From the NCBI GenBank assembly GCA_027493945.1, contig JAOSJU010000001.1, positions 3,158,484 to 3,222,483 of the forward strand: 64,000 nucleotides of DNA. The letters run 5' to 3'. The notes below the pieces were generated by a model. That model ran no database searches, was not told the DNA's origin, and saw only the letters and a program-made list of their open reading frames with translations. How positions within the stretch are numbered: the first letter of the stretch is position 1; the number at the start of each line of letters is the position of its first letter. The position numbers and the translations under genes are program-made. Below, piece after piece: positions 1-64,000 of this stretch. The stretch comes from Burkholderiaceae bacterium. Lineage in GTDB: Bacteria > Pseudomonadota > Gammaproteobacteria > Burkholderiales > Burkholderiaceae_E.

Positions 1-20
1 ATCGCACTACGAGCCCCCGC

Positions 21-722
21 GTGAGCCCGGAATCGACGCGCCCCGGCAACGAGCACCGGACCGGCGCGGCCGCACGCCGCCGCATCGGGCTGCTGGGCGG
101 CACCTTCGATCCGATCCACGTGGGCCATCTCGCGCTGGCGCGCGCGGCGCGCGAAGCGCTGCGGCTCGACGAACTGCGCTTCGTTCCCACCGGGCAGTCA
201 TGGCAGAAGCACGGATCGGGAATCGACGCGGCGGCGCGCCTCGAAATGGTGCGGCTCGCGGTCGGCTCGACGCCCGGCTTCGCGGTCGACGATCGCGAAG
301 TGCGACGCGCAGGGCCCAGCTACACGATCGACACGCTGATCGAGCTGCGCGCCGAGCTCGGACCCGAGCCTGCGCTGGTGCTGGTGCTCGGCAGCGACCA
401 GTTGCGCAACCTCGCCACCTGGCATCGCTATCGCGAGCTGCTGCAGCACGCGCACATCGCGGCAACCCGGCGCGGCACGCATCCGCTGGCGGATCTGGAC
501 CCGCCGGTCGAGGCGCTGGTTGCCGAGCATGGCCGCGACGCGCTGCCCGATGCCCCGTCGGGTGCGATCGTCTGGTTCGGCATGCCGCCGGTGCCGGTTT
601 CGGGCACCGCGCTGCGCGAGCGCCTCGCCCGCGGCGAGCGGCCGGCCGAATTGTTGCCGCCCGCCGTTCTCGACTATATTGAGCGGCATCGACTCTATCG
701 TGCCGGCGCCGCCTCGCCCTGA
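21..722 (+). CDS. nadD: Nicotinate-nucleotide adenylyltransferase
   Basis: NadD transfers AMP to nicotinate mononucleotide, making deamido-NAD in cytoplasmic NAD synthesis. The nucleotidyltransferase signature GGTFDPIHVGH is at residues 26-36, and a C-terminal VSGTALRERL stretch matches the family's second nucleotide-binding motif. At 233 aa it is slightly longer than usual because about 20 residues precede the fold. The start used is GTG at 21, but the frame stays open to the window edge, so the true start could lie further upstream. It heads the co-directional block nadD-rsfS-rlmH-maf-rng, a common betaproteobacterial order. Confidence 0.95.
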   Translation: MSPESTRPGNEHRTGAAARRRIGLLGGTFDPIHVGHLALARAAREALRLDELRFVPTGQSWQKHGSGIDAAARLEMVRLAVGSTPGFAVDDREVRRAGPSYTIDTLIELRAELGPEPALVLVLGSDQLRNLATWHRYRELLQHAHIAATRRGTHPLADLDPPVEALVAEHGRDALPDAPSGAIVWFGMPPVPVSGTALRERLARGERPAELLPPAVLDYIERHRLYRAGAASP

Positions 723-750
723 TCGCCGCACGCGTGTCCGAAGGAACCGG

Positions 751-1293
751 ATGGATCTCAGAAAGTTGCAGCGCATCGTCGTCGACGCTCTCGACGACAT
801 CAAGGCCCAGGACATCCGGGTCTTCGACACCACCAGCCTGACCGAACTCTTCGACCGGGTGATCATCGCCACCGGCACCTCGAACCGCCAGACCCGGGCG
901 CTCGCGGCGCACGTGCGCGACAAGTTCAAGGAGGCGGGCGGCAAGCTCGTTTCGATGGAAGGCACCGACACCGGCGAGTGGGTGCTCGTCGATCTCGGCG
1001 ACGCGGTCGTGCACATCATGCAGCCGACGATCCGCGCCTACTACAACCTCGAAGAGCTGTGGGGCGTCAAGCCGGTGCGCATGCGCATCGCGGCGCCGCC
1101 GCCTGCAGCCCGGGCAGCCGCGAAGAAGCCGGCCTCGACGAAGCCTGCTGCCGGCAAGCCTGCCGCCACGAAAACCGCCGCGAAGGCGCCCACGGCGAAG
1201 AAACCCGCCGCGAAGAAATCCGCGGCCGGCAAGCGCGCTGCGGCGGCTGGCAGCCCGGCGCGCAAGCGCAGCTCCCGCGCCGCCACAGGGTAA
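751..1293 (+). CDS. rsfS: Ribosomal silencing factor RsfS with Lys/Ala-rich tail
   Basis: RsfS binds ribosomal protein L14 and blocks subunit joining when nutrients are short. Residues 1 to about 112 form the RsfS domain (start MDLRKLQRIVVDALDD, later MEGTDTGEWVLVDLGDAVVH). The remaining 65 or so residues are an Ala/Lys/Pro-rich, basic, low-complexity tail of repeated AAKKPA-like units, similar in composition to histone H1-like tails. Typical RsfS proteins stop near 110-130 aa. The ATG at 751 follows an AAGGA ribosome-binding site, and the gene sits 28 bp after nadD. Confidence 0.93.
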   Translation: MDLRKLQRIVVDALDDIKAQDIRVFDTTSLTELFDRVIIATGTSNRQTRALAAHVRDKFKEAGGKLVSMEGTDTGEWVLVDLGDAVVHIMQPTIRAYYNLEELWGVKPVRMRIAAPPPAARAAAKKPASTKPAAGKPAATKTAAKAPTAKKPAAKKSAAGKRAAAAGSPARKRSSRAATG

Positions 1294-1305
1294 GAACGGC
1301 CGGGC

Positions 1306-1776
1306 ATGCTGATCCGCATCGTCGCGGTCGGCACGAAGATGCCGTCCTGGGTCGGTGCTGCGATCGACGACTACACCCGACGCCTTCCAGGCGACTGGCG
1401 GATCGACTGGCGCGAAGTGCGCGCCGAGCCGCGCGGTGCCTCGGGCCATGCCGGCGCATGGATGCAGCGCGAGGCCGCACGCATTCGCGCGGCCCTGCCC
1501 GACGATGCGCGAGTGGTCGTCCTCGACGAGCGCGGCCGCGACCTCGACACCCGGCAGTTCGCGCAGCGCGCAGCAGCGTGGCGCGACGAGGCGCGTCCGG
1601 TGGCGATCGTCATCGGCGGTCCCGACGGGCTCGACCCCGGGCTCGCGCGCGATGCGCACGAAACGCTGCGCCTGTCCAGCCTCACCCTGCCGCATCCGCT
1701 GGTGCGCGTGCTGCTGGCCGAACAGCTGTTTCGCGCCTGGTCGATCCTCGCCGGCCATCCCTATCATCGCGAATGA
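1306..1776 (+). CDS. rlmH: 23S rRNA (pseudouridine1915-N3)-methyltransferase
   Basis: RlmH is the SPOUT methyltransferase that methylates pseudouridine 1915 in helix 69 of 23S rRNA, in assembled 70S ribosomes. The 156-aa length is exactly usual. Visible landmarks are the start MLIRIVAVGTKMP, the SAM-binding knot loop IVIGGPDGLDP and the C-terminal HPYHRE signature. It follows rsfS by 12 bp, so the two ribosome-acting genes are probably co-transcribed. Confidence 0.95.
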   Translation: MLIRIVAVGTKMPSWVGAAIDDYTRRLPGDWRIDWREVRAEPRGASGHAGAWMQREAARIRAALPDDARVVVLDERGRDLDTRQFAQRAAAWRDEARPVAIVIGGPDGLDPGLARDAHETLRLSSLTLPHPLVRVLLAEQLFRAWSILAGHPYHRE

Positions 1777-1803
1777 CCCCCGTTGCCGCAGCCGCCCGAG
1801 CCC

Positions 1804-2412
1804 GTGACCGAATCCTTCGTCTATCTCGCATCGAAGAGCCCGCGACGCCAGGAGTTGCTGCGCCAGATAGGCGTGCGCTTCGAGCCGCTGCTTCCCGACG
1901 AGGACGAGGACGCCGAAGCGCTGGAGGCGGTGCGCGCCGGCGAATCGCCGGCCGTCTACGTGCGGCGCGTCACGCTCGCCAAGGCGCAGGCCGCGCGCGA
2001 GCGCCTGGCACGCCGCGCACTGCCCGCGGCGCCGATCGTGGTCAGCGACACCACGGTCGCGATCGGCGGGCGGATCCTCGGCAAGCCGGTCGACGCGGCC
2101 GACGCCGCGCGGATGCTGCGCATGCTGTCGGGGCGCACGCACCGCGTGCTCAGCGCGGTGGCCGTGGCACGCGGCGCGCGCGTCGAATCGGCGCTGAACG
2201 TCTCGCGGGTGGTCTTCGCCCGCCTGCCGGCTGCCTGGATCGACGCCTACGTGGCCAGCGGCGAGCCGATGGACAAGGCCGGCGCGTACGCGATCCAGGG
2301 CGCCGCCGCGCGCCACGTGCGCCGCATCGACGGCAGCCACTCCGGTATCATGGGTCTCCCCCTGTACGAGACGTCCCGGCTGCTGCGCGGGGCCGGCCAG
2401 TCGCAGCAATGA
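1804..2412 (+). CDS. maf: Maf nucleotide pyrophosphatase, YhdE type
   Basis: Maf-family pyrophosphatases remove non-canonical or excess nucleoside triphosphates; the YhdE group prefers dTTP/UTP. The substrate loop [10 protein letters not shown], the segment [14 protein letters not shown] and the YAIQG motif are present. GTG at 1804 ([15 protein letters not shown]) gives the usual N terminus. An in-frame TTG at 1783 would add seven residues and is the alternative. The stop codon overlaps the start of rng as ATGA, indicating translational coupling. Confidence 0.92.
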
Positions 2413-3875
2413 CCGAAGAGATCCTCGTCAACCACACCGCGCACGAGACGCGCGTGGCCGTCGTCCAGCAAGGCGCCACCCAGGAACTCCACATCGAACG
2501 CGCGGCCACCCGCGGGCTGGTCGGCAACGTCTGTCTCGGCAAGGTTTCGCGCGTGCTGCCCGGCATGCAGTCGGCGTTCATCGACATCGGACTGGAACGC
2601 GCCGCATTCCTGCACGTGGCCGACCTCTGGCAATCGCGAAGCAATACTGCCGGCGCCAGCGGCCATCCCGCGCCGATCGAGAAGCTGCTGTTCGAAGGCC
2701 AGCCGTTGCTGGTGCAGGTGATCAAGGATCCGCTCGGCACCAAGGGGGCGCGGCTGTCCACGCAGATCAGCATCGCGGGCCGGCTGCTGGTCTACCTGCC
2801 GCAAGACCCGCACATCGGCGTGTCGCAACGCATCGAAGACGAAACCGGGCGCCAGTTGCTGCGCAGCCGGCTGCAGAAGCTGCTGCCCGCCGACGAGAAG
2901 GGCGGCTTCATCATCCGCACCTCGGCCGAAGACGCCGGCGAGTCCGAGCTCGAGGCCGACATCGCGTATCTGCGGCAGCGCTGGCGGCAGATCCTCGACG
3001 GCAGCCGCCGCGTGTCCGCGCCCGCACTGCTCTACCAGGAGCTCAGCCTCGGTCAGCGGGTGCTGCGCGACATCGGCGGCGAGTCTACGGCGGCGATCCT
3101 GGTCGACTCTCCCGAGGCGCTGGCCGAGCTGTCGGAGTTCGCGCGCACCTACATGCCGGCGATGGCGGGCCGCCTTCGCCAGTACACCGGCGAGCGCCCG
3201 CTGTTCGAGCTGCACGGCGTCGAGGGCGAGATCGCCAAGGCGCTGTCGCGCCGCGTCGACCTGAAGTCGGGCGGCTACCTGATCATCGACCAGACCGAGG
3301 CGATGACCACGATCGACGTCAACACCGGCGGCTACATCGGCGGGCGCAACTTCGACGACACGATCTTTCGCACCAACCTCGAGGCAGCGCACGCGATCGC
3401 GCGCCAGCTGCGCGTGCGCAACCTCGGCGGCATCATCATCGTCGACTTCATCGACATGGCGAGCGGCGAGCACCGCGACCAGGTGCTGCAGGAACTGCGC
3501 AAGGCGCTGGCGCGCGACCGCACCCGCTCGAGCGTGAACGGCTTCACCTCGCTCGGCCTGGTCGAGATGACGCGCAAGCGCACCCGCGAGTCGCTCGCGC
3601 ACCTGCTGCTCGAACCCTGTCCCACCTGCGAAGGCAAGGGCCAGGTGAAGACCGCGCGCACCGTCTGCTACGAGATCCTGCGCGAGATCCAGCGCGAGGC
3701 GCGGCAATTCAATCCGCGCGAATTCCGCATCGTCGCGTCGCAACAGGTGATCGACCTGTTCCTCGAGGAGGAAGCGCAGCCGCTGGCGGCGCTCGGCGAC
3801 CTGATCGGCAAGCGCATCGCGCTGCAGGTGGAGACGCTGTACCTGCAGGAGCAGTACGACATCGTGCTGATGTAG
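2409..3875 (+). CDS. rng: Ribonuclease G
   Basis: RNase G is an endoribonuclease of the RNase E/G family that matures the 5' end of 16S rRNA and decays some mRNAs. This 488-aa protein has an N-terminal S1 domain and the DNase I-like catalytic part containing TIDVNTGG and IIVDFIDM, which carry the metal-binding aspartates. The zinc-link CPTC is at residues 404-407. It lacks the long C-terminal scaffold of RNase E, so G is the better call. The ATG overlaps the maf stop. Confidence 0.95.
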
Positions 3876-4000
3876 GACTTCGCGGGATCTGCAGCCATCT
3901 CGCCGGCTGATTGGCGACGGCAGTCCGGGATCACCTTCACCTGACACCGTCCCGGGGTTACCATGGCTCCGGCACGCCACGGATCGATTCCCACAGACCC

Positions 4001-4290
4001 ATGAACCGCGCGGAGATACTCGAACACCGGCCCGGAGCAAGTCCGAACTGGCGGCTCGCTATGGGGTCACCCGCCTGGCGTTGTTCGGCTCCACGGCCCG
4101 TGATTCGGCATGTGCCGACAGCGATATCGATATCCTCGTGTCTTTCGACGGTCCGGCCACTTCGGAGCGCTATTTCGGGGTCCAGTTCCACCTCGAAGAT
4201 CTGCTGGGAAGGCCCATCGACCTTGTTACCGACAAGGCACTTCGACCCGAGCTCCGGCCCTTCATCGAGCGCGAGGCCGTGCATGTCTGA
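4001..4290 (+). CDS. mntA: MntA-type nucleotidyltransferase antitoxin (frameshifted as read)
   Basis: This is a minimal nucleotidyltransferase (MNT) with the signature GSTARDSACADSDID, which fits GSX10DXD. In known MntA/HepT pairs the MNT protein neutralises the toxin by AMPylating it. The ATG at 4001 (MNRAEILEH) is in a different frame from the body (RSKSELAARYGVTRL). Adding one base in CCGG at 4027-4030 restores MNRAEILEHLARSKSELAARYG, a normal N terminus of about 96 residues. The last codons overlap hepT by 8 bp. Function is inferred from the motif plus the adjacent HEPN gene. Confidence 0.85.
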
Positions 4291-4633
4291 AGCCGCTGCA
4301 CGCGAGTGGCGCTTTTACGCCGACGACATGATCGTGTTCGCCGAGAAGGTGCTCGGCTACACGTCCGGTCTGGACCAGCAGACCTTCGTGACCAACGGCC
4401 TGGTTTACGACGCGACCCTCCGGAATCTCGAGCTGATCGGCGAGGCAGCGACCCGTGTGCCGGAAGACGTGCGATCAGCCCATCCCGAAGTTCCATGGCG
4501 CTTGATCGTCGCGACACGCAACCGGCTGATTCACAGCTACCTCGGCATCGATAACGACACGCTCTGGAGCATCGTCATCACTGATGTGCCCGCATTGTTG
4601 CCGGTACTGCGCGCGCTACGGCGATCTTCGTAG
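4283..4633 (+). CDS. hepT: HepT-like HEPN ribonuclease toxin
   Basis: A 116-aa HEPN-fold (DUF86) protein. The catalytic and modification motif RX4HXY is intact at residues 79-86 (RNRLIHSY): Arg and His form the RNase site, and the Tyr is the known AMPylation target in HepT toxins. It overlaps the upstream MNT gene at ATGTCTGA, the standard arrangement for this type VII pair. The toxin is complete while the antitoxin is frameshifted as read, which argues that the frameshift is not real. Confidence 0.9.
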   Translation: MSEAAAREWRFYADDMIVFAEKVLGYTSGLDQQTFVTNGLVYDATLRNLELIGEAATRVPEDVRSAHPEVPWRLIVATRNRLIHSYLGIDNDTLWSIVITDVPALLPVLRALRRSS

Positions 4634-4683
4634 CCACCCGTCTTCGAGGTGAATCACGACGCCTCCCCGAGTCGCGCGAGACG

Positions 4684-5039
4684 TCACACGAGCTTCGACG
4701 CGTCCACCGGCTTGCCGTCGGCCAGCGCGAGCCAGCCCTTGACGATCCGGTAGATGACCCAGACCAGCACCGCCAGCAGCAGCGGGAAGCCGATCAGCAC
4801 GAACATCAGCAGCCACGAGACGACGGCGCCGGCCACCCCGTACCAGAAGGTCTTGATCTGCCACTCGAAGTGGCTGGCCACCCAGTGCCGGCGACGTCGT
4901 CGCGCTTCAGGTAGTTGATGATGATCGCGGCGATCGCAGTCATGCCAACCAGGCACGACACCGCATACAGCGCATAGCAGATGGTCGCGAGGCGTTTGGC
5001 GTCGGCGATTCGTGCTTCGTCGGTGACGGTCGGTTCCAT
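4684..5039 (-). CDS. Small membrane protein, DUF4870-like (frameshifted as read)
   Basis: The N-terminal part (MEPTVTDEARIADAKRLATICY, one hydrophobic helix, INYLKRDDVAGT) and the C-terminal part (WVASHFEWQIKTFWYG, a second long hydrophobic segment, VWVIYRIVKGWLALADGKPVD) lie in two frames. One base added near 4885 turns ACTGGG into ACCTGGG and joins them into a roughly 118-aa membrane protein of the DUF4870 type seen in many betaproteobacteria. No function is assigned. It is co-directional with the AhpD-like gene. Confidence 0.75.
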
Positions 5040-5057
5040 CGTCAGCCTCCTCTTCGT

Positions 5058-5642
5058 TCAGGATTTCGACCTCGGCACGCGCCCGAGCAGGTAGAACTCG
5101 GGGTTCGGCATCATGTTCGACATGTTCGCCATGCGGTTCGACAGCGCGAAGAACGCGGCGATCGCGCCGATGTCCCGGGCGTCCTCGTCGCTGAACCCGT
5201 GCCGGTGCAGTTCGGCGAAGTCGGCCTCGTCGATCTCGTTCGATTGCAGCGACACCTTCATCGCGAACGCGATCATCGCACGCTGGCGCGGCGTGAGGTC
5301 GGCCTTGCGCCAGTTGGTGGCGAGCTGGTCGGCGATCAGCGGATTCTTCTCGTAGATGCGCAGGATCGCCCCGTGCGCGACCACGCAGTACAGGCAGCCG
5401 TTGGCGCCGCTGGTGGCCACGACGATCATCTCCTTCTCGCCCTTCGACAGGCTGTTCTCGCGCAGCATCAGCGCGTCGTGGTACGCGAAGAAGGCGCGGA
5501 ACTCGTCGGGCCGGCGGGCGAGCTTCAGGAACACGGTCGGCACGAAACCCGACTTCTCCTGCACCGCGACGATGCGCTCGCGAATGTCGTCGGGCAACTC
5601 GGCCAGCGCGGCCACCGGGTAGCGATCGGCATTCTGTGCCAT
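5058..5642 (-). CDS. AhpD-like peroxidase-related protein (carboxymuconolactone decarboxylase fold)
   Basis: A 194-aa cytoplasmic protein of the AhpD/CMD superfamily. The redox motif CLYC at residues 83-86, followed by His90, is the CxxC-x3-H pattern of AhpD-type thiol peroxidases. A good ribosome-binding site (AAGGAG) precedes the ATG at 5642. Its partner reductant is unknown. It begins 14 bp after the end of msbA, so it is probably in the dnaE-msbA transcript. Confidence 0.88.
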   Translation of the reverse strand: MAQNADRYPVAALAELPDDIRERIVAVQEKSGFVPTVFLKLARRPDEFRAFFAYHDALMLRENSLSKGEKEMIVVATSGANGCLYCVVAHGAILRIYEKNPLIADQLATNWRKADLTPRQRAMIAFAMKVSLQSNEIDEADFAELHRHGFSDEDARDIGAIAAFFALSNRMANMSNMMPNPEFYLLGRVPRSKS

Positions 5643-5656
5643 GTCGGAAATCTCCT

Positions 5657-7429
5657 TCAGGATTGCGGGTTGCCGTACTGGATCCGGTACAGGCGCGCGT
5701 AGAGCGAGTCGGCCGCGAGCAGCTCGGCGTGGGTGCCCTGCTCGACGATGCGCCCCTGCTCGAACACCAGGATGCGGTCGGCGCGCTCGATCGTCGAGAG
5801 CCGGTGGGCGATGACCAGCGTGGTGCGCCCGCGCATCGTGCGCTCGAGCGCGAGTTGCACCTCGCGCTCGGTTTCGGAATCGAGCGCCGAGGTCGCCTCG
5901 TCGAGCAGCAGGATCGGCGCGTCCTTCACGATCGCGCGCGCGAGCGCCAGCCGCTGTCGCTGGCCTCCCGACAGCCGCGTGCCGCGCTCGCCCACCGACG
6001 CATCCAGACCTTCGGGCAGCGCGCGCACCGCGGCGTCGAGCATCGCCGCCTCCAGCGCGGTCCAGATGCGGGCGTCGTCGACCTCGTCTTCCGAGCCGAA
6101 CGCGACGTTGGCGCGAATGCTGTCGTTGAACAGCACCACCTCCTGGCTCACCAGCGCGAATTGCCGGCGCAGGTCGGCCAGGCGCAGCTCGGGAAGCGGC
6201 GTGCCGTCGATGGTGATGCGGCCCGCGGTGGGCTCGATGAAGCGCGGCAGCAGGTTCAGCAGCGTGGTCTTTCCGGCTCCGGAGGCGCCCACCAGCGCGA
6301 CCACCTCGCCGGCACGCACCCGCACGTCGATGCCGCGCAGCGCATCGGACGCCGCGCCCGAATAGCGGAACGACACCTGCTCGAAAGCGAGCTCGCCGCG
6401 CGCGCGGTCGAGCCGCTGCGTGCCGCGGTCGTCCTCCTCGCCCTTGTCGAGCAGCGCGAAGACCGATTCGGCCGCGGCCAGCCCGCGCTGCAGCTGCGCG
6501 TTCACGTCGGCCAGGTGCTTGAGCGGCGCGAGCAGCATCAGCATCGCGGTGATGAACGACACGAAGCCGCCGACCGTGGTCTGGTTGTCCATCGACTGCA
6601 CCAGCGCGATCGTGACGACGATCGCCACCGCGACCGCGGCGCACAGCTGCGTGATCGGCACGGTGGCGCTGCCGGCCACCGTCATGCGCATCGCGAAGCC
6701 CCGCAGTTTCTCGCTGGTGCGCTCGAACAGCCGCGCCTGCTCGCCGTAGCCGCCGAAGATCTTGATGACCTTGTAGCCGTGCACCGCCTCCTCGACCACG
6801 CGCGTGAGCTCGCCGGTGTATTCGAGGCTGCGCCGGCTGAGCTGGCGCATGCGCCGGCTGTACAGCGCCACCACCAGCGCCACCACCGGGATCAACGCGA
6901 GCGCGACCAGCGTGAGCTTCCAGTTCAGGTAGAGCAGCCAGCCCAGCAGGCCGACGATGACCAGCGAGTCGCGCACCAGCACCGTGAGCGCGCGCGTGAC
7001 CGCCGCGGTGACGTTGGTGACCTCGAAGACGATCCGCGAGATCAGCATTCCCGAGGCTTCGCGCTCGAACTCGGCCGAGGACAGCCGCATCATGCGCCCG
7101 AACATTTCGCGCCTGAGGTCGACCAGCACGCGGTTGGCGACCCACGACAACGCGTAGCTGCTGCTGAACGTGGCGACGCCGCGCACCACGAAAATGCCCA
7201 CGAGGGCCACCGGCACCAACCACAGCGGAAAATCGGAGCGCGCGACGAAGCCCTGGTCGAGCAGCGGCTTCATCAACGCCGGGAACAAGGGCTCGGTAGC
7301 GGCCGCGACCACCATCGCCAGCAGCGCGACCGCGAACCCGACCCGGTAGGGGTGCGTGTAGGCGAACAGGCGGCGATAGACCGCCCAGCTCGATCCCGAG
7401 GCCTTCACACCCGGCTCAGGCGGGCTCAA
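5657..7429 (-). CDS. msbA: Lipid A export ATP-binding/permease MsbA
   Basis: A half-transporter ABC protein that flips lipid A-core across the inner membrane. At 590 aa it has an N-terminal six-helix membrane domain and a C-terminal nucleotide-binding domain with Walker A GASGAGKTTL, signature LSGGQRQRLALARAI and Walker B ILLLDEATSALD. The only start that gives a full N terminus is TTG at 7429, overlapping the dnaE stop as TTGA. A GTG seven codons in is the alternative. A general lipid exporter is the other reading, but length and context favour MsbA. Confidence 0.88.
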   Translation of the reverse strand: MSPPEPGVKASGSSWAVYRRLFAYTHPYRVGFAVALLAMVVAAATEPLFPALMKPLLDQGFVARSDFPLWLVPVALVGIFVVRGVATFSSSYALSWVANRVLVDLRREMFGRMMRLSSAEFEREASGMLISRIVFEVTNVTAAVTRALTVLVRDSLVIVGLLGWLLYLNWKLTLVALALIPVVALVVALYSRRMRQLSRRSLEYTGELTRVVEEAVHGYKVIKIFGGYGEQARLFERTSEKLRGFAMRMTVAGSATVPITQLCAAVAVAIVVTIALVQSMDNQTTVGGFVSFITAMLMLLAPLKHLADVNAQLQRGLAAAESVFALLDKGEEDDRGTQRLDRARGELAFEQVSFRYSGAASDALRGIDVRVRAGEVVALVGASGAGKTTLLNLLPRFIEPTAGRITIDGTPLPELRLADLRRQFALVSQEVVLFNDSIRANVAFGSEDEVDDARIWTALEAAMLDAAVRALPEGLDASVGERGTRLSGGQRQRLALARAIVKDAPILLLDEATSALDSETEREVQLALERTMRGRTTLVIAHRLSTIERADRILVFEQGRIVEQGTHAELLAADSLYARLYRIQYGNPQS

Positions 7430-10400
7430 TACTCGACCTCCGCGGCCAGCGGGTGCAGCGCCGAGCGGATCGCGCCGATCAGGTCATCGTGCGGCTGCAC
7501 GCGCCAGCGCGAACCCAGCTCGATCGCGCAGGCGGCTTCGCGATTGCCGTATTCGACCACCACGGGGATCGCGTGCGCCGCCTCGCGATCGCCCACCGCA
7601 AACGGCGCGATCGCGCCGCGCAGCGCGACGCCGTCGGCGATGCCGTTCAGGCGGATGCGCAGCCGCTTGCCGAACTCCTGGCGCGCACCGACCAGGTCGA
7701 GAAGCCGCTCGGCGACGATGCGCTGGCCGCCGGTGTAGTCGTCGCGGCTCACCTTGCCGAGCACGACCAGCAGTTCGTCGTCGCGGATCAGCCGGCGCTG
7801 CGCGTCGTACAGCTCGTTGTAGACCGCGACGTCGACCGCGGCGCTGCCGTCGTCCAGGGTGACGAAGACCATCTTGCCGCGGCGGGTCATCTGCGGGCGC
7901 TGCGACGCGACGATGCCGGCGATCCACGCCGGCTGCGGGCCGGGCTGCAGCTCGGCCAGCCGCAAGCGCGCAAAGCTGCGCACTTCCGCGGCGTAGGCGT
8001 CGAACAGGTGGCCGCTGAGGAACAGCCCGAGCGCGGCCTTCTCCTCCTGCAGGCGCTGCCTTTCGCTCCAGGCCGGCGCGGAAATCCATTCTGGCGCGCT
8101 CGGCAGGCCGCCCGCCTCGTCGCCGAACAGGCTGACCTGGTCGATCGCCGCACCGGCGGCATCGGCCGCGTCGATCGCGCGCCCGACGTTGGCCAGCAGC
8201 CTCGCGCGGTCGGCGTCGAGCGCGTCGAATGCACCGGCGCGCACCAGCGCCTCGATCGCGCGCCGGTTGACGAGCTTGCGGTCGATGCGCGCGCAGAAGT
8301 CGAACAGGTCGGTGAACGGCCGCTCGGCGCGCGCGCGCAGGACGTCGGCCACTGCCGACTCGCCGGTGCCCTTCACCGCGCCCAGCCCGTAGCGGATCGC
8401 GCGATCGCCCACCGGCTCGAAGCGCAGGGCCGATGCGTTGATGTCGGGCGGCAGCAGCTCGATGCGGTTGGCGCGCGCGTCGTCGACGAACAGTTTCACC
8501 TTGTCGGTGTCGTCCATGTCGGAGGACAGCGTCGCGGCCATGAACTCGGCCGGGAAGCAGGCCTTCAGCCGGGCGGTGTGGTAGGTGACCACCGCATAGG
8601 CCGCCGTGTGCGACTTGTTGAAACCGTATTCGGCGAACATCGCCATCAGATCGAACAGCTTGTTGGCCAGTTCGACCGGGTAGCCCTTCGCCTTCGCACC
8701 GTCGACGAACGTGTCGCGGTGCTGCGCCATCTCCTCGGGCTTCTTCTTGCCCATCGCGCGGCGCAGCAGGTCGGCCCCGCCCAGCGTGTAGCCGCCGACG
8801 ATCTGCGCGATCTGCATCACCTGTTCCTGGTAGACGATGACGCCGTAGGTGGGTTCCAGGCAGGCCTGCAGGTCGGGATGGAAGTAGTCGATTCTCTGCT
8901 GGCCCTTCTTGCGCAGGATGAAGTCGTCGACCATGCCCGAGCCGAGCGGCCCGGGCCGGTACAGCGCGAGCACCGCGATGATGTCCTCGAAGCGGTCGGG
9001 CTGAAGCTTCTTCAGCAGCTTCTTCATGCCCTCGCTTTCCAGCTGGAACACCGCGGTGGTGTTCGCGTCCTTCAGCACCTGGTAGGCCTTCGGGTCGTCG
9101 AAGCCCAGCTTGTTCAGGTCGAGCTGCAGTTGCGGATGGCGACGGTTGATGTAGGCGACCGCGAGGTCGATGATCGTGAGGTTGCGCAGGCCCAGGAAGT
9201 CGAACTTCACCAGGCCCACCGCCTCGACGTCGTCCTTGTCGAACTGGCTCACCACGCCGGCCTCGGCGCCGGGCTGCTTGTACAGCGGGCAGAAGTCGGT
9301 GAGCCGGCCCGGCGCGATCAGCACGCCGCCGGCGTGCATGCCGACATTGCGGGTCAGGTCTTCGAGCGGCTCGGCCAGCGCAAGCAGCTCGCGCACCTCG
9401 TCTTCCTTCTGCTCGCGCTCGGCCAGCAGCGGCTCGGCCTCGCGCGCCTTCGCGAGCGACAGCGGCTTGTTCTGCACCACCGGCACGAGCTTGGAGAGCT
9501 GGTCGCAGAAGTTGTAGCCCATGTCGAGCACGCGGCCGACGTCGCGGATCACCGCCTTCGAGGCCATCGTGCCGAAGGTGACGATCTGCGACACCGCCTG
9601 CTCGCCGTAGCGGCCGCGCACGTACTCGATCACGCGGTAGCGCTGGTCCTGGCAGAAGTCGATGTCGAAGTCGGGCATCGACACGCGCTCGGGGTTCAGG
9701 AAGCGTTCGAACAGCAGCGCGTACGGGATCGGGTCGAGGTCGGTGATGCCGAGCGCGAACGCCACCAGCGACCCGGCGCCCGAACCGCGGCCCGGCCCCA
9801 CCGGAACGCCGTTGTTCTTGGCCCAGTTGATGAAATCGGCGACGATGAGGAAGTATCCGGCGAAACCCATCTGCACGATCGTGTCGCACTCGTATTCGAG
9901 GCGCCGGCCGTACCGCTCGCGGCGCGCCCCGATCGCCTCCGGCGAATCGCCGCCCTCCGGGAACAGCTTCGCCATCCGCTGCGCCAGCCCTCGCGCGCGA
10001 GCTGGCGCATGTAGTCGTCGAGGGTGATCCCGGGCGGGGTCGGGAACTTCGGCAGCTGCGGCTTGCCGAGCTCCATCGTCAGGCTGCAGCGCCGCGCGAT
10101 CTCGACGCTGTTGGCAAGCGCCTCGGGCAGGTCGGCGAAGACTTCGGCCATCCCGGCCTGCGACCTGAAATACTGGGCTTCGGTGAAGCGCCGCGCCCGC
10201 CGCGGATTGGCGAGGATTTCACCTTCGGCGATGCACACCCTGGCCTCGTGCGCGCGGAAGTCGTCGCGCGCGATGAACTGCACCGGATGCGTGGCGACGA
10301 TCGGCAGGCCCAGTTCCGAGGCGAGCTGCGCGGCCGCGCGCGTGTGCAGCTCGTCTTCGTCGCGGCCGGCGCGCTGCACTTCCAGGAACCAGGCATCGGG

Positions 10401-10907
10401 AAAGCGCCGCGCCCAGGCCCGTGCCAGCTCGCGCGCCGCGTCGACGTTGCCGGCGAGCAGCGCCTGGCCGACGTCGCCGTGCTGTGCCCCCGACAGCGCG
10501 ATCAGGCCCTCGCCGATCGGCGCGCCGTCGGCGTGCACCTCGTCGAACCACGCGGCGCGCATTTCGCCGCGCCCGCGGTGCTCGTTCCCGAGCCAGGCGC
10601 GGCTGACGAGTTCGCACAGCCGCAGGTAGCCTGCGCGGTTGCGCGCGAGCAGCAGCATCCGCGACGGACGATCGCGATCGCTGTCGTTGGTGATCCACGT
10701 GTCGACGCCGCAGATCGGCTTGAGGCCGCGCGCGCGTGCCGCCTTGTAGAACTTGACCCAGCCGAACAGGTTGGCGAGATCGGTGAGCGCGACCGCAGGC
10801 TGCCCGTCGTCGAGCGCCGCGCCGATCAGGGCATCGAGGCGCACGATCGAGTCGCTGACCGAGTATTCGGAGTGGACCCGAAGGTGGACGAAGCGGAGCG
10901 CGCTCAT
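7426..10907 (-). CDS. dnaE: DNA polymerase III alpha subunit (frameshifted as read)
   Basis: The replicative polymerase. An N-terminal PHP domain starts MSALRFVHLRVHSEYSV, the catalytic aspartates are in MPDFDIDF, and OB and tau-binding regions lie toward the end. The frame breaks at 9986-9990, after MRQLAREG. Adding one C (GGCTGG to GGCCTGG) gives MRQLAREGLAQRMAKLFPEGGD and a 1160-aa protein, the expected DnaE length. Because dnaE is essential, this break is almost certainly a sequence error. The ATG at 10907 lies within a 12-bp inverted repeat shared with the divergent transporter gene. Confidence 0.95.
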
Positions 10908-10939
10908 GGGTAGAATCTCACCGGCAAATTCTACCCATG
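10905..10939. promoter_or_regulatory. Perfect 12-bp inverted repeat spanning both divergent start codons
   Basis: CATGGGTAGAAT (10905-10916) and ATTCTACCCATG (10928-10939) are exact reverse complements around an 11-bp spacer. The arms contain the dnaE and EamA start codons and a TAGAAT hexamer 20 bp upstream of each, resembling mirror-image -10 elements. Leaders would be only about 13 nt. It could be a symmetric divergent promoter, a shared operator, or both. Confidence 0.6.
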
Positions 10940-11849
10940 TTCCCGACCCCCCAGGCCGCGCACCGTCGCGCCGCACTATTGCTTGCCTTCTGCGCGCTTC
11001 TGTGGAGCATCGCAGGGGTCATCACGCGTCATCTCGAAGCCGCCGACGGCTTCGAGATCACGTTCTGGCGCGCTTTCTTCTGCGCGCTGTCCGTGCTGGC
11101 CATCCTGGGCTGGCAGCGGCGCGGCAATCCGTTCGCGCCGGTACGCGAAATGGGCTGGCCCGGACTGTTCTCCGGCGCGATGTGGGGCGTGATGTTCACC
11201 TGCTTCATGCTCGCGCTCACCCGCACCAGCGTCGCCAACACGCTGCTGGTGATGAGCGTGGCGCCGCTGTTCGCCGCGCTGCTCGGTCGAATCGTGCTCG
11301 GCACCCGGGTGTCGGGCGCGACCGCGCTCGCGATCCTGATGGCCGGCGCCGGAATCTGGTGGATGGTGCGCGAAGGCGTGAGCGCCGACGGCGTCGCCGG
11401 CATGGCGATCGCGCTGGCGGTGCCGGTCGCCTCGGCGATCAACATCGTCACCCTCAAGCGGTTGCATGCGCACGTCGACCTCGCGCCGGCGGTACTGGTC
11501 GGCGCGGTCCTGTGCTGCATCGCCACTGCGCCGATGGCCTGGCCGTTCGAGGCAAGCATCCGCGACCTCGCGCTCCTTGCGCTGCTCGGCGCGGTGCAGC
11601 TGGCGATCCCCTGCTTCCTGATGATTCGTGCCGTGCGCCAGCTGGCCCCCCACGAAGTCGCGCTGATCGCGCTGCTCGAGGTCGTGCTCGGCCCGATCTG
11701 GGCGTGGCTGGGCGCGGGCGAAGCGATGCCGGCGGCAACGATCCGAGGGCGGGCTGGTGGTGCTCGCCGCGCTCGCCGGCGACACCCTGCTCGCGCGCCG
11801 CGCGCTGCGGGCCGTGCCGGCAGCGGCGCAGCCGGCCGGGCTTCACTGA
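10937..11849 (+). CDS. EamA/DMT-family transporter (frameshifted near its end)
   Basis: A ten-helix drug/metabolite transporter-type protein with two EamA repeats; the start MFPTPQAAHRRAALLLAFCALLWS leads straight into helix 1. Substrate is unknown. The frame breaks in CCGAGG at 11743-11748. Removing the G (CCAGG) restores TIQGGLVVLAALAGDTLLARRALR and a stop at 11849, about 303 aa. Without the correction the last helix is replaced by an Arg-rich tail. It is transcribed divergently from dnaE. Confidence 0.85.
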
Positions 11850-11859
11850 GGCGCACGCC

Positions 11860-12728
11860 ATGACGATCACACCCGAAACCTTCACGCTCGTGCGGCCCGG
11901 CGGCGTCGAGTTGCGCGGACTGTGCTGGCGGCCGGCGAACGCCGCGACGACGCGCACGATCGTGATCGTGCACGGGCTGGGCGAGCACGTCGGGCGCTAT
12001 GCAGCGCTCGGCGAGTGGCTCGCGGCGCGCGGATGGACGCTGCGCGGCCACGATCACCGCGGTCACGGCCGCTCGCAGGGCGCGCGCGGCACGCTCGTGT
12101 CGTCGCACGATCTCGTCGACGACCTGTCCGCCGCGATCGACGCGCTGGGCGCGCCCGCGTCGGCGCCGCCGCTGCTGATCGGCCACAGCCTCGGCGGCCT
12201 GGTCGCGCTCACCTATGCGTTGCGGCATCCCGACCGGATCGCCGGCCTGGTGCTGTCGTCGCCCGCGCTCGCGCCGGGGCTCGGCGTGTTCCAGAAGGCG
12301 CTGCTCGCCGTGATGTCGCGGCTCGCGCCCGACGTCGCGGTGAACAACGGCCTCGACCCGTCCAAGCTGTCGCACGATGCGGCGGTCGTGCGCGCCTATC
12401 TCGACGACCCGCTGGTGCACGACCGCATCTCGGCGCGGCTCGCCCGCTTCATCGTCGACGGTGCGCGCGAAGCGCTCGACGCGGCCCCCGCGCTGGCGGT
12501 GCCCACGCTGCTCGTCTATGCCGGCGACGACCGGCTCGTCCATCCCGAAGGCAGCCGCGAGTTCGCGCGGCGCGCGCCGGCGTCTCTGCTGGTCGCGCGC
12601 GAGTACGCGAAGCTGTGGCACGAGATCCTGAACGAGACGCCTGCCGAGCGCGGCGCGGTGCTTGCCGATCTGGACGCGTGGCTCTCGGAGAGAAGGGGGA
12701 AGGGGAAGGGGGAAGGGTTTCGGAATGA
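11860..12728 (+). CDS. Alpha/beta hydrolase, monoacylglycerol-lipase type
   Basis: Serine hydrolase with HGLGEH near the oxyanion hole, nucleophile elbow GHSLGG, acid YAGDDRLVHPEG and catalytic His in KLWHEILNE, the monoacylglycerol lipase/lysophospholipase pattern. As read, the frame runs without a stop through a G-rich stretch (12693-12733) directly into gluQ, giving a 585-codon fusion. A TGA at 12726-12728 in another frame overlaps the likely gluQ start as ATGA, so one missing G in the G-runs would end this protein there. I annotate separate genes. Confidence 0.8.
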
Positions 12729-13617
12729 GGGGGCGCCGTATGTCGGGCGCTTTGCGCCTTCGCCGACGGGGCCGCTGCATGCGGGGTCGCTGGTCGCGGC
12801 GATGGCGAGTTATCTCGATGCGCGCGCGCATCGTGGTCGCTGGCTGCTGCGCATCGAAGACCTCGATCCGCCGCGCGAAGCGCGTGGTGCCAGCGTGGCG
12901 ATCGTCGATACGCTGGCGCGGCTCGGATTCGCGCACGACGGGGAAATTGTCCATCAGAGCGCGCGCGACGCGGCGTACCGCGGCGCGTTCGAGCAGCTGA
13001 CGGCGACGGGCCGGGTCTACCCCTGCGCATGCACGCGCCGCGAGGTCGCCGATTCGGTGCTGCGCAACGAGCGCGAGCGACCGCGCAACGCGGAACTCGT
13101 CTATCCCGGCACATGCCGCAACGGCATGCCGGCGGGCCGCGAGCCCCGCGCCTGGCGCGTGCGCGTCGATGCCACGCCGATCGCCTGGCGCGACCGGCGC
13201 GCCGGCGAATCGACCGAGCGCCTCGACGAGACGGTCGGCGACTTCGTCCTGCGCCGCGCGGACGGCCTCTGGGCGTACCAGCTCGCGGTGGTGGTCGACG
13301 ATGCCTGGCAGGGCGTCACCGACGTCGTGCGCGGCGCCGACCTGCGCGACTCGACTGCGCGCCAGGTCTACCTGCAGCGGCTGCTCGGCCTGCCCACGCC
13401 GCGCTACCTGCACCTGCCGGTGGTGGTCGACGCCGAGGGAAACAAGCTCTCGAAGCAGACCGGCGCCGCGCCGATCGATCCGCAGCGCGGCGTGCAGGCG
13501 CTCAACGCGGCGCTGGGCGTCCTGGGACTGGGGGAGATCGCCGCCGGGTCGCCGGCGGGCTTCTGGCCCGAGGCGACCGCGCGCTGGGCGCGCTCGCCCT
13601 GGATGGACGGGCGCTGA
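12725..13617 (+). CDS. gluQ: Glutamyl-Q tRNA(Asp) synthetase
   Basis: A GluRS paralogue lacking the anticodon-binding domain; it activates glutamate and attaches it to queuosine in tRNA(Asp). The domain begins [15 protein letters not shown] (HIGH-equivalent), continues with [10 protein letters not shown], has the zinc-site cysteines in [10 protein letters not shown] and YPGTC, and KLSKQTG in place of KMSKS. ATG 12725 gives [10 protein letters not shown] only if one G is added to the G5 run at 12729-12733. As read, the gene is fused in frame to the hydrolase and has no start of its own. Confidence 0.9.
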
Positions 13618-13621
13618 GGCG

Positions 13622-15062
13622 CTATCCCTTGCGGCCGCCACCCAGCAGCGCCGCCACCGGGCGTTCCGACTTGCGCGGGCCGGTGACCGATCCGCGCGCC
13701 GGCACTTCCAGGTGCCGCGTCTGCCTGCGCGGCCGCCTCCGCCGGCTCGGCCTGAGCCGGCTCGTAGGGCTGGTAGAAGAACGGATCGGTGGAGTAGCCG
13801 CTTGTGCGCGGCGCGCGCGACTCGCCCTCGGGGCGGCGGCGCTTCGGCGTACCGGTGGCGCGATCGCGACGCGCATCGGGCGCTTCTCGCCGCTCGCGGC
13901 GCGGCCGCGCCTCGGCCGGGCCGAGGTCGAGCGACTCGACCGGCAGCTTGCGCTTGATCAGTTTCTCGATCTCGACGAGCAGGCGCTCGTCGTTGCCGGT
14001 CATCAGCGACAACGCCACGCCGCTGGCCCCGGCGCGACCGGTGCGGCCGATCCGGTGCACGTAGTCTTCGGCGCTGTACGGCAGGTCGTAGTTGATGACC
14101 GCCGGCAGCTCGACGATGTCGAGTCCGCGCGCGGCGACGTCGGTGGCCACCAGCACGACGATTTCGCCCTTCTTGAACGCTTCGAGCGTGGCCAGCCGCT
14201 CCTGCTGGGTCTTGTCGCCGTGGATCGCGGCGGCGTTCAGTCCGTCGCGTTCGAGCTGCCGTGCCAGCCGGCCCGCGCCGATCTTGGTGTTGGTGAAGAC
14301 GATCACCTGCTGCAGCTGCCGCTCGCGCACCAGCTTCGCGACCGCCGCACGCTTGGCATCGATATCGGCCACGCGGAACACCAGCTGCTCGACGTTCTCG
14401 GCGGTGGCATTACGCCGGGCCACTTCGATCAGGAGCGGGTCGTTCAGGAAGGTTTCGGCCAGCTTGCGGATCTCGGTGGAGAAAGTGGCCGAGAACATCA
14501 GGTTCTGGCGCCGCGCCGGCAGTGCGTGGATGATCCGCTGGATATCGGGCAGGAAGCCCATGTCGAGCATCCGGTCGGCTTCGTCGAGCACCAGCAACTC
14601 GGCCTGCGCCAGCGAGACCGTCTTCTGGCCCATGTGATCGAGCAGCCGCCCCGGCGTGGCGATCAGCACTTCGCAGCCTTGGCGCAGCGCCGCGATCTGC
14701 GGCTTGATGTCGACGCCGCCGAACACGACGGCCGACTTCAGCCCGGTGTGCTTCGCGTACTCGCGGACGTTCTCGTAGATCTGGTCGGCCAGCTCGCGGG
14801 TAGGCGCGAGGATCAGCGCGCGCACCGGGTGGCGCGCCGGCGAGGCGCTGGTGTTGGCCAGCGGCATCAGCCGCTGGAGGATCGGCAGCGCGAAACCGGC
14901 GGTCTTGCCGGTGCCCGTCTGGGCGGCGCCCATCACGTCGCGCCCCTGCATGACCACGGGGATCGCCTGCGCCTGGATCGGGGTGGGTTCCCTGTAGCCG
15001 AGTTCGGTGACTGCCCGCAGGATGGGTTCGGCGAGGCCGAAGGAATCGAAGGTGGTGCTCAA
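13622..15062 (-). CDS. rhlE: DEAD-box RNA helicase RhlE (frameshifted in its tail)
   Basis: ATP-dependent RNA helicase used in ribosome assembly and RNA decay. Motif [27 protein letters not shown] and [10 protein letters not shown] are all present. The TTG at 15062 gives [15 protein letters not shown], the normal N terminus. After a basic linker and [19 protein letters not shown] the frame changes near 13715; the other frame ends in [19 protein letters not shown], the usual RhlE C terminus, at 13622. One surplus base explains this. About 480 aa when corrected. Confidence 0.92.
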
Positions 15063-15275
15063 ATGGGGCCGTTCGGGTGCGCCGCCGCAGGCCGGTCGGA
15101 GCGGGGCATCGGGTAAAAACCGCCATTGTCCCCCTTTCGGGGGCGGATGCAACCGCGCGGCTGGAGCGCGCCCTCGGATCCCGCGGGCCCGGCGCCAGCG
15201 CCCGGGGGCTGCGCCAGGCGTGTCCGCGTTGACACGGCACAATAGCGCACCCCGCAGTCTGCCCGATACTGAGCC

Positions 15276-15893
15276 ATGCGATCGATTCACCTCCGGCCAA
15301 CGCCAGGCCCCTTGCGTCCGGGCCCCTCCCGCCTGCGGATGCTTGTCGCAACGCTGCTCGCGGCCGCCCTCGCCGGCTGCCAGGCGCTGCTGCCCGATGC
15401 CTCGGACGCGACGCAGGTGGAATGGCACAGCTTCGACCAGGCCCGCGCGGCGATCGAGGCGATCGAGCCGTTCCACAGCCAAAAGTCGGCGCTGATCGAA
15501 AACGGCTTCGACCCGAAGCGCAACCCCGCGGTGACGATCCTCACCTACCCCGAGATCGTGCAGCGTTTCTCCGCCGGCAGCGCGCTGCGCCCCGACGAAT
15601 ACGAGCCCGGCATCCGCACCTGCCTGGCCGCCGGCAAGGAGTGCTCGGGCTACGCGATCGCGGCGCGCAAGGTCAAGCGCGACCGCATCGGCAACTTCTG
15701 GCTCGACTCGTTCGCGTTCCGGCGCGAGACCAACATCACCGGCTGGACCTTCAACGGCCTGATCCTGTTCGTCGACGACCTGGTGGTCTACACGGTGTTC
15801 GGCGGCCAGCCCAACCTGCACGAGCTGCAGATCACGCGCAATCCGCTCGGGCCGCTGCAGGGCTGGGGCGAGGCGCTGCGCCCGCGGTTCTGA
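15276..15893 (+). CDS. Putative lipoprotein, unknown function
   Basis: A 205-aa protein with a signal sequence and the lipobox LAGC, so it is probably lipid-anchored after export. The ATG at 15276 is used; an in-frame ATG at 15339 ([14 protein letters not shown]) would give a more typical signal peptide. The mature part contains [18 protein letters not shown] and [26 protein letters not shown] recognise no catalytic motif and assign no function. It precedes prfC by 78 bp. Confidence 0.8.
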
Positions 15894-15971
15894 CGCCGCG
15901 CCCGGGCAGGCGCTCCGACGGCCCGTCCTTGGGGCCGTTCGCATATACTTCGGGGCCCCGAGCGATCCCCG

Positions 15972-17579
15972 ATGCAACCCCCTCCCGAGTACGCCCGGCG
16001 AAGAACCTTCGCCATCATCTCCCACCCCGACGCCGGCAAGACGACGCTCACCGAGAAGCTGCTGCTGTTTTCGGGCGCGATCCAGATCGCCGGCAGCGTC
16101 AAGGCGCGCAAGGCGAGCCGCCACGCGACCTCCGACTGGATGGAGATCGAGAAGCAGCGCGGCATCTCGGTGGCGAGCTCGGTGATGCAGTTCGTGCACC
16201 GCGACTGCGTGATCAACCTGCTCGACACGCCGGGCCACCAGGACTTCTCCGAAGACACCTACCGGGTGCTCACCGCGGTCGACGCGGCACTGATGGTGAT
16301 CGACGCGGCCAACGGCATCGAGTCGCAGACGCTGCGGCTGCTCGAGATCTGCCGCAGCCGCAACATCCCGATCGTCACGTTCGTGAACAAGCTCGACCGC
16401 GAGGTGCGCGGCCCGCTCGACCTGCTCGACGAGATCGAGCGCGAGCTGGGGATGGCGCCGATCGCGTTCACCTGGCCCGTCGGCATGGGCAACCGCTTCC
16501 GCGGCGTCTACGACCTGCGCATCGACCGGGTGCGGCGTTTCCGTGCAGGCACGGACCGCGACGTCGGGGAGGCCGAGCTGGTCGATGTCGCCGACCCGCA
16601 GCAGGCGGCCTCGCTCGGGCAGGAGTGGGTCGACGCGGCCCCCGAGCTCGAACTGGTGCGCGGGGCTTCGCCGGAATTCGACCGCGAGCTGTTCCTCGCC
16701 GCGCGCCAGACGCCGGTGTTCTTCGGCTCGGCGATCAACAATTTCGGCGTGCGCGAGGTGCTCGACGCGATCGTCGACCTGGTGCCGATGCCGGGCCCCA
16801 GGCATGCCGACGAGCGCATGGTGACACCCGAGGAGCCGAAGTTCAGCGGTGTCGTGTTCAAGGTGCAGGCCAACATGGACCCGCAGCACCGCGACCGCGT
16901 GGCCTTCGTGCGCGTGTGCTCGGGCCGTTTCGAGCGCGGCATGGCGCTGCTCGACACGCGCTCGAAGCGCCAGCTGCGCCCGCAGAACGTGGTCACCTTC
17001 CTGTCGCAGCGCCGCGACCTGGTCGACGAGGCGTATCCGGGCGACATCATCGGCATTCCGAACCACGGCACGCTGAGCCTCGGCGACACGCTCACCGAGG
17101 GCGAGATGCTGCACTTCAGCGGACTGCCGTTCTTCGCGCCGGAGACGTTCCGGACGATCGAGGTGGTCGATCCGATGAAGATGAAGCAGCTGCGCGCGGC
17201 GCTCGCGCAGCTCGGCGACGAGGGCGCGATCCAGGTGTTCCGGCAGGACGGCGGCAGCCGCTTGCTGCTCGGGGCGGTGGGCGAACTGCAGTTCGAGGTG
17301 GTCGCCCACCGGCTGCGCGTCGAGTACAACGTGGAAGCGCGGATCGCGCCGGCGCCCTATGTCGCGGCGCGCTGGATCGACGGCGACGACGAGGCGATGG
17401 TGGAGCGCTTCCTCGAGCAGAACGCGGCGCGCGTCGCGCTCGACGCGGCCGACGCCCCCACCTACCTGGTCCGCACGCCGCACGAGATCACGGTGGCGCA
17501 GGAACGCTGGCCGCAGCTGCGCTTCAGCGTCATGCGCGAGCGCGGGGGCGCCCGGTTCGCGCTGCAGCCGCATTCTTGA
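15972..17579 (+). CDS. prfC: Peptide chain release factor 3
   Basis: RF3 is the GTPase that recycles RF1/RF2 after translation termination. GTPase motifs are HPDAGKTTL (G1), RGISVASSV (switch I), DTPGHQDF (G3) and NKLDRE (G4), followed by domains II and III. The 535-aa length matches the family. It is distinguished from EF-G by length and the SHPDAGKTT signature. The stop overlaps an interrupted palindrome at 17579-17598. Confidence 0.96.
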
Positions 17580-17598
17580 GTTCAGATTTTCCTGAACT
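17579..17598. promoter_or_regulatory. Interrupted palindrome between prfC and tkt
   Basis: AGTTCAG and CTGAACT flank ATTTTC. The stem is short and has no U-tract, so it is a weak terminator candidate. A regulator operator for tkt is equally possible. No protein is assigned. Confidence 0.35.
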
Positions 17599-17643
17599 GA
17601 CACCTAAGAATTCCTGACTTCAAATGAGCCGGCGCGGCTCCTA

Positions 17644-17672
17644 GAGTCTCCGGGTAGCCCCCGTGGAGACTC
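17644..17672 (+). promoter_or_regulatory. Hairpin that would sequester the tkt ribosome-binding site
   Basis: GAGTCTCC (17644-17651) and GGAGACTC (17665-17672) can form an 8-bp stem with a 13-nt loop, ending three bases before the tkt ATG at 17676. The GGAG in the 3' arm is the apparent Shine-Dalgarno sequence, so the folded RNA should hinder initiation. Confidence 0.5.
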
Positions 17673-17675
17673 CCG

Positions 17676-19745
<2,070 letters not shown>

Positions 19746-19750
19746 CCCGA

Positions 19751-20788
19751 ATGGCGCTCGTTTCGCTTCGCCAGCTGCTGGATCACGCCGCCGAGCACGG
19801 CTACGGCGTGCCGGCCTTCAACGTCAACAACCTCGAGCAGATCCACGCGATCATGGAGGGCGCGCAGCGCACGCAGAGCCCGGTGATCCTGCAGGCCTCG
19901 GCCGGCGCGCGCAAGTACGCCGGAGAGCCGTACCTGCGCCACATGGTGCTCGCGGCGGTCGAGGCGCATCCCGACATCCCGGTCGTGCTGCACCAGGACC
20001 ACGGCGCGTCGCCGGCGGTATGCCAGCAGGCGATCCGCTCGGGCTTCACCAGCGTGATGATGGACGGCTCGCTGCTCGAGGACGCGAAGACCCCGGCCAG
20101 CTACGACTACAACGTCGAGGTCACGCGCAAGGTCTGCGAGTTCGCGCACGCGGTCGGCGTGTCGGTCGAAGGCGAGCTCGGCTGCCTCGGTTCGCTCGAA
20201 ACCGGCGAGGCGGGCGAGGAAGACGGCGTGGGCGCGGCCGGCAAGCTGAGCCACGACATGCTGCTCACCGACCCCGAGCAGGCGCGCGACTTCGTCGCCC
20301 GCACCGGCGTGGATGCGCTCGCGATCGCGATCGGCACCAGCCACGGCGCCTACAAGTTCACCCGCAAGCCCACCGGCGACATCCTTGCGATCGACCGCAT
20401 CGCGAAGATCCACGCCGCGGTGCCGAACACACACTTGGTGATGCACGGCAGCTCCAGCGTGCCGCAGGAGTGGCTGGAGATCATCCGCAAGTACGGCGGC
20501 GACATGCGCGAGACCTACGGCGTGCCGGTCGAAGAGATTCGCCGCGGCATCGACAACGGCGTGCGCAAGGTCAACATCGACACCGACATCCGCCTGGCGA
20601 TGACCGGCGCGATGCGCCGCGTGTTCGCCGAGCAGCCCTCGGAGTTCGATCCGCGCAAGGCGCTCGCCGCCGCGAAGAACGCCGCGCGCGAGATCGTCCA
20701 GGCGCGCTTCGAGGCGTTCGGCTGCGCCGGCCAGGCCGCGAGACTCGAGCCGGTGCCGCTGGAGGCGATGATCCAGCGCTATCGCTGA
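19751..20788 (+). CDS. fba: Class II fructose-bisphosphate aldolase
   Basis: Zinc-dependent aldolase interconverting fructose 1,6-bisphosphate with two trioses; Calvin-type members also use sedoheptulose bisphosphate. VVLHQDHGA holds the catalytic Asp and a zinc His, followed by [15 protein letters not shown] and HGSSSVP. The ATG at 19751 gives [27 protein letters not shown], the standard start, and 345 aa. Pairing with tkt suggests a central carbon operon. Confidence 0.96.
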
Positions 20789-20844
20789 GCGCCCCCGCGC
20801 GGGAGCCTCTAAGATGAGCCCCCGACAGACGAACGGAGGCCGCC

Positions 20845-21702
20845 ATGCGCTGGAAGGGAGAACGCGAGAGCTCGAACGTCGAGGACCGACGCGGCATGGG
20901 CAGCCGCCGCGCCGGCCTGGGGCTGGGCACGATCGTGATCGCGATGATCGCCGCGTGGCTGTTCGGCGTCGACCCGCGAATGATCATGGGGGTGCTCGAA
21001 GGCGTCGACACGATGACCGGATCGTCGATGCCGCAGCAAGGCCCGGCGCCGGCACCGACCGACGAGACCGGCCGCTTCGTGTCGGTGGTGCTGGCCAGCA
21101 CCGAAGACGTCTGGTCGGGAATCTTCCAGCAGGCTGGCCGCGCCTACCAGCCGCCGAAGCTCGTGCTGTACAGCGGACGCATCGACACCGCCTGCGGACT
21201 GGGCGCCGCCGCGTCGGGCCCGTTCTACTGCCCCGGCGACCAGCGGCTGTACATCGACCTGGGCTTCTTCCAGCTGATGCGCGAGCGGCTGGGCGCTCCC
21301 GGCGACTTCGCGCAGGCCTACGTCGTCGCGCACGAGGTCGGCCACCACGTGCAGAACCTGCTCGGCACGATGGAACAGATGGACCGCGCGCGCCGGCGCG
21401 CCTCCGAGCAGCAGTACAACGCGCTTTCGGTGCGGCTCGAACTGCAGGCCGACTGCTACGCCGGCGTCTGGGCGAACCACTCGCAGCAGGCACGCAACTG
21501 GCTCGAGAAGGGCGACATCGAGGAAGGCATGGGCGCCGCCTCGGCGGTCGGCGACGACCGGCTGCAGCGGCAGTCGCAAGGGGTCGTCGTCCCGGAAACC
21601 TTCACGCACGGTTCGTCGGCGCAGCGCGTGCGCTGGTTCCGCGCCGGACTGGAAAGCGGGCGCGCGTCGCAGTGCGACACGTTCTCCGCAAGAGCGCTTT
21701 GA
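20845..21702 (+). CDS. Neutral zinc metallopeptidase, YpfJ/KPN_02809 type
   Basis: Membrane-anchored metalloprotease-like protein of 285 aa with one N-terminal transmembrane segment (GLGTIVIAMIAAWLFGV) and the zinc motif HEVGHH, followed by LELQADCYAGVWA, which supplies the third ligand and the family signature. Physiological substrate is unknown. The ATG at 20845 follows GGAGG. Confidence 0.9.
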   Translation: MRWKGERESSNVEDRRGMGSRRAGLGLGTIVIAMIAAWLFGVDPRMIMGVLEGVDTMTGSSMPQQGPAPAPTDETGRFVSVVLASTEDVWSGIFQQAGRAYQPPKLVLYSGRIDTACGLGAAASGPFYCPGDQRLYIDLGFFQLMRERLGAPGDFAQAYVVAHEVGHHVQNLLGTMEQMDRARRRASEQQYNALSVRLELQADCYAGVWANHSQQARNWLEKGDIEEGMGAASAVGDDRLQRQSQGVVVPETFTHGSSAQRVRWFRAGLESGRASQCDTFSARAL

Positions 21703-21721
21703 TCACCCAAGGAGGAACTCG

Positions 21722-22240
21722 ATGAGTCGTACTACCCTCGCCGTCTCGCTGATCGCGATCGGCATCACCGCCCCCGCTTGGGGCGCGCCCGTCATGATGT
21801 CCGGCGATTGGGCGAAGACCGCCTGCGATGCGTGGAACAAGGACCCGGTCCTGGTCGGCAAGTTGGTCGAGAGCGGCTGGGTGAAGAACGACAGGGGGCG
21901 GGGCTACAAGATCCTGCAGATCGCCCGCGCCGACTGCGGCGGGACGCCCACCGCGGAGTTGCGTGTCTCGCTGCAGGACGGCAAGGCCCTGTGCGTCTAC
22001 GGCGGAAGCCCGAACGCCGACAAGGTCGACACCGGATCCGATTACGTGATGAACGCGCACACCGGCCGCTGGCTGGAGATGGGCAGGAGCGAATACGGGC
22101 CGATGAAGGCGATGATGCTCGGGCGCCTGGGCTTCGACGGCCCGACGATGGAAGCGATGGGCAACATGGGCCCGTTCGAGAACTTCCTGAAGCTGGTGGG
22201 CTCGGTGCCCGGCGACACCGCCACCTGTCCCGGCAAGTAG
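21722..22240 (+). CDS. Exported protein with weak SCP2-like features
   Basis: A 172-aa protein with a Sec signal peptide (MSRTTLAVSLIAIGITAPAWGA) after a strong AAGGAGG site. The mature part has two cysteines near the N terminus and in CPGK at the end, and a C-terminal stretch (MKAMMLGRLGFDGPTMEAMGNMGPFENFLKLVG cut short here as MGPFENFLKLVG) that resembles the tail of SCP2-type lipid-binding domains. That similarity is weak and no function is assigned. It follows the zinc protease by 19 bp. Confidence 0.75.
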   Translation: MSRTTLAVSLIAIGITAPAWGAPVMMSGDWAKTACDAWNKDPVLVGKLVESGWVKNDRGRGYKILQIARADCGGTPTAELRVSLQDGKALCVYGGSPNADKVDTGSDYVMNAHTGRWLEMGRSEYGPMKAMMLGRLGFDGPTMEAMGNMGPFENFLKLVGSVPGDTATCPGK

Positions 22241-22310
22241 GGCCTGCCGGGCTGCGGGCCCCGCCCCCGCAGCCCATGCCACGTGGGGCGCCGCGAGCCG
22301 CGGCGCACTG

Positions 22311-23202
22311 CTACCCCGCCGCGCGGCAATGCGCGGCGATCGCTTCGACCAGCGCCGGCCACAACGCCGGCGGCAGGTCGTGCCCCATTCCTTCGATCGC
22401 CATCAGCCGCGCGCCCGGAATCGATCGCGCCGTGTCGCGTCCGGCCTCGAGCGGCACCAGCGGGTCGTCGACGCCGTGGATCACGAGCGTCGGCGCCGGG
22501 ATCCGCTTCAGCCGCGCGCGACGATCGGGCGCCGCGATGATCGCCAGCAGCTGACGCAGCGTGCCGGCCGGGTCGTAGGCGCGGCGCACGCCGCGCTCGA
22601 TGAAGTTGCGCAGCTCGACCTGATCGGCCGGGAAACCCGGGCTGCCGATCACGCCGAACAGCGACACCAGGTGCTCGACCACGGCCTCGACGTCGCCCGG
22701 CCTCGGGTGCCGGACGCAGCAGCGCCTTGCGCGCGGCCGCCGAAGGCTTCGCCAGCGCCGCGTTGCCGCTGCTCGACATGATCGACGTCAGGCTCGCGAC
22801 GCGCGACGGGTGGCGGATCGCGACCAGCTGCGCGATCATGCCGCCCATCGACGCGCCGACGACGTGCGCGCGCGTGAGGCCCAGCGCATCCATCAGGCCC
22901 ACCGCATCGTCGGCCATGTCGTCGAGCGAATAGGGGGCCGGCACCGGCAGCCGCAGCCACTTCGCCGCCAGCGCCATCATCAGGTTCGCGCTGCCGCCTC
23001 CCGACATCCGCGACGACAGGCCGCTGTCTCGGTTGTCGAAGCGCACGACGCGGAAGCCCGCGCTCACCAGCCCTTCGCAGAACGGGTCGGGCCAGGCGAT
23101 CGACTGCATGCCCAGCCCCATGATCAGCACGATCGCCGGCGCCTGCGGGTCGCCGAGCGACTCGTACTCGATGCGCACGCCGTTCGCGTCGACCGCCGGC
23201 AT
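22311..23202 (-). CDS. Alpha/beta hydrolase (frameshifted as read)
   Basis: Serine hydrolase: LIMGLGMQ oxyanion region, nucleophile elbow GASMGGM, acid in HGVDDPLVPLEAG and catalytic His in EGMGHDLPP. The frame breaks in the gene-strand sequence CCGAGG (22701-22706). Deleting the G gives APRPGDVEAVVEHLVSLFG and a 296-aa protein. Related to the methylesterase/TAP-type hydrolases; the substrate is unknown. Confidence 0.85.
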
Positions 23203-23237
23203 CTTCGGGCTCTCCGGTGCGCGCGGGTCGCGCCGCC

Positions 23238-24089
23238 TCAGTACCAGGTCTTGCGGCGCGGATCTCGATAGAGCAGCGCGCGCACGCCGGCCCGGTCGAA
23301 CGGCTGCCAGCCGCCTTCGGGCTGCGCGAGACGGTCAGCGACCGCGTAGAGCACCATCGGGTTGAAACCCATCCCGAGGTGGCTCGCTTCGACTTCGATG
23401 TTCTCGGTTGCCGGGCCCTCCTGCTCGACGCAGCACTGCCAGGACACGACGCCGTCGGTGCGACTGAAGATCGACGTCGTCGGCACCGGCGGCGGCACGC
23501 GCAGCGGCTCGTGCACTTCGGGCGCGCCGATCCGGTGACCGGTGAAGAACTCGTAGACGCGCCACGCATTGGTGGCCTTCGGATGTCCGGTGAACGGCGT
23601 GCCCATCGTGATCACCTGCCGCACCTCGTCGGGGAACTCCTTCGCGAGCTCGCGCGCGTAGACCCCGCCGAGACTCCAGCCGATCAGGCTGACCGTCCGG
23701 CCATGCGCCCGCCGGACAGCGAGCAGGCGCTTGCGCAGCGCCTCGAGCACGCCGTCGCGCGGGCCGAGGTTGCGCCTGATGCCCGACGCGATCACCTCGT
23801 AGCCGAGTCGTCCGAGGAATCGGCGCAGCACTGCGGTGCTGCCGTCGCCGGCCAGCAGGCCCGGATAGACGACGACCGGATGCCCGTCGCCGCGCGGCGC
23901 GAGCGGCAGCAGCGGCCGCGACCAGAGCGCCGCGCCGAACTCCCACGGCGCGCGCCACTCGAGCGCGAGCCGCACCACGCCCGGCGCACGCATCGGGCCG
24001 ACCTCGTACCAGTGGTGTGCGTTGTGCATCGGCGTCTCGGGCGTCTCGAGATACAGGAAAACCGAATCGAGTCCGGTCAGTTGCCGCAA
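23238..24089 (-). CDS. Alpha/beta hydrolase carrying a wax-synthase-like N-terminal segment
   Basis: The main body begins around MRAPGVVRLALEWRAPWEFG and has PVVVYPGLLAGD and the nucleophile motif GWSLGGVYAREL, typical of a lipase/esterase-like hydrolase. The preceding residues, MRQLTGLDSVFLYLETPETP then MH, read like the first 25-30 residues of a WS/DGAT acyltransferase and are not normal for the hydrolase. The TTG at 24089 starts the extended form; the internal ATG is the likely ancestral hydrolase start. Function beyond hydrolase is unknown. Confidence 0.8.
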   Translation of the reverse strand: MRQLTGLDSVFLYLETPETPMHNAHHWYEVGPMRAPGVVRLALEWRAPWEFGAALWSRPLLPLAPRGDGHPVVVYPGLLAGDGSTAVLRRFLGRLGYEVIASGIRRNLGPRDGVLEALRKRLLAVRRAHGRTVSLIGWSLGGVYARELAKEFPDEVRQVITMGTPFTGHPKATNAWRVYEFFTGHRIGAPEVHEPLRVPPPVPTTSIFSRTDGVVSWQCCVEQEGPATENIEVEASHLGMGFNPMVLYAVADRLAQPEGGWQPFDRAGVRALLYRDPRRKTWY

Positions 24090-24095
24090 ATCGTC

Positions 24096-24983
24096 CTAGC
24101 CTCGAGGCTTCAGCGCGGACAGGTCGAGGCGGCCGTCGCGCACCGGTGGGCACCAATAATAGCCGCCGCTCTCGGGGCGCGTGAAGCGGAACAGCGCATC
24201 CTCGATGCCGTCTTCGAGGCCGGCCATGCGCTTCAATTGCGCGATGAACGCGTCGAAGTTCCTGCCGAAGGCCACGAACACCAGCCCGGCGCGCCTGCCG
24301 TCCGACCACGGCATCGAGCGACGCACGACGAAGGCTTCGGGATCGAAGCTCTCCTGCGCGGTGCGCTTGACGTGCGCCGACGGCGGCGCGTCGTCGATCT
24401 CCTCGTTGTCGTCGCGGCGGCGGCCGATGGCCGCGTCCTGCTCGTCGCGGCTCATCGCATCGAACAGGTCGAAGCGGTGCACCCAGCGCTGCACCGCGAC
24501 GAAGCTCGAACCTGCGGGCGCGGCGCCGCCCTGCGGCGCGATCGCGGCCGCGACCGCGTCCTCCCCCTTCGGGTTCTCGGTGCCGTCTTCGTAGCCGCTC
24601 AGGTCGTCGCCGTCGCCGTGCCTGAAGGCCGACGTGAGGTCGACCAGCTCGAACGCCGGCGCGAGCGCGTCTTCCATGCGCCGCGAGCGGTGAAACAGCT
24701 CGCCCGCGTCGTCGCCGCGCAGCCAAAGCCAGAGATCGGTCGGCGTCGACGGAATGGCGAGCCGCGTGGACTGCAGCGCTGGAAAACTGTGCAGGCCCGC
24801 GATCCTGGCGCCCAGCGACGCGACCAGCGAAGCCCCGAGTCCGGCCACGCAGCGCTCACCATCGACCAGGGTCGCCAGCGTCTTCAGTGCGCTGCGCAAG
24901 TCGGTGCCGGGCGTGGCCACGAAGGAGAGGTAGCGGGCCGATTGGGGAATCGGCATCAGGATGGCGGGCTGGTATCCGGGCAT
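24096..24983 (-). CDS. DyP-type heme peroxidase
   Basis: Dye-decolorising peroxidase of the bacterial cytoplasmic type. It contains the GXXDG motif with catalytic Asp (GYEDGTENP), the proximal heme His in HVKRTAQESF and the distal Arg in RRSMPW. The ATG at 24983 (MPGYQPAIL) is preferred over a TTG at 24998. About 295 aa. No encapsulin gene is adjacent. It ends 6 bp before the hydrolase start, so the two probably share a transcript. Confidence 0.92.
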   Translation of the reverse strand: MPGYQPAILMPIPQSARYLSFVATPGTDLRSALKTLATLVDGERCVAGLGASLVASLGARIAGLHSFPALQSTRLAIPSTPTDLWLWLRGDDAGELFHRSRRMEDALAPAFELVDLTSAFRHGDGDDLSGYEDGTENPKGEDAVAAAIAPQGGAAPAGSSFVAVQRWVHRFDLFDAMSRDEQDAAIGRRRDDNEEIDDAPPSAHVKRTAQESFDPEAFVVRRSMPWSDGRRAGLVFVAFGRNFDAFIAQLKRMAGLEDGIEDALFRFTRPESGGYYWCPPVRDGRLDLSALKPRG

Positions 24984-25154
24984 GCGTGCAATCTCCAATC
25001 GAAGAGCCGGCTCTCGGGTCGGCCACGAACCCGGGGATTATCCGCCAGGAGCCCGGCGCCTCCGGCATCTCCCAGGCACGGCAGCACGAGGCGCGGTCAT
25101 CGACCGTTGACGAGCGTCAATCGGCGGCGCCCGACGCGGCGTAGCTTGCGGTGC

Positions 25155-26640
25155 ATGCACGAATCGAGCGGCACGGGGACGCGGTTGCGCCAGGCGGCAG
25201 CGTTTGCGGCCTGCATCTCGATTGCCGGCCTGGCAACAGGCTGGGGCGCCGGCGCGACCGCCGGCACTCGCGAGGGGCTCGCCGCACTGGAGCGCAGCGA
25301 CTATCCGAACGCGCTCCGCGAGCTCGCTCCATCGGCCGAACAGGGCGACACCGCCGCGCAGGCTGCGCTGGGCCGGATGTACCTGTACGGCTGGGGCGTA
25401 GCGAAGGACCCTGCGGTCGCGGCGCGCTGGCTGCAACGGGCCGCGGAATCCGGCCACGCGGGCTCGCAGAAGTTGCTCGCCCATCTCTACGAGGGCGGCA
25501 TCGGCGTGCCGAAGGATGCCGCGCAGGCCGAGCGCTGGCGACGGGCAGGTGTCGCCGCCGCGTCGAAGGGCGCGCCCGGGCCGCCGGTGCGCTACAAGGA
25601 CTACGAGGATCGCGACCTGGTCATCGACGGCAAGGTCTATCCGCAGGAAACCGCGCTGATGCACGGCTGGGGCATGAAGCGCGATCCTGCAGGCTGCCGT
25701 CCGCTGGTTCACCGCGGCTGCGGAAGGCGGCCACGAGCGCGCGCGGCGGGTGCTGGCCGCGCTCTACGAACAGGGCGCCGATGTCCCGCGCGACCTCGCG
25801 GCGGCCCGAAAATGGCGTTGCCTGGCCGACCGTGACTCGAAAGCGCCCAGGCAGTCGGCGCCGCAGTTCTCGCCCGATCGCAGCTGCGACCCGGTCGCAC
25901 CGGCCGAACTGCAGAAGATCCGCGCGTCGGCCGAAGGCGGCGATGCGACGGCGCAAAACCTGCTCGGAACGCTGCTTGCGCAGGGCACAGGCATCGACGC
26001 CGACGCTCGTCAGGCACTGCGCTGGTTCCGCGAGGCCGCGAAGCGCGGCGATGGCGACGCGCAGCGCAACCTCGGCGCGATGTACGAGATCGGCCTTGGC
26101 GTCGACGTCGACTATCGCCAGGCGCGTGCCTGGTACGGCAAGGCACCCGGCGAGGATGCGATGCGCTCGGCCAACCGGGTCGAGCTGCTGATCGGCTGGC
26201 AGGATCTCGAATGGGGCGCCCCGCTGGCGAAGCGCCCCGGCTTCGCTTTCGCCCAGCCGCCGGCGATGCTCGAGCGCTCGATGTCGCTGCAGCGCCTGCT
26301 GAGTGGCCGGGCCCACTACGCCTTCCACGCGCGACGCGCCGATTCGCTTCAGTTCGGCGGCGCGACGGTCAAGCGGATCGTCTATCAGTCGCTGATGCAG
26401 CGCGACGGCCTGTGCGCGGTCTGGATCGAATTCGAGGGACGCGGCAATCATCGCGCGCTGTTGCAGTCGCTCGCCAGCTGGTACGGCCCGCCGCATGCGC
26501 AGACCTCGGTCAACGATGACCGCCTGTCGATGAGGGCATGGGATTTCCACGGCGGCGTTCGCGTGCTGCTCGAGCACTTCCAGTGGGCCGCAGCCGACGA
26601 GAGCCTGGGCTGGCTCGCGGTCTGGCACGCCTCCTGCTGA
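25155..26640 (+). CDS. Sel1-repeat protein with unknown C-terminal domain (frameshifted)
   Basis: An exported protein: signal-like N terminus (AAAFAACISIAGLATGWGAGA), then Sel1 repeats such as AALGRMYLYGWGVAKD and NLGAMYEIGLGVDVD, which usually serve as protein-binding solenoids. The frame breaks after GMKRDP near 25690. Removing one base gives a Sel1-consistent join into AAVRWFTAAAEGGHERARR. Corrected length is about 494 aa. The last 125 residues (from MLERSMSLQRLL) are not Sel1 repeats and I do not recognise them. Confidence 0.82.
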
Positions 26641-26683
26641 GCCGCTTGCCCTATGATCGGGGCGGCATCCGTCCTCGACTCCG

Positions 26684-27179
26684 ATGAAGCCCGCGCAACA
26701 CCCCACCGCACTGCGCACCGCGCAACTCCTGCGCGACGCCGGCATCGACGTCACGGTCGTCGAGTTCGAACAACCCACCCGCACCAGCGCCGAAGCCGCA
26801 GCGGCGATCGGCTGCTCGGTGGCCGAGATCGCGAAGTCGGTCGTCTTTCGCGGTCGCGACAGCGGGCTGGCGATCGTCGTGGTCGCGAGCGGCGAGAACC
26901 GCGTCGACGAGCCCGAGGGTGGCCGCAGCCGTGGGCGAGCCGCTCGCGCGTGCCGATGCGGACTTCGTCCGCTCGGCCACCGGCTACGCGATCGGCGGCG
27001 TCGCGCCGATCGGCCACTCGGGGCCGGTGAAGCTGGTGCTCGACGAAGACCTTCGCCGCTTCGAAACCGTGTGGGCCGCCGCAGGCACGCCGTTCTCGGT
27101 GTTTCCGCTCACGCCTGCCCAGCTCCGCGAATTGACCGGCGCCGAATGGTCGGCGGTCAAGCAGCAAGCGCGCGCATGA
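26684..27179 (+). CDS. ybaK: YbaK/EbsC-family aminoacyl-tRNA deacylase (frameshifted)
   Basis: YbaK-fold editing protein; family members hydrolyse mischarged tRNA such as Cys-tRNA(Pro). The N-terminal half ends VVVASGENRVDE and the C-terminal half resumes RVAAAVGEPLARADADFVRSATGYAIGGVAPIGH, with the conserved GYAIGGVxPxGH loop. The break lies in CCGAGG at 26913-26918; deleting the G joins the halves into a 164-aa protein. It converges with the ACP-GNAT gene, overlapping by about 22 bp. Confidence 0.88.
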
Positions 27180-27960
27180 CGCGCACCGTGTCGCGCCCGT
27201 CCACATCGGGCATGACGCGAAAGCCGAGCTGGCGGGCCAGCTCGAGCATTCTCCGGTTCGTGGCGAGGACGATCCCTTCCATCGTGGCGAGGCCGCGGCG
27301 CCGCGCGACGTCGATCAGCATCCGCATCAGGATCCCCGCCAGCCCGCTGCCTTGCCAGGCATCGGCCAACGCGATCGCAAACTCGCAGCCGGTGCCCGAC
27401 GCATCGACGCCGTAGCGGGCAGCACCAACGATCTGCTCGCGCCCGTCGCGGCCCACCGTCGCCACCAGCGCGAGGTCGCGCTGCTGGTCCACCTGTGTGA
27501 GCGCACGCAGCTTGGCGACCGGCGCTTCGCGCAAGGTCGCCATGAATCGCTGGTAGCGCGTCTCGTCGGAGAGGCTGCGGATGAACTCGGCCTCGAGCGC
27601 GACGTCGTCCGGGCCGATCGGTCGCACGATGACCCAGGTCGAGCCGATCCGGCGCCGCATCGCGCCGGGCTGCGCCGGCGCCTGCACGCCGGCACCCACG
27701 GGCTGCGCGGGTTGCGTCGGCTGGCGCGACGCGAGGTAGTCGACGGCCGCATCCAGAGTCTCGAGGCGCTCGTAGTCCGACTCGGGCACCTCGATCGACA
27801 GCCGCTCGGCGAACGCATCGAGCAGGTTCAGCCAGTCCATCGAATCGAGCCCGGCCTGCTCGCGCAGCGGCCGGTCGGCCTGGATGCGCCCGAGGTCCAC
27901 GCCCGGGGCGATCGATTCGATCACCGCCCGCACCGTTTCGCGGATCTCGTCGCGTTCCAA
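27157..27960 (-). CDS. Acyl carrier protein-GNAT acetyltransferase fusion
   Basis: Residues 1-80 form an acyl carrier domain with the phosphopantetheine site GLDSMDW. After a Pro/Gln-rich linker, residues from about 105 to the end are a GNAT domain most like the acetyltransferase part of Pat-type protein lysine acetyltransferases (RPIGPDDVALEAEFIRSLSD, then ALVATVGRDG and AWQGSGLAGILM for acyl-CoA binding). Pat enzymes normally carry an acyl-CoA-synthetase-like domain instead of ACP. The TTG at 27960 is used. Divergent from a CBS-domain gene. The target is unknown. Confidence 0.8.
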   Translation of the reverse strand: MERDEIRETVRAVIESIAPGVDLGRIQADRPLREQAGLDSMDWLNLLDAFAERLSIEVPESDYERLETLDAAVDYLASRQPTQPAQPVGAGVQAPAQPGAMRRRIGSTWVIVRPIGPDDVALEAEFIRSLSDETRYQRFMATLREAPVAKLRALTQVDQQRDLALVATVGRDGREQIVGAARYGVDASGTGCEFAIALADAWQGSGLAGILMRMLIDVARRRGLATMEGIVLATNRRMLELARQLGFRVMPDVDGRDTVRVMRALAA

Positions 27961-28060
27961 TGAAGGGTTCCCCGATGCGCGAGCCTGCGCGCAAGCCACG
28001 GACCGTAAGGCCGTGGAGTCCGGGCCGACTTTACATCGGTTCGCAAACGAGGAGGCCATC

Positions 28061-28651
28061 ATGCTGCCGGATTCCGCATTGCCCGCACGCAACCTGCGTC
28101 CCGGGGTCTCGGTGGCACGGACCTTGCTCATCCCGACCGCGCCGGTCACGCCCGCCTCGCCGGCATCGGCCGTCATGACCGACCTCACCCAAGTGCGGGC
28201 GGTCACGGTCAATCCGACGACTGCGCTGCAACAGGCCGAGCAGTTCATGATCCACCAGCGCGTGCACATGCTCTTCGTCGTCAGCGAGATGCCCGAGCTG
28301 CAGGGTCTCGTCACCACGACCGACCTGCGCGGAGATCGCGTGATGCGCGCCGTCCAGGAGCGCAACGTGCACTACGAGGATCTCTGCGTGGCCGACGCGA
28401 TGACGCCGCTGTCGATGCTCGATGCGATCGACTACCACCGGCTCGCGGGCGCGCGCGTGAGCAACGTGGTCGCGACGCTGCGCAAGCACGGCCGGAACCA
28501 TCTGCTCGTCATCGAAGCCGCTTCGGGCGCGCAACCGGAACGCGTGCGCGGCGTGATCTCGCGCGCGCAGGTCGAGCGACAACTGGGCACCGTGATCGAG
28601 GCGTCGGGCCCCGCGTTCGACCTTGCCGAGCTCGGACAGGCCATGTCCTGA
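28061..28651 (+). CDS. Tandem CBS-domain protein
   Basis: A 196-aa cytoplasmic protein built from two CBS motifs (PASAVMTDLTQVRAVTVNP to VTTTDLRGDRVM, and VADAMTPLSMLDAIDYH to GVISRAQVERQLG). CBS pairs sense adenosine nucleotides. No catalytic domain is attached. The ATG at 28061 follows GAGGAGG. It is divergent from the ACP-GNAT gene, with about 100 bp between them, which contains a CCACGG/CCGTGG hairpin. Confidence 0.88.
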   Translation: MLPDSALPARNLRPGVSVARTLLIPTAPVTPASPASAVMTDLTQVRAVTVNPTTALQQAEQFMIHQRVHMLFVVSEMPELQGLVTTTDLRGDRVMRAVQERNVHYEDLCVADAMTPLSMLDAIDYHRLAGARVSNVVATLRKHGRNHLLVIEAASGAQPERVRGVISRAQVERQLGTVIEASGPAFDLAELGQAMS

Positions 28652-28870
28652 TCATCCCCCCACGACCGTTTCGCGCGCTATCGCCACCGCGCCCCACGCA
28701 CGCCCCTCGGCGTCGTGCAGAACGCCGAACTGCATCGCCACGTACAGTCGCTCGCCGCTTTTGGGCACCGCGCGCGTGGTCAGCGGCTTGCCGGAGTGCT
28801 TCGTCGCGCCGGCCGCAAGTGCCGTGTGGTAGCCCTTCCAGTGCGCCTCGCGCAGACTCCGCGCTTCATG
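28652..28870 (-). pseudogene. C-terminal fragment of a small PAS-domain protein
   Basis: On the minus strand the frame reads SLREAHWKGYHTALAAGATK, then HSGKPLTTRAVPKSGERLYV, then AMQFGVLHDAEGRAWGAVAI and ARETVVGG before a TGA at 28652-28654. This is the second half of a PAS sensor fold with its PAC-like end. There is no start codon or N-terminal half; the sequence upstream is already the aldo/keto reductase gene. It is best read as a remnant cut off by a deletion. Confidence 0.7.
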
Positions 28871-29825
28871 CCGCCGGCAGGGTCTCGACCAGCGTGATCA
28901 TCCGCTTGCGCATCGCGTCGTCGGGCAGCGCGCCGACCGCCGCGCCCATGTTGTCGGACATGTTCTCCGGGCGACTCGTGGCCGGCGTGATCGCGGTGAC
29001 TGCCGGATGGCTCGCGACGAACTTCAGGAAGAACTGCGCCCACGAGGCGGCGCCGAACTCGCGCGCCCAGTCGGGCACGCTGCGGCCGGCCACGCGCCTC
29101 CACAGGCGCGTGCGCCCGAACGGCGCGTAGACGAGCACCGCGATGCCGCGGTCGCGCGCGAGCGGCAAAATCGTGCGCTCGGCATCGCGGTCGTCGATCG
29201 CATAGTTGGTTCCGATGAAGTCGATCGGTTCGCTGCGCATCGTGCGCAGCAGTTCGTCGTACTGGCCCTCGAAGGTCGTCGTCACGCCGATGTAGCGCAC
29301 GCGCCCCTGCTCCTTCAGCGCCCTGAGGATCGGCAGCTGCGTGCGCAGGTCGCCCAGGTTGTGGACCTGGATCAGGTCGATCGCCGGCTTGCCGATGCGC
29401 CGGAACGAGGTCTCGATCTGCCTGCGCGCGGCAGCCGGGTCGGCCGCGCCGCCGCCCCATGACGCGACGTTGAGCTTGGTCGCCCAGAACAGCCGCTGCG
29501 CGATGCCGAGCTCCTGCGCGATGCGCCCGGCGACCTCTTCGGAGGCGCCATAGGCCGGCGCGGTGTCGAAGACCGTGCCGCCGAGATCCACCATCCGCCC
29601 GAGCACCTCTCGAAGCGCCGCGACGTGGTCGGTGCGCGCGACCTGCGAGAACGTCGCCGAACTGCCCAGCCCCACGATCGGCAACCGCTCGCCGGTCTTC
29701 GGGATCGCGCGGGTGATCAGCCCCGCCGGCGCGCCACTCCCGGCGCCACGCGCAGCGCCAGACGCGAGCGCAAGCATCCCGGCCTCGGTCCCGATTCGCC
29801 GAAGCCATTCCCGTCTCGTCGTCAT
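28866..29825 (-). CDS. Aldo/keto reductase with twin-arginine-like leader
   Basis: NAD(P)H-dependent oxidoreductase fold, 319 aa. The N terminus MTTRREWLRRIGTEAGMLALASGAARG looks like a Tat signal, suggesting export. Catalytic-tetrad candidates appear in FDTAPAYGASEE (Asp, Tyr), ATKL (Lys) and VHNL (His). Its stop overlaps the PAS remnant and its ATG overlaps the stop of the transporter gene, so it is translationally coupled to it. The substrate is unknown. Confidence 0.87.
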   Translation of the reverse strand: MTTRREWLRRIGTEAGMLALASGAARGAGSGAPAGLITRAIPKTGERLPIVGLGSSATFSQVARTDHVAALREVLGRMVDLGGTVFDTAPAYGASEEVAGRIAQELGIAQRLFWATKLNVASWGGGAADPAAARRQIETSFRRIGKPAIDLIQVHNLGDLRTQLPILRALKEQGRVRYIGVTTTFEGQYDELLRTMRSEPIDFIGTNYAIDDRDAERTILPLARDRGIAVLVYAPFGRTRLWRRVAGRSVPDWAREFGAASWAQFFLKFVASHPAVTAITPATSRPENMSDNMGAAVGALPDDAMRKRMITLVETLPAA

Positions 29826-31147
29826 GCCGCCACTCCTTGCGCCCGCACGGCGCTACGCGCCCGTGAGCGCTGCGCAACGCCCAACCATGCGCCGAGCGCC
29901 AGCCACACCACCGCCAGCGGCACCGCAAGGGAAGCGAGCGCCGCCAGCCCCATCCCGAGCCGTCCCAGCAGCCCTTCGGTCTGCGCGCCGACGACGTCGC
30001 CGGTGCGATAGACGAAGGTATCGATGAAGGCTTTCGCCTTGTAGCGGTCGGCGCGCGAGACCGTGGTGAACAGCGTTTCGCGCGCGGGCCGCATGATGCC
30101 GCGCTGCACTGCGCGAAACGTCGCCTCGAACGCGATGAGCGCCGCCAGCGAGCCGGCGATCGCCAGGCCGAGGAAGCCCAGCGCCGCAACGAGCGGCAGC
30201 AGCGCCAGCGCCACCGACGTGCCGAGCCGCTTCAACAGGTGACCGCTGACCACCGCCTGCAGCACCAGCGTCGCGGCCTGCGTGATCATGTCGATGCGCG
30301 CGAACGCGGCGGTGCGCAGGTCGAGGTCGGCTCCGAGCGCCGCCACCATCTGCAGTCGCGTGAAATAGATGAAAGTGGCCATCACCGCGACGATCAGCAC
30401 GTAGGCGCAGATCGCCAGCAGATACGGCGATCGGGACACCGACCGGAGGCCCTCCCGGGCACTTCCGCCGATCACCGCGCGATCGACCGCACTCGACGCG
30501 CCCCTGTCCTCGCCGGCTATCGAATCGCCTGCCGTCGAATCGCCGTGCAGCCGCGCGAGCCACCAGGCCGCACCCAGCGCCAGCACCAGGAACCCGGCCG
30601 CCACGGGCAGCAGAGCCGGCGTGCCCAGCGGTCGCGCCAGCACGCTCGCGAGCCAAGGTCCGAAGATGGCGCCCGACGTGCCGCCCACCGCAATCGCTCC
30701 GAACAGGCGCTTGCTTTGCTCCAGCGTGAAGCGATCGGCCATCAGCGCCCAGAAGAGCATCGTGGCAAAGAGATTGAAGACGCTGAACCAGACGTAGAAG
30801 ACCTGTCCGGTGTGCTCGCCGATGCTGGCCGGCGCGAATACCAGCAGCGCATGAAAGCCCAGCAGGCCCGCGGCGAAGAACAGGTAGGTCGCCACGGTGA
30901 ATGCAAGGCGCCGAAAGCGGCTCACCAGCCACCCGAAGACCGGGTTGACCAGCAGCGTGACGACAACGGTGCCGACGAACAGCCAGCGGATCGCATCCAT
31001 GCCGCGCTGCATGCCCAGCGCCTCGCGCGCCGGCCGCAGCACCATCAGCGCGGTGAGCACGAAGAAGAAGAACAGCGCGGCGACCAGAACCGGTGCGAGC
31101 TCGTCGCGGCGGACGTTCGTGAACCGTTGCAGAAGCGCGGCAGCCAT
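29822..31147 (-). CDS. Multi-helix transporter related to NTP/NDP exchangers
   Basis: A 441-aa polytopic protein with about twelve hydrophobic segments. The start MAAALLQRFTNVRRDELAPVLVA and the segment LTALMVLRPAREALGMQRG resemble the ATP/ADP translocase-like branch (COG3202) of the major facilitator group, found in many free-living bacteria where it is unlikely to act as an energy parasite transporter. The ATG at 31147 is chosen because it leads directly into helix 1. Substrate is not determinable. Confidence 0.75.
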   Translation of the reverse strand: MAAALLQRFTNVRRDELAPVLVAALFFFFVLTALMVLRPAREALGMQRGMDAIRWLFVGTVVVTLLVNPVFGWLVSRFRRLAFTVATYLFFAAGLLGFHALLVFAPASIGEHTGQVFYVWFSVFNLFATMLFWALMADRFTLEQSKRLFGAIAVGGTSGAIFGPWLASVLARPLGTPALLPVAAGFLVLALGAAWWLARLHGDSTAGDSIAGEDRGASSAVDRAVIGGSAREGLRSVSRSPYLLAICAYVLIVAVMATFIYFTRLQMVAALGADLDLRTAAFARIDMITQAATLVLQAVVSGHLLKRLGTSVALALLPLVAALGFLGLAIAGSLAALIAFEATFRAVQRGIMRPARETLFTTVSRADRYKAKAFIDTFVYRTGDVVGAQTEGLLGRLGMGLAALASLAVPLAVVWLALGAWLGVAQRSRARSAVRAQGVAA

Positions 31148-31212
31148 GACGTCATCACTGTGACGAGGAGGCCGAGGATCGCGCAAGGCCCTCGGTCGTC
31201 GGTGCCCGGCGG

Positions 31213-31218
31213 TATAAT
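31213..31218 (+). promoter_or_regulatory. -10 element of the TerC leader promoter
   Basis: A perfect TATAAT in otherwise GC-rich sequence, about 10 bp before the riboswitch core. No convincing -35 hexamer is visible. Transcription would start near 31225. Confidence 0.55.
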
Positions 31219-31224
31219 CCGCGC

Positions 31225-31382
31225 TCCTCTCCAGGGGAGTAGCCGGCGCGGTTCTCCGATACCCGCGCCGCGGCATCGTCAAGACGGCATCGGTCGATCC
31301 GGCAATCGACCGCCTGCCCGGTGCCGTGAACCCGGGCGTTCGCGCCACGGGCGGCAAGACCAGCGAGGACCTTCGACAACCG
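31225..31382 (+). ncRNA. yybP-ykoY (manganese) riboswitch
   Basis: The leader has the hallmark AGGGGAGTAGCC at 31233-31244, an internal GCATCGTCAAGACGGC segment and the 3' consensus GGCGGCAAGACCAGCGAGG, in the order and spacing of the yybP-ykoY class, which binds Mn2+. It lies 44 bp upstream of a TerC-family gene, the classical target. Recognition is by motif; no covariance search was run. Confidence 0.85.
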
Positions 31383-31425
31383 CGTCATCCGGCCCCTGCC
31401 AGGCCGGAAGAGAAAGGTCCCCTCG

Positions 31426-32453
31426 ATGCTCTCCGTCGGCACGCCGCTGCTGTGGTCGCTGTTCGCGGCCTTCGTTCTCGTCGCGCTCGCGATCGATTTC
31501 CTCGCCATGAACCGCCAGGGCGCGCACACGGTCACGATGCGCGAGGCAGGCCTGTGGTCGCTGGTCTGGGTCGCCGTGTCGCTCGCCTTCGTCGGCTGGC
31601 TGTGGTGGCACCTGGGCGGCGCGTCAGGCGACGAAACCGCTCGCGCACTGGCCGACGCGAAGGCGCTCGAATTCGTCACCGGCTATCTGGTCGAGAAGGC
31701 GCTGGCGGTCGACAACGTCTTCGTCTTCCTGATGCTGTTCACCTACTTCGCCGTTCCGGCAGAATTCCAGAAGCGGGTGTTGATGATCGGCATCCTCGGC
31801 GCGCTGGTGTTGCGCGCGGTGATGATCCTGGTCGGCGCCTGGCTCGTCGCGCAGTTCCACTGGGTGATGTACCTGTTCGGCGCCTTCCTGGTCTTCACCG
31901 GCATCAAGATGTGGTGGGCGGCCGGGCAGGAGCCCGACCGGGCTCGAACCCCGCGCTGCGCTGGATCGAGCGGCACATGAGGGTCTCGCCGGGCTACGAC
32001 GGCGAACGCTTCTTCACGACCGCGAACGGCGTGCGGATGGTCACGCCGCTGTTCGTGGTGATCCTGCTGATCGGCATCGTCGACGTGGTGTTCGCGGTCG
32101 ACTCGATCCCGGCGATCTTCGCCATCACGACCGACCCGTTCATCGTGCTCACCTCGAACGTGTTCGCGATCCTCGGGCTGCGCGCGATGTACTTCCTGCT
32201 CGCCGGCATGCACGAGCGCTTCCACCTGCTGTCGTACGGCCTGGCCGTGGTGCTCGGGTTCATCGGCGCGAAGATGCTGCTGATCGACCTCTACAAGATC
32301 CCGATCGCGTGGTCGCTCGGCTTCACCGTGACGGTGCTGGGCCTGTCGATGCTGCTGTCGCTGCGGATTCCGGCGCGGCCGGGCGAGGCCGGCAGCGCGT
32401 ATCCGTTCGGTGCGAAAAAGCGGGACGGCAGGGCGGAGAAGGAATCGCGCTGA
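31426..32453 (+). CDS. TerC/Alx-family membrane protein (frameshifted)
   Basis: Integral membrane protein of the TerC family; riboswitch-controlled members such as Alx are linked to manganese export. Paired acidic motifs LVEKALAVDNVFVF and GIVDVVFAVDSIPAIF are present. The frame breaks at CCGG (31938-31941) after GQEPD. One added T (CCTGG) gives EPDLGSNPALRWIERHMRVS and a protein of about 342 aa. The start ATG follows GAAAGG. Confidence 0.9.
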
Positions 32454-32491
32454 GGGGCCGGCGCGAACCGGCCCCTCTCGCTGCGCGTGCC

Positions 32492-32905
32492 TCAGCCCTT
32501 GCCGCGCCGAGCGTCCATGCTCCAGCCGCCCGCACCCCACGCGGCAATCGTCAGCAGGCCGCCGATCACCGCCACGTTCTTGTAGAACAGCAGTTGCGGA
32601 ATCATCTGCTGGTCGGCCGGTACGGCCCACCACGCGTGGAAGAAGAACGAGGCGACCAGCGTGAACACCGCCAGCACGACGGCAGCCAGGCGCGTGCCGA
32701 AGCCCGCGATCAGCGCCACGCCGCCGACGATCTCGACGATCAGGCCTACCGCCGCGGCGAGCTGCGGCATCGGCAGGCCCACCGAAGAGATGTAGCCCAC
32801 CGTTCCGGCGAAGCCGGTCAGCTTGCCGATGCCGGCGGGCAGGAACAGCAGGGCCATCAGCAGACGGCCGGCCAGCGCGAGGGGATCCTGAAGTTTGGCG
32901 AACAT
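32492..32905 (-). CDS. DoxX-family membrane protein
   Basis: A 137-aa four-helix DoxX protein (MFAKLQDPLALAGRLLMALLF, LPAGIGKLTGFAGTVGY, HAWWAVPADQQ before the last helix). Members are often induced with redox stress genes. It lies 39 bp after the pirin gene on the same strand, forming pirin-doxX, with a LysR gene divergent from pirin. Confidence 0.9.
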   Translation of the reverse strand: MFAKLQDPLALAGRLLMALLFLPAGIGKLTGFAGTVGYISSVGLPMPQLAAAVGLIVEIVGGVALIAGFGTRLAAVVLAVFTLVASFFFHAWWAVPADQQMIPQLLFYKNVAVIGGLLTIAAWGAGGWSMDARRGKG

Positions 32906-32944
32906 GTCGATTCCTTGTCACAGGGTGGTGAGAGAACAATCCAA

Positions 32945-33646
32945 TCAGGGAGCGAGGTCGAACACCAGCACCTCGGCATCGTCGCCGTTGGACAGCGCGA
33001 CGCGTTTCTCGCCTTCCAGCAAGACCGCATCACCGCCGCTCAACGGCTGGCCGTTCACCTCCAGCGATCCGCGCACCAGATGCACGTAGCCTTTTCGCGC
33101 CGGGTCGAGCGCGAGTTCCGCGCGCTCGGCGCCATCGAAGAGGCCCGCGTACAGCTTCGCGTCGGCGTGGATGGTGATTGACCCTCGTGCCCCGTCGGGC
33201 GACGCCACCAGGCGCAGCACGCCGCGCTTCTCGGTGTCCGCAATCGTCTTCTGCTCGTAGCCCGGTGAGATTCCGGTCGCGTCCGGCTCGATCCAGATCT
33301 GCAGGAAATGCGTCGTCTGCCCTTCGGCGTGGTTGAACTCGCTGTGCTGCACGCCGGTGCCCGCGCTCATGCGCTGCACGTCACCGGGCGGAATCCCCAC
33401 GACGTTGCCCATGCTGTCGCGATGGGCCAACTCGCCCGACAGCACGTAGCTGACGATTTCCATGTCGCGGTGACCGTGCTTGCCGAAGCCGGTGCCCGGC
33501 GCCACGCGGTCCTCGTTGATGACGCGCAGGTTGCCCCAGCCCATGTGCGCCGGGTCGTAGTAGCCGGCGAACGAGAACGAGTGGTAGCTCTTCAGCCAGC
33601 CGTGATCCGCGTAGCCGCGGTCCTGGGATTTGCGAAGCGTGAGCAT
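32945..33646 (-). CDS. Pirin-family protein, YhhW type
   Basis: Bicupin of 233 aa. Metal-binding histidines are in GKHGHRDMEIVSY and TGVQHSEFNH, the YhhW/quercetinase-like pirin signature. It may act as a quercetinase or redox sensor; the substrate is not clear. The ATG at 33646 (MLTLRKSQDRGYADHGWL) follows AAGGAG. Divergent from the LysR gene, which probably controls it. Confidence 0.92.
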   Translation of the reverse strand: MLTLRKSQDRGYADHGWLKSYHSFSFAGYYDPAHMGWGNLRVINEDRVAPGTGFGKHGHRDMEIVSYVLSGELAHRDSMGNVVGIPPGDVQRMSAGTGVQHSEFNHAEGQTTHFLQIWIEPDATGISPGYEQKTIADTEKRGVLRLVASPDGARGSITIHADAKLYAGLFDGAERAELALDPARKGYVHLVRGSLEVNGQPLSGGDAVLLEGEKRVALSNGDDAEVLVFDLAP

Positions 33647-33752
33647 GGTCGGCACTCCTTGTCGATGGCATCGATTCTGGAGCGACTCGGTCCCTTCCAG
33701 GCTCTGCGGGTTCGGTGGCATCATTCGAATTATTTGAACGGACAGGCGACCA

Positions 33753-34694
33753 ATGCCGACGCCGCGTGACGTGCTGACCCCCGACGCCCTGGCGATGCTC
33801 GAGACGATTGCCGCCGCCGGCAGCTTCGCCGCGGCGGCCCGCGCGAACGGGCTGGCGCCCAGCGCCCTCACCTATCGGGTGCGGCAGCTGGAAGACGCAC
33901 TCGACGTGCTGCTGTTCGACCGCAGCTCGCGCCAGGCGCGCCTGACCGAGGCCGGCGCCGAACTGCTGCGCGAGGGTAGCCGGCTGCTGGCCGACATCGA
34001 CGCGATCGCGAACCGCGTGAAGCGCGTGGCCACGGGCTGGGAACCGCAGTTCACGATCGCGGTCGACAGCGTCGTGGACAGCGCCGCCGTGATGGAGCTT
34101 TGCGACGCGTTCTTTCGCCTGCAACCACCGACCCGGCTCAGGCTGCGCGCCGAGAACCTGTCGGGAACGCTCGAGGCCGTCGCGTCGGGGCAGGCCGATC
34201 TCGCCCTCGGCGCGGTGATCACCGCCGGCGCTGCGATCGGCCTGCAGCGCGAGTCGCTGGGCAGCCTTCGTTTCGCCTTCGCGGTAGCGCCGCATCATCC
34301 GCTGGCAGGCGCCCCGGAGCCGTTGAGCGACGAGGCGATCCGCCCCCATCGGGCGGTGGCAGTCGCCGACTCGATCCGGCACGGCGACGGCCTCACGCTC
34401 GGACTGCTCGCCGGCCAGGACGTGTTCACCGTGGCGGGCATGCCCGCCAAGCTCGATGCACAGATCCGGGGGCTCGGCGTCGGTTTCCTGCCGACCTGCG
34501 TGGCGCAGCCCTACATCGATACCGGACGGCTGGTCGTCAAGCGCGTCGAACGCCCGGAACACCGGATCCCGCTCAGCTATGCGTGGCGCAAGAGCGACCG
34601 ACCCGATCGCGGACGCGCGCTGCAATGGTGGCTGGCACAGTTGCAGCGCCCGGTCACGCGCGCGGCGCTGCTCGGGGAGCGCCGTTCGAGGTGA
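33753..34694 (+). CDS. LysR-family transcriptional regulator
   Basis: A 313-aa LysR regulator with an N-terminal winged helix (LAMLETIAAAGSFAAAARAN then LAPSALTYRVRQLED) and a periplasmic-binding-like effector domain. It is divergent from pirin-doxX across about 106 bp, the classic layout for a LysR regulator and its target. Confidence 0.93.
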   Translation: MPTPRDVLTPDALAMLETIAAAGSFAAAARANGLAPSALTYRVRQLEDALDVLLFDRSSRQARLTEAGAELLREGSRLLADIDAIANRVKRVATGWEPQFTIAVDSVVDSAAVMELCDAFFRLQPPTRLRLRAENLSGTLEAVASGQADLALGAVITAGAAIGLQRESLGSLRFAFAVAPHHPLAGAPEPLSDEAIRPHRAVAVADSIRHGDGLTLGLLAGQDVFTVAGMPAKLDAQIRGLGVGFLPTCVAQPYIDTGRLVVKRVERPEHRIPLSYAWRKSDRPDRGRALQWWLAQLQRPVTRAALLGERRSR

Positions 34695-34700
34695 GCGCCC

Positions 34701-35312
34701 TTACGAGCCGAGCGTGGCGCGGGTCGAGCGCCGGCCTTGGCGAACCGCAGCGCCGAAATAGAAGTCGAGCATCTCGCCCAGTGGCGCCGGGTCGCGCCGC
34801 AGCCGGCTGCGCAGCGCAGCGCCCTCCCAGCAGTCGACCAGCAACGCCGAGAGCCTGTTCACGTCCGAGTCGGCCGGCAGGTCGCCTCGCTCGCAAGCTT
34901 CCTCCAGACACACGGCGATGCGCGCGGCGATCGCGGCGAAGCACCATTCGATCTTGCTGCGGAAGACGTCGCTCACGCCGGAGAGCTCCTGCCCCAGGCC
35001 ACCGAGCAGGCAGCCCATGTAGCCCTCCTGGCGATACTTGTCCTGCGAGGCGACGAAGAAGCCGCGCACCCGCTCCAGCGGCGGCACCTTCTCGTCTCCC
35101 AGGCACGCGTCGAGTCCTGCATGCACGTTGCGCATGTACTCGTCGACGACTTCGAGCGCGAAGGCTTCCTTGTCGCGAAAGTGATGGTAGAAGGAGCCCT
35201 TCGGGACGCCGGTCGCCTCGAGCAGCGCCTGGATGCCGAGGTCGTTGTAGCCGTGCCTGAGCAGCATGGCCAGGCCTGCATCGAGCAGGCGCTGCTTCGT
35301 CGCGTGCGTCAT
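34701..35312 (-). CDS. TetR-family repressor
   Basis: A 203-aa TetR regulator: N-terminal HTH (MTHATKQRLLDAGLAMLLRHG, then EATGVPKGSFYHHFRDKEAF) and a TetR_C-like ligand domain with LVDCWEGAALRSRL. It resembles the electrophile-sensing NemR/AcuR group. It lies 4 bp after the cupin gene, in one operon preceded by the palindrome at 35776-35795, its likely operator. Confidence 0.92.
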   Translation of the reverse strand: MTHATKQRLLDAGLAMLLRHGYNDLGIQALLEATGVPKGSFYHHFRDKEAFALEVVDEYMRNVHAGLDACLGDEKVPPLERVRGFFVASQDKYRQEGYMGCLLGGLGQELSGVSDVFRSKIEWCFAAIAARIAVCLEEACERGDLPADSDVNRLSALLVDCWEGAALRSRLRRDPAPLGEMLDFYFGAAVRQGRRSTRATLGS

Positions 35313-35316
35313 CGAT

Positions 35317-35709
35317 CTATTTCGACCCGGCCACCTTCTCGGCCATGTGCGCGATCACGCGCCTGTGCTCGTGCTGCGGGCTGAACATGATCAGTTCGGC
35401 GTCGTCTTCGACGCGCACGTTGTGGCCCGGCGGCCAGTAGAACAGGTCGTTGGCCTCGACCGTCTCCTGCACCCCGTTGGCGTCGGTCGTGGTGACGCGG
35501 CCGCGCACCACGAAGCCCCAATGCGGGCACTGGCAGCAATCGCCGTCGAGCCCCTGGAACAGCGGCGTCGTGTCGACGCCCGCCGCCAGCGAGAAGACCT
35601 CGCCGCTGATCTTGCCCAATCCGGTGGCGTCGCCGAAGTCGGCCCGCTGGCGGATCACCGCGCCGGGAATGGCCATCTGCAGGTCCACGTTCTCTTTCGA
35701 GATTCGCAT
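35317..35709 (-). CDS. Single-domain cupin protein
   Basis: A 130-aa cupin. The core has HWGFVVRGRVTTTDANGVQ and LFYWPPGHNVRVEDDAE, with only a few of the usual metal-binding histidines, plus a CCQCP cluster before the first motif. Catalytic function cannot be assigned. It is the first gene of the cupin-tetR operon and sits 66 bp from the palindromic operator. Confidence 0.82.
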   Translation of the reverse strand: MRISKENVDLQMAIPGAVIRQRADFGDATGLGKISGEVFSLAAGVDTTPLFQGLDGDCCQCPHWGFVVRGRVTTTDANGVQETVEANDLFYWPPGHNVRVEDDAELIMFSPQHEHRRVIAHMAEKVAGSK

Positions 35710-35775
35710 GATCGTGTCTCCTCGTCGATGGGTGCAGGGGGAACTCCGGGACCGGCGACTCGTCGGTCGCGGCCA

Positions 35776-35795
35776 ACTAGACCGATCGGTCTAGT
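35776..35795. promoter_or_regulatory. 20-bp perfect palindromic operator for the TetR repressor
   Basis: ACTAGACCGATCGGTCTAGT is a perfect palindrome. The core TAGACCGATCGGTCTA is the form recognised by many NemR/AcuR-type TetR repressors. Its place upstream of cupin-tetR supports autoregulation. Confidence 0.8.
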
Positions 35796-36309
35796 CGATG
35801 TTCAGCGTAGTCCCGAACCCTTCCTCCGTCAAGCTCGCGTAGGCGGCGCTGATCAGTGCGAGGCTGTTGGGCACGAGCAATGCGCCACCGACGCCCTGCA
35901 CGGCGCGCGCAACGACGAGCGCGTCGACTCCGGGCGCCAGACCGCAGGCGAGCGACCCGAGCGTGAACACGACGACCCCGACAATGAACACGCGGCGTCG
36001 CCCGAAGCGATCGCCGGCCGAGCCGCCGACGAGAATCAGCGCGCCGAGCATCAGCAGGTAGGCGTTGACCACCCACTGCACGCTGCTCATTGGCGCGGCG
36101 AGTTCGGACTGCAGCGCGGGCAGCGCCACGTTGACGACCGAACCGTCGACGAACGCCATGCTCGAACCGATGATCGACGTCGCGAGAACCCAGCGTCGGG
36201 CTCGCGCCGGACACGCGGGGTCGGACGTGGCGCCGGCACGCAATGCGCCCTCGTCGCAGGGAGTCCGGTCCTGCCCGATCATCGCCGCCTCATGGGAAGG
36301 GCCGAGCAC
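35791..36309 (-). pseudogene. Truncated MFS drug transporter (DHA2/EmrB type), N-terminal part only
   Basis: Reads as the first five or so helices of a 14-helix DHA2 transporter: MAFVDGSVVNVALPALQSEL, QWVVNAYLLMLGALIL and GDRFGRRRVFIVG, the MFS motif A. After PNSLALISAAY the similarity stops, and the frame ends in TEEGFGTTLNID with a TAG lying inside the TetR palindrome. Full-length relatives have about 470 aa; this has 172. It sits at the junction between the tetR locus and the restriction block. Confidence 0.8.
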
Positions 36310-36315
36310 GTTCGC

Positions 36316-39300
36316 TCATCGCGAACTTCTGTTGCCGCGTGCCCGCAATGCCTCATAAAGCCGCGCCGGCCCGAGCAGGATGTCCTTCAGTCCGGCTCGT
36401 ACCTTGTCCGAATTCAGTGCCTGCTTGCTCATCGTCTCGTTCGCCGCGAACGCGTCGATGATCGCGTTCAGCAGTTCCTCGGAAAGATTGGGCGAATCCG
36501 AGAAGCGCTCCTTCGAGTTGTTCATCGCCTGCTGAACCGGGATCTCCGATTCCAGCAGCTTGCCCTTCAGGACGCTGTTCACGTAGACGAGCTTGTCGTC
36601 GTCGGTGAGCTCGCCTTCGAAAAGGTCGTTCACCTTCTCGATGATCTCGGCGAGCAGCGCCTTCTCCTTCTCGCGCACCTCGCCTGCGCCCGGCTCGGTC
36701 ATCGGCGTCAGCGTGGCGGAGTCTCGAGCGGTGAGCGGAAGATCCCGTAGTCCGAGATCCTTCAGCCGATGATGCGTGAGCACGACCTTCGACAGGTCCA
36801 CGCCTTCGCGCTCCCGGCCGAACTCCAGCAACGGCAACAGCCGCTTGTAGAAGATCGCCCGGCTTTCGATCGCCGTGTTGCCGTAGTCGAAGATCTGCGA
36901 CAGGAACGCGTACACGCGCAGGAAGGCGCCCAGGTTGCGCTTGAAGAGGACCAGGGCATCGATCTCGTTCTGCGCCTCCTGTTCGGCTTTCGCATCGGAC
37001 TTCGCCTGCGCGACCTTCAACTCCGTGGCAGCGGACTTGTACCGCTTTAGTAGCCGGTCGGCCACCGGCTCGATCGCGGCCGACAGCTCGGCCTGGCTTG
37101 CCTTCGGGTTCAGCTCCACGGCGACGACGCGCTCGACCTCGTAGTTGTCGTAATGGCCGCTTGCGTCGAGCCTGGCTCGCAGGTCCAGCACCAGGTTCGG
37201 GTCGGTCACGCCGGAAAGCTCGGCGGTCTCGTAGTACGGTTTGAAGGCGTCCAGTACGTCCTCGGCTTCGTTGACGAAATCGAGGATGTAGGTCGTGTCC
37301 TTGCCGGGGTGTGCGCGGTTCAGCCGCGACAGCGTCTGCACCGCCTGGACGCCGGCCAGCCGCTTGTCGACGTACATGCCGCACAGCAGCGGCTGGTCGA
37401 AGCCGGTCTGGAACTTGTTGGCCACCAGCAGGATCTGGTACTCGCCGGTGGCGAAGGCTTCGCGCATGTCCCGACCTCGCAGGTTCGGGTTCAGCGTCTT
37501 GCTGTTCTCGGTGAACGGCTCGGGGCCTGACTCGGCGTCGTTGACCTCGCCCGAGAAGGCCACCATCGTGCCGATGTGGTAGCCGCGCGACTTGATGTAC
37601 TTGTCGATCGCGAGCTGCCAGCGCACGGCTTCCACGCGGCTGCCAACCACGACCATCGCTTTGGCCTGGCCGTCGAGCAACGGCGCGACGTTTTCGCGGA
37701 AGTGCTCGACGACGATCTGCACCTTCTGCGCGATGTTGTACGGGTGCAGCCGCACCCAGCGCATGATGCCCTTCAGCGCTTCGCTGCGCTCGACCGCCTT
37801 CTCGTCGTACTCCTTGCCCTCGTTGGCCAGCCTGAACGCGAGCTTGTAGGGCGTGTAGTTCTTCAGCACGTCGAGGATGAAGCCTTCCTCGATCGCCTGG
37901 CGCATGCTGTAGACGTGAAAGGCCGCAGGCAGATTGCCGGGACCGGCGGGCTGCTTCGGGTCGGGCCGGCGCCCGAAGAGTTCCAGCGTCTTGGCCTTGG
38001 GTGTGGCGGTGAAGGCCAGGTAAGTAATGCCCGCCGCACCGGCTCGCGCGGCCATCTGCGCGGCCAGCAGGTCTTCGGTGGATACCTCGCCGCCGTCCTC
38101 CAGATCCTTCAGCTCTTCGGCCGACAAGACCTCCTTCAGTTTCGCCGCGGCAGCTCCGGTCTGCGAGCTGTGGGCCTCGTCGGCGATCACCGCGAAGCGC
38201 TTGCCTTGGGTGGCGGCGAGTTCCTGCACCGCCTGGATCGCGAACGGGAAGGTCTGGATCGTGCAGACCACGATCTTCTTGTCGCTCGACAGCGCCTCGG
38301 CCAACTCGGCACTCTTGCTGCCCGAGTCGCCCGAGATCACCGCCACCACGCCGACCGTGCGCTGGAAGTCGAAGATTGCCTCCTGCAGTTGCGCGTCGAG
38401 CACCGTGCGGTCGCTGATGACCAGCACCGAGTCGAAGAGCTTCTGGTTCGCGGCGTCATGCAGCTCCGACAGGAAGTGCGCGGTCCAGGCGATCGAGTTG
38501 GTCTTGCCCGATCCGGCCGAGTGCTGAATCAGGTACTTCTGGCCCGGCCCTTCGGCGAGCACCGCGGCGACCAGCTTGCGGGTGCAGTCGAGCTGGTGGT
38601 AGCGGGGAAAGATGACCGAGGCGATCTGCTTCTTCTTGTCGCGCCGGGCCACCATGTAGCGGCCGAGTATCTCCAGCCAGCTGTCGCGCGCCCACACCCG
38701 CTCCCACAGGTAGGCGGTGCGGTGGCCGACGGGGTTCACCGGATTGCCGGCGCCGCCATGGTCGCCCTGGTCGAAGGGCAGAAACTGGGTAGCCGGCCCG
38801 GCGAGCCGGGTGCTCATCCGCACCGCCTCGTTGCTGACCGCGAAGTGCACCAACGCACCGCGCGGGAAGTCGAGCAGCGGCTCGGCCGATGCCTGGCCTT
38901 TTGGCTTGGGGTGCCTGTCGAAGCGGTACTGGTCGACCGCATCGTCGATCGACTGGGTGAACTGGCTCTTGAGTTCGACCGTGGCGACCGGCAGGCCGTT
39001 CACGAACAGCACCAGGTCGATCGCGTTCTCGCTGTGAAGCGAGTAGCGCACCTGGCGGACGACCCGCAGCCGGTTCGCGGCGTAGCGGGCCTGGAGATCG
39101 GGGTTCATCGCGAGCGCCGGCCGGAACTGCGCGAGCGCGATCGGCTGGCGCAGGCCGACGAGCTCGACACCGTGACGCAGCACGTCGAGCGTGCCGCGGT
39201 CGTCGAGTTGCTTCCGGACGCGATCGAGCAGCGTGGCCTCCGCCGATGCGCCATGGTTCCTGGCAAGAGCCTCCCAGGCTTTCGGCTGGGTCTGCTGCAT

Positions 39301-39444
39301 CCAGTCGATCAGGTCGGCGGGGAAGAGCGCGCGGGCGCGGTCGTAGGCGGCGGCGTCACCCTCGGCGCACAGCCAGCCATTGGCGGCCAAGTGGGCGCAG
39401 ATGTCGTTCTCGAATTCGATTTCCTTGTGCAGGGAGGAAGACAT
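36316..39444 (-). CDS. hsdR: Type I restriction enzyme R subunit
   Basis: HsdR, 1042 aa: N-terminal PD-(D/E)XK nuclease (AIDLVLFVNGLPVATVELKS), then SF2 translocase motifs HSAGSGKTNSI (Walker A), IADEAHSS (motif II), LAFTATPK (motif III) and SRLNRAHPGKD (motif VI), and a helical C-terminal HsdM-binding region. The ATG at 39444 gives MSSSLHKEIEFEND. It is the last gene of the leftward operon hsdM-hsdS-GIY-YIG-MNT-HEPN-hsdR. No break is seen in it. Confidence 0.95.
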   Translation of the reverse strand: MSSSLHKEIEFENDICAHLAANGWLCAEGDAAAYDRARALFPADLIDWMQQTQPKAWEALARNHGASAEATLLDRVRKQLDDRGTLDVLRHGVELVGLRQPIALAQFRPALAMNPDLQARYAANRLRVVRQVRYSLHSENAIDLVLFVNGLPVATVELKSQFTQSIDDAVDQYRFDRHPKPKGQASAEPLLDFPRGALVHFAVSNEAVRMSTRLAGPATQFLPFDQGDHGGAGNPVNPVGHRTAYLWERVWARDSWLEILGRYMVARRDKKKQIASVIFPRYHQLDCTRKLVAAVLAEGPGQKYLIQHSAGSGKTNSIAWTAHFLSELHDAANQKLFDSVLVISDRTVLDAQLQEAIFDFQRTVGVVAVISGDSGSKSAELAEALSSDKKIVVCTIQTFPFAIQAVQELAATQGKRFAVIADEAHSSQTGAAAAKLKEVLSAEELKDLEDGGEVSTEDLLAAQMAARAGAAGITYLAFTATPKAKTLELFGRRPDPKQPAGPGNLPAAFHVYSMRQAIEEGFILDVLKNYTPYKLAFRLANEGKEYDEKAVERSEALKGIMRWVRLHPYNIAQKVQIVVEHFRENVAPLLDGQAKAMVVVGSRVEAVRWQLAIDKYIKSRGYHIGTMVAFSGEVNDAESGPEPFTENSKTLNPNLRGRDMREAFATGEYQILLVANKFQTGFDQPLLCGMYVDKRLAGVQAVQTLSRLNRAHPGKDTTYILDFVNEAEDVLDAFKPYYETAELSGVTDPNLVLDLRARLDASGHYDNYEVERVVAVELNPKASQAELSAAIEPVADRLLKRYKSAATELKVAQAKSDAKAEQEAQNEIDALVLFKRNLGAFLRVYAFLSQIFDYGNTAIESRAIFYKRLLPLLEFGREREGVDLSKVVLTHHRLKDLGLRDLPLTARDSATLTPMTEPGAGEVREKEKALLAEIIEKVNDLFEGELTDDDKLVYVNSVLKGKLLESEIPVQQAMNNSKERFSDSPNLSEELLNAIIDAFAANETMSKQALNSDKVRAGLKDILLGPARLYEALRARGNRSSR

Positions 39445-39493
39445 GCGCGGTCGTGAATTCCAAGGGTGAGAGGTCTGGCGCGTCGGCGACTGG

Positions 39494-39931
39494 TCAGAGC
39501 AGATCGGGCCGGTGGTGCCGGAGCCAGACCTGCACATGCGCGAGAAGATCCCGCGCACTGGCAACGCACTCATCCGCCGCACTGTCCGGAATCAGGTCGC
39601 CTGAGTAGTCGGACAGGTTGCGCTGCTTGCGCAGCGCGTCCAGCAGGATCACCTTGGTCTGAGCCAGCCCCACCGTGAGCGGCAGGGTCTGGATCGCCGT
39701 CTGATGGTGGCCGGGCTTGCTGGTCAGTGTGCGATAGCCGTTCGCGTTAAGGGCGACCATGGAGGCCTGCATGATCGCCTTGTAGGCCGCATCGAAGCGA
39801 TTCTCGGCACTCAGCACGGACAGTTGCGCGTCGTCGATGTTGCGACGCGCGGCTGCGAGCAGCTTCGCAATCAGGGTCCGGTCGGGAGCGACTGCATCAA
39901 GAGTGATGCCGAGCAAGTTCTTCAAGGTCAT
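39494..39931 (-). CDS. HEPN-domain protein, probable toxin partner
   Basis: A 145-aa helical HEPN-type protein (LAAARRNIDDAQLSVLSAEN, FDAAYKAIMQASMVALNANG, LDALRKQRNLSDYSGD). RKQRNLSDY takes the place of the usual RX4-6H motif, so nuclease activity is uncertain. It overlaps the upstream nucleotidyltransferase gene by 35 bp, as in MNT-HEPN pairs. It lies between hsdR and the GIY-YIG gene. Confidence 0.8.
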   Translation of the reverse strand: MTLKNLLGITLDAVAPDRTLIAKLLAAARRNIDDAQLSVLSAENRFDAAYKAIMQASMVALNANGYRTLTSKPGHHQTAIQTLPLTVGLAQTKVILLDALRKQRNLSDYSGDLIPDSAADECVASARDLLAHVQVWLRHHRPDLL

Positions 39932-40499
39932 GAGCGTTGCCGACGACGAACAATTTGGGTTTGCTCATCACGTCGGCCAGGAAAGGTTCCGACCGCAGCT
40001 TGCCCGAGAACTCGTCGATTGCGAAGACCTTCGGGTTCACTTCCCGACCGATTGCGGCCTGTACGGGGTGAAGCAGCTCGACTGCCTGACGGAAGCCGAG
40101 ATCCCCCACGAGCATCAGGTCGACATCGCTGCCTGCCGTCTCGCGGCCCTGCGCCACCGAACCGAACACGAAGGCGACGCGCAGCTTCGCGGCCACCGGG
40201 GCCAGTGCGTCAGCGAGCACGTCGACCACGCCTGAGGTCTTGCGCAGGATACTGGCCAGTTCAGGGTAGATCGGCGATTCGGTGTTCGCGCGGTAGACCT
40301 GCTGGTTGCCTCGCCGCTCGCGTTGCAGAAGACCTGCCTCGGCCAGCCGCACCAGTTCGCGGGCGACACTGCCCGAGGACAGCCCGGTACGGCGTGCGAT
40401 CTCGCGACCGTGCAGTGCTTCGTCGGGCCGAAGGAGCAGCAGCCCGAGAATGCGGCGACGGTAATCCGGGAGGATCAGTGACGCGAGCGCTTGCTGCAT
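39897..40499 (-). CDS. Winged-HTH/MNT nucleotidyltransferase fusion, probable antitoxin
   Basis: Residues 1-80 form an ArsR-like winged helix (LHGREIARRTGLSSGSVARE). The rest is an MNT domain with GSVAQGRETAGSDVDLMLVG, which matches GSX10DXD. HTH plus MNT beside a HEPN gene suggests a self-regulating antitoxin that may modify its toxin. ATG 40499 is preferred to the TTG at 40511 and lies inside a 21-bp dyad. Confidence 0.85.
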   Translation of the reverse strand: MQQALASLILPDYRRRILGLLLLRPDEALHGREIARRTGLSSGSVARELVRLAEAGLLQRERRGNQQVYRANTESPIYPELASILRKTSGVVDVLADALAPVAAKLRVAFVFGSVAQGRETAGSDVDLMLVGDLGFRQAVELLHPVQAAIGREVNPKVFAIDEFSGKLRSEPFLADVMSKPKLFVVGNAHDLEELARHHS

Positions 40500-40511
40500 A
40501 ATAAGCAGCAA
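40491..40511. promoter_or_regulatory. Dyad over the start of the HTH-MNT gene
   Basis: TTGCTGC and GCAGCAA flank ATAATAA. The dyad covers the start codon of a gene encoding a DNA-binding protein, so autorepression is plausible. Confidence 0.45.
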
Positions 40512-40568
40512 TCGTCGCTTTAATTGCAGCGGAAAGTCAAGCCCTTCGATGGTCCGAAGCTTGCCGCT

Positions 40569-41432
40569 TCACCCGCCGCCTTGGCGCTTCACCGAGTCCA
40601 GGGTCTTCCCGGCTTTCGTCTTCCAGTCGATCCAGCCGTTACTGTTGCGACCCATCAGCGCCAATGCGGCCATGCTCGGCGACCGGAACAGGTGGTCCTT
40701 CTGGAACACGACCGTGTCGCCGGTAGGGAGCATCACACCGGACTCGATCAGGTTCGCTCGGAGCCGCTCGCCGGGCGTACCGATGATAGACGGCACATTC
40801 TCCTTGCGTCCGATCGAGTCCTTCAGCACCACGAAGCCCTCGGGCGTGTACTGGCCGCGCCCGTTCGCTCCCGACGAGGTGCAGTAGAAAGTCTCATCCG
40901 CGGGCGTAGCCGGATCCGCCTTGGCGACCGGGTCGAAGAGCGGGTAACCGAGGGTCGCGAGCAGCACGCTGCCTGTCTCGAAAATCTCGATGCAGTCGGC
41001 AGCCAACGGAGGTGGTGTGTGCGGCTTGCTGCCCCCATTGCCGTTTTCATCGACATAGCGGCCAGCCGCCCGGACCGCCTGAATGCAGTGCCATTCCAGG
41101 AACAGCGCGTGAGTCTGGGTCAGGCTGTTCGTGCGTGAGATCAGCACCAGCGCTCGGTCCCAGAAGTCCTTCTCCTTGTTGTGCGTGATCAGGCGGGCGC
41201 GCAGGTCGCCGGTCTGGCCCACGTAGACACGCTGCTCCTCGCCGCCCTCCGACGTGCCCGCCAGGAAGTAGAGGCCCACTTGGCCGCTCTCCGGCATCTT
41301 GAAGAAGTCCGGGAGCAGGCTTCGCGGGACTTCGATGACCTGCACGATGCGGGTGGTGATCTCGGCGACGCGCAGGCCGCGGGGATCGCCGCCGGGAAGG
41401 AAGATCTGGATCGTCTGGGGGCGGGCGGTCAT
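40569..41432 (-). CDS. GIY-YIG nuclease-family protein with DUF4357
   Basis: A 287-aa protein: N-terminal GIY-YIG domain (GLYFLAG, RVYVGQTGDLRARL, catalytic-type Glu in FLEWHCIQ) and a C-terminal DUF4357 region ending GWIDWKTKAGKTLD. Such proteins often travel with type I restriction genes, but their role is not established. Its ATG overlaps the hsdS stop as ATGA, so it is an integral member of the hsd operon. Confidence 0.88.
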   Translation of the reverse strand: MTARPQTIQIFLPGGDPRGLRVAEITTRIVQVIEVPRSLLPDFFKMPESGQVGLYFLAGTSEGGEEQRVYVGQTGDLRARLITHNKEKDFWDRALVLISRTNSLTQTHALFLEWHCIQAVRAAGRYVDENGNGGSKPHTPPPLAADCIEIFETGSVLLATLGYPLFDPVAKADPATPADETFYCTSSGANGRGQYTPEGFVVLKDSIGRKENVPSIIGTPGERLRANLIESGVMLPTGDTVVFQKDHLFRSPSMAALALMGRNSNGWIDWKTKAGKTLDSVKRQGGG

Positions 41433-42762
41433 TTCATCTCCGCTTCAGCGACATCGCGCACGTCGATCTGGCCGGTGACGGCGGCGGAGATCAGGGCGGC
41501 GCGGCGCTCGCGCAGCAATTCGGCTGCGCAGGCGGCGGATTCAGCAAGCCGCTCCAGCCGCGCAATCTCGTCCACGAGGTAAGTGGCGATGTCAGCTCGT
41601 TCATGGGCGGTCGGAACCGGAATGCGCGCGCGCTTGAGATCGAAGATGTTGATACCCCGAACTGCCGCTCCGAGGGAGCCACAGGCGAGATCCTCTGCCA
41701 CTGGTTCACAGAGCAGCGCAAACCTGAGCCATTCACCGTCAACGCCCTCGGCGGGTGCGATTCGAGCAACGTCCTGAGTGATGTTGCACCCCTCGAGCTC
41801 TTCAGGAACGATCTCACAGTCGCCGATCGTTCCCCGAATCGAGTAGACCAGGTCGTTAGCGCGGAGACGCGCGCGAGCGTACGGCGCTTCGATCTCGGCC
41901 GTCGTTCGCGCGAGCGCCTCCAGACGCAGTCGTTCGCGACGTACGTTTCCCCCTTTGAGAATCGGCACACCTTCTCCGACGTCGGGTCCTGGAAGGACGA
42001 TCCCGTACATGATCGGGCGGTCCGGTTCGGTGAGCCACTTGAGGGGTATCACGTCCCAATGCGCCGGCACCTCCCCAGCCACTCCACCCCCGAATCCTTC
42101 ATCGGCACATCCGGATCGAGCCCCTTCGTCACCGCATGCGAGATGACGGCCTGGCGCTTCTCCTTCAGCAGCTCGATCAGCCGCTCCTGCTCGGCGATCA
42201 GCGCGTCGATCTCGGCGGTTTCGAAGTTGAGGAAGTCCAGAATCAGAGCGATCTCTGATTCGGGTGGAAGCGCGATACGGATCGAACCGATCGTGTCCGT
42301 GTTCAGATTTAGCTGCGTACCGAATTTTCCTAGCCCCTGATAGCAGTCACCTGCCTCAAAGATTCGATACAAGAACTTCGGATCTATCGCTAAGCGCGGG
42401 AAGTACACGAAGCCATCGTGGATGCACGCCTTGATCGCAGTAATGCAGGGTCGGCCGACTGTGCCCGCAATGCTTACAAACAGCTCGCCTGGCGCAATCT
42501 TCACGCTCAGAGAACCGCCAAGCTCCGACAAGCGCTGTGTGGTCGCCTGAAGTACACCGTGCGATGCCGAAACATCAGCGATTCGCACCCAAGCAAATTC
42601 ACCTTCGTCGTCGAAGAATTTCGGGTCATCGATTGGTCTTGGCGACGCACCGCGGAGGACGGGCGAGAGCCACTTGATTGCAATGACTGTCCAATGCGCC
42701 GGCACCTCCCCAAGCCACCTGACCCCCGAGTCCTTGTACTCCGGATACCGCGGAAAGCTCAT
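41429..42762 (-). CDS. hsdS: Type I restriction specificity subunit (frameshifted)
   Basis: HsdS carries two target-recognition domains separated by coiled coils. Both halves open with the same phrase: [21 protein letters not shown] and, in the second, [21 protein letters not shown] (each split across text here only by frame). Between them is [20 protein letters not shown], a conserved helix. The second phrase is broken at about 42075, where a G4 run needs one more G. Corrected length is 444 aa. ATG 42762 overlaps the hsdM stop. The target sequence cannot be read from the protein. Confidence 0.92.
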
Positions 42763-44500
42763 GCCGACAGCCCCCGAATCATCTCCACGATCCGGTCGGT
42801 CACCTGCTTGAGCTCCGTGTCGATCTCCGCCAGCGGCCGCGGCGGCTTGAACACGTAGAAGTGCCGATTGAACGGGATCTCGTATCCGACCTTGGTCTTC
42901 TCGTGGTCGATCCAGGCGTCGGGCGCGTGCGGCAGCACCTCGCGCCGGAAGTAGGCTTCGACGTCCTCCGTCAAGGGCACGTTCTCGGTGTCGCGCAGCG
43001 ACGAGTCCGGCTGCGCCTTGCCCTTCTGCTTGCCGCGCTCGCCGAGCACGATCTTGCCGGCTTCGTCGCGCAGCGGCCGCTCGACGGTGATCGTCCGGTA
43101 GCCGAAATCCGCGTTGTAGAAGATCCGCGAGGTCGGCTTGCCATCCGCTTCCGCCTCGACGAACTGGCCGAAGATCCGGGTGATCTCGTCGATGTGCGCA
43201 TCCGACAACTCCTTGCGCTTGGAGCCCGGGCTCTTGCGCATCTTCTGCCACATGCCACTGGCGTCGATCAGCTGCACCTTGCCCTTGCGATGCGCCGGCT
43301 TGCGGTTGCTCACGATCCACACGTAAGTCGCGATGCCGGTGTTGTAGAACATGTCGGTCGGCAGGCCGACGATCGCCTCCAGAAGGTCGTTCTCCAGCAC
43401 ATAGCGGCGAATCTCGCTCTCGCCCGAGCCCGCGCCGCCGGTGAACAGCGGCGAGCCGTTCAGCACGATGCCGAAACGGCTGCCACCTTCGTTTACCGGG
43501 CGCATCTTCGAGATCAGGTGCAGCAGGAAGAGCATCGAGCCGTCGGACACGCGCGGCAAGCCCGGCCCGAAGCGGCCGTTGTAGCCCTGCTTTTCGTGCT
43601 CGTCGCGCACCGCCTTCTCGACCTTCTTCCACTCCACGCCGAAGGGCGGGTTCGAGAGCATGTAGTCGAACTTCGCGTGCGGGTGGCCGTCCTCGGACAG
43701 CGTGTTGCCGAAGGCGATGTTGGCCACGTCCCGGCCCTTGATCAGCATGTCGGCCTTGCAGATCGCGTAGGACTCCGGGTTCAGCTCCTGGCCGAACACC
43801 GTAAGGCTGGCCTGCGGGTTGTGCTGGGCCGGTATTCGCCGGCGATCGACAGCATGCCGCCGGTGCCGGCCGCCGGGTCGTAGATCGTGCGGACCACGCC
43901 GGGCTGCCCCAGCGCGTCGTCGTCTTCGACGAAGATCAGGTCGACCATCAGCCGGATGACTTCGCGCGGGGTGAAGTGCTCCCCTGCCGTCTCGTTCGAG
44001 ATCTCGGCGAAGCGCCGGATCAGCTCCTCGAACATCAGGCCCATCTGGTGGTTGTCGACAACGTTCGGGTGCAGGTCGAACTGAGCGAAGCGCTCGGTGA
44101 CCTGGTAGAGCAGCCTGGCCTTGGCGAGCCTGTCCACTTGGGCGTGGAACTCGAAGCGCTCGAAGATGTCGCGGGCGGCCGGCGAGAAGCCCTGCACGTA
44201 GCTGAACAGGTTCTCGCGGATGTGGTCCGGGTCGCCGACCAGCTTCTTCAGGTCGAGCGGCGAGGTGTTGTAGAAGCTCTGGCCGGCCGTGCGCCGCAGG
44301 AAGGACTCGGGGTTCAGTCCGGCCTTTTCGCGCTCGGCCAGCTCCGCGAGCACGGCCGGCTTGGTGGCTTCGAGCACGCAGTCCAGCCGGCGCAGCACGG
44401 TGAAGGGCAGGATCACGCGTCCGTACTCGGACTGCTTGAAGTCGCCGCGCAGCAGGTCGGCAACCGACCAGATGAAGGCGGAGAGGGCGGATTGGTTCAC
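42759..44500 (-). CDS. hsdM: Type I restriction N6-adenine methyltransferase (frameshifted)
   Basis: HsdM modifies adenine in the half-sites chosen by HsdS. N-terminal HsdM helices ([20 protein letters not shown]), SAM motif [11 protein letters not shown] and catalytic motif IV LSNPPFG are present. The frame breaks at CCGG (43829-43832). One added base (CCTGG on the gene strand) restores [20 protein letters not shown]. About 580 aa when corrected. First gene of the hsd operon. Confidence 0.93.
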
Positions 44501-44672
44501 TGGGAGCGTTCGTCTCGGTAGCCGCCGAAGCGGACTCGGCGACGATGATAGAGCCGACGGGGCTCATCCGGCGAGCCCCGAGCACAGCGCGAGAAAACTT
44601 CAGCCGGATCGGCATCCAGAAGATATACTTCTCCCGCATCTTCACACCCCGGCAACCGGAGAATCCGCCATC

Positions 44673-44979
44673 ATGAGAGAAATCATCCGCCCGCGCGCAG
44701 CAGAGTTCGTAGCGATCAGCGAAGCGACTCCCGCGACCATCGACGTCCGGACCATCGCTCCGCACGAGCGCCACGAGCTGATCTTCTCCTCGTTCAAGGG
44801 CCTGCCGCAGGGGGGGCGCGCTGGAGCTGGTCAACGATCACGATCCGGCGCCGCTGCACCGCCAGTTCAAGTCGAACTTCCACGGTCTCTTCACCTGGGA
44901 CTACCTCGAGCAGGGCCCGGAACTCTGGCGCGTGCGCATCGGCAAAGCCCCCGGCAACTGTTGCGGCAGCTGCAGTTGA
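44673..44979 (+). CDS. DUF2249-domain protein (frameshifted)
   Basis: Small TusA/SirA-like DUF2249 protein of about 101 aa: [20 protein letters not shown], then [17 protein letters not shown] and [15 protein letters not shown]. The frame breaks in a G7 run at 44812-44818; one fewer G joins the halves. The C terminus CCGSCS could bind a metal or thiol. TATACT at 44624-44629 may be its -10 element. Molecular function is unknown; the family often accompanies nitrogen-oxide metabolism genes. Confidence 0.82.
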
Positions 44980-45037
44980 CGGGCGAGCGCGGCTTCGCGC
45001 TCGCGGTTCCCGCCGGCATCGGCAATCCCGCTGTGGA

Positions 45038-45098
45038 TCGCCGCACGATATGCGGCGAATAACTTGCACGTGCGGAGATTGCCGCCCATAATCTCCGC
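45038..45098. promoter_or_regulatory. Two inverted repeats upstream of the Fic gene
   Basis: TCGCCGC/GCGGCGA (45038-45058, spacer ACGATAT) and GCGGAGATT/AATCTCCGC (45072-45098, spacer 9 bp) precede the ATG at 45099. Similar GCGGCGAtTA sequence recurs just inside the gene. The encoded Fic protein ends in a winged HTH, so these may be its own operators. Confidence 0.5.
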
Positions 45099-46224
45099 AT
45101 GATTAGCGGCGATTACGCGTATGTCTGGCAGGCCAGCGACTGGCCGACCTGGCGCTATGACCTGACGGCACTTGCCGGGCCCATGGCGGAGGCGAGTCGT
45201 GCGCAAGGGCTCCTGATGGGGCGCATGACCGACGCGGGCATGGCCCTGCGCGATCAGGCGCGCCTCGCGGCGCTCACCGAGGACGTGGTCAAGACCAGCG
45301 AGATCGAAGGCGAGCAACTCGACGTCGAATCCGTGCGCTCGTCCATCGCCCGCAGGTTGGGCGTGGACATCGGCGCCTTGGCCCCGGTGGATCGACACGT
45401 CGAAGGAGTGGTCGAGATGGTCCTCGATGCCACTGCCAACTGCCATGCGCCGGTGTCACGCGAGCGGTTGTTCGGCTGGCACGCCGCACTCTTCCCCACC
45501 GGCTACTCCGGCCTTTCCAGGATCACGGTCGGCGGCTGGCGAGACGATGCCAGCGGTCCGATGCAAGTGGTGTCCGGGCCCATCGGCCGCCAGCGTGTGC
45601 ACTTCGAAGCGCCGCCGGCGCAACGTCTGGAAGCCGAAACCAGCCGCTTTCTCCACTGGCTGAATGGCGCGTCGAACGAACCGCCTCTGCTCAGGGCCGG
45701 CCTCGGCCACCTGTGGTTCGTCACCTTGCACCCCTTCGACGACGGCGACGGTCGCATTGCCGAGGGCCATCGGCGACCTGCTGCTGGCGCGCGCCGACGG
45801 GAGCCCGCAACGCTTCTACAGTCTGCCGGCGCAGATCCAGCGGGAGCGCAAGGCCTACTACGACATCCTGGAGAGGACCCAGAAACGGTCGATGGACGTT
45901 ACCGAGTGGCTCGCCTGGTTCCTCGACACACTCCATCGCGCTGTCGATCAGGCACAGCACACGCTCGACGCCGTGCTGACCAAGGCTCGCTTCTGGCAGC
46001 GTTGGGCGGCTACGTCGCTGAACGAACGACAGGTGAAGCTGCTCGACCGACTGCTCGATGGCTTCGAGGGCAAGCTCTCCAGCGGCAAGTGGGCGGCGAT
46101 CGCCGGGTGCTCGCCGGACACGGCCCTGCGCGACATCAACGACCTGTTGGCGCGCGGCGTGCTGCGCAAATCGGATGCCGGCGGCCGCAGCACCAGCTAT
46201 GAGCTGAACGATCTCCCCGAGTAG
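45099..46224 (+). CDS. Fic-family AMP-transferase with N-terminal inhibitory helix (frameshifted)
   Basis: Class II-type Fic protein. DUF4172-like N terminus with the inhibitory motif TSEIEG at residues 66-71, then the Fic core LHPFDDGDGRIARAIGDLLLA (HPFxDGxGR) and a C-terminal winged helix (KWAAIAGCSPDTALRDINDL). The break falls inside the Fic motif at CCGAGG (45760-45765); removing G gives IARAIGDLLL and about 374 aa. Likely AMPylates a protein; the target is unknown. Confidence 0.9.
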
Positions 46225-46243
46225 CTGCGCCTGTCGCTTTCAC

Positions 46244-46675
46244 TCACCCGGCGGCGAGATATGCCTGCACCTGCCGCTTTCCGACGTGTCGCAGCGAAGC
46301 GAGCTTCGCGAACTGATCGGCACGAGGCTTCGTCGCCCCACGCTCCCAGTTGTAGATCGTCTGGGCCGAGACCCCCAGCATCTTCGCAAGATCGGTAGCA
46401 CTGAGGCCGAGGCGCTTGCGCGTCGAGATCAGCCCCTTTGGGACGAACCGGGTCTGTGGCAACGCTGCTGTCGCCTGGGGTGCTTGGCCATTTTCACGCG
46501 CCTGTTTTTCCAGCGCCGTTACCTGTCGCTTCAACGCTGCGAGTTGGCTTTTCAGGTTCGCAATCTCGCGCCGATATTGCGCCGTAACTGCCTTTACCGT
46601 CTTCTGAGTCCCCCGGACTTCCTTGCGGGCAAGACGCGTGATCTCTGCTCCAATGACCTTGGCGATATTCGACAT
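46244..46675 (-). CDS. XRE-family HTH protein with N-terminal coiled coil
   Basis: A 143-aa protein. Residues 20-65 are predicted coiled coil (EIANLKSQLAALKRQVTALEK), residues 85-130 a Cro/C1-type HTH (KRLGLSATDLAKMLGVSAQT then IYNWERGATKPRADQF). It is probably a dimeric DNA-binding protein. It converges with the Fic gene. A dyad at 46698-46713 just upstream of its start could be an operator. Confidence 0.85.
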   Translation of the reverse strand: MSNIAKVIGAEITRLARKEVRGTQKTVKAVTAQYRREIANLKSQLAALKRQVTALEKQARENGQAPQATAALPQTRFVPKGLISTRKRLGLSATDLAKMLGVSAQTIYNWERGATKPRADQFAKLASLRHVGKRQVQAYLAAG

Positions 46676-46697
46676 TGAACTCTCTGTGGCGTCACGT

Positions 46698-46713
46698 CAG
46701 ACGATTATGTCTG
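46698..46713. promoter_or_regulatory. Dyad upstream of the XRE gene
   Basis: CAGAC-GATTAT-GTCTG lies 22 bp before the XRE start codon. It is short, so it is only a candidate operator. The rest of 46676-46893 shows no gene that I can support. Confidence 0.3.
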
Positions 46714-46893
46714 TCGAAACGCGAACGGCGCAATCAAAGGCTGCACCATGTCGCAGATTGCACGACAGGCGCCAGACTGCCTGCTTGCCATTATCGTGCG
46801 ACTCCACATTCTTTCGCCATTCGTTCCGGTCGTGCGAAAGCCCGGCTACGGTCGAGCGCTGTATCAGCTCCATTGGGAGCCGGATGAGCAGGG

Positions 46894-48312
46894 TCACGTG
46901 GAGCCTTCTTCCTCCGCGTCTTCTTCATCGGGCGGCGCCTCGCTCGGTGCGACCAGACCGAAGTGGCGGATCATGCGCCGCAGCCGCGGCCGTGACACGC
47001 CTAGGATCTCGCACGCTTGTCCGCGGTGCCAGCCTGTCGTCTCCAGCACACGCAGGACGTGCGCCCTCTCGACGTCACGGAGACTGTGCGCGGCGGCCGA
47101 CACGGAAACCGGGGCGGTGACCGAACCCTGCCGCGCTGCATGCCGGCACATATGTGCCGGGAGCGCTTCGCAACTGATGGCCACCGACGAGGATAGCGCG
47201 ACCGCTTTCATCAGGACGTTTTCGAGCTCGCGCACGTTGCCCGGCCACGGGTATTCCTGGAAGCAGTGCAGCGCATCCCGGTGCATTCTGTAGACGCCGT
47301 GGCGCACCTCGCGGTTGATGCGCCCGAGCAGCGCCTGCACCAGGTCTGGAATGTCCTCGCGCCGCTCGCGCAGCGGCGGTAGATGGATCGTGACCACCTG
47401 CAGCCGGTAGTAAAGGTCCTCGCGGAAAGCACCGAGGCGGATCCGGTCGCGCAGGTCGACGTTGGTCGCGGCGATCACGCGCGCATTGGTCGAGTGCACC
47501 ACCTTGCCACCGAGCGGCACGAACTCCCTTTCCTGCAGTACGCGCAGCAGCTTTGCCTGGATCGCGGGAGAGAGTTCGCTCACCTCGTCGAGGAATATGG
47601 TGCCGTCGTTCGCCATCGCGAACTTGCCGAGGTGCCGATCGGTGGCTCCGGTGAAGGCGCCCTTTTCGTGCCCGAACATGTCCGATTCGATCAGCGTGTC
47701 CACCAGCGCGGCGCAGTTCACCGCGACGAATGGGCCCGCCGGAGTCGATCCCGCCCGATGGATGCCGCGCGCCACCAGTTCCTTGCCAGTGCCCGATTCG
47801 CCGGTGATGAGCACCGTCACAGTGCTCTGCGCTGCCAGACCGATGGTCTTGAATACCTCCTTCATCACGCGGCTGCGCCCGACCATGACTTCGCCGCCCG
47901 GTCGCGCACCCTGCGCAACAGGCATCATGAGCACGCTGTCGCCTTCGGCCTCGAGCGAGCGCAGTGCCTTGGCGATCGCGGCGTCCAGCTCGTCGATGTC
48001 GATCGGTTTCTGGATATAGTCGGAGGCTCCTCCCTGCATGGCCTCGATGGTGCTGTCCATGTCGTGAAACGCCGTGATCATGATGACGCGCGTGCCAGGG
48101 CAGGCCCGTTTCAGTTCGAGCAGCGCCTCCAGGCCACTGCGTCCTGGCATACGGATGTCGAGGATCACCAGCTCCGGCCGGATCTTCACCGCGGCGGCGA
48201 GGGCGGCATCGGCATCGTGCGCGACGTGAGCGGCATGGCCCTGGGCGCGCAGATGCAGCTCCAGCGTGCGGCAGCTCGCCAGGTCGTCATCGACGACGAG
48301 AATCCTGCTCAT
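46894..48312 (-). CDS. NtrC-type sigma-54 response regulator
   Basis: A 472-aa response regulator: receiver domain with phospho-acceptor Asp52 (VILDIRMPG), AAA+ sigma-54 activator domain with GESGTGKE Walker A and an intact GAFTGA loop, and a C-terminal Fis-type HTH (GWHRGQACEILGVSRPRLRR). The C terminus is acidic (PPDEEDAEEEGST). Its ATG overlaps the kinase stop. The nearest sigma-54 promoter, with two inverted repeats, lies before the respiratory operon at 52078, so that operon is its likely target. Confidence 0.94.
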   Translation of the reverse strand: MSRILVVDDDLASCRTLELHLRAQGHAAHVAHDADAALAAAVKIRPELVILDIRMPGRSGLEALLELKRACPGTRVIMITAFHDMDSTIEAMQGGASDYIQKPIDIDELDAAIAKALRSLEAEGDSVLMMPVAQGARPGGEVMVGRSRVMKEVFKTIGLAAQSTVTVLITGESGTGKELVARGIHRAGSTPAGPFVAVNCAALVDTLIESDMFGHEKGAFTGATDRHLGKFAMANDGTIFLDEVSELSPAIQAKLLRVLQEREFVPLGGKVVHSTNARVIAATNVDLRDRIRLGAFREDLYYRLQVVTIHLPPLRERREDIPDLVQALLGRINREVRHGVYRMHRDALHCFQEYPWPGNVRELENVLMKAVALSSSVAISCEALPAHMCRHAARQGSVTAPVSVSAAAHSLRDVERAHVLRVLETTGWHRGQACEILGVSRPRLRRMIRHFGLVAPSEAPPDEEDAEEEGST

Positions 48313-50396
48313 GGAGTATCGCTCACCGGGCCGGTGGGCAACGTCACGACGGCGCGGATGCCACCCCCGGGCTCGCCGCGCAGTTCGATGCGGCCGCGGT
48401 GCTGGTCGATGATCCGCCCGGCGATGGGCAGCCCCAGGCCGGTGCCTCTCGCGCGACTGGTGAAGAAAGGCTCGAACACGCGTTCGTTCAACCGCTCGGG
48501 AATTCCGCAGCCGTTGTCGACGATCTCCACGCAGATCTCGGGCGACTGTCGACCCAGTTGCGCGTGGGTGCGGACGTGGACTTCGGGTGTGCGGCCAGCA
48601 ACGCCTTCGCACGCCTGCACTGCGTTCAGGATGAGGTTGGAGAACGCCTGGCGCAGCTTGTTGGCGTCGCCGTGCAGCGTCGGCAGTCCGGACGCGTGAA
48701 GAGTGTGCACCCGGGCCTTGTGCTCGTCGATCTCGCGCTGCACCAGCAGCACCGCTGTGTCCAGCACCTTGTCGATGCCGAGCCAGACCGGTTGCAACGC
48801 GTCCGGGCGCGAAAAGCTGAGCAGCTCCGAGAGTGCCTCCTCCATGTAGCGCACCTGCTCCAGCGCGAGGCGATTGATCTCCTGCTCGGCGTCGCTGAGG
48901 TTCTTGCCAGCGTGCTTGCCCAGAATGCCGAGGCTCATCTTCACCGTCGAAAGCGGGTTGCGCAAGTCGTGGGCGATCATGGTCGCAGCCTGTCCCATGG
49001 CCGCCAGCGCCCGGTTCTCCGCGCTTTCGCGGTTGCGCGCGGTGACCTCCTCCTGCAGGCGCTTGCGCTCGGTGATGTCTTCGGCCTCGGCGAGGAAATG
49101 CGTGAGGCGGTCACGATCGTCGCGGATCGGGGAGATCGCGATGTGCTCCCAATAGGTCTCGCCGTTCTTCTTCCGGTTGCATAGTTCACCGCGCCATTCG
49201 CCTCCGGCGGCGATCGTTCGCCAGAGTTCCGCATGGGTGGACGGGGGTGTGCCCCCGCTCTTTAGAAGGCGCGGATTGCGCCCGCGCACTTCGTCGAGCG
49301 CGTACCCGGTCACTTGGGTGAACTTCGGATTGACATACTCGATCGCCCCGGAATCGTCGGTGATGAGCACCATGGTGGGACTTTGTTCGACCGCGCGCGA
49401 GAGCTTGCGCAGACGCTCCTGCGTGCGCTGCCGGCCCGCGACCTCGTGCTGCAACTCACGATTGGTTGACTCGGCCTCGATCGCCCGCAAGCGCGCCACC
49501 TGCGCCAGGCGCGTCGCGACCGCGAGGAGCAAGGCCAGCGCGAGGCCGCCGGCCAGCACCGCGCGCGGCAGGGGCGTGCGCGCCGCAGACAACGTCTTCG
49601 CGAGCGGCCACACGCTCACCCGCCACTCGGCGTTGGGAAGGCGCACGGCGGCGTCCTGGTGAAACCGGGGTTCGACGTCGTCCGCGGCGTGGTCGCGAAG
49701 ATAGATGACGTCGGGCCCGTCCAGCACGCGAACGCCGTATCCGGGCGCGATGTCGCTGCCCAGGATGTCGTCGAGCAGCGCCTGCACGCCGTGGGCCGCC
49801 ACGATCATGCCGTCGAAAGCGTCGCCCCGGAAGATCGGCACACCGACCGCGAAGACCTTCTCCCCGGCGGCGCGTGAAGACACACGCGTCAGCGCGATCT
49901 GCCGCCGCGCGCGCGCGATGGGCCAGATGGACTGCATGGCTGCGGAAGACGAAGCGACGGTGTCGCCGGCTCCGGTGGCGCCGCGTTCCCACCGCACCTC
50001 GAGCACAGGATCCACCCGGGCGACGCCGAGCAGGCCGGCGTAGTGGCGCATGTACTGGTCCGCATCGGATTCCCATTCGCCGCGCGGCGGTTGTCCGCGC
50101 ATTTCCCAGCGCCCGGCCATGCGCACTTGCGCCAGCACACGCGACTCCATGCGCGCGACGATCTGGTTGCGCACGCTCTCCAGCCGCATGGTGGTGGCGC
50201 GCGCGAACTGGGTCTCTTCCTGTGCGAGCAGCGCCGCCCACAGACCGATTGCTGCGACTCCCACCGTCAGCCCGATCAGCCAGGCAAGCCAGGGCGTGGC
50301 CGGTGCGCCCCCTGACGAGGGCACTACGCTCTCCGGCGGCTCGACCGCGACCGGGTCGTGCGGTTGAGGGATCGCAGATCCGAACGCCGGCGCCAT
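48309..50396 (-). CDS. Membrane sensor histidine kinase with periplasmic sensor and PAS
   Basis: A 695-aa kinase: transmembrane helix at about 36-58, a periplasmic CHASE-like region (RLESVRNQIVARMESRVLAQ), second helix near 278-300, coiled linker, PAS domain (VLITDDSGAIEYVNPKFTQV), HisKA with phospho-His in MIAHDLRNPLS and HATPase (NLILNAVQACEG, DNGCGIP, GTGLGLP). The signal is unknown. Operon order is hemY-type gene, kinase, regulator. Confidence 0.92.
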   Translation of the reverse strand: MAPAFGSAIPQPHDPVAVEPPESVVPSSGGAPATPWLAWLIGLTVGVAAIGLWAALLAQEETQFARATTMRLESVRNQIVARMESRVLAQVRMAGRWEMRGQPPRGEWESDADQYMRHYAGLLGVARVDPVLEVRWERGATGAGDTVASSSAAMQSIWPIARARRQIALTRVSSRAAGEKVFAVGVPIFRGDAFDGMIVAAHGVQALLDDILGSDIAPGYGVRVLDGPDVIYLRDHAADDVEPRFHQDAAVRLPNAEWRVSVWPLAKTLSAARTPLPRAVLAGGLALALLLAVATRLAQVARLRAIEAESTNRELQHEVAGRQRTQERLRKLSRAVEQSPTMVLITDDSGAIEYVNPKFTQVTGYALDEVRGRNPRLLKSGGTPPSTHAELWRTIAAGGEWRGELCNRKKNGETYWEHIAISPIRDDRDRLTHFLAEAEDITERKRLQEEVTARNRESAENRALAAMGQAATMIAHDLRNPLSTVKMSLGILGKHAGKNLSDAEQEINRLALEQVRYMEEALSELLSFSRPDALQPVWLGIDKVLDTAVLLVQREIDEHKARVHTLHASGLPTLHGDANKLRQAFSNLILNAVQACEGVAGRTPEVHVRTHAQLGRQSPEICVEIVDNGCGIPERLNERVFEPFFTSRARGTGLGLPIAGRIIDQHRGRIELRGEPGGGIRAVVTLPTGPVSDTP

Positions 50397-50423
50397 GGCG
50401 GGTTCCAGCCGAAAGAGGATCGC

Positions 50424-51794
50424 CTAAATTGTAGCGCCCCGGGCTTCACGCTGGCCGCAGATTTCCCTGGCCACCCCATGTCCGCTGACGATGCGGTCCC
50501 GAGTCGATACGCCGTCCGGGTAGTTCGCTGCGATGTGCAGGCCGGGCCAGCGCCGCAGGCGTTCGCGAACATCGCGCACCCGATGCAGATGATTGCCGTG
50601 ATACAGCGGCAGGCCGCGGGCGTGACGCACCACGTGCGTCGTCTCCGGCGCGTCGCGCAGGCCCAGCAGCGGGGCCAGCTGTCCGAGAGCGGCCTCGGCG
50701 ATCGTCGCCTCGTCCCAGTCTGCGACCTGCGCCGCGCGTGCGCCGCCGAGATAGGCGCTGAGAAGCACTTTCCCGCCTGGCGCCCGTTCGGCCAGGACGC
50801 CGCCGCTCCACTGGCAGCCGAGAAGGGTCCGGTTTTCGGCACGCGGCACCAGAAAGCCCATGCCGTCGAGCCGGTGCTCTATCGCAGCGCGCTCGAAGCC
50901 CAGGTGCGCCACCGCCAGCGGCGCGTATTCGAGGCCGCCGATCAGCGCGGCGAGGTCGGGATCGTTCGCGTCGAGCAATCCGGCCGCCTCCACGGCGGGA
51001 ACGCTCAGCACGACATGCCGGGCACGCAGACAGCGTTCGCCCTCGTCGGTGCGCCCACGCACGCGCCAGCCATCCGGCTCGCGCGCGAGTACTGCGGCCG
51101 CGCAGTTCGTGCGCAGGCGCGCGCCGGAATTCATCGCAAGTGCGTCGACCAGGCTCTGCATGCCGCCCTTGAACGAGAACATCTCCATCGCCGGAGCGGC
51201 CTGGCGGCGCAGCTTGCGCGCGAAAACGCCAACGGCGATGCTGCCGAAGCGTTGCTCCAGCGCCGTCAGACGCGGCAGCACTGCGCGCGCCTGCGCCCGA
51301 TCGGGATCGCAGCCGAAGGTGCTCGCCAGCATCGGCTCGAAGACCTTCTCCAGTGCCTCGCGGCCCGGGCGGCGCGCGACGAAGGCGCTCGCCGTCTCGG
51401 CTTCGTCGCCGCCGCGCGGGATCAGGGGCTCGGCGAGAAGCCGCAGGCGCCCGCAATGGCTCCAGAAGGGCGTGAACGCCAGCGAGCCGAGGCGGGTGGG
51501 CACTTGCGCGAGCATTCCACGCTGCACCACGAACCGCGGCGCATCGCTGCGCAGTGCGAGCTTCCGGGACGCCAGTCCCGACTGCTCGATGAACGCCGTG
51601 ACCTCGGGGCGAAAGTTGAGCATCAGCGATGCGCCTGTCTCCATCGCGTAGCCGCCGGCCCGGCGCGTGCCGATGACACCGCCCGGCGCCGCAGCGCGTT
51701 CCCAGAGTTCCACGGTGACGCCGCGCTGCGCGAGCCACCGGGCGACGGACAGGCCGGAGATTCCTCCGCCGACGATCAGTACGTCGACGTCCAT
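50424..51794 (-). CDS. hemY: Flavin-dependent protoporphyrinogen/coproporphyrinogen oxidase family
   Basis: FAD amine-oxidase-fold protein of 456 aa with the dinucleotide motif DVLIVGGGISGLSVARWL, PGGVIGT and a C-terminal FAD-contact stretch LHIAANYPDGVSTRDRIVSG. This matches HemY-type protoporphyrinogen oxidases, which catalyse a late step of heme synthesis. It starts the operon that encodes the sensor kinase and sigma-54 regulator, and is divergent from the heme-rich respiratory operon. A different porphyrin or amine oxidase role is possible. Confidence 0.82.
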   Translation of the reverse strand: MDVDVLIVGGGISGLSVARWLAQRGVTVELWERAAAPGGVIGTRRAGGYAMETGASLMLNFRPEVTAFIEQSGLASRKLALRSDAPRFVVQRGMLAQVPTRLGSLAFTPFWSHCGRLRLLAEPLIPRGGDEAETASAFVARRPGREALEKVFEPMLASTFGCDPDRAQARAVLPRLTALEQRFGSIAVGVFARKLRRQAAPAMEMFSFKGGMQSLVDALAMNSGARLRTNCAAAVLAREPDGWRVRGRTDEGERCLRARHVVLSVPAVEAAGLLDANDPDLAALIGGLEYAPLAVAHLGFERAAIEHRLDGMGFLVPRAENRTLLGCQWSGGVLAERAPGGKVLLSAYLGGARAAQVADWDEATIAEAALGQLAPLLGLRDAPETTHVVRHARGLPLYHGNHLHRVRDVRERLRRWPGLHIAANYPDGVSTRDRIVSGHGVAREICGQREARGATI

Positions 51795-51978
51795 GCGTGC
51801 ACTTTGCCCCGCGGGCGGGTCATCGCCGGTAAAACGCGGCTGCGGATCCGGTCCTTGCGAGGGAGACAGTCCATTTCCGACTCCGATCGACGCCGAACGG
51901 GTTGCTCACGGTGCACACAGCGGCAGAAAGCGTGCCAGCGTCAAACGCCCATCCCCGGCGAAAGAAAGCTGCCCGGCA

Positions 51979-51995
51979 TGGAACGCTTCGTTCCA
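51979..51995. promoter_or_regulatory. Inverted repeat 1, candidate enhancer for the sigma-54 activator
   Basis: TGGAACG-CTT-CGTTCCA has perfect 7-bp arms. Its centre is about 117 bp upstream of the predicted start of transcription and 42 bp (four helical turns) from a second copy of the GAACG-NTT-CGTTC pattern. Confidence 0.7.
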
Positions 51996-52022
51996 CCCCG
52001 CCCGTGCCGCGCGCCCGGGATC

Positions 52023-52035
52023 GAACGATTCGTTC
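52023..52035. promoter_or_regulatory. Inverted repeat 2, candidate enhancer for the sigma-54 activator
   Basis: GAACG-ATT-CGTTC shares the arms and 3-bp spacer of repeat 1. It is centred about 75 bp upstream of the predicted transcription start. A degenerate third copy (GAACG-GGT-TGCTC) is at 51895-51907. The remainder of the 337-bp intergenic stretch 51795-52131 holds no gene. Confidence 0.68.
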
Positions 52036-52077
52036 ACGCTTCGGGCGCGCCTTGTCGGCCCGCGCTGGCCGCACGTC

Positions 52078-52093
52078 TGGTCCGGATGTTGCT
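52078..52093 (+). promoter_or_regulatory. Sigma-54 (-24/-12) promoter of the respiratory operon
   Basis: TGGTCCGGATGTTGCT fits the consensus TGGCAC-N5-TTGCW, with invariant GG (52079-52080) and GC (52091-52092) exactly 10 bp apart. Transcription should start near 52104, leaving a leader of about 28 nt before the ATG at 52132. Confidence 0.75.
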
Positions 52094-52131
52094 TTCACTC
52101 GACCGAGAGACAGTGCACGGGAGCCTTTCGC

Positions 52132-53913
52132 ATGGTCCGTCGCTTGTTCCCGAAGGGCCTGGACGATGTGCGGCGCGGCGTCGAAGTCATGGCGCTCGCG
52201 GCCATCGCGGCGCTTGCCTGCGGCGCTGCGCTCGCACAGGCGCCCGAGTCAGTCGAGTATCCGGCCGTCACCGGCATCGACAGCCGTCTCGCGGTGTGGA
52301 TCGCCGCGCAACTGCACCTGGAGTTCGCCGCGTTCGTGCTCGCGGTGCCGATGTTCGCGCTGCTGATCGAGTTTCTCGGCTGGCGTAGCGGGTCCACCGA
52401 CCGCGTCGCGGCGCGCCGCTACGACTGGCTGGCGCACGAGATGGCGAGCCTGCTGCCGGTCGCCTATTCGCTCACCGCCATCACCGGAGCGTTGCTCGGG
52501 TTCATGCTGTTCGCGGCATACCCGAAGGTGATGCGCCACCTCACTGGCGTCTTCGGACCGACATTCGTGGTCTATCCGCTGTTCTTCGTCGCCGAGACGC
52601 TGTGTCTTTACTTCTGGTACTACGGCTGGCACCGGTGGCAGGGCGAGTCGAAGTGGATCCACCTGCTGCTCGGCCTTCTGCTCAATGTCTTCGGCACGAT
52701 CGTCATGTTCATCGCCGACGCCCGGGCCACCTACATGATGACCCCCGCCGGCGTCGACGAACACGGCGCGCTCGTGAGCCTGCACGACGCGGTGTGGAAT
52801 CCGGGCTGGATGCCGCTGAACATCCACCGCCTGGTGGCCAACGTCACTTTCGGCGCGCTGCTCTGTTCGGCCTACGCGGCGTACCGGCTGCTGTTGAGCG
52901 GCGACGCACGCGAGCGCGCTCTCTACGACTGGATGGGCTACACCGGAAACCTCATCGCGCTCTTCACGATGCTCTTCCTGCCGTTTGCCGGCTACTACTT
53001 CGGCTTCGAGCTGTTCGCGTTCTCGGCCACCTACGGCGTGACGCTGATGGGCGGCGTGCTGTCGTGGCTGTTCATCATCCAGGCGATCGTGATCGCGGTG
53101 CTGTTCATCGGCGCAGCGTATTACTCGTGGCTCGGCCTGCTGCGCATCCCCGGATCGGAAGCCCAGCAGCGCTGGAGCGCGGTGTTCAACGTGCTGCTCA
53201 TTGCCGGTTTCGCCGTGTGGGCGACCCCGCACACGATGGCCGCGAGCATCGAGGAATCCACCGGCGGCTTTCACCCCGTGCTCGGCGCGCTCGGCGTGAT
53301 GGCGCCGAAGATGATCGCGGTGACGCTGGTGCTGGTGGTGCTGTATGCGAGCTATCTGCTGTACCGCCGCGCCGGGCGCGTGCCGGCCGTCGCGTGGGCG
53401 CGCACCGGCACGGCCGTGGAGTGGGGGCTGGTCGGCCTGATGGCGCTCACGATCGCGGCGCTCGGCATCTACGGCTACTTCGCGCCCGCGCACGTCCGCA
53501 TCAAGACCTCCATCTGGCAGATCTACGTGCTGATCGGCGGCATCGTCGTGACTTTCCTTCTCGACCACGCAATGCTGCGCGGCGCCACGACCGTCGCCGC
53601 CGCGCGCTGGGGAACGATGCCGCGCCGCGGCCAGTACGTGCTCGTGCTGCTCGCCGTCGTGATCGTGTGGCTGATGGGCCTGATGGGCTACGCGCGCAGC
53701 GGCGCGCGCCTGAACTGGCACGTGTTCGGCATCCTCGAAGACACCTCGTCCGGGGCCGGACTCCCTGCCCTCGGCGAGGCGGCGCTCGTCGTCACGCTGA
53801 TCACGGCGATCTTCTTCGCGCTGCTCGCGGTGGCGTTCCTGATCGCCGGGATGGCGCACCGCACCGACGAGCGCACCCTCGCCGAGATCGCTCCGTACGG
53901 AGAGCCGCAGTGA
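52132..53913 (+). CDS. Cytochrome bd-like oxidase subunit I (CydA-like), no CydB
   Basis: A 593-aa polytopic protein with about 13-14 hydrophobic helices. Segments such as LHLEFAAFVLAVPMFALLIE, WMPLNIHRLVANVTFGALLC and FAGYYFGFELFAFSATYG recall subunit I of cytochrome bd oxidases, but it is longer than CydA, lacks the GRQPW quinol-loop signature and no CydB gene follows. Similar bd-like proteins accompany Nxr in Nitrospira. It could be a terminal oxidase fed by cytochrome c, or a quinone-linked electron carrier. First gene after the sigma-54 promoter. Confidence 0.75.
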   Translation: MVRRLFPKGLDDVRRGVEVMALAAIAALACGAALAQAPESVEYPAVTGIDSRLAVWIAAQLHLEFAAFVLAVPMFALLIEFLGWRSGSTDRVAARRYDWLAHEMASLLPVAYSLTAITGALLGFMLFAAYPKVMRHLTGVFGPTFVVYPLFFVAETLCLYFWYYGWHRWQGESKWIHLLLGLLLNVFGTIVMFIADARATYMMTPAGVDEHGALVSLHDAVWNPGWMPLNIHRLVANVTFGALLCSAYAAYRLLLSGDARERALYDWMGYTGNLIALFTMLFLPFAGYYFGFELFAFSATYGVTLMGGVLSWLFIIQAIVIAVLFIGAAYYSWLGLLRIPGSEAQQRWSAVFNVLLIAGFAVWATPHTMAASIEESTGGFHPVLGALGVMAPKMIAVTLVLVVLYASYLLYRRAGRVPAVAWARTGTAVEWGLVGLMALTIAALGIYGYFAPAHVRIKTSIWQIYVLIGGIVVTFLLDHAMLRGATTVAAARWGTMPRRGQYVLVLLAVVIVWLMGLMGYARSGARLNWHVFGILEDTSSGAGLPALGEAALVVTLITAIFFALLAVAFLIAGMAHRTDERTLAEIAPYGEPQ

Positions 53914-54728
53914 AGAGCCTCGCCGCCCACGGCGCGCCGGTGCTGCCGGCCGTGATCGTCGTCGGCTTCTTCGTCTGGTTCGCCAACTGGATTCCCCAGA
54001 CGCGCTGGCAGCCGCCCCAGAAGCTCGCGATCACCGAGAGCATGACGCCGGCCGAACTCGCCGCGCAGGGCGAAACGCTGGTTCGCCAGCGCGGCTGCAT
54101 GACCTGTCACACGATCGAACCCGGAGCAGGCGTCAAGGGCGGGGGCCGCGGACCGAACCTCGCCGAAGTCGCCCTGCGTCGCGCGAGCGGAGTGCAGGGC
54201 GGGCCCGGGACTCTCGTCGAGTATCTGGTGCAGTCGCTCTACGAACCGGGCGCCTACGTGGTCGACGGCTTCAGCAACATCATGCCGGCGTCCACTTCGG
54301 CGCCCGCCAAGCTGGGCTACGAAGAGGTCGTCGCGGTCGTCGACTACCTGCAGTCGCTGGGCGGCAGGCCGTCGGTGAAGATCGGCGACATTCCGCGCCC
54401 GTCCGGCGCGCCCGCCGCGCCTGCCCCGGCGGCAGCCACGGCCTCCGATCCCCGGGCGCTGTTCGAGTCGCTCGCGTGCGCCGGCTGCCACAGCCTGGAG
54501 CCCGGCAAGAAAGTGCTCGGCCCGAGTCTCGACGCGGAGGCCCTGAGGCAGGCCGCGGCGGCGCGCAGCATGAGCGTCGAGGCGTTCCTGGTCGAGTCCA
54601 TCGTCGACCCGAAGGCCTACGAGGCGAAGGACTATCCGTCGGGCGCCATGCCGCAGGACTACGGCACGAGACTGAATGCCGCGCAACTGAAGTCGCTCGT
54701 CGATTACCCGGCCGGGAGGAAATCGTGA
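53910..54728 (+). CDS. Membrane-anchored diheme cytochrome c
   Basis: A 272-aa protein with an uncleaved N-terminal helix (APVLPAVIVVGFFVWFANWIP) and two c-type heme sites, CMTCH and CAGCH, each followed by a distal Met candidate (NIMPAS and GAMPQDYG). A Pro/Ala linker joins the two domains. GTG start at 53910 overlaps the previous stop as GTGA. It should carry electrons on the periplasmic face between the molybdoenzyme and the bd-like oxidase. Confidence 0.9.
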   Translation: MKSLAAHGAPVLPAVIVVGFFVWFANWIPQTRWQPPQKLAITESMTPAELAAQGETLVRQRGCMTCHTIEPGAGVKGGGRGPNLAEVALRRASGVQGGPGTLVEYLVQSLYEPGAYVVDGFSNIMPASTSAPAKLGYEEVVAVVDYLQSLGGRPSVKIGDIPRPSGAPAAPAPAAATASDPRALFESLACAGCHSLEPGKKVLGPSLDAEALRQAAAARSMSVEAFLVESIVDPKAYEAKDYPSGAMPQDYGTRLNAAQLKSLVDYPAGRKS

Positions 54729-55501
54729 ACCGTCTCGGTGAGTCGTGGCGCCGCAACGTGCCGCTGCCGACCGGCGTCGCGCTGGTGGTGGCGGCGGTCT
54801 ACGTCCTGCTCGAGCTGGTGCGGCCGGTCATCCCGGGCAGCGTGATCCTGCTCTACATGGGGTTCGCCATCGCGGGCGCGGTGATCCACGTCACGCTGGA
54901 CGATCAGCGCATCGGCCGCTTCATGAAGTTCTTTCTCGAAACGCCGGCGGACGAGCCGCGCGCGTTGCGCACCCAGCGCTGGGTGCTGCTGGCCGTCCTT
55001 CCGCTCGTGCTCGGATGGCTGGTCTACGACGCGCTGCGCCCGACCTACGCGCCGCCGGTGGAGATCTTCCAGCGTCACCCGACGGTCGGCGAGGAGGTGC
55101 TCAAGCGCGTCGTGGTGCCGGCCTGGGCGGCCGATCCGGCGAAGTGGCGCTCCGAGGACGTCGCGGCGGGCAAGCGCCTGTACGACGCGAACTGCGCGGT
55201 CTGCCACGGCGAGAAACTCGACGGTCAGGGAGTCGCGGCCGAAGGGTTCCGCTATCCCATCCGGCCGGCGAATTTCACCGACGCGGGCACGATCGGGCAG
55301 TTGACCTTGCCGTACGTCTACTGGCGCCTCACGATCGGCGGCATCCAGAACCAGTTCAACAGCGCGATGCCCAAGTGGGCCGCGGGCGACGCGGAGCCCG
55401 GCGCCTCGACGTTGCACCTGAACGACTTCACGTCGGAGGAGGCCTGGAAGGTGATCCTGTACATCTACCGCGCGAGCGGCTTCGAGCCGCGCAGGGAGTA
55501 G
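54725..55501 (+). CDS. Membrane-anchored monoheme cytochrome c
   Basis: A 258-aa protein with two hydrophobic N-terminal segments (LPTGVALVVAAVYVLLELV, VILLYMGFAIAGAVIHV), a third near residue 85 (WVLLAVLPLVLGWLVYDAL) and one heme site CAVCHG in the C-terminal domain, with AMPKWA as distal Met. GTG start overlaps the diheme cytochrome stop. Its three helices suggest a membrane subunit as well as an electron carrier. Confidence 0.88.
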   Translation: MNRLGESWRRNVPLPTGVALVVAAVYVLLELVRPVIPGSVILLYMGFAIAGAVIHVTLDDQRIGRFMKFFLETPADEPRALRTQRWVLLAVLPLVLGWLVYDALRPTYAPPVEIFQRHPTVGEEVLKRVVVPAWAADPAKWRSEDVAAGKRLYDANCAVCHGEKLDGQGVAAEGFRYPIRPANFTDAGTIGQLTLPYVYWRLTIGGIQNQFNSAMPKWAAGDAEPGASTLHLNDFTSEEAWKVILYIYRASGFEPRRE

Positions 55502-55505
55502 CGCG

Positions 55506-58500
55506 ATGGGCAAGGTCACGCGCCGGCAATTCCTGGTGCGCGCCGCGGGCGCGGGCGGCCTCCTCGCCGGGGCGGGCGCCGCCGCACCGGCGTTTGCGGG
55601 CCGCACGCTGGTCGCGGCTCCGGGAGTCGACAATCCGCTCGAGCACTATCCGGAGCGCGACTGGGAGGAGGTGTACCGCAACCAGTACGCCTACGAGCGC
55701 AGCTTCACCTACATCTGCGCGCCCAACGACACGCACATGTGCCGCGTGCGCGCGTTCGTGCGCAACGGGATCGTGACGCGCCTCGAGCAGAACTACGACC
55801 ATCACCGCTACAAGGATCTCTACGGCAACCAGGCGACGGCGGCGTGGAACCCGCGCATGTGCCTGAAGGGCTTCACGATGCACCGGCGCCTCTACGGGCC
55901 GTACCGCGCGAAGGGGCCGATGCTCCGCAGCGGCTGGAAGCAGTGGGCCGACGCGGGCTTTCCGTCGCTGTCGGACGATCCGAAACTGCGCAGCCAGTAC
56001 CGCTTCGACGCACGCGGCACCGACTCCTTCGAGCGGGTCTCGTGGGACGAAGCGACGACCTACGTCGCCAAGGCGCTCATCGCGATCGCGCGCACCTACA
56101 GCGGCGAGGACGGCAGGCGCCGGCTGGTGAAGAACGACGGCTACCCTCAGGAGATGCTCGAGCACTGGGACGAGGCGGGCACGCGCACCATGAAGCTCGG
56201 CAGTTCGCTGCCGCCGCACGGCGTCATCGGCAAGTTCGGCACCTTCCGCATGGCCAACATGCTCGGGTTGCTCGACGCGCACGTGCGCAAGGTCGGGCCG
56301 GACAAGGCAAAGGGCGGGCGCGAGTGGTCCGAATACACCTGGCGCGGCGACCAGGCGCCCGGGCAGCCGTTCGTGCACGGGCTGCAGACCTCCGACATCG
56401 ACCTGAACGACCTGCGCTTCACGAAGTTCACCGTGCAGGTGGGCAAGAACCTGATCGAGAACAAGATGCCCGAGGCGCACTGGCTCACCGAGATCATCGA
56501 GCGCGGCGGGCGCATCGCGGTGATCGCGCCGGAGTACAACCCGTCGGCGAGCAAGGCCGACTACTGGATCTCGGTGCGCCCGGGGCTCTCGGACACCTCG
56601 ATCTTCCTCTTCGTCACCCGCTACCTGATGGATAAGGGCTGGTACGACGAGGCCTACGTCAGGCAGTTCACCGATTTCCCGCTGCTGGTGCGCACCGATA
56701 CGCTCGAGCGCCTGAAGCCGCAGGAGATCATCGCCGGATACCGCAACCGGGATCTGTCCAGGGGACCGGGGGTCACCATCCACGGGCTCACCGCCGAGCA
56801 GCGCGATCGCATCGGCGACTTCGTCGTCTGGGACCGCAAATCCGGTGGCGCGAGGCCGATCAGCCGCGACGACGTCGGCAAGCACGTCGGCGCGCAGGGC
56901 ATCGAACCGCGGCTCGACTGGAAGGGCACGGTGCGCCTGGTCGACGGCAGGCAGGTCGAGGCGATGACGGTCTGGGAGATGTACCGGGAGCATCTGCGCG
57001 ACTACGACATCGACACGGTGCACGAGATCTGCGGCGCGTCGAAGGAACTGCTCGAGCGTCTGGCGAAGGACTTCGGCCGCCGCTTCTGGGATCCGGACTA
57101 CAAGGGCAAGCCGCGCGAGGCCTACCCGATCGCGATCCACTACGGCGAGGGCATCAACCACTACTTCCACGCCACGCTGCACAACCGCGCGGTGTGCCTG
57201 CCGCTGATGCTCGTGGGCAGCATCGGCATCCCGGGTTCGGGCGCGCACACCTGGGCGGGCAACTACAAGGGGGCGCTCTTCCAGGGTTCGCTGTGGTCGG
57301 GCCCGGGCGTGGGCGGCGCGTACGTCGAGGAGGACCCGTTCAAGCCGGTGCTCGACCCGAAGGCGAAGATCGGCCGGGAGAACGTGCGCGAGTTGCTGCA
57401 CGGCGAGGAGATGAGCTATTGGGGGTTCGGCGAGCGGCCGCTCATCGTCGACACGCCGGCGGGGCGCAGGAATTTCACCGGCAGGACCCACATGCCGAGC
57501 CCGACGAAGCTCATGTGGTACAACAACGCGAACCTGATGAACCAGGCGAAGTGGATCTACCACCTCCTGGTGAACGTCAACCCGAAGATCGACTGCATCA
57601 TCGATCAGCAGGTCGAGTGGACCGGCTCGGCCGAGTACGCCGACGTCGTCCTGCCGGCCAACACCTGGCTCGAATTCCAGACGCGCGAGTGCGGCGTCTC
57701 GTGCTCGAACCCGTTCCTGCAGATCTGGGGCGGCGACGGGATCAAGCCCCTGTACGACTCCAGGGACGACGGCATGATCTTCGCCCTCGTCGCCGAGAAG
57801 CTCGCCGCGCTCACCGGCGACCGGCGCTTCAGCGACCACTGGAAGTTCATGCTGGAAGGCAAGCCCGAGGTGTACATCCAGCGCGTGCTCGATGCCAGTT
57901 GCACCACGCAGGGCTACCGGGTCGACGACATCCTGGCCGGCAAGTACGGCGAGCCGGGTGCCGCGCTGATGCTGTTCCGCTCGTACCCGCGGGTGGCGTT
58001 CTACGAGCAGGTCCACGACAGCGTGCCTTTCTACACCGACACGGGGCGGTTGAACGCCTACACCGACATTCCCGAGGCGATCGAGTACGGGGAAAACCTC
58101 GTGGTGCACCGCGAGGCTCCGGAGGCAACGCCCTACCTGCCGGGCGTCATCGTCTCGACGAGCCGCTTCGTGCGGCCGAACAACTTCGGCGTGACGCCGC
58201 AGATGCTGCAGGCGAAGACCCTGGATGCCGACCTGCGCGCGGTGGCGAACAACAAGCTCGCCTGGAAGGAAGTGAAGAAGACGAAGAACCCGCTGTGGGA
58301 GGAGGGCTACCGCTTCTTCTGCATGACACCGAAGAGCAGGCACACGACCCACTCGTCGTGGGCGACGGTGGACTGGAACTGGATCTGGAGCACCAACTTC
58401 GGCGACCCGTACCGCATGGAGCCGCGCAGCCCCGGCGTCGGCGACTGGCAGGTGCACATGAATCCCCAGGCGGCGAAGGACCTCGGCATCGAGGACGGCG

Positions 58501-59042
58501 ACTACATCTACGTCGACGCCAACCCCGTTGACCGGCCGTACGCCGGCTGGAAGGACTCCGACCCGCGCTACAAGGCGTTTCGCCTGCTCACGCGGGTGAA
58601 GTACAACCCGGCCTACCCGTACAACGTCGTCATGACCAAGCACAGCGCCCGGATCGCGAGCGAGCGTACGGTCAAGGCGCACGAGACGCGGCCCGACAGG
58701 CGGGCGCTCGCGTCCGACACCGGTTACCAGTCGAACTTCCGCTACGGCTCGCACCAGAGCGTGACGCGCGGCTGGGCGCCGCCGATGCACCAGACCGACA
58801 GCCTGTTTCACAAGAAGACCGGGACGATGGGGTTCGTGTTCGGTTTCGACGTCGACAACCACGCGGTGAACACGGTGCCCAAGGAGACGCTGGTGCGCAT
58901 CCAGAAGGCCGAACCCGGGGGGCTCGACGGCAAGGGCGTCTGGGAGCCGGCCGCGAGCGGGCACTCGCCAGCGCACGAGAGTGCGTTCACCGCCCGCTAT
59001 CTCGCGGGCGGTGCGATCAAGGTGAAAGGAACGGGCGAATGA
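55506..59042 (+). CDS. NXR-like catalytic subunit, type II DMSO-reductase family molybdoenzyme
   Basis: An 1178-aa molybdopterin enzyme. A Tat signal (RRQFLVRAAGAGGLLAG) implies a periplasmic site. The FS0 cluster region reads C71-x3-D75-x3-C79-x39-C119, with Asp where NarG has Cys. GKNLIENKMPEAHWLTEIIE and VIAPEYNPSASKADYWI fit the NxrA/NarG group, and length matches NxrA (about 1150) better than chlorate, perchlorate or ethylbenzene enzymes (about 900-980). D257 is a candidate Mo ligand, by inference. Substrate may be nitrite or another oxyanion. Confidence 0.85.
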   Translation: MGKVTRRQFLVRAAGAGGLLAGAGAAAPAFAGRTLVAAPGVDNPLEHYPERDWEEVYRNQYAYERSFTYICAPNDTHMCRVRAFVRNGIVTRLEQNYDHHRYKDLYGNQATAAWNPRMCLKGFTMHRRLYGPYRAKGPMLRSGWKQWADAGFPSLSDDPKLRSQYRFDARGTDSFERVSWDEATTYVAKALIAIARTYSGEDGRRRLVKNDGYPQEMLEHWDEAGTRTMKLGSSLPPHGVIGKFGTFRMANMLGLLDAHVRKVGPDKAKGGREWSEYTWRGDQAPGQPFVHGLQTSDIDLNDLRFTKFTVQVGKNLIENKMPEAHWLTEIIERGGRIAVIAPEYNPSASKADYWISVRPGLSDTSIFLFVTRYLMDKGWYDEAYVRQFTDFPLLVRTDTLERLKPQEIIAGYRNRDLSRGPGVTIHGLTAEQRDRIGDFVVWDRKSGGARPISRDDVGKHVGAQGIEPRLDWKGTVRLVDGRQVEAMTVWEMYREHLRDYDIDTVHEICGASKELLERLAKDFGRRFWDPDYKGKPREAYPIAIHYGEGINHYFHATLHNRAVCLPLMLVGSIGIPGSGAHTWAGNYKGALFQGSLWSGPGVGGAYVEEDPFKPVLDPKAKIGRENVRELLHGEEMSYWGFGERPLIVDTPAGRRNFTGRTHMPSPTKLMWYNNANLMNQAKWIYHLLVNVNPKIDCIIDQQVEWTGSAEYADVVLPANTWLEFQTRECGVSCSNPFLQIWGGDGIKPLYDSRDDGMIFALVAEKLAALTGDRRFSDHWKFMLEGKPEVYIQRVLDASCTTQGYRVDDILAGKYGEPGAALMLFRSYPRVAFYEQVHDSVPFYTDTGRLNAYTDIPEAIEYGENLVVHREAPEATPYLPGVIVSTSRFVRPNNFGVTPQMLQAKTLDADLRAVANNKLAWKEVKKTKNPLWEEGYRFFCMTPKSRHTTHSSWATVDWNWIWSTNFGDPYRMEPRSPGVGDWQVHMNPQAAKDLGIEDGDYIYVDANPVDRPYAGWKDSDPRYKAFRLLTRVKYNPAYPYNVVMTKHSARIASERTVKAHETRPDRRALASDTGYQSNFRYGSHQSVTRGWAPPMHQTDSLFHKKTGTMGFVFGFDVDNHAVNTVPKETLVRIQKAEPGGLDGKGVWEPAASGHSPAHESAFTARYLAGGAIKVKGTGE

Positions 59043-59293
59043 AACCCGCAGAGCGCGGCGATCCGATGGAACTCGTCGGCGTGGCCTTGCCGGCCGACCC
59101 GGCGGAAATGGCGCGCTGCCTGATCGAGGAGTACCTGCTGCTCGGCTGGGACGATCGGCGCATCGCGCTGCTGTTCGAGCGCCCGTGCTATCGCGCAACG
59201 CACGGGCTCGCGAGCGCGCTGGGCGGGGAGAGGATTCGCGCGCTGATCGGCGAGGTTCGCGCGCAATGGACGGGAGCGGGCCGCGATGCCTGA
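59039..59293 (+). CDS. Small unknown protein between alpha and beta subunit genes
   Basis: An 84-aa acidic protein (MKPAERGDPMELVGVALPAD, LIEEYLLLGWDDRRIALLFE, RATHGLASALGGERIRALIG). Its start overlaps the alpha stop as ATGA and its end overlaps the beta start by 8 bp, so it is translationally locked between them. No signal peptide, cysteine motif or known domain is visible. It may be an assembly factor that acts in the cytoplasm; that is inference from position only. Confidence 0.75.
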   Translation: MKPAERGDPMELVGVALPADPAEMARCLIEEYLLLGWDDRRIALLFERPCYRATHGLASALGGERIRALIGEVRAQWTGAGRDA

Positions 59294-60560
59294 GGTCTAC
59301 AACTGGCAGCTGGGTCGGCCGATGGAGTACCCGTATCGCGAGGCGCACCCGCGCGAGCAGTTCGCGTTCGTTTTCAACATCAACCGCTGCATCGCCTGCC
59401 AGACCTGCACCATGGCCTGCAAGTCCACCTGGACTTTCTCCAAGGGCCAGGAGTACATGTGGTGGAACAACGTCGAGACCAAGCCTTACGGCGGTTATCC
59501 CCAGTTCTGGGATACGAGGCTGCTCGAGCTGCTCGACGGCGCCCACCAGAAGGCGGGGCGCGAGGCGGTCTGGGACGCCTCGAAGAAGGAGCCGAAGACG
59601 CGCCCGTACGGTGTCTTCGACGGCATGACGGTGTTCGAGGCCGCGCGCGCGGCCGACCGGCGCGACGCGGTCGCCCTCGGCTACGAGCCGACCGATCTGG
59701 AGTGGCGGTTTCCGAACATCTACGAGGACACCGCCACCGGGTCGAAGGACCGGCGCGACTCGCTGAACCTCGAGCCGGCCGCGCTGCCCGAGCACGCGAC
59801 CTGGTTCTTCTACCTGCAGCGGCTGTGCAACCACTGCACCTATCCCGCGTGCCTCGCCGCCTGCCCGCGCCGGGCGATCTACAAGCGTGGCGAGGACGGG
59901 ATCGTGCTGATCGACCAGAAGCGCTGCCGTGGCTACCGCAAGTGCGTCGCCGCATGCCCTTACAAGAAGCCGATGTTCCGCGCCACCACGCGGGTCTCGG
60001 AGAAGTGCATCGCCTGCTACCCGCGCATCGAGGGCAAGGATGCGCTCACGCAGGGCGAGCCGATGGAGACGCGCTGCATGGCAGCCTGCGTGGGCAAGAT
60101 CCGCATGCAGGGGCTGGTGGGCATCGGCGCCGACGGTGCCTGGGCCGAGCAGCGCGACAACCCGCTCTACTTCCTCGTCAAGGTGGAGAAGGTCGCGCTG
60201 CCGCTGTATCCGCAGTTCGGCACCGAGCCGAACGGCTACTACATTCCGCCGCGCTGGGTGCCGCGGGCATACCTGCGGCAGATGTTCGGCCCGGGCGTCG
60301 ACGAGGCGATCGAGCGCTACACGCGGCCCTCGCGCGAACTGCTCGCGGTGCTGCAGCTCTTTCGCGCGAGCCAGACCGTGATCTTCCGCTACGAGATCGT
60401 GCAGGGGCCGAAGGTGTTCGAGACCACCGTGGATGGCCGCAAGTGGGAGATGTACAACGACACCGTGATCGGCTACGGGCGCAGCGGCAAGGAGGTCGCT
60501 CGCGTGACGGTCGAGGAGCCCAGGTTCGTGCGCGCCGACAAGCACTACAACTCGATATGA
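59286..60560 (+). CDS. NxrB-like iron-sulfur beta subunit
   Basis: A 424-aa four-cluster ferredoxin-type subunit. The first cluster motif CIACQTCTMAC is at residues 35-45. Later CNHCTYPACLAAC, CRGYRKCVAAC and CIAC/CMAAC complete the ligands. Tyr in CRGYRKC occupies the NarH Trp position, predicting one [3Fe-4S] cluster. The start MPEVYNWQLGRPMEYPY and MWWNNVETKPYGGYPQFWD are hallmark NxrB-like phrases. No signal peptide: it would be co-exported with the Tat-tagged alpha subunit. Confidence 0.9.
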   Translation: MPEVYNWQLGRPMEYPYREAHPREQFAFVFNINRCIACQTCTMACKSTWTFSKGQEYMWWNNVETKPYGGYPQFWDTRLLELLDGAHQKAGREAVWDASKKEPKTRPYGVFDGMTVFEAARAADRRDAVALGYEPTDLEWRFPNIYEDTATGSKDRRDSLNLEPAALPEHATWFFYLQRLCNHCTYPACLAACPRRAIYKRGEDGIVLIDQKRCRGYRKCVAACPYKKPMFRATTRVSEKCIACYPRIEGKDALTQGEPMETRCMAACVGKIRMQGLVGIGADGAWAEQRDNPLYFLVKVEKVALPLYPQFGTEPNGYYIPPRWVPRAYLRQMFGPGVDEAIERYTRPSRELLAVLQLFRASQTVIFRYEIVQGPKVFETTVDGRKWEMYNDTVIGYGRSGKEVARVTVEEPRFVRADKHYNSI

Positions 60561-61297
60561 CGACCGCCAGCGCCCTCTGCAGGAGCCGCGTCTACGGCAC
60601 GCTGTCGCTGGCGTTCGCCGAGCCCGGTCGGGAGGCGCTGCGCAACCTGCGCGAACGCGTCGCGGCGCTCGAGCCCTGCCTCGGCGAAATCGGCGACGAA
60701 GCGAACCTCGCGCGGGCGCGCGCGCTGCGCGCGAGCCTGGCGCGGCTCTCGCTGCAGCGATGGCGCGCCGAGCACGTGCGGTGCTTCGGCTACGCGATCT
60801 CGAAAGAGTGCCCGCCCTACGAGGCCGAGTACGACCAGGCGAACCTGTTCCAGAAGACGCACACGCTCGCCGACGTCGCGGGCTTCTACCGCGCCTTCGG
60901 CGTGCAGACGGCGCCCGAACTGCACGAGCGCGTCGACCACGTCGGCGTCGAACTGGAGTTCATGGAATTCCTCTGCCTGAAGCAGGCGCACGCGGCCCGA
61001 CGCGAGCGCATCGGGCAATGCCGGGCCGCGCAGGCCAGGTTCGTCGAAGAGCACCTCGGAGCCTGGTCGCGCGGCTTCGCGCGCAGGCTGCGCGCGGTGG
61101 CGGGCAGGGGTTTCTTTGCGATCCTCGCCGAGCTGCTCGGGAACTACGTCGACGCCGAAGCACAGCGGCTCGGCGTGCGACTCGCGGAGGGCGGACGGCT
61201 CAACGAGGCGCCCGAGCTGGCCGACGACGGGTGTGCGGCGAGTTGCGCCGCGCCGCCCGGCGCGTACCGATGCGAGGTGATGCATGAGCGCACGTGA
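60557..61297 (+). CDS. TorD/NarJ-family molybdoenzyme chaperone
   Basis: A 246-aa cytoplasmic helical protein with the family signature ECPPYEAEYDQANLFQKTHT and FYRAFGV. Such chaperones hold the apo catalytic subunit until cofactor insertion and Tat export. The C terminus ends in a Cys-containing tail. The ATG overlaps the beta stop as ATGA; the next gene overlaps its end by 14 bp. Confidence 0.92.
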   Translation: MTTASALCRSRVYGTLSLAFAEPGREALRNLRERVAALEPCLGEIGDEANLARARALRASLARLSLQRWRAEHVRCFGYAISKECPPYEAEYDQANLFQKTHTLADVAGFYRAFGVQTAPELHERVDHVGVELEFMEFLCLKQAHAARRERIGQCRAAQARFVEEHLGAWSRGFARRLRAVAGRGFFAILAELLGNYVDAEAQRLGVRLAEGGRLNEAPELADDGCAASCAAPPGAYRCEVMHERT

Positions 61298-62306
61298 AGC
61301 GATTCGCGGGCGCCGCCCGTGGCTGGCGGCGCCGTTCGCCGTGCTCGGCGGCTGGCTCGCGTTGCCGGCGCGCGGCGCGCGCGCCGCGGCGAAGGCGAGC
61401 CTGCTCGCACGCCCGGTGGACGCGATTCCCGACGATCCGGACGCGCCGGCGTGGCAGGAGTCCGATGCGCTCGAGGTGCCGCTCGCGCCGCAGGCCGTGG
61501 TCAAGCCGCGTCGCTACGAACCCGGGGTGAAGGCGATCGAGGTGCGCGCGCTCTACAGCGAAGAGCGCCTCGCGGTGCGCCTGGCGTGGCGCGACGCCGA
61601 GCAAGACGTGATGAAGGGCGCCGCGCAGGCCTTTCGCGACGCGATCGCGCTGGAGTTTCCGTACGATCCGGCGAAGGGCATCCCCTTCTTCGGCATGGGC
61701 GAGCGCGAGCGCCCGGTGGTGATCTACCAGTGGAAGTCCGACTGGTCGGCGGGCAGCCCGCCCGACGTCGACGAGAAGTACCCCGACATGGTGGTCGACT
61801 GGTATCCGTTCTCCACCCGCTCCGCGAGCGAGATCGCGGAGGCGTCCGACTACGGCAAGTCCGGCGGCGACCGGGCGTTCATTTCGAGCTGGTGGGCAGG
61901 CAATGCGCTGATGGACCCGGCGCTGCAATCGAAGCGCGCGGTCGAGAAACTGGTCGCGCACGGATTCGGCACGCTCGAGCCGGTGCCGGCGGACCAGCAG
62001 GACGGCGAGTCGCACGCGCAGTGGAAGGACGGCGTGTGGAGAGCCGTGATCTCGATCCCGCGCGCCCAGGAGGCGTTCAGCTTCGCGCGCGGCAAGACGG
62101 TTCCGTTCGCCTTTGCCGCGTGGAACGGCGCGAGGCAGGAGCGCGGCGCCGAGAAGGCCGTCTCCACCTGGTACTTCCTCAGCCTGGAGCAGCCGACCAG
62201 CACCGTGACCTGGCTCGCGCCAGTAGCCGTCGTCGCCGGAGTGTTCGCCGCGCAGATGGCGGGGCTGCGCAGGCTGCGCGAGCGCGCCGCGGGGCGGAGC
62301 CACTGA
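61284..62306 (+). CDS. Heme-b gamma-like subunit (EB_dh type) with C-terminal anchor
   Basis: A 340-aa exported protein: Sec-type signal (RRPWLAAPFAVLGGWLALPA), an ethylbenzene-dehydrogenase gamma-like heme domain (residues about 40-295, with EVRALYSEERLAVRLAWRDA and GKTVPFAFAAWNGARQERG) and a C-terminal helix (WLAPVAVVAGVFAAQMAGL). EbdC-like relatives are soluble; the anchor suggests that this complex is held on the membrane, as proposed for NxrC proteins. Confidence 0.85.
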   Translation: MSAREAIRGRRPWLAAPFAVLGGWLALPARGARAAAKASLLARPVDAIPDDPDAPAWQESDALEVPLAPQAVVKPRRYEPGVKAIEVRALYSEERLAVRLAWRDAEQDVMKGAAQAFRDAIALEFPYDPAKGIPFFGMGERERPVVIYQWKSDWSAGSPPDVDEKYPDMVVDWYPFSTRSASEIAEASDYGKSGGDRAFISSWWAGNALMDPALQSKRAVEKLVAHGFGTLEPVPADQQDGESHAQWKDGVWRAVISIPRAQEAFSFARGKTVPFAFAAWNGARQERGAEKAVSTWYFLSLEQPTSTVTWLAPVAVVAGVFAAQMAGLRRLRERAAGRSH

Positions 62307-62309
62307 CCC

Positions 62310-63722
62310 GTGTACGGTTCGATCTACCTGCCGCTGGACAATTCGCCACTGTCGCTGGCCGGGCTCGACCTCGCGATCGAGCTCGCCGGCGCGACCGGCG
62401 CGCTTCTCACCGGCAGCCACGTCTATGCGGCGAGGCTGCACGACCGGCGCTTCCGCCAGATGGAGGGAGGCCTGCCGGAGGCGTACCGCAAGGAGGACAA
62501 GCTCGTCGAGCAACGCGTGATCCACGACGACCTCATCACGCGCGGGCTCAGGGTCATCTCGGATTCCTACCTCGACGTGTTCTCGGAGCGCTGCACGCGC
62601 GCCGGGATCGAGCACCGGCGCGTCGCGCTCGAGGGCAGGAACTGGCAGAAACTGGTCGAGGACATCGGCGCGTCGGGCGCGGACCTCGTGGTGATGGGCG
62701 CACTCGGGCTGGGCGCGGTCGAATCGAGCGAGATCGGCAGCGTCTGCGAGCGCGTCGCGCGCCGCATCGATCGCGATCTGCTGGTCATGCGCACCGGCGA
62801 AGGCGACGGCAAGGGCGCGATCGCCGTGGCGCTCGACGGCAGTCCGCAGTCGTTCGGCGGCCTGATGACGGCGATCGAACTGGGCAAGCGCCTCGGCCGG
62901 CCGGTCGAGGCGGTCGCGGCATTCGACCCGCAGTTCCACTACGTTGCCTTCAACTCCATCGCGAAGGTCCTGTCTGCCGAGGCGGCGAGCGTGTTCCGCT
63001 TCAGGGAGCAGGAGCGGCTGCACGAGGAGATCATCGATTCGGGGCTGGCGAAGATCTACCAGGGCCACCTCGACGTCGCCGCCGGTCTGGCGCGCGAGGC
63101 GGGAACCGCGTTCACCACGCGGCTGCTGGCCGGCAAGGCCTTCGAGCAGTTGCTGCGCCACGCTGCCGAGACCCGACCCCGGCTGCTGGTGCTCGGTCGC
63201 GTCGGCGTGCACTCGGATGCGGCGATGGATCTGGGCAGCGTGACCGAGAACCTGCTGCGGCGTCTGCCGTGCAATCTGCTCATCTCCGCGCGAAGCTTCG
63301 AGCCGCCGGTGGAGAAAATCGCCGACGCGACCATCGCGTGGACCGAAGAAGCGGAGCAGCGCATGAGCCGCGTGCCGGAATTCGCGCGCGGCATGGCACG
63401 CAGCGCCATCCTGCGCCACGCGGCGCAGGATGGCCACACCGTAGTCACTTCGGATGTGATCGACGCAGTCATGGGCGCGATGCCCGGTGGTCGCTGCCCG
63501 TTCTCCGGAAAGACCGCGGCGCGGGAAGCGCCGGGTGGCGCAGAGGACATCCCGATCACGTGGGAACTGGCTGCGCTCGAGCGCCTGCTGAGCTTGCCGG
63601 AGGCCGTGCGCGAACACGCCAGGCTGCGAATCGAGAAGCTTGCGCGGCGCATGCAGCGTGCCAGCGTCGACGCCGAGGTCATCGAGGCCGCCTCGCACGC
63701 GGTGCACGAAATGCTCCGATAG
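62310..63722 (+). CDS. Tandem universal-stress protein with two PCP_red-like repeats
   Basis: A 470-aa protein: two Usp domains (start VYGSIYLPLDNSPLSLAGL, then GAIAVALDGSPQSFGG), followed by two related helical repeats starting at W344 (WTEEAEQRMSRVPEFARGMA) and W418 (WELAALERLLSLPEAVREHA). These match the PCP_red domain found at the end of light-independent protochlorophyllide reductase subunits. No chlorophyll genes are present. Role in the operon is unknown, perhaps cofactor maturation or sensing. GTG start at 62310. Confidence 0.8.
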   Translation: MYGSIYLPLDNSPLSLAGLDLAIELAGATGALLTGSHVYAARLHDRRFRQMEGGLPEAYRKEDKLVEQRVIHDDLITRGLRVISDSYLDVFSERCTRAGIEHRRVALEGRNWQKLVEDIGASGADLVVMGALGLGAVESSEIGSVCERVARRIDRDLLVMRTGEGDGKGAIAVALDGSPQSFGGLMTAIELGKRLGRPVEAVAAFDPQFHYVAFNSIAKVLSAEAASVFRFREQERLHEEIIDSGLAKIYQGHLDVAAGLAREAGTAFTTRLLAGKAFEQLLRHAAETRPRLLVLGRVGVHSDAAMDLGSVTENLLRRLPCNLLISARSFEPPVEKIADATIAWTEEAEQRMSRVPEFARGMARSAILRHAAQDGHTVVTSDVIDAVMGAMPGGRCPFSGKTAAREAPGGAEDIPITWELAALERLLSLPEAVREHARLRIEKLARRMQRASVDAEVIEAASHAVHEMLR

Positions 63723-63725
63723 CCG

Positions 63726-64000
63726 ATGTCGGCGCCACAACTCGTTTCCTGGAACCTCACGCGGCGCTGCAACCTCGCCTGCGGGCACTGTTATCTGGAC
63801 GCGGTGCAAAGGAAGAGCGAGGCGCCCGGAGAGCTCTCGACCGAGGCCGCGCTGCGCGTCATCGACGAGATCGCAGGGGCGGCTCCCGGCGCGATGCTCG
63901 TGCTGACCGGCGGAGAACCGCTGCTGCGAGCCGATCTCGTCGGCTCTGGTGACGCGGGCCGCAGCCGTCGGGCTGATGCCGGTGATCGGCACCAACGGCG
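63726..64000 (+). CDS. Radical SAM enzyme, 5' part (runs off window, frameshifted)
   Basis: Starts MSAPQLVSWNLTRRC with the radical SAM cluster C15-x3-C19-x2-C22 (CNLACGHC) and GGEPLLRADL. The frame breaks near 63941; removing one G restores ALVTRAAAVGLMPVIGTNG up to the window end. The start resembles the NirJ/AhbD/PqqE-like heme or peptide-modifying group, but the defining C-terminal part is outside the window. It lies 3 bp after the Usp gene, so it belongs to the operon. Confidence 0.85.
   Translation, partial: MSAPQLVSWNLTRRCNLACGHCYLDAVQRKSEAPGELSTEAALRVIDEIAGAAPGAMLVLTGGEPLLRADLVGSGDAGRSRRADAGDRHQR

Follow-up and report, generated by a model that had tools for sequence, protein, structure and literature searches.

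Among nitrite oxidoreductases (NXRs) of the periplasmic type, one of the closest known to the enzyme described here is the Kuenenia stuttgartiensis NXR-ABC complex (PDB 7b04), which runs in both directions (PMC8387239). Related putative NXRs are already published from non-anammox Planctomycetota, and the wider NXR clade is said to include the nitrate reducers Thermogutta and Methanoperedens (PMC10732223). In Nitrospira, a highly transcribed bd-like protein, two cytochromes c and an alternative NxrC are described as a separate cluster, and the set is reported to be conserved in Nitrospina and anammox bacteria (PMC6606698). Some Nitrospira nxrAB copies are also reported to adjoin sigma-54 regulators. 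Candidatus Nitrotoga has a betaproteobacterial, Tat-exported, periplasmic NXR that is published as a sister lineage, with ~40% identity to that of Kuenenia, and its NxrC is described as having no transmembrane helix (PMC6050957). Searches of the open-licence literature listed no title or abstract opening that describes a proteobacterial NXR operon of the kind presented below.

The window, a 64,000-nucleotide stretch of a metagenome-assembled genome (MAG) from a Burkholderiaceae bacterium, contains one tightly packed operon of ten genes on the plus strand, extending from 52132 to ~65001. From its predicted proteins, we read this operon, with a probability of about 0.6, as encoding a periplasmic NXR of the anammox/Nitrospina type that was probably acquired horizontally, is wired to the membrane and probably oxidises nitrite. 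Six of the gene junctions are overlaps of 4–14 bases and three are gaps of 3–4 bases, as the first-pass annotation had it when it described ten tightly overlapping genes. The same annotation called the encoded respiratory chain complete-looking; the count of ten stands, and the end that it placed at the window edge does not, as the last gene runs on beyond it. The betaproteobacterial background that it proposed also held: a same-order genome in our comparison (G055) is identical in its DNA to the public record SJ103 “Burkholderiales bacterium”. In all 22 loci of the proteobacterial clade defined below, the gene order is CydA-like protein, cytochrome c, cytochrome c, alpha, small ORF, beta, TorD, gamma, unbroken to the limit of each locus. 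This conservation is far beyond chance.

The catalytic Mo-bisMGD alpha subunit (nxrA, 55506..59042, 1178 aa) is 60% identical to Kuenenia NxrA along its length. Against PDB sequences it scores 1607 bits, full length, with Kuenenia NxrA (7b04_B), versus 148 for PcrA, 117 for EbdA and 92–98 for NarG. The iron–sulphur beta subunit (nxrB, 59286..60560) scores 643 bits with Kuenenia NxrB (7b04_A), versus 216, 195 and 181 bits. In an alpha tree of 90 sequences built with a quick method, and in a beta tree of 85 sequences including NarH-like outgroup members, the window proteins nest with the anammox and Nitrospina enzymes, within a well-supported proteobacterial clade; neither tree has an entry labelled Nitrospira. 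The sister group of this clade in the alpha tree includes the MAGs OFTM341, OFTM22 and OFTM39 (our loci L093, L089 and L076), which are named in the study that described putative NXRs in non-anammox Planctomycetota (PMC10732223). Residues named for their roles in the Kuenenia structure (PMC8387239) are retained in alpha: the Mo-ligand Asp (D282, Kuenenia D275), the substrate Asn (N74, Kuenenia N70) and the 3Cys/Asp ligands of the FS0 cluster (C71, D75, C79 and C119). The NXR ligand residues of alpha and gamma are present in every clade sequence that covers them. By eye, a Tat-type motif, TRRQFL, lies at alpha residues 5–10 and is followed by a hydrophobic stretch. By sequence, all three NXR subunits fall in the periplasmic lineage known from anammox bacteria and Nitrospina.

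These data bear out the first-pass assignment to the NXR lineage rather than to NarGHI. Alpha and beta are distant homologues of their NarGHI counterparts; alpha reaches 125 bits with the narG equivalog model, against a cut-off of 1084, and there is no narI-like gene among the ten, again as first proposed. Two observations had been named in advance as ones that would overturn the assignment. One was loss of the Mo-ligand Asp, which is in place. The other was an alpha subunit branching firmly within characterised chlorate, selenate, hydrocarbon or membrane Nar clades; comparison by bit score excludes a position inside Pcr, Ebd or Nar. An ethylbenzene dehydrogenase is likewise rejected (121 bits with the EbdA equivalog model, cut-off 2000). 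The Nitrotoga-type NXR/periplasmic Nar sister clade is rejected because its members, at ~40% identity, form a separate side of each tree (nine alpha and ten beta sequences); this side is probably of the Nitrotoga type, judged by published identities and not by named Nitrotoga entries.

The gamma subunit (nxrC-like, 61284..62306) matches Kuenenia NxrC (7b04_C, 3e-20) and also EbdC. It is predicted to bind haem b through a Met/Lys pair, M138/K291, that is present in 21 of 21 sequences, and a single C-terminal hydrophobic helix is its likely membrane anchor, in keeping with the anchored haem-b subunit first proposed. The likeness to Kuenenia NXR covers full-length alpha and beta homology, gamma homology, the Mo-ligand Asp, the substrate Asn, the FS0 cluster ligands and the Met/Lys pair for haem b, whereas the C-terminal helix of gamma sets the two apart, as it does from the published Nitrotoga NxrC. 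The window gamma also differs from Nitrospira alt_NxrC_2, which by its published description has two haem c motifs (PMC6606698); the window protein has none. Between gamma and beta lies a gene for a TorD/NarJ-type chaperone (60557..61297; PF02613 5e-25, TIGR03482 1e-26). Between nxrA and nxrB lies a gene for a conserved small protein of 84 aa with four predicted helices (59039..59293). A tblastn search located it in 56 of the 80 loci, and a profile built from trimmed sequences recovered no further copy at E <= 0.01 in the 24 loci that gave no BLAST match. Its AF2 model is confident (pLDDT 91), and a fold search against the PDB returned nothing at E <= 0.001 (best E 2.1). This small ORF after nxrA is shared with the Planctomycetota loci of the same lineage (PMC10732223). 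These loci differ in being mostly arranged as gamma, alpha, small ORF, beta, TorD, with no CydA-like gene in the stretches covered.

The operon begins with a CydA-like membrane protein of 593 aa (52132..53913; ~10 membrane helices by hydropathy) and two probably membrane-anchored cytochromes c. The first cytochrome is dihaem (53910..54728; PF00034/PF13442), with CxxCH motifs at 63 and 190 and an N-terminal hydrophobic helix; the second is monohaem (54725..55501; PF00034), with CxxCH at 157 and two hydrophobic helices. All three genes lie upstream of nxrA in each of the 19 clade loci that have upstream DNA. The CydA-like gene was seen in none of the remaining 58 loci, and 46 of these extend 4 kb or more upstream from alpha. 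A profile of 19 CydA-like homologues matches the N-terminal part of CydA (5doq, 2e-10). PF01654 is matched at 7e-16 by the copy in a related MAG, PRO2 (95% identical to the window copy), and the window copy alone has no Pfam match; its AlphaFold model is weak (mean pLDDT 54.7). The first-pass annotation had labelled this protein part of a bd-like oxidase without CydB. CydA-likeness stands, as a partial match, and no cydB-like gene occurs among the ten, while nothing supports the reduction of oxygen. We propose that the protein, a candidate counterpart of the Nitrospira bd-like protein, may have a role in electron transfer. By the published description (PMC6606698), the Nitrospira parts make up a comparable set: an NXR, a candidate gamma with a membrane anchor, a pair of membrane cytochromes c, bd-like_3, TorD and sigma-54 regulators; there they are separate loci. 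The anammox loci compared have another gene order, and here the operon itself includes the CydA-like and cytochrome c genes.

Two further genes complete the operon. One encodes a double universal-stress (Usp) domain with PCP_red domains (62310..63722; PF00582, PF08369), and its position varies: it is on the same strand in 10 of 22 clade loci, upstream on the opposite strand in 8 and not found in 4. The other encodes a radical SAM/SPASM protein with a C-terminal PCP_red domain (63726..64000, on to ~65001), recognised by Pfam matches of both halves, since its reading frame is broken near 63945 in the window assembly. The label AhbD/NirJ2-like comes from NCBIfam searches with two intact relatives, which score below the cut-off.

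Some 40 bases ahead of the CydA-like gene, on the plus strand, is a sigma-54 (-24/-12)-like promoter box (52078..52092) of the form TGG-N8-TTGC, which resembles the sigma-54 consensus. A box at the conserved offset, 214–230 bases before a fixed codon, is present in the window and in 10 of 18 loci. Five of these sequences served to define the pattern, which then turned up in 6 of the other 14; the chance of at least one occurrence per 600 bases is ~0.06. On the opposite strand lie a divergent protoporphyrinogen-oxidase-like flavoprotein (50424..51794; TIGR00562, 192 bits, cut-off 98), a PAS histidine kinase (48309..50396; Pfam) and an NtrC-type sigma-54 response regulator (46894..48309; PF00158 4e-65, PF00072), with homologues in 18, 9 and 8 of 22 clade loci, respectively. 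A box of this kind and a two-component system of the NtrC type go with the operon in about half of the loci, as its probable switch.

How would such an operon work? Nitrite would be oxidised at Mo in the periplasm, and electrons would pass along the Fe–S chain to the haem b of gamma, on to the pair of cytochromes c and finally to the aa3/cbb3 oxidases, or to NirS at low oxygen. Part of the electrons may be passed by the CydA-like protein to quinone, paid for by the proton gradient, to serve CO2 fixation. The enzyme can probably run both ways and may act as a nitrate reductase in other conditions; we infer an NXR that probably oxidises nitrite and is wired to cytochrome c and perhaps to quinone. 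The aa3/cbb3-type oxidases and RuBisCO of the window genome, as well as its narG, speak for nitrite oxidation. Reaction direction is not encoded in sequence: Kuenenia NXR runs both ways, and the wider clade is said to include nitrate reducers. The window genome is also that of a denitrifier, with nirS, two NOR-like genes and nosZ, which counts against nitrite oxidation. Also counted against it are the limited spread of RuBisCO, seen in just 10 of the 22 clade genomes, and the lack of a chlorite dismutase (PF06778 at E <= 1e-10) in all 28 genomes searched, 22 of them clade members.

The same enzyme may instead serve as a periplasmic nitrate reductase, with the CydA-like protein oxidising quinol, electrons reaching alpha by way of the cytochromes c and gamma, and the nitrite produced being used by NirS. 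This is possible, although we think it unlikely. It fits the reversibility of NXR (PMC8387239), the denitrification genes of the host and most relatives (17 of the 22 clade genomes have nirS-type matches, and 8 have nosZ, counting the TIGR04244 type only), the origin of some clade members in groundwater, by their record titles, and of some in anammox reactors, and the 6 of 22 clade genomes in which no narG or napA exceeds the cut-off. However, narG or napA is already present in the other 16, including the window genome, where narG is separate from the operon (2194 bits); having this Nar-type enzyme already, the host has no need of another plain nitrate reductase. In addition, where the set of bd-like protein and cytochromes c is reported elsewhere, it is in nitrite oxidisers and anammox bacteria (PMC6606698). 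That the operon enzyme acts on a substrate other than nitrite or nitrate, as relatives in its enzyme family do, is very improbable. Membership of that family and an EbdC-type gamma favour it, as do the best NCBIfam matches, the type II DMSO reductase models TIGR03479 and TIGR03478, both below their cut-offs. Yet alpha scores about ten times lower in bits with PcrA and EbdA than with NxrA, ClrA and SerA being outside this comparison, and it keeps as N74 the substrate Asn that is Ile in EbdA (PMC8387239).

The hallmark of a (per)chlorate reductase is a PcrA-like alpha together with a chlorite dismutase in the genome. Alpha scores only 148 bits with PcrA and the dismutase search was empty, so this candidate is rejected; the empty search also counts against the reading of another substrate. 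An origin of the operon in another organism, through a binning or assembly artefact, deserves hardly any weight. The MAG is 88.8% complete, and both the beta gene and the divergent flavoprotein are absent from two same-genus and three same-family genomes. Against this, the operon is internal to a 3.73 Mb contig, its GC content equals that of the rest of the window (0.687 in both), and in a second MAG, PRO2 (L050), the operon lies in the same position, together with the flavoprotein, kinase and regulator genes that flank it, at 88–92% DNA identity. We consider horizontal transfer the probable source of the operon. A plasmid search matched only three haloarchaeal plasmids, at 31–35% identity.

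What does the operon mean for its hosts? Nitrotoga, the known betaproteobacterial nitrite oxidiser, uses a different NXR, and the type found here is that of anammox bacteria and Nitrospina. Because the NXR-type operon comes with its own electron-transfer parts and a probable switch, the organism may be an unrecognised nitrite oxidiser. A more specific lifestyle, which we hold to be doubtful, is nitrite disproportionation (5 NO2- + 2 H+ -> N2 + 3 NO3- + H2O), described as thermodynamically favourable and not detected in nature (PMC8114937). The NXR would be coupled to the organism's own NirS–NOR–NosZ, with the operon cytochromes c passing electrons directly to periplasmic NirS, while the CydA-like protein would feed the quinone that serves CO2 fixation. 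The basis is one genome with NXR, a nirS-type gene, two NOR-like genes, nosZ and RuBisCO. NXR, nirS-type and nosZ genes occur together in 8 of 22 clade genomes, and this gene set makes nitrite disproportionation directly testable. Similarly, the separate bd-like cluster of Nitrospira is so far a suggestion for electron handover from a periplasmic NXR; with the CydA-like gene and both cytochrome c genes being part of the nxr operon here, handover to the membrane can be tested as one cassette. Since this NXR type occurs in MAGs titled as Beta-, Gamma- and Alphaproteobacteria, the majority of them with denitrification genes, nitrite oxidation may be more widespread than surveys count.

The enzyme encoded by the operon that begins at 52132 is very probably a periplasmic NXR-family nitrite/nitrate oxidoreductase. 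Among solved structures, its alpha subunit matches NxrA of Kuenenia stuttgartiensis over the whole length with 1607 bits, the next relatives being PcrA (148 bits), EbdA (117 bits) and NarG (92–98 bits), which bears out the placement by the first-pass annotation in the NXR lineage rather than with NarGHI. Similarly, the beta subunit matches NxrB with 643 bits (next 216, 195 and 181), and the best solved relative of gamma is NxrC (76 bits), with EbdC second. When aligned, the alpha subunit is 60% identical to that of Kuenenia. PMC8387239 names Asp275, Asn70 and the FS0 ligands Cys67/Asp71/Cys75/Cys115 in the Kuenenia enzyme; the window equivalents are D282, N74 and C71/D75/C79/C119. The molybdenum-ligand Asp, whose loss had been raised earlier as a sign against this lineage, is therefore kept as D282. 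These residues are retained in every row of the proteobacterial clade around the window that covers them (18 to 20 of 21, the others being gaps). Because nine sister-clade rows of the same alignment conserve them as well, they are a signature of the NXR group at large rather than of this lineage in particular. In gamma, all 21 rows keep the Met/Lys pair of haem-b ligands.

The operon comprises ten tightly packed genes in the same direction; at every junction the neighbours overlap or stand a few bases apart, as first described. The proposed start at 52132 stands; the end lies not at 64000 but at ~65001, since the last gene extends into the next stretch of the contig (L002). In order, the genes encode a CydA-like membrane protein (from 52132), a dihaem and a monohaem cytochrome c, the Mo enzyme alpha subunit, an 84-aa protein (59039–59293), the Fe-S beta subunit, a TorD chaperone, an EbdC-type gamma subunit, a double Usp protein with PCP_red domains, and an AhbD/NirJ2-like radical SAM protein with a PCP_red tail (63726–64000 and L002:433–1485). 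The contig is 3.73 Mb long, and the genome 4.28 Mb in four contigs, with an estimated completeness of 88.8%. The frame of the radical SAM gene is broken near 63945, and the copy in Burkholderiales bacterium PRO2 (locus L050) stops early at another place; longer open copies occur in L039–L042, L046 and L047. The broken frames reflect either decay or sequencing error. An IS110-family transposase gene lies at L002:3131–4240, ~1.6 kb past the operon end.

The phylogenies of alpha and beta that the first-pass annotation called for were both run, and each places the window in a proteobacterial group of the NXR lineage. Named genome contigs were scanned, and the top 80 of the 335 relatives detected went into the analysis; among these 80 the closest is the metagenome-assembled PRO2 (alpha 97%), and no row is labelled Nitrospira. 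The alpha tree (quick method, midpoint root) holds 90 rows: the window, the Kuenenia PDB row, 79 of the 80 loci and nine of ten chosen outgroup loci, with L118 and L032 left out as too short or broken. The window falls inside a proteobacterial clade of 21 rows that has full SH-aLRT support. Together with enzymes of Planctomycetota, Acidobacteria and NC10, this clade is nested in a lineage that also encloses anammox and Nitrospina, with long branches between Nitrospina and the outgroup. The beta tree, made by a more careful method, has 85 rows (the window, 70 of the 80 loci, ten sister-clade loci and four rows that we labelled NarH); 21 rows form one proteobacterial branch in 99% of bootstraps, and the deeper order of phyla is not resolved. 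Membership differs slightly: L053 is only in the beta group, and L056 is without beta. L053 is a betaproteobacterial operon with clade-like beta and CydA-like genes and an alpha outside the clade, possibly a product of recombination or an assembly chimera. In both trees L062 sits with Kiritimatiellia and Planctomycetota even though its title says Proteobacteria. The operon start is also seen in L118 (titled Deltaproteobacteria), which is in neither tree. L037 and L038 (genomes G048 and G132, same order) have an NXR/Nar-like alpha of 38–40% identity in a separate clade, taken to be the Nitrotoga type, and haloarchaeal plasmids (NC_019976, NZ_CP090372, NZ_CP082288) carry distant alpha homologues (31–35%). 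The beta gene was not found at E <= 1e-40 in two genus-mates and three family-mates and is present at 91% in a genome of another family, which points to acquisition of the operon by horizontal transfer.

The CydA-like gene and both cytochromes c precede nxrA in all 19 clade loci with upstream DNA (22 loci in all: 20 named alpha-clade rows, L053 and L118). No CydA-like match at E <= 1e-3 occurs in the stretches examined of the 58 other loci, 46 of which include at least 4 kb upstream of alpha, and in the loci examined from anammox bacteria or Nitrospina the profile matches nothing close to NXR. The homologues match CydA over the N-terminal part, and their identity to the window copy is 73–95%. 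The window copy itself has no Pfam match; it is labelled CydA-like on account of the L050 protein, which is 95% identical to it, and of a profile made from 19 homologues. In Nitrospira, a separate and highly transcribed cluster combines an alternative NxrC with a bd-like protein and two membrane-bound cytochromes c; it is described as conserved in Nitrospina and anammox, and reverse electron flow to quinone is suggested for it (PMC6606698). Comparable parts that stand apart from the enzyme in Nitrospira lie within the NXR operon in the window clade. Outside the established nitrifiers, Planctomycetota have already been reported to carry NXR genes of this lineage (PMC10732223); what appears new, as judged by searches of open-licence literature in which we found no report of it, is a proteobacterial NXR operon with a built-in CydA-like/cytochrome c module.

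The 84-aa protein is likely an unrecognised NXR accessory protein. It follows nxrA in most loci across several phyla (tblastn match in 56 of 80) but was not found in the 20 loci of the anammox group and Nitrospina. An alignment of 51 rows shows Pro9 and Gly62 to be invariant, and Asp8, Met24, Glu30/31, Gly36 and Pro49 nearly so; the predicted model has four helices (pLDDT 91) and matches no PDB fold, and the window copy has no Pfam match. Divergent from the operon is a protoporphyrinogen-oxidase-like gene (50424–51794; family name tested on the window and L046 copies), with a homologue upstream or downstream in 18 of 22 clade loci and none at E <= 1e-30 in five related genomes. It lies at L046:19460–20752 and in similar places in L047, L048, L049, L051, L052, L055 and L063; in both arrangements it accompanies the operon together with the AhbD/NirJ2-like gene. 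The two may form a haem-modification pair for the operon.

A TGG-N8-TTGC box found by pattern search (52078–52092) lies ~40 bases before the first gene and resembles the sigma-54 consensus. Five rows served to define the pattern, which then turned up in 6 of the 14 others; it is at the same offset in 10 of 18 loci examined. A PAS kinase of the window type is upstream in nine of the ten box-bearing loci and an NtrC-type regulator in eight (one stretch ends within the kinase), and the kinase is upstream in none of the eight loci without the box, including L118, for which hardly any upstream DNA is available. In Nitrospira, too, sigma-54-dependent regulators are described close to some nxr copies.

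In which direction does the enzyme work? The window genome has a Nar-type narG (2194 bits), a nirS-type gene (502 bits; the family matched, PF02239, also covers NirF/NirN), nosZ, RuBisCO, two genes called NOR-like from their resemblance to solved NORs, a CcoN-type oxidase above cut-off and a CtaD-type oxidase slightly below it (659 of 671 bits, partial query). It has no napA above cut-off, no NrfA-family match and no chlorite dismutase. Its nirS (G000:C1:3264039) is ~40 kb after the operon; in the same-order genome G055 (contig C9), nirS-type genes at 148–160 kb lie ~22–34 kb before that genome's NXR operon. Across 22 clade genomes (the window, G055 and 20 others, L118's left out), narG is above cut-off in 14, napA in 5, and at least one of the two in 16; nirS-type matches scoring 487 bits or more occur in 17, RuBisCO in 10, and nosZ (TIGR04244 type only) in 8, all with nirS. 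Absences here are weak evidence because many of these genomes are drafts whose completeness is not known.

That the enzyme works mainly as a nitrate reductase is less likely, though several observations speak against nitrite oxidation: NXR is reversible (PMC8387239), the wider clade is reported to include nitrate reducers (PMC10732223), most hosts have genes for denitrification, and 12 of the 22 genomes gave no RuBisCO match. Nitrite oxidation is favoured because most hosts have a separate Nar or Nap, because the accessory set is otherwise reported from nitrite oxidisers and anammox, and because the window genome has RuBisCO and oxidases. We put the probability that nitrite oxidation is the main or a major direction at about 0.6; electrons would pass through the operon's cytochromes c, and the CydA-like protein would take part.
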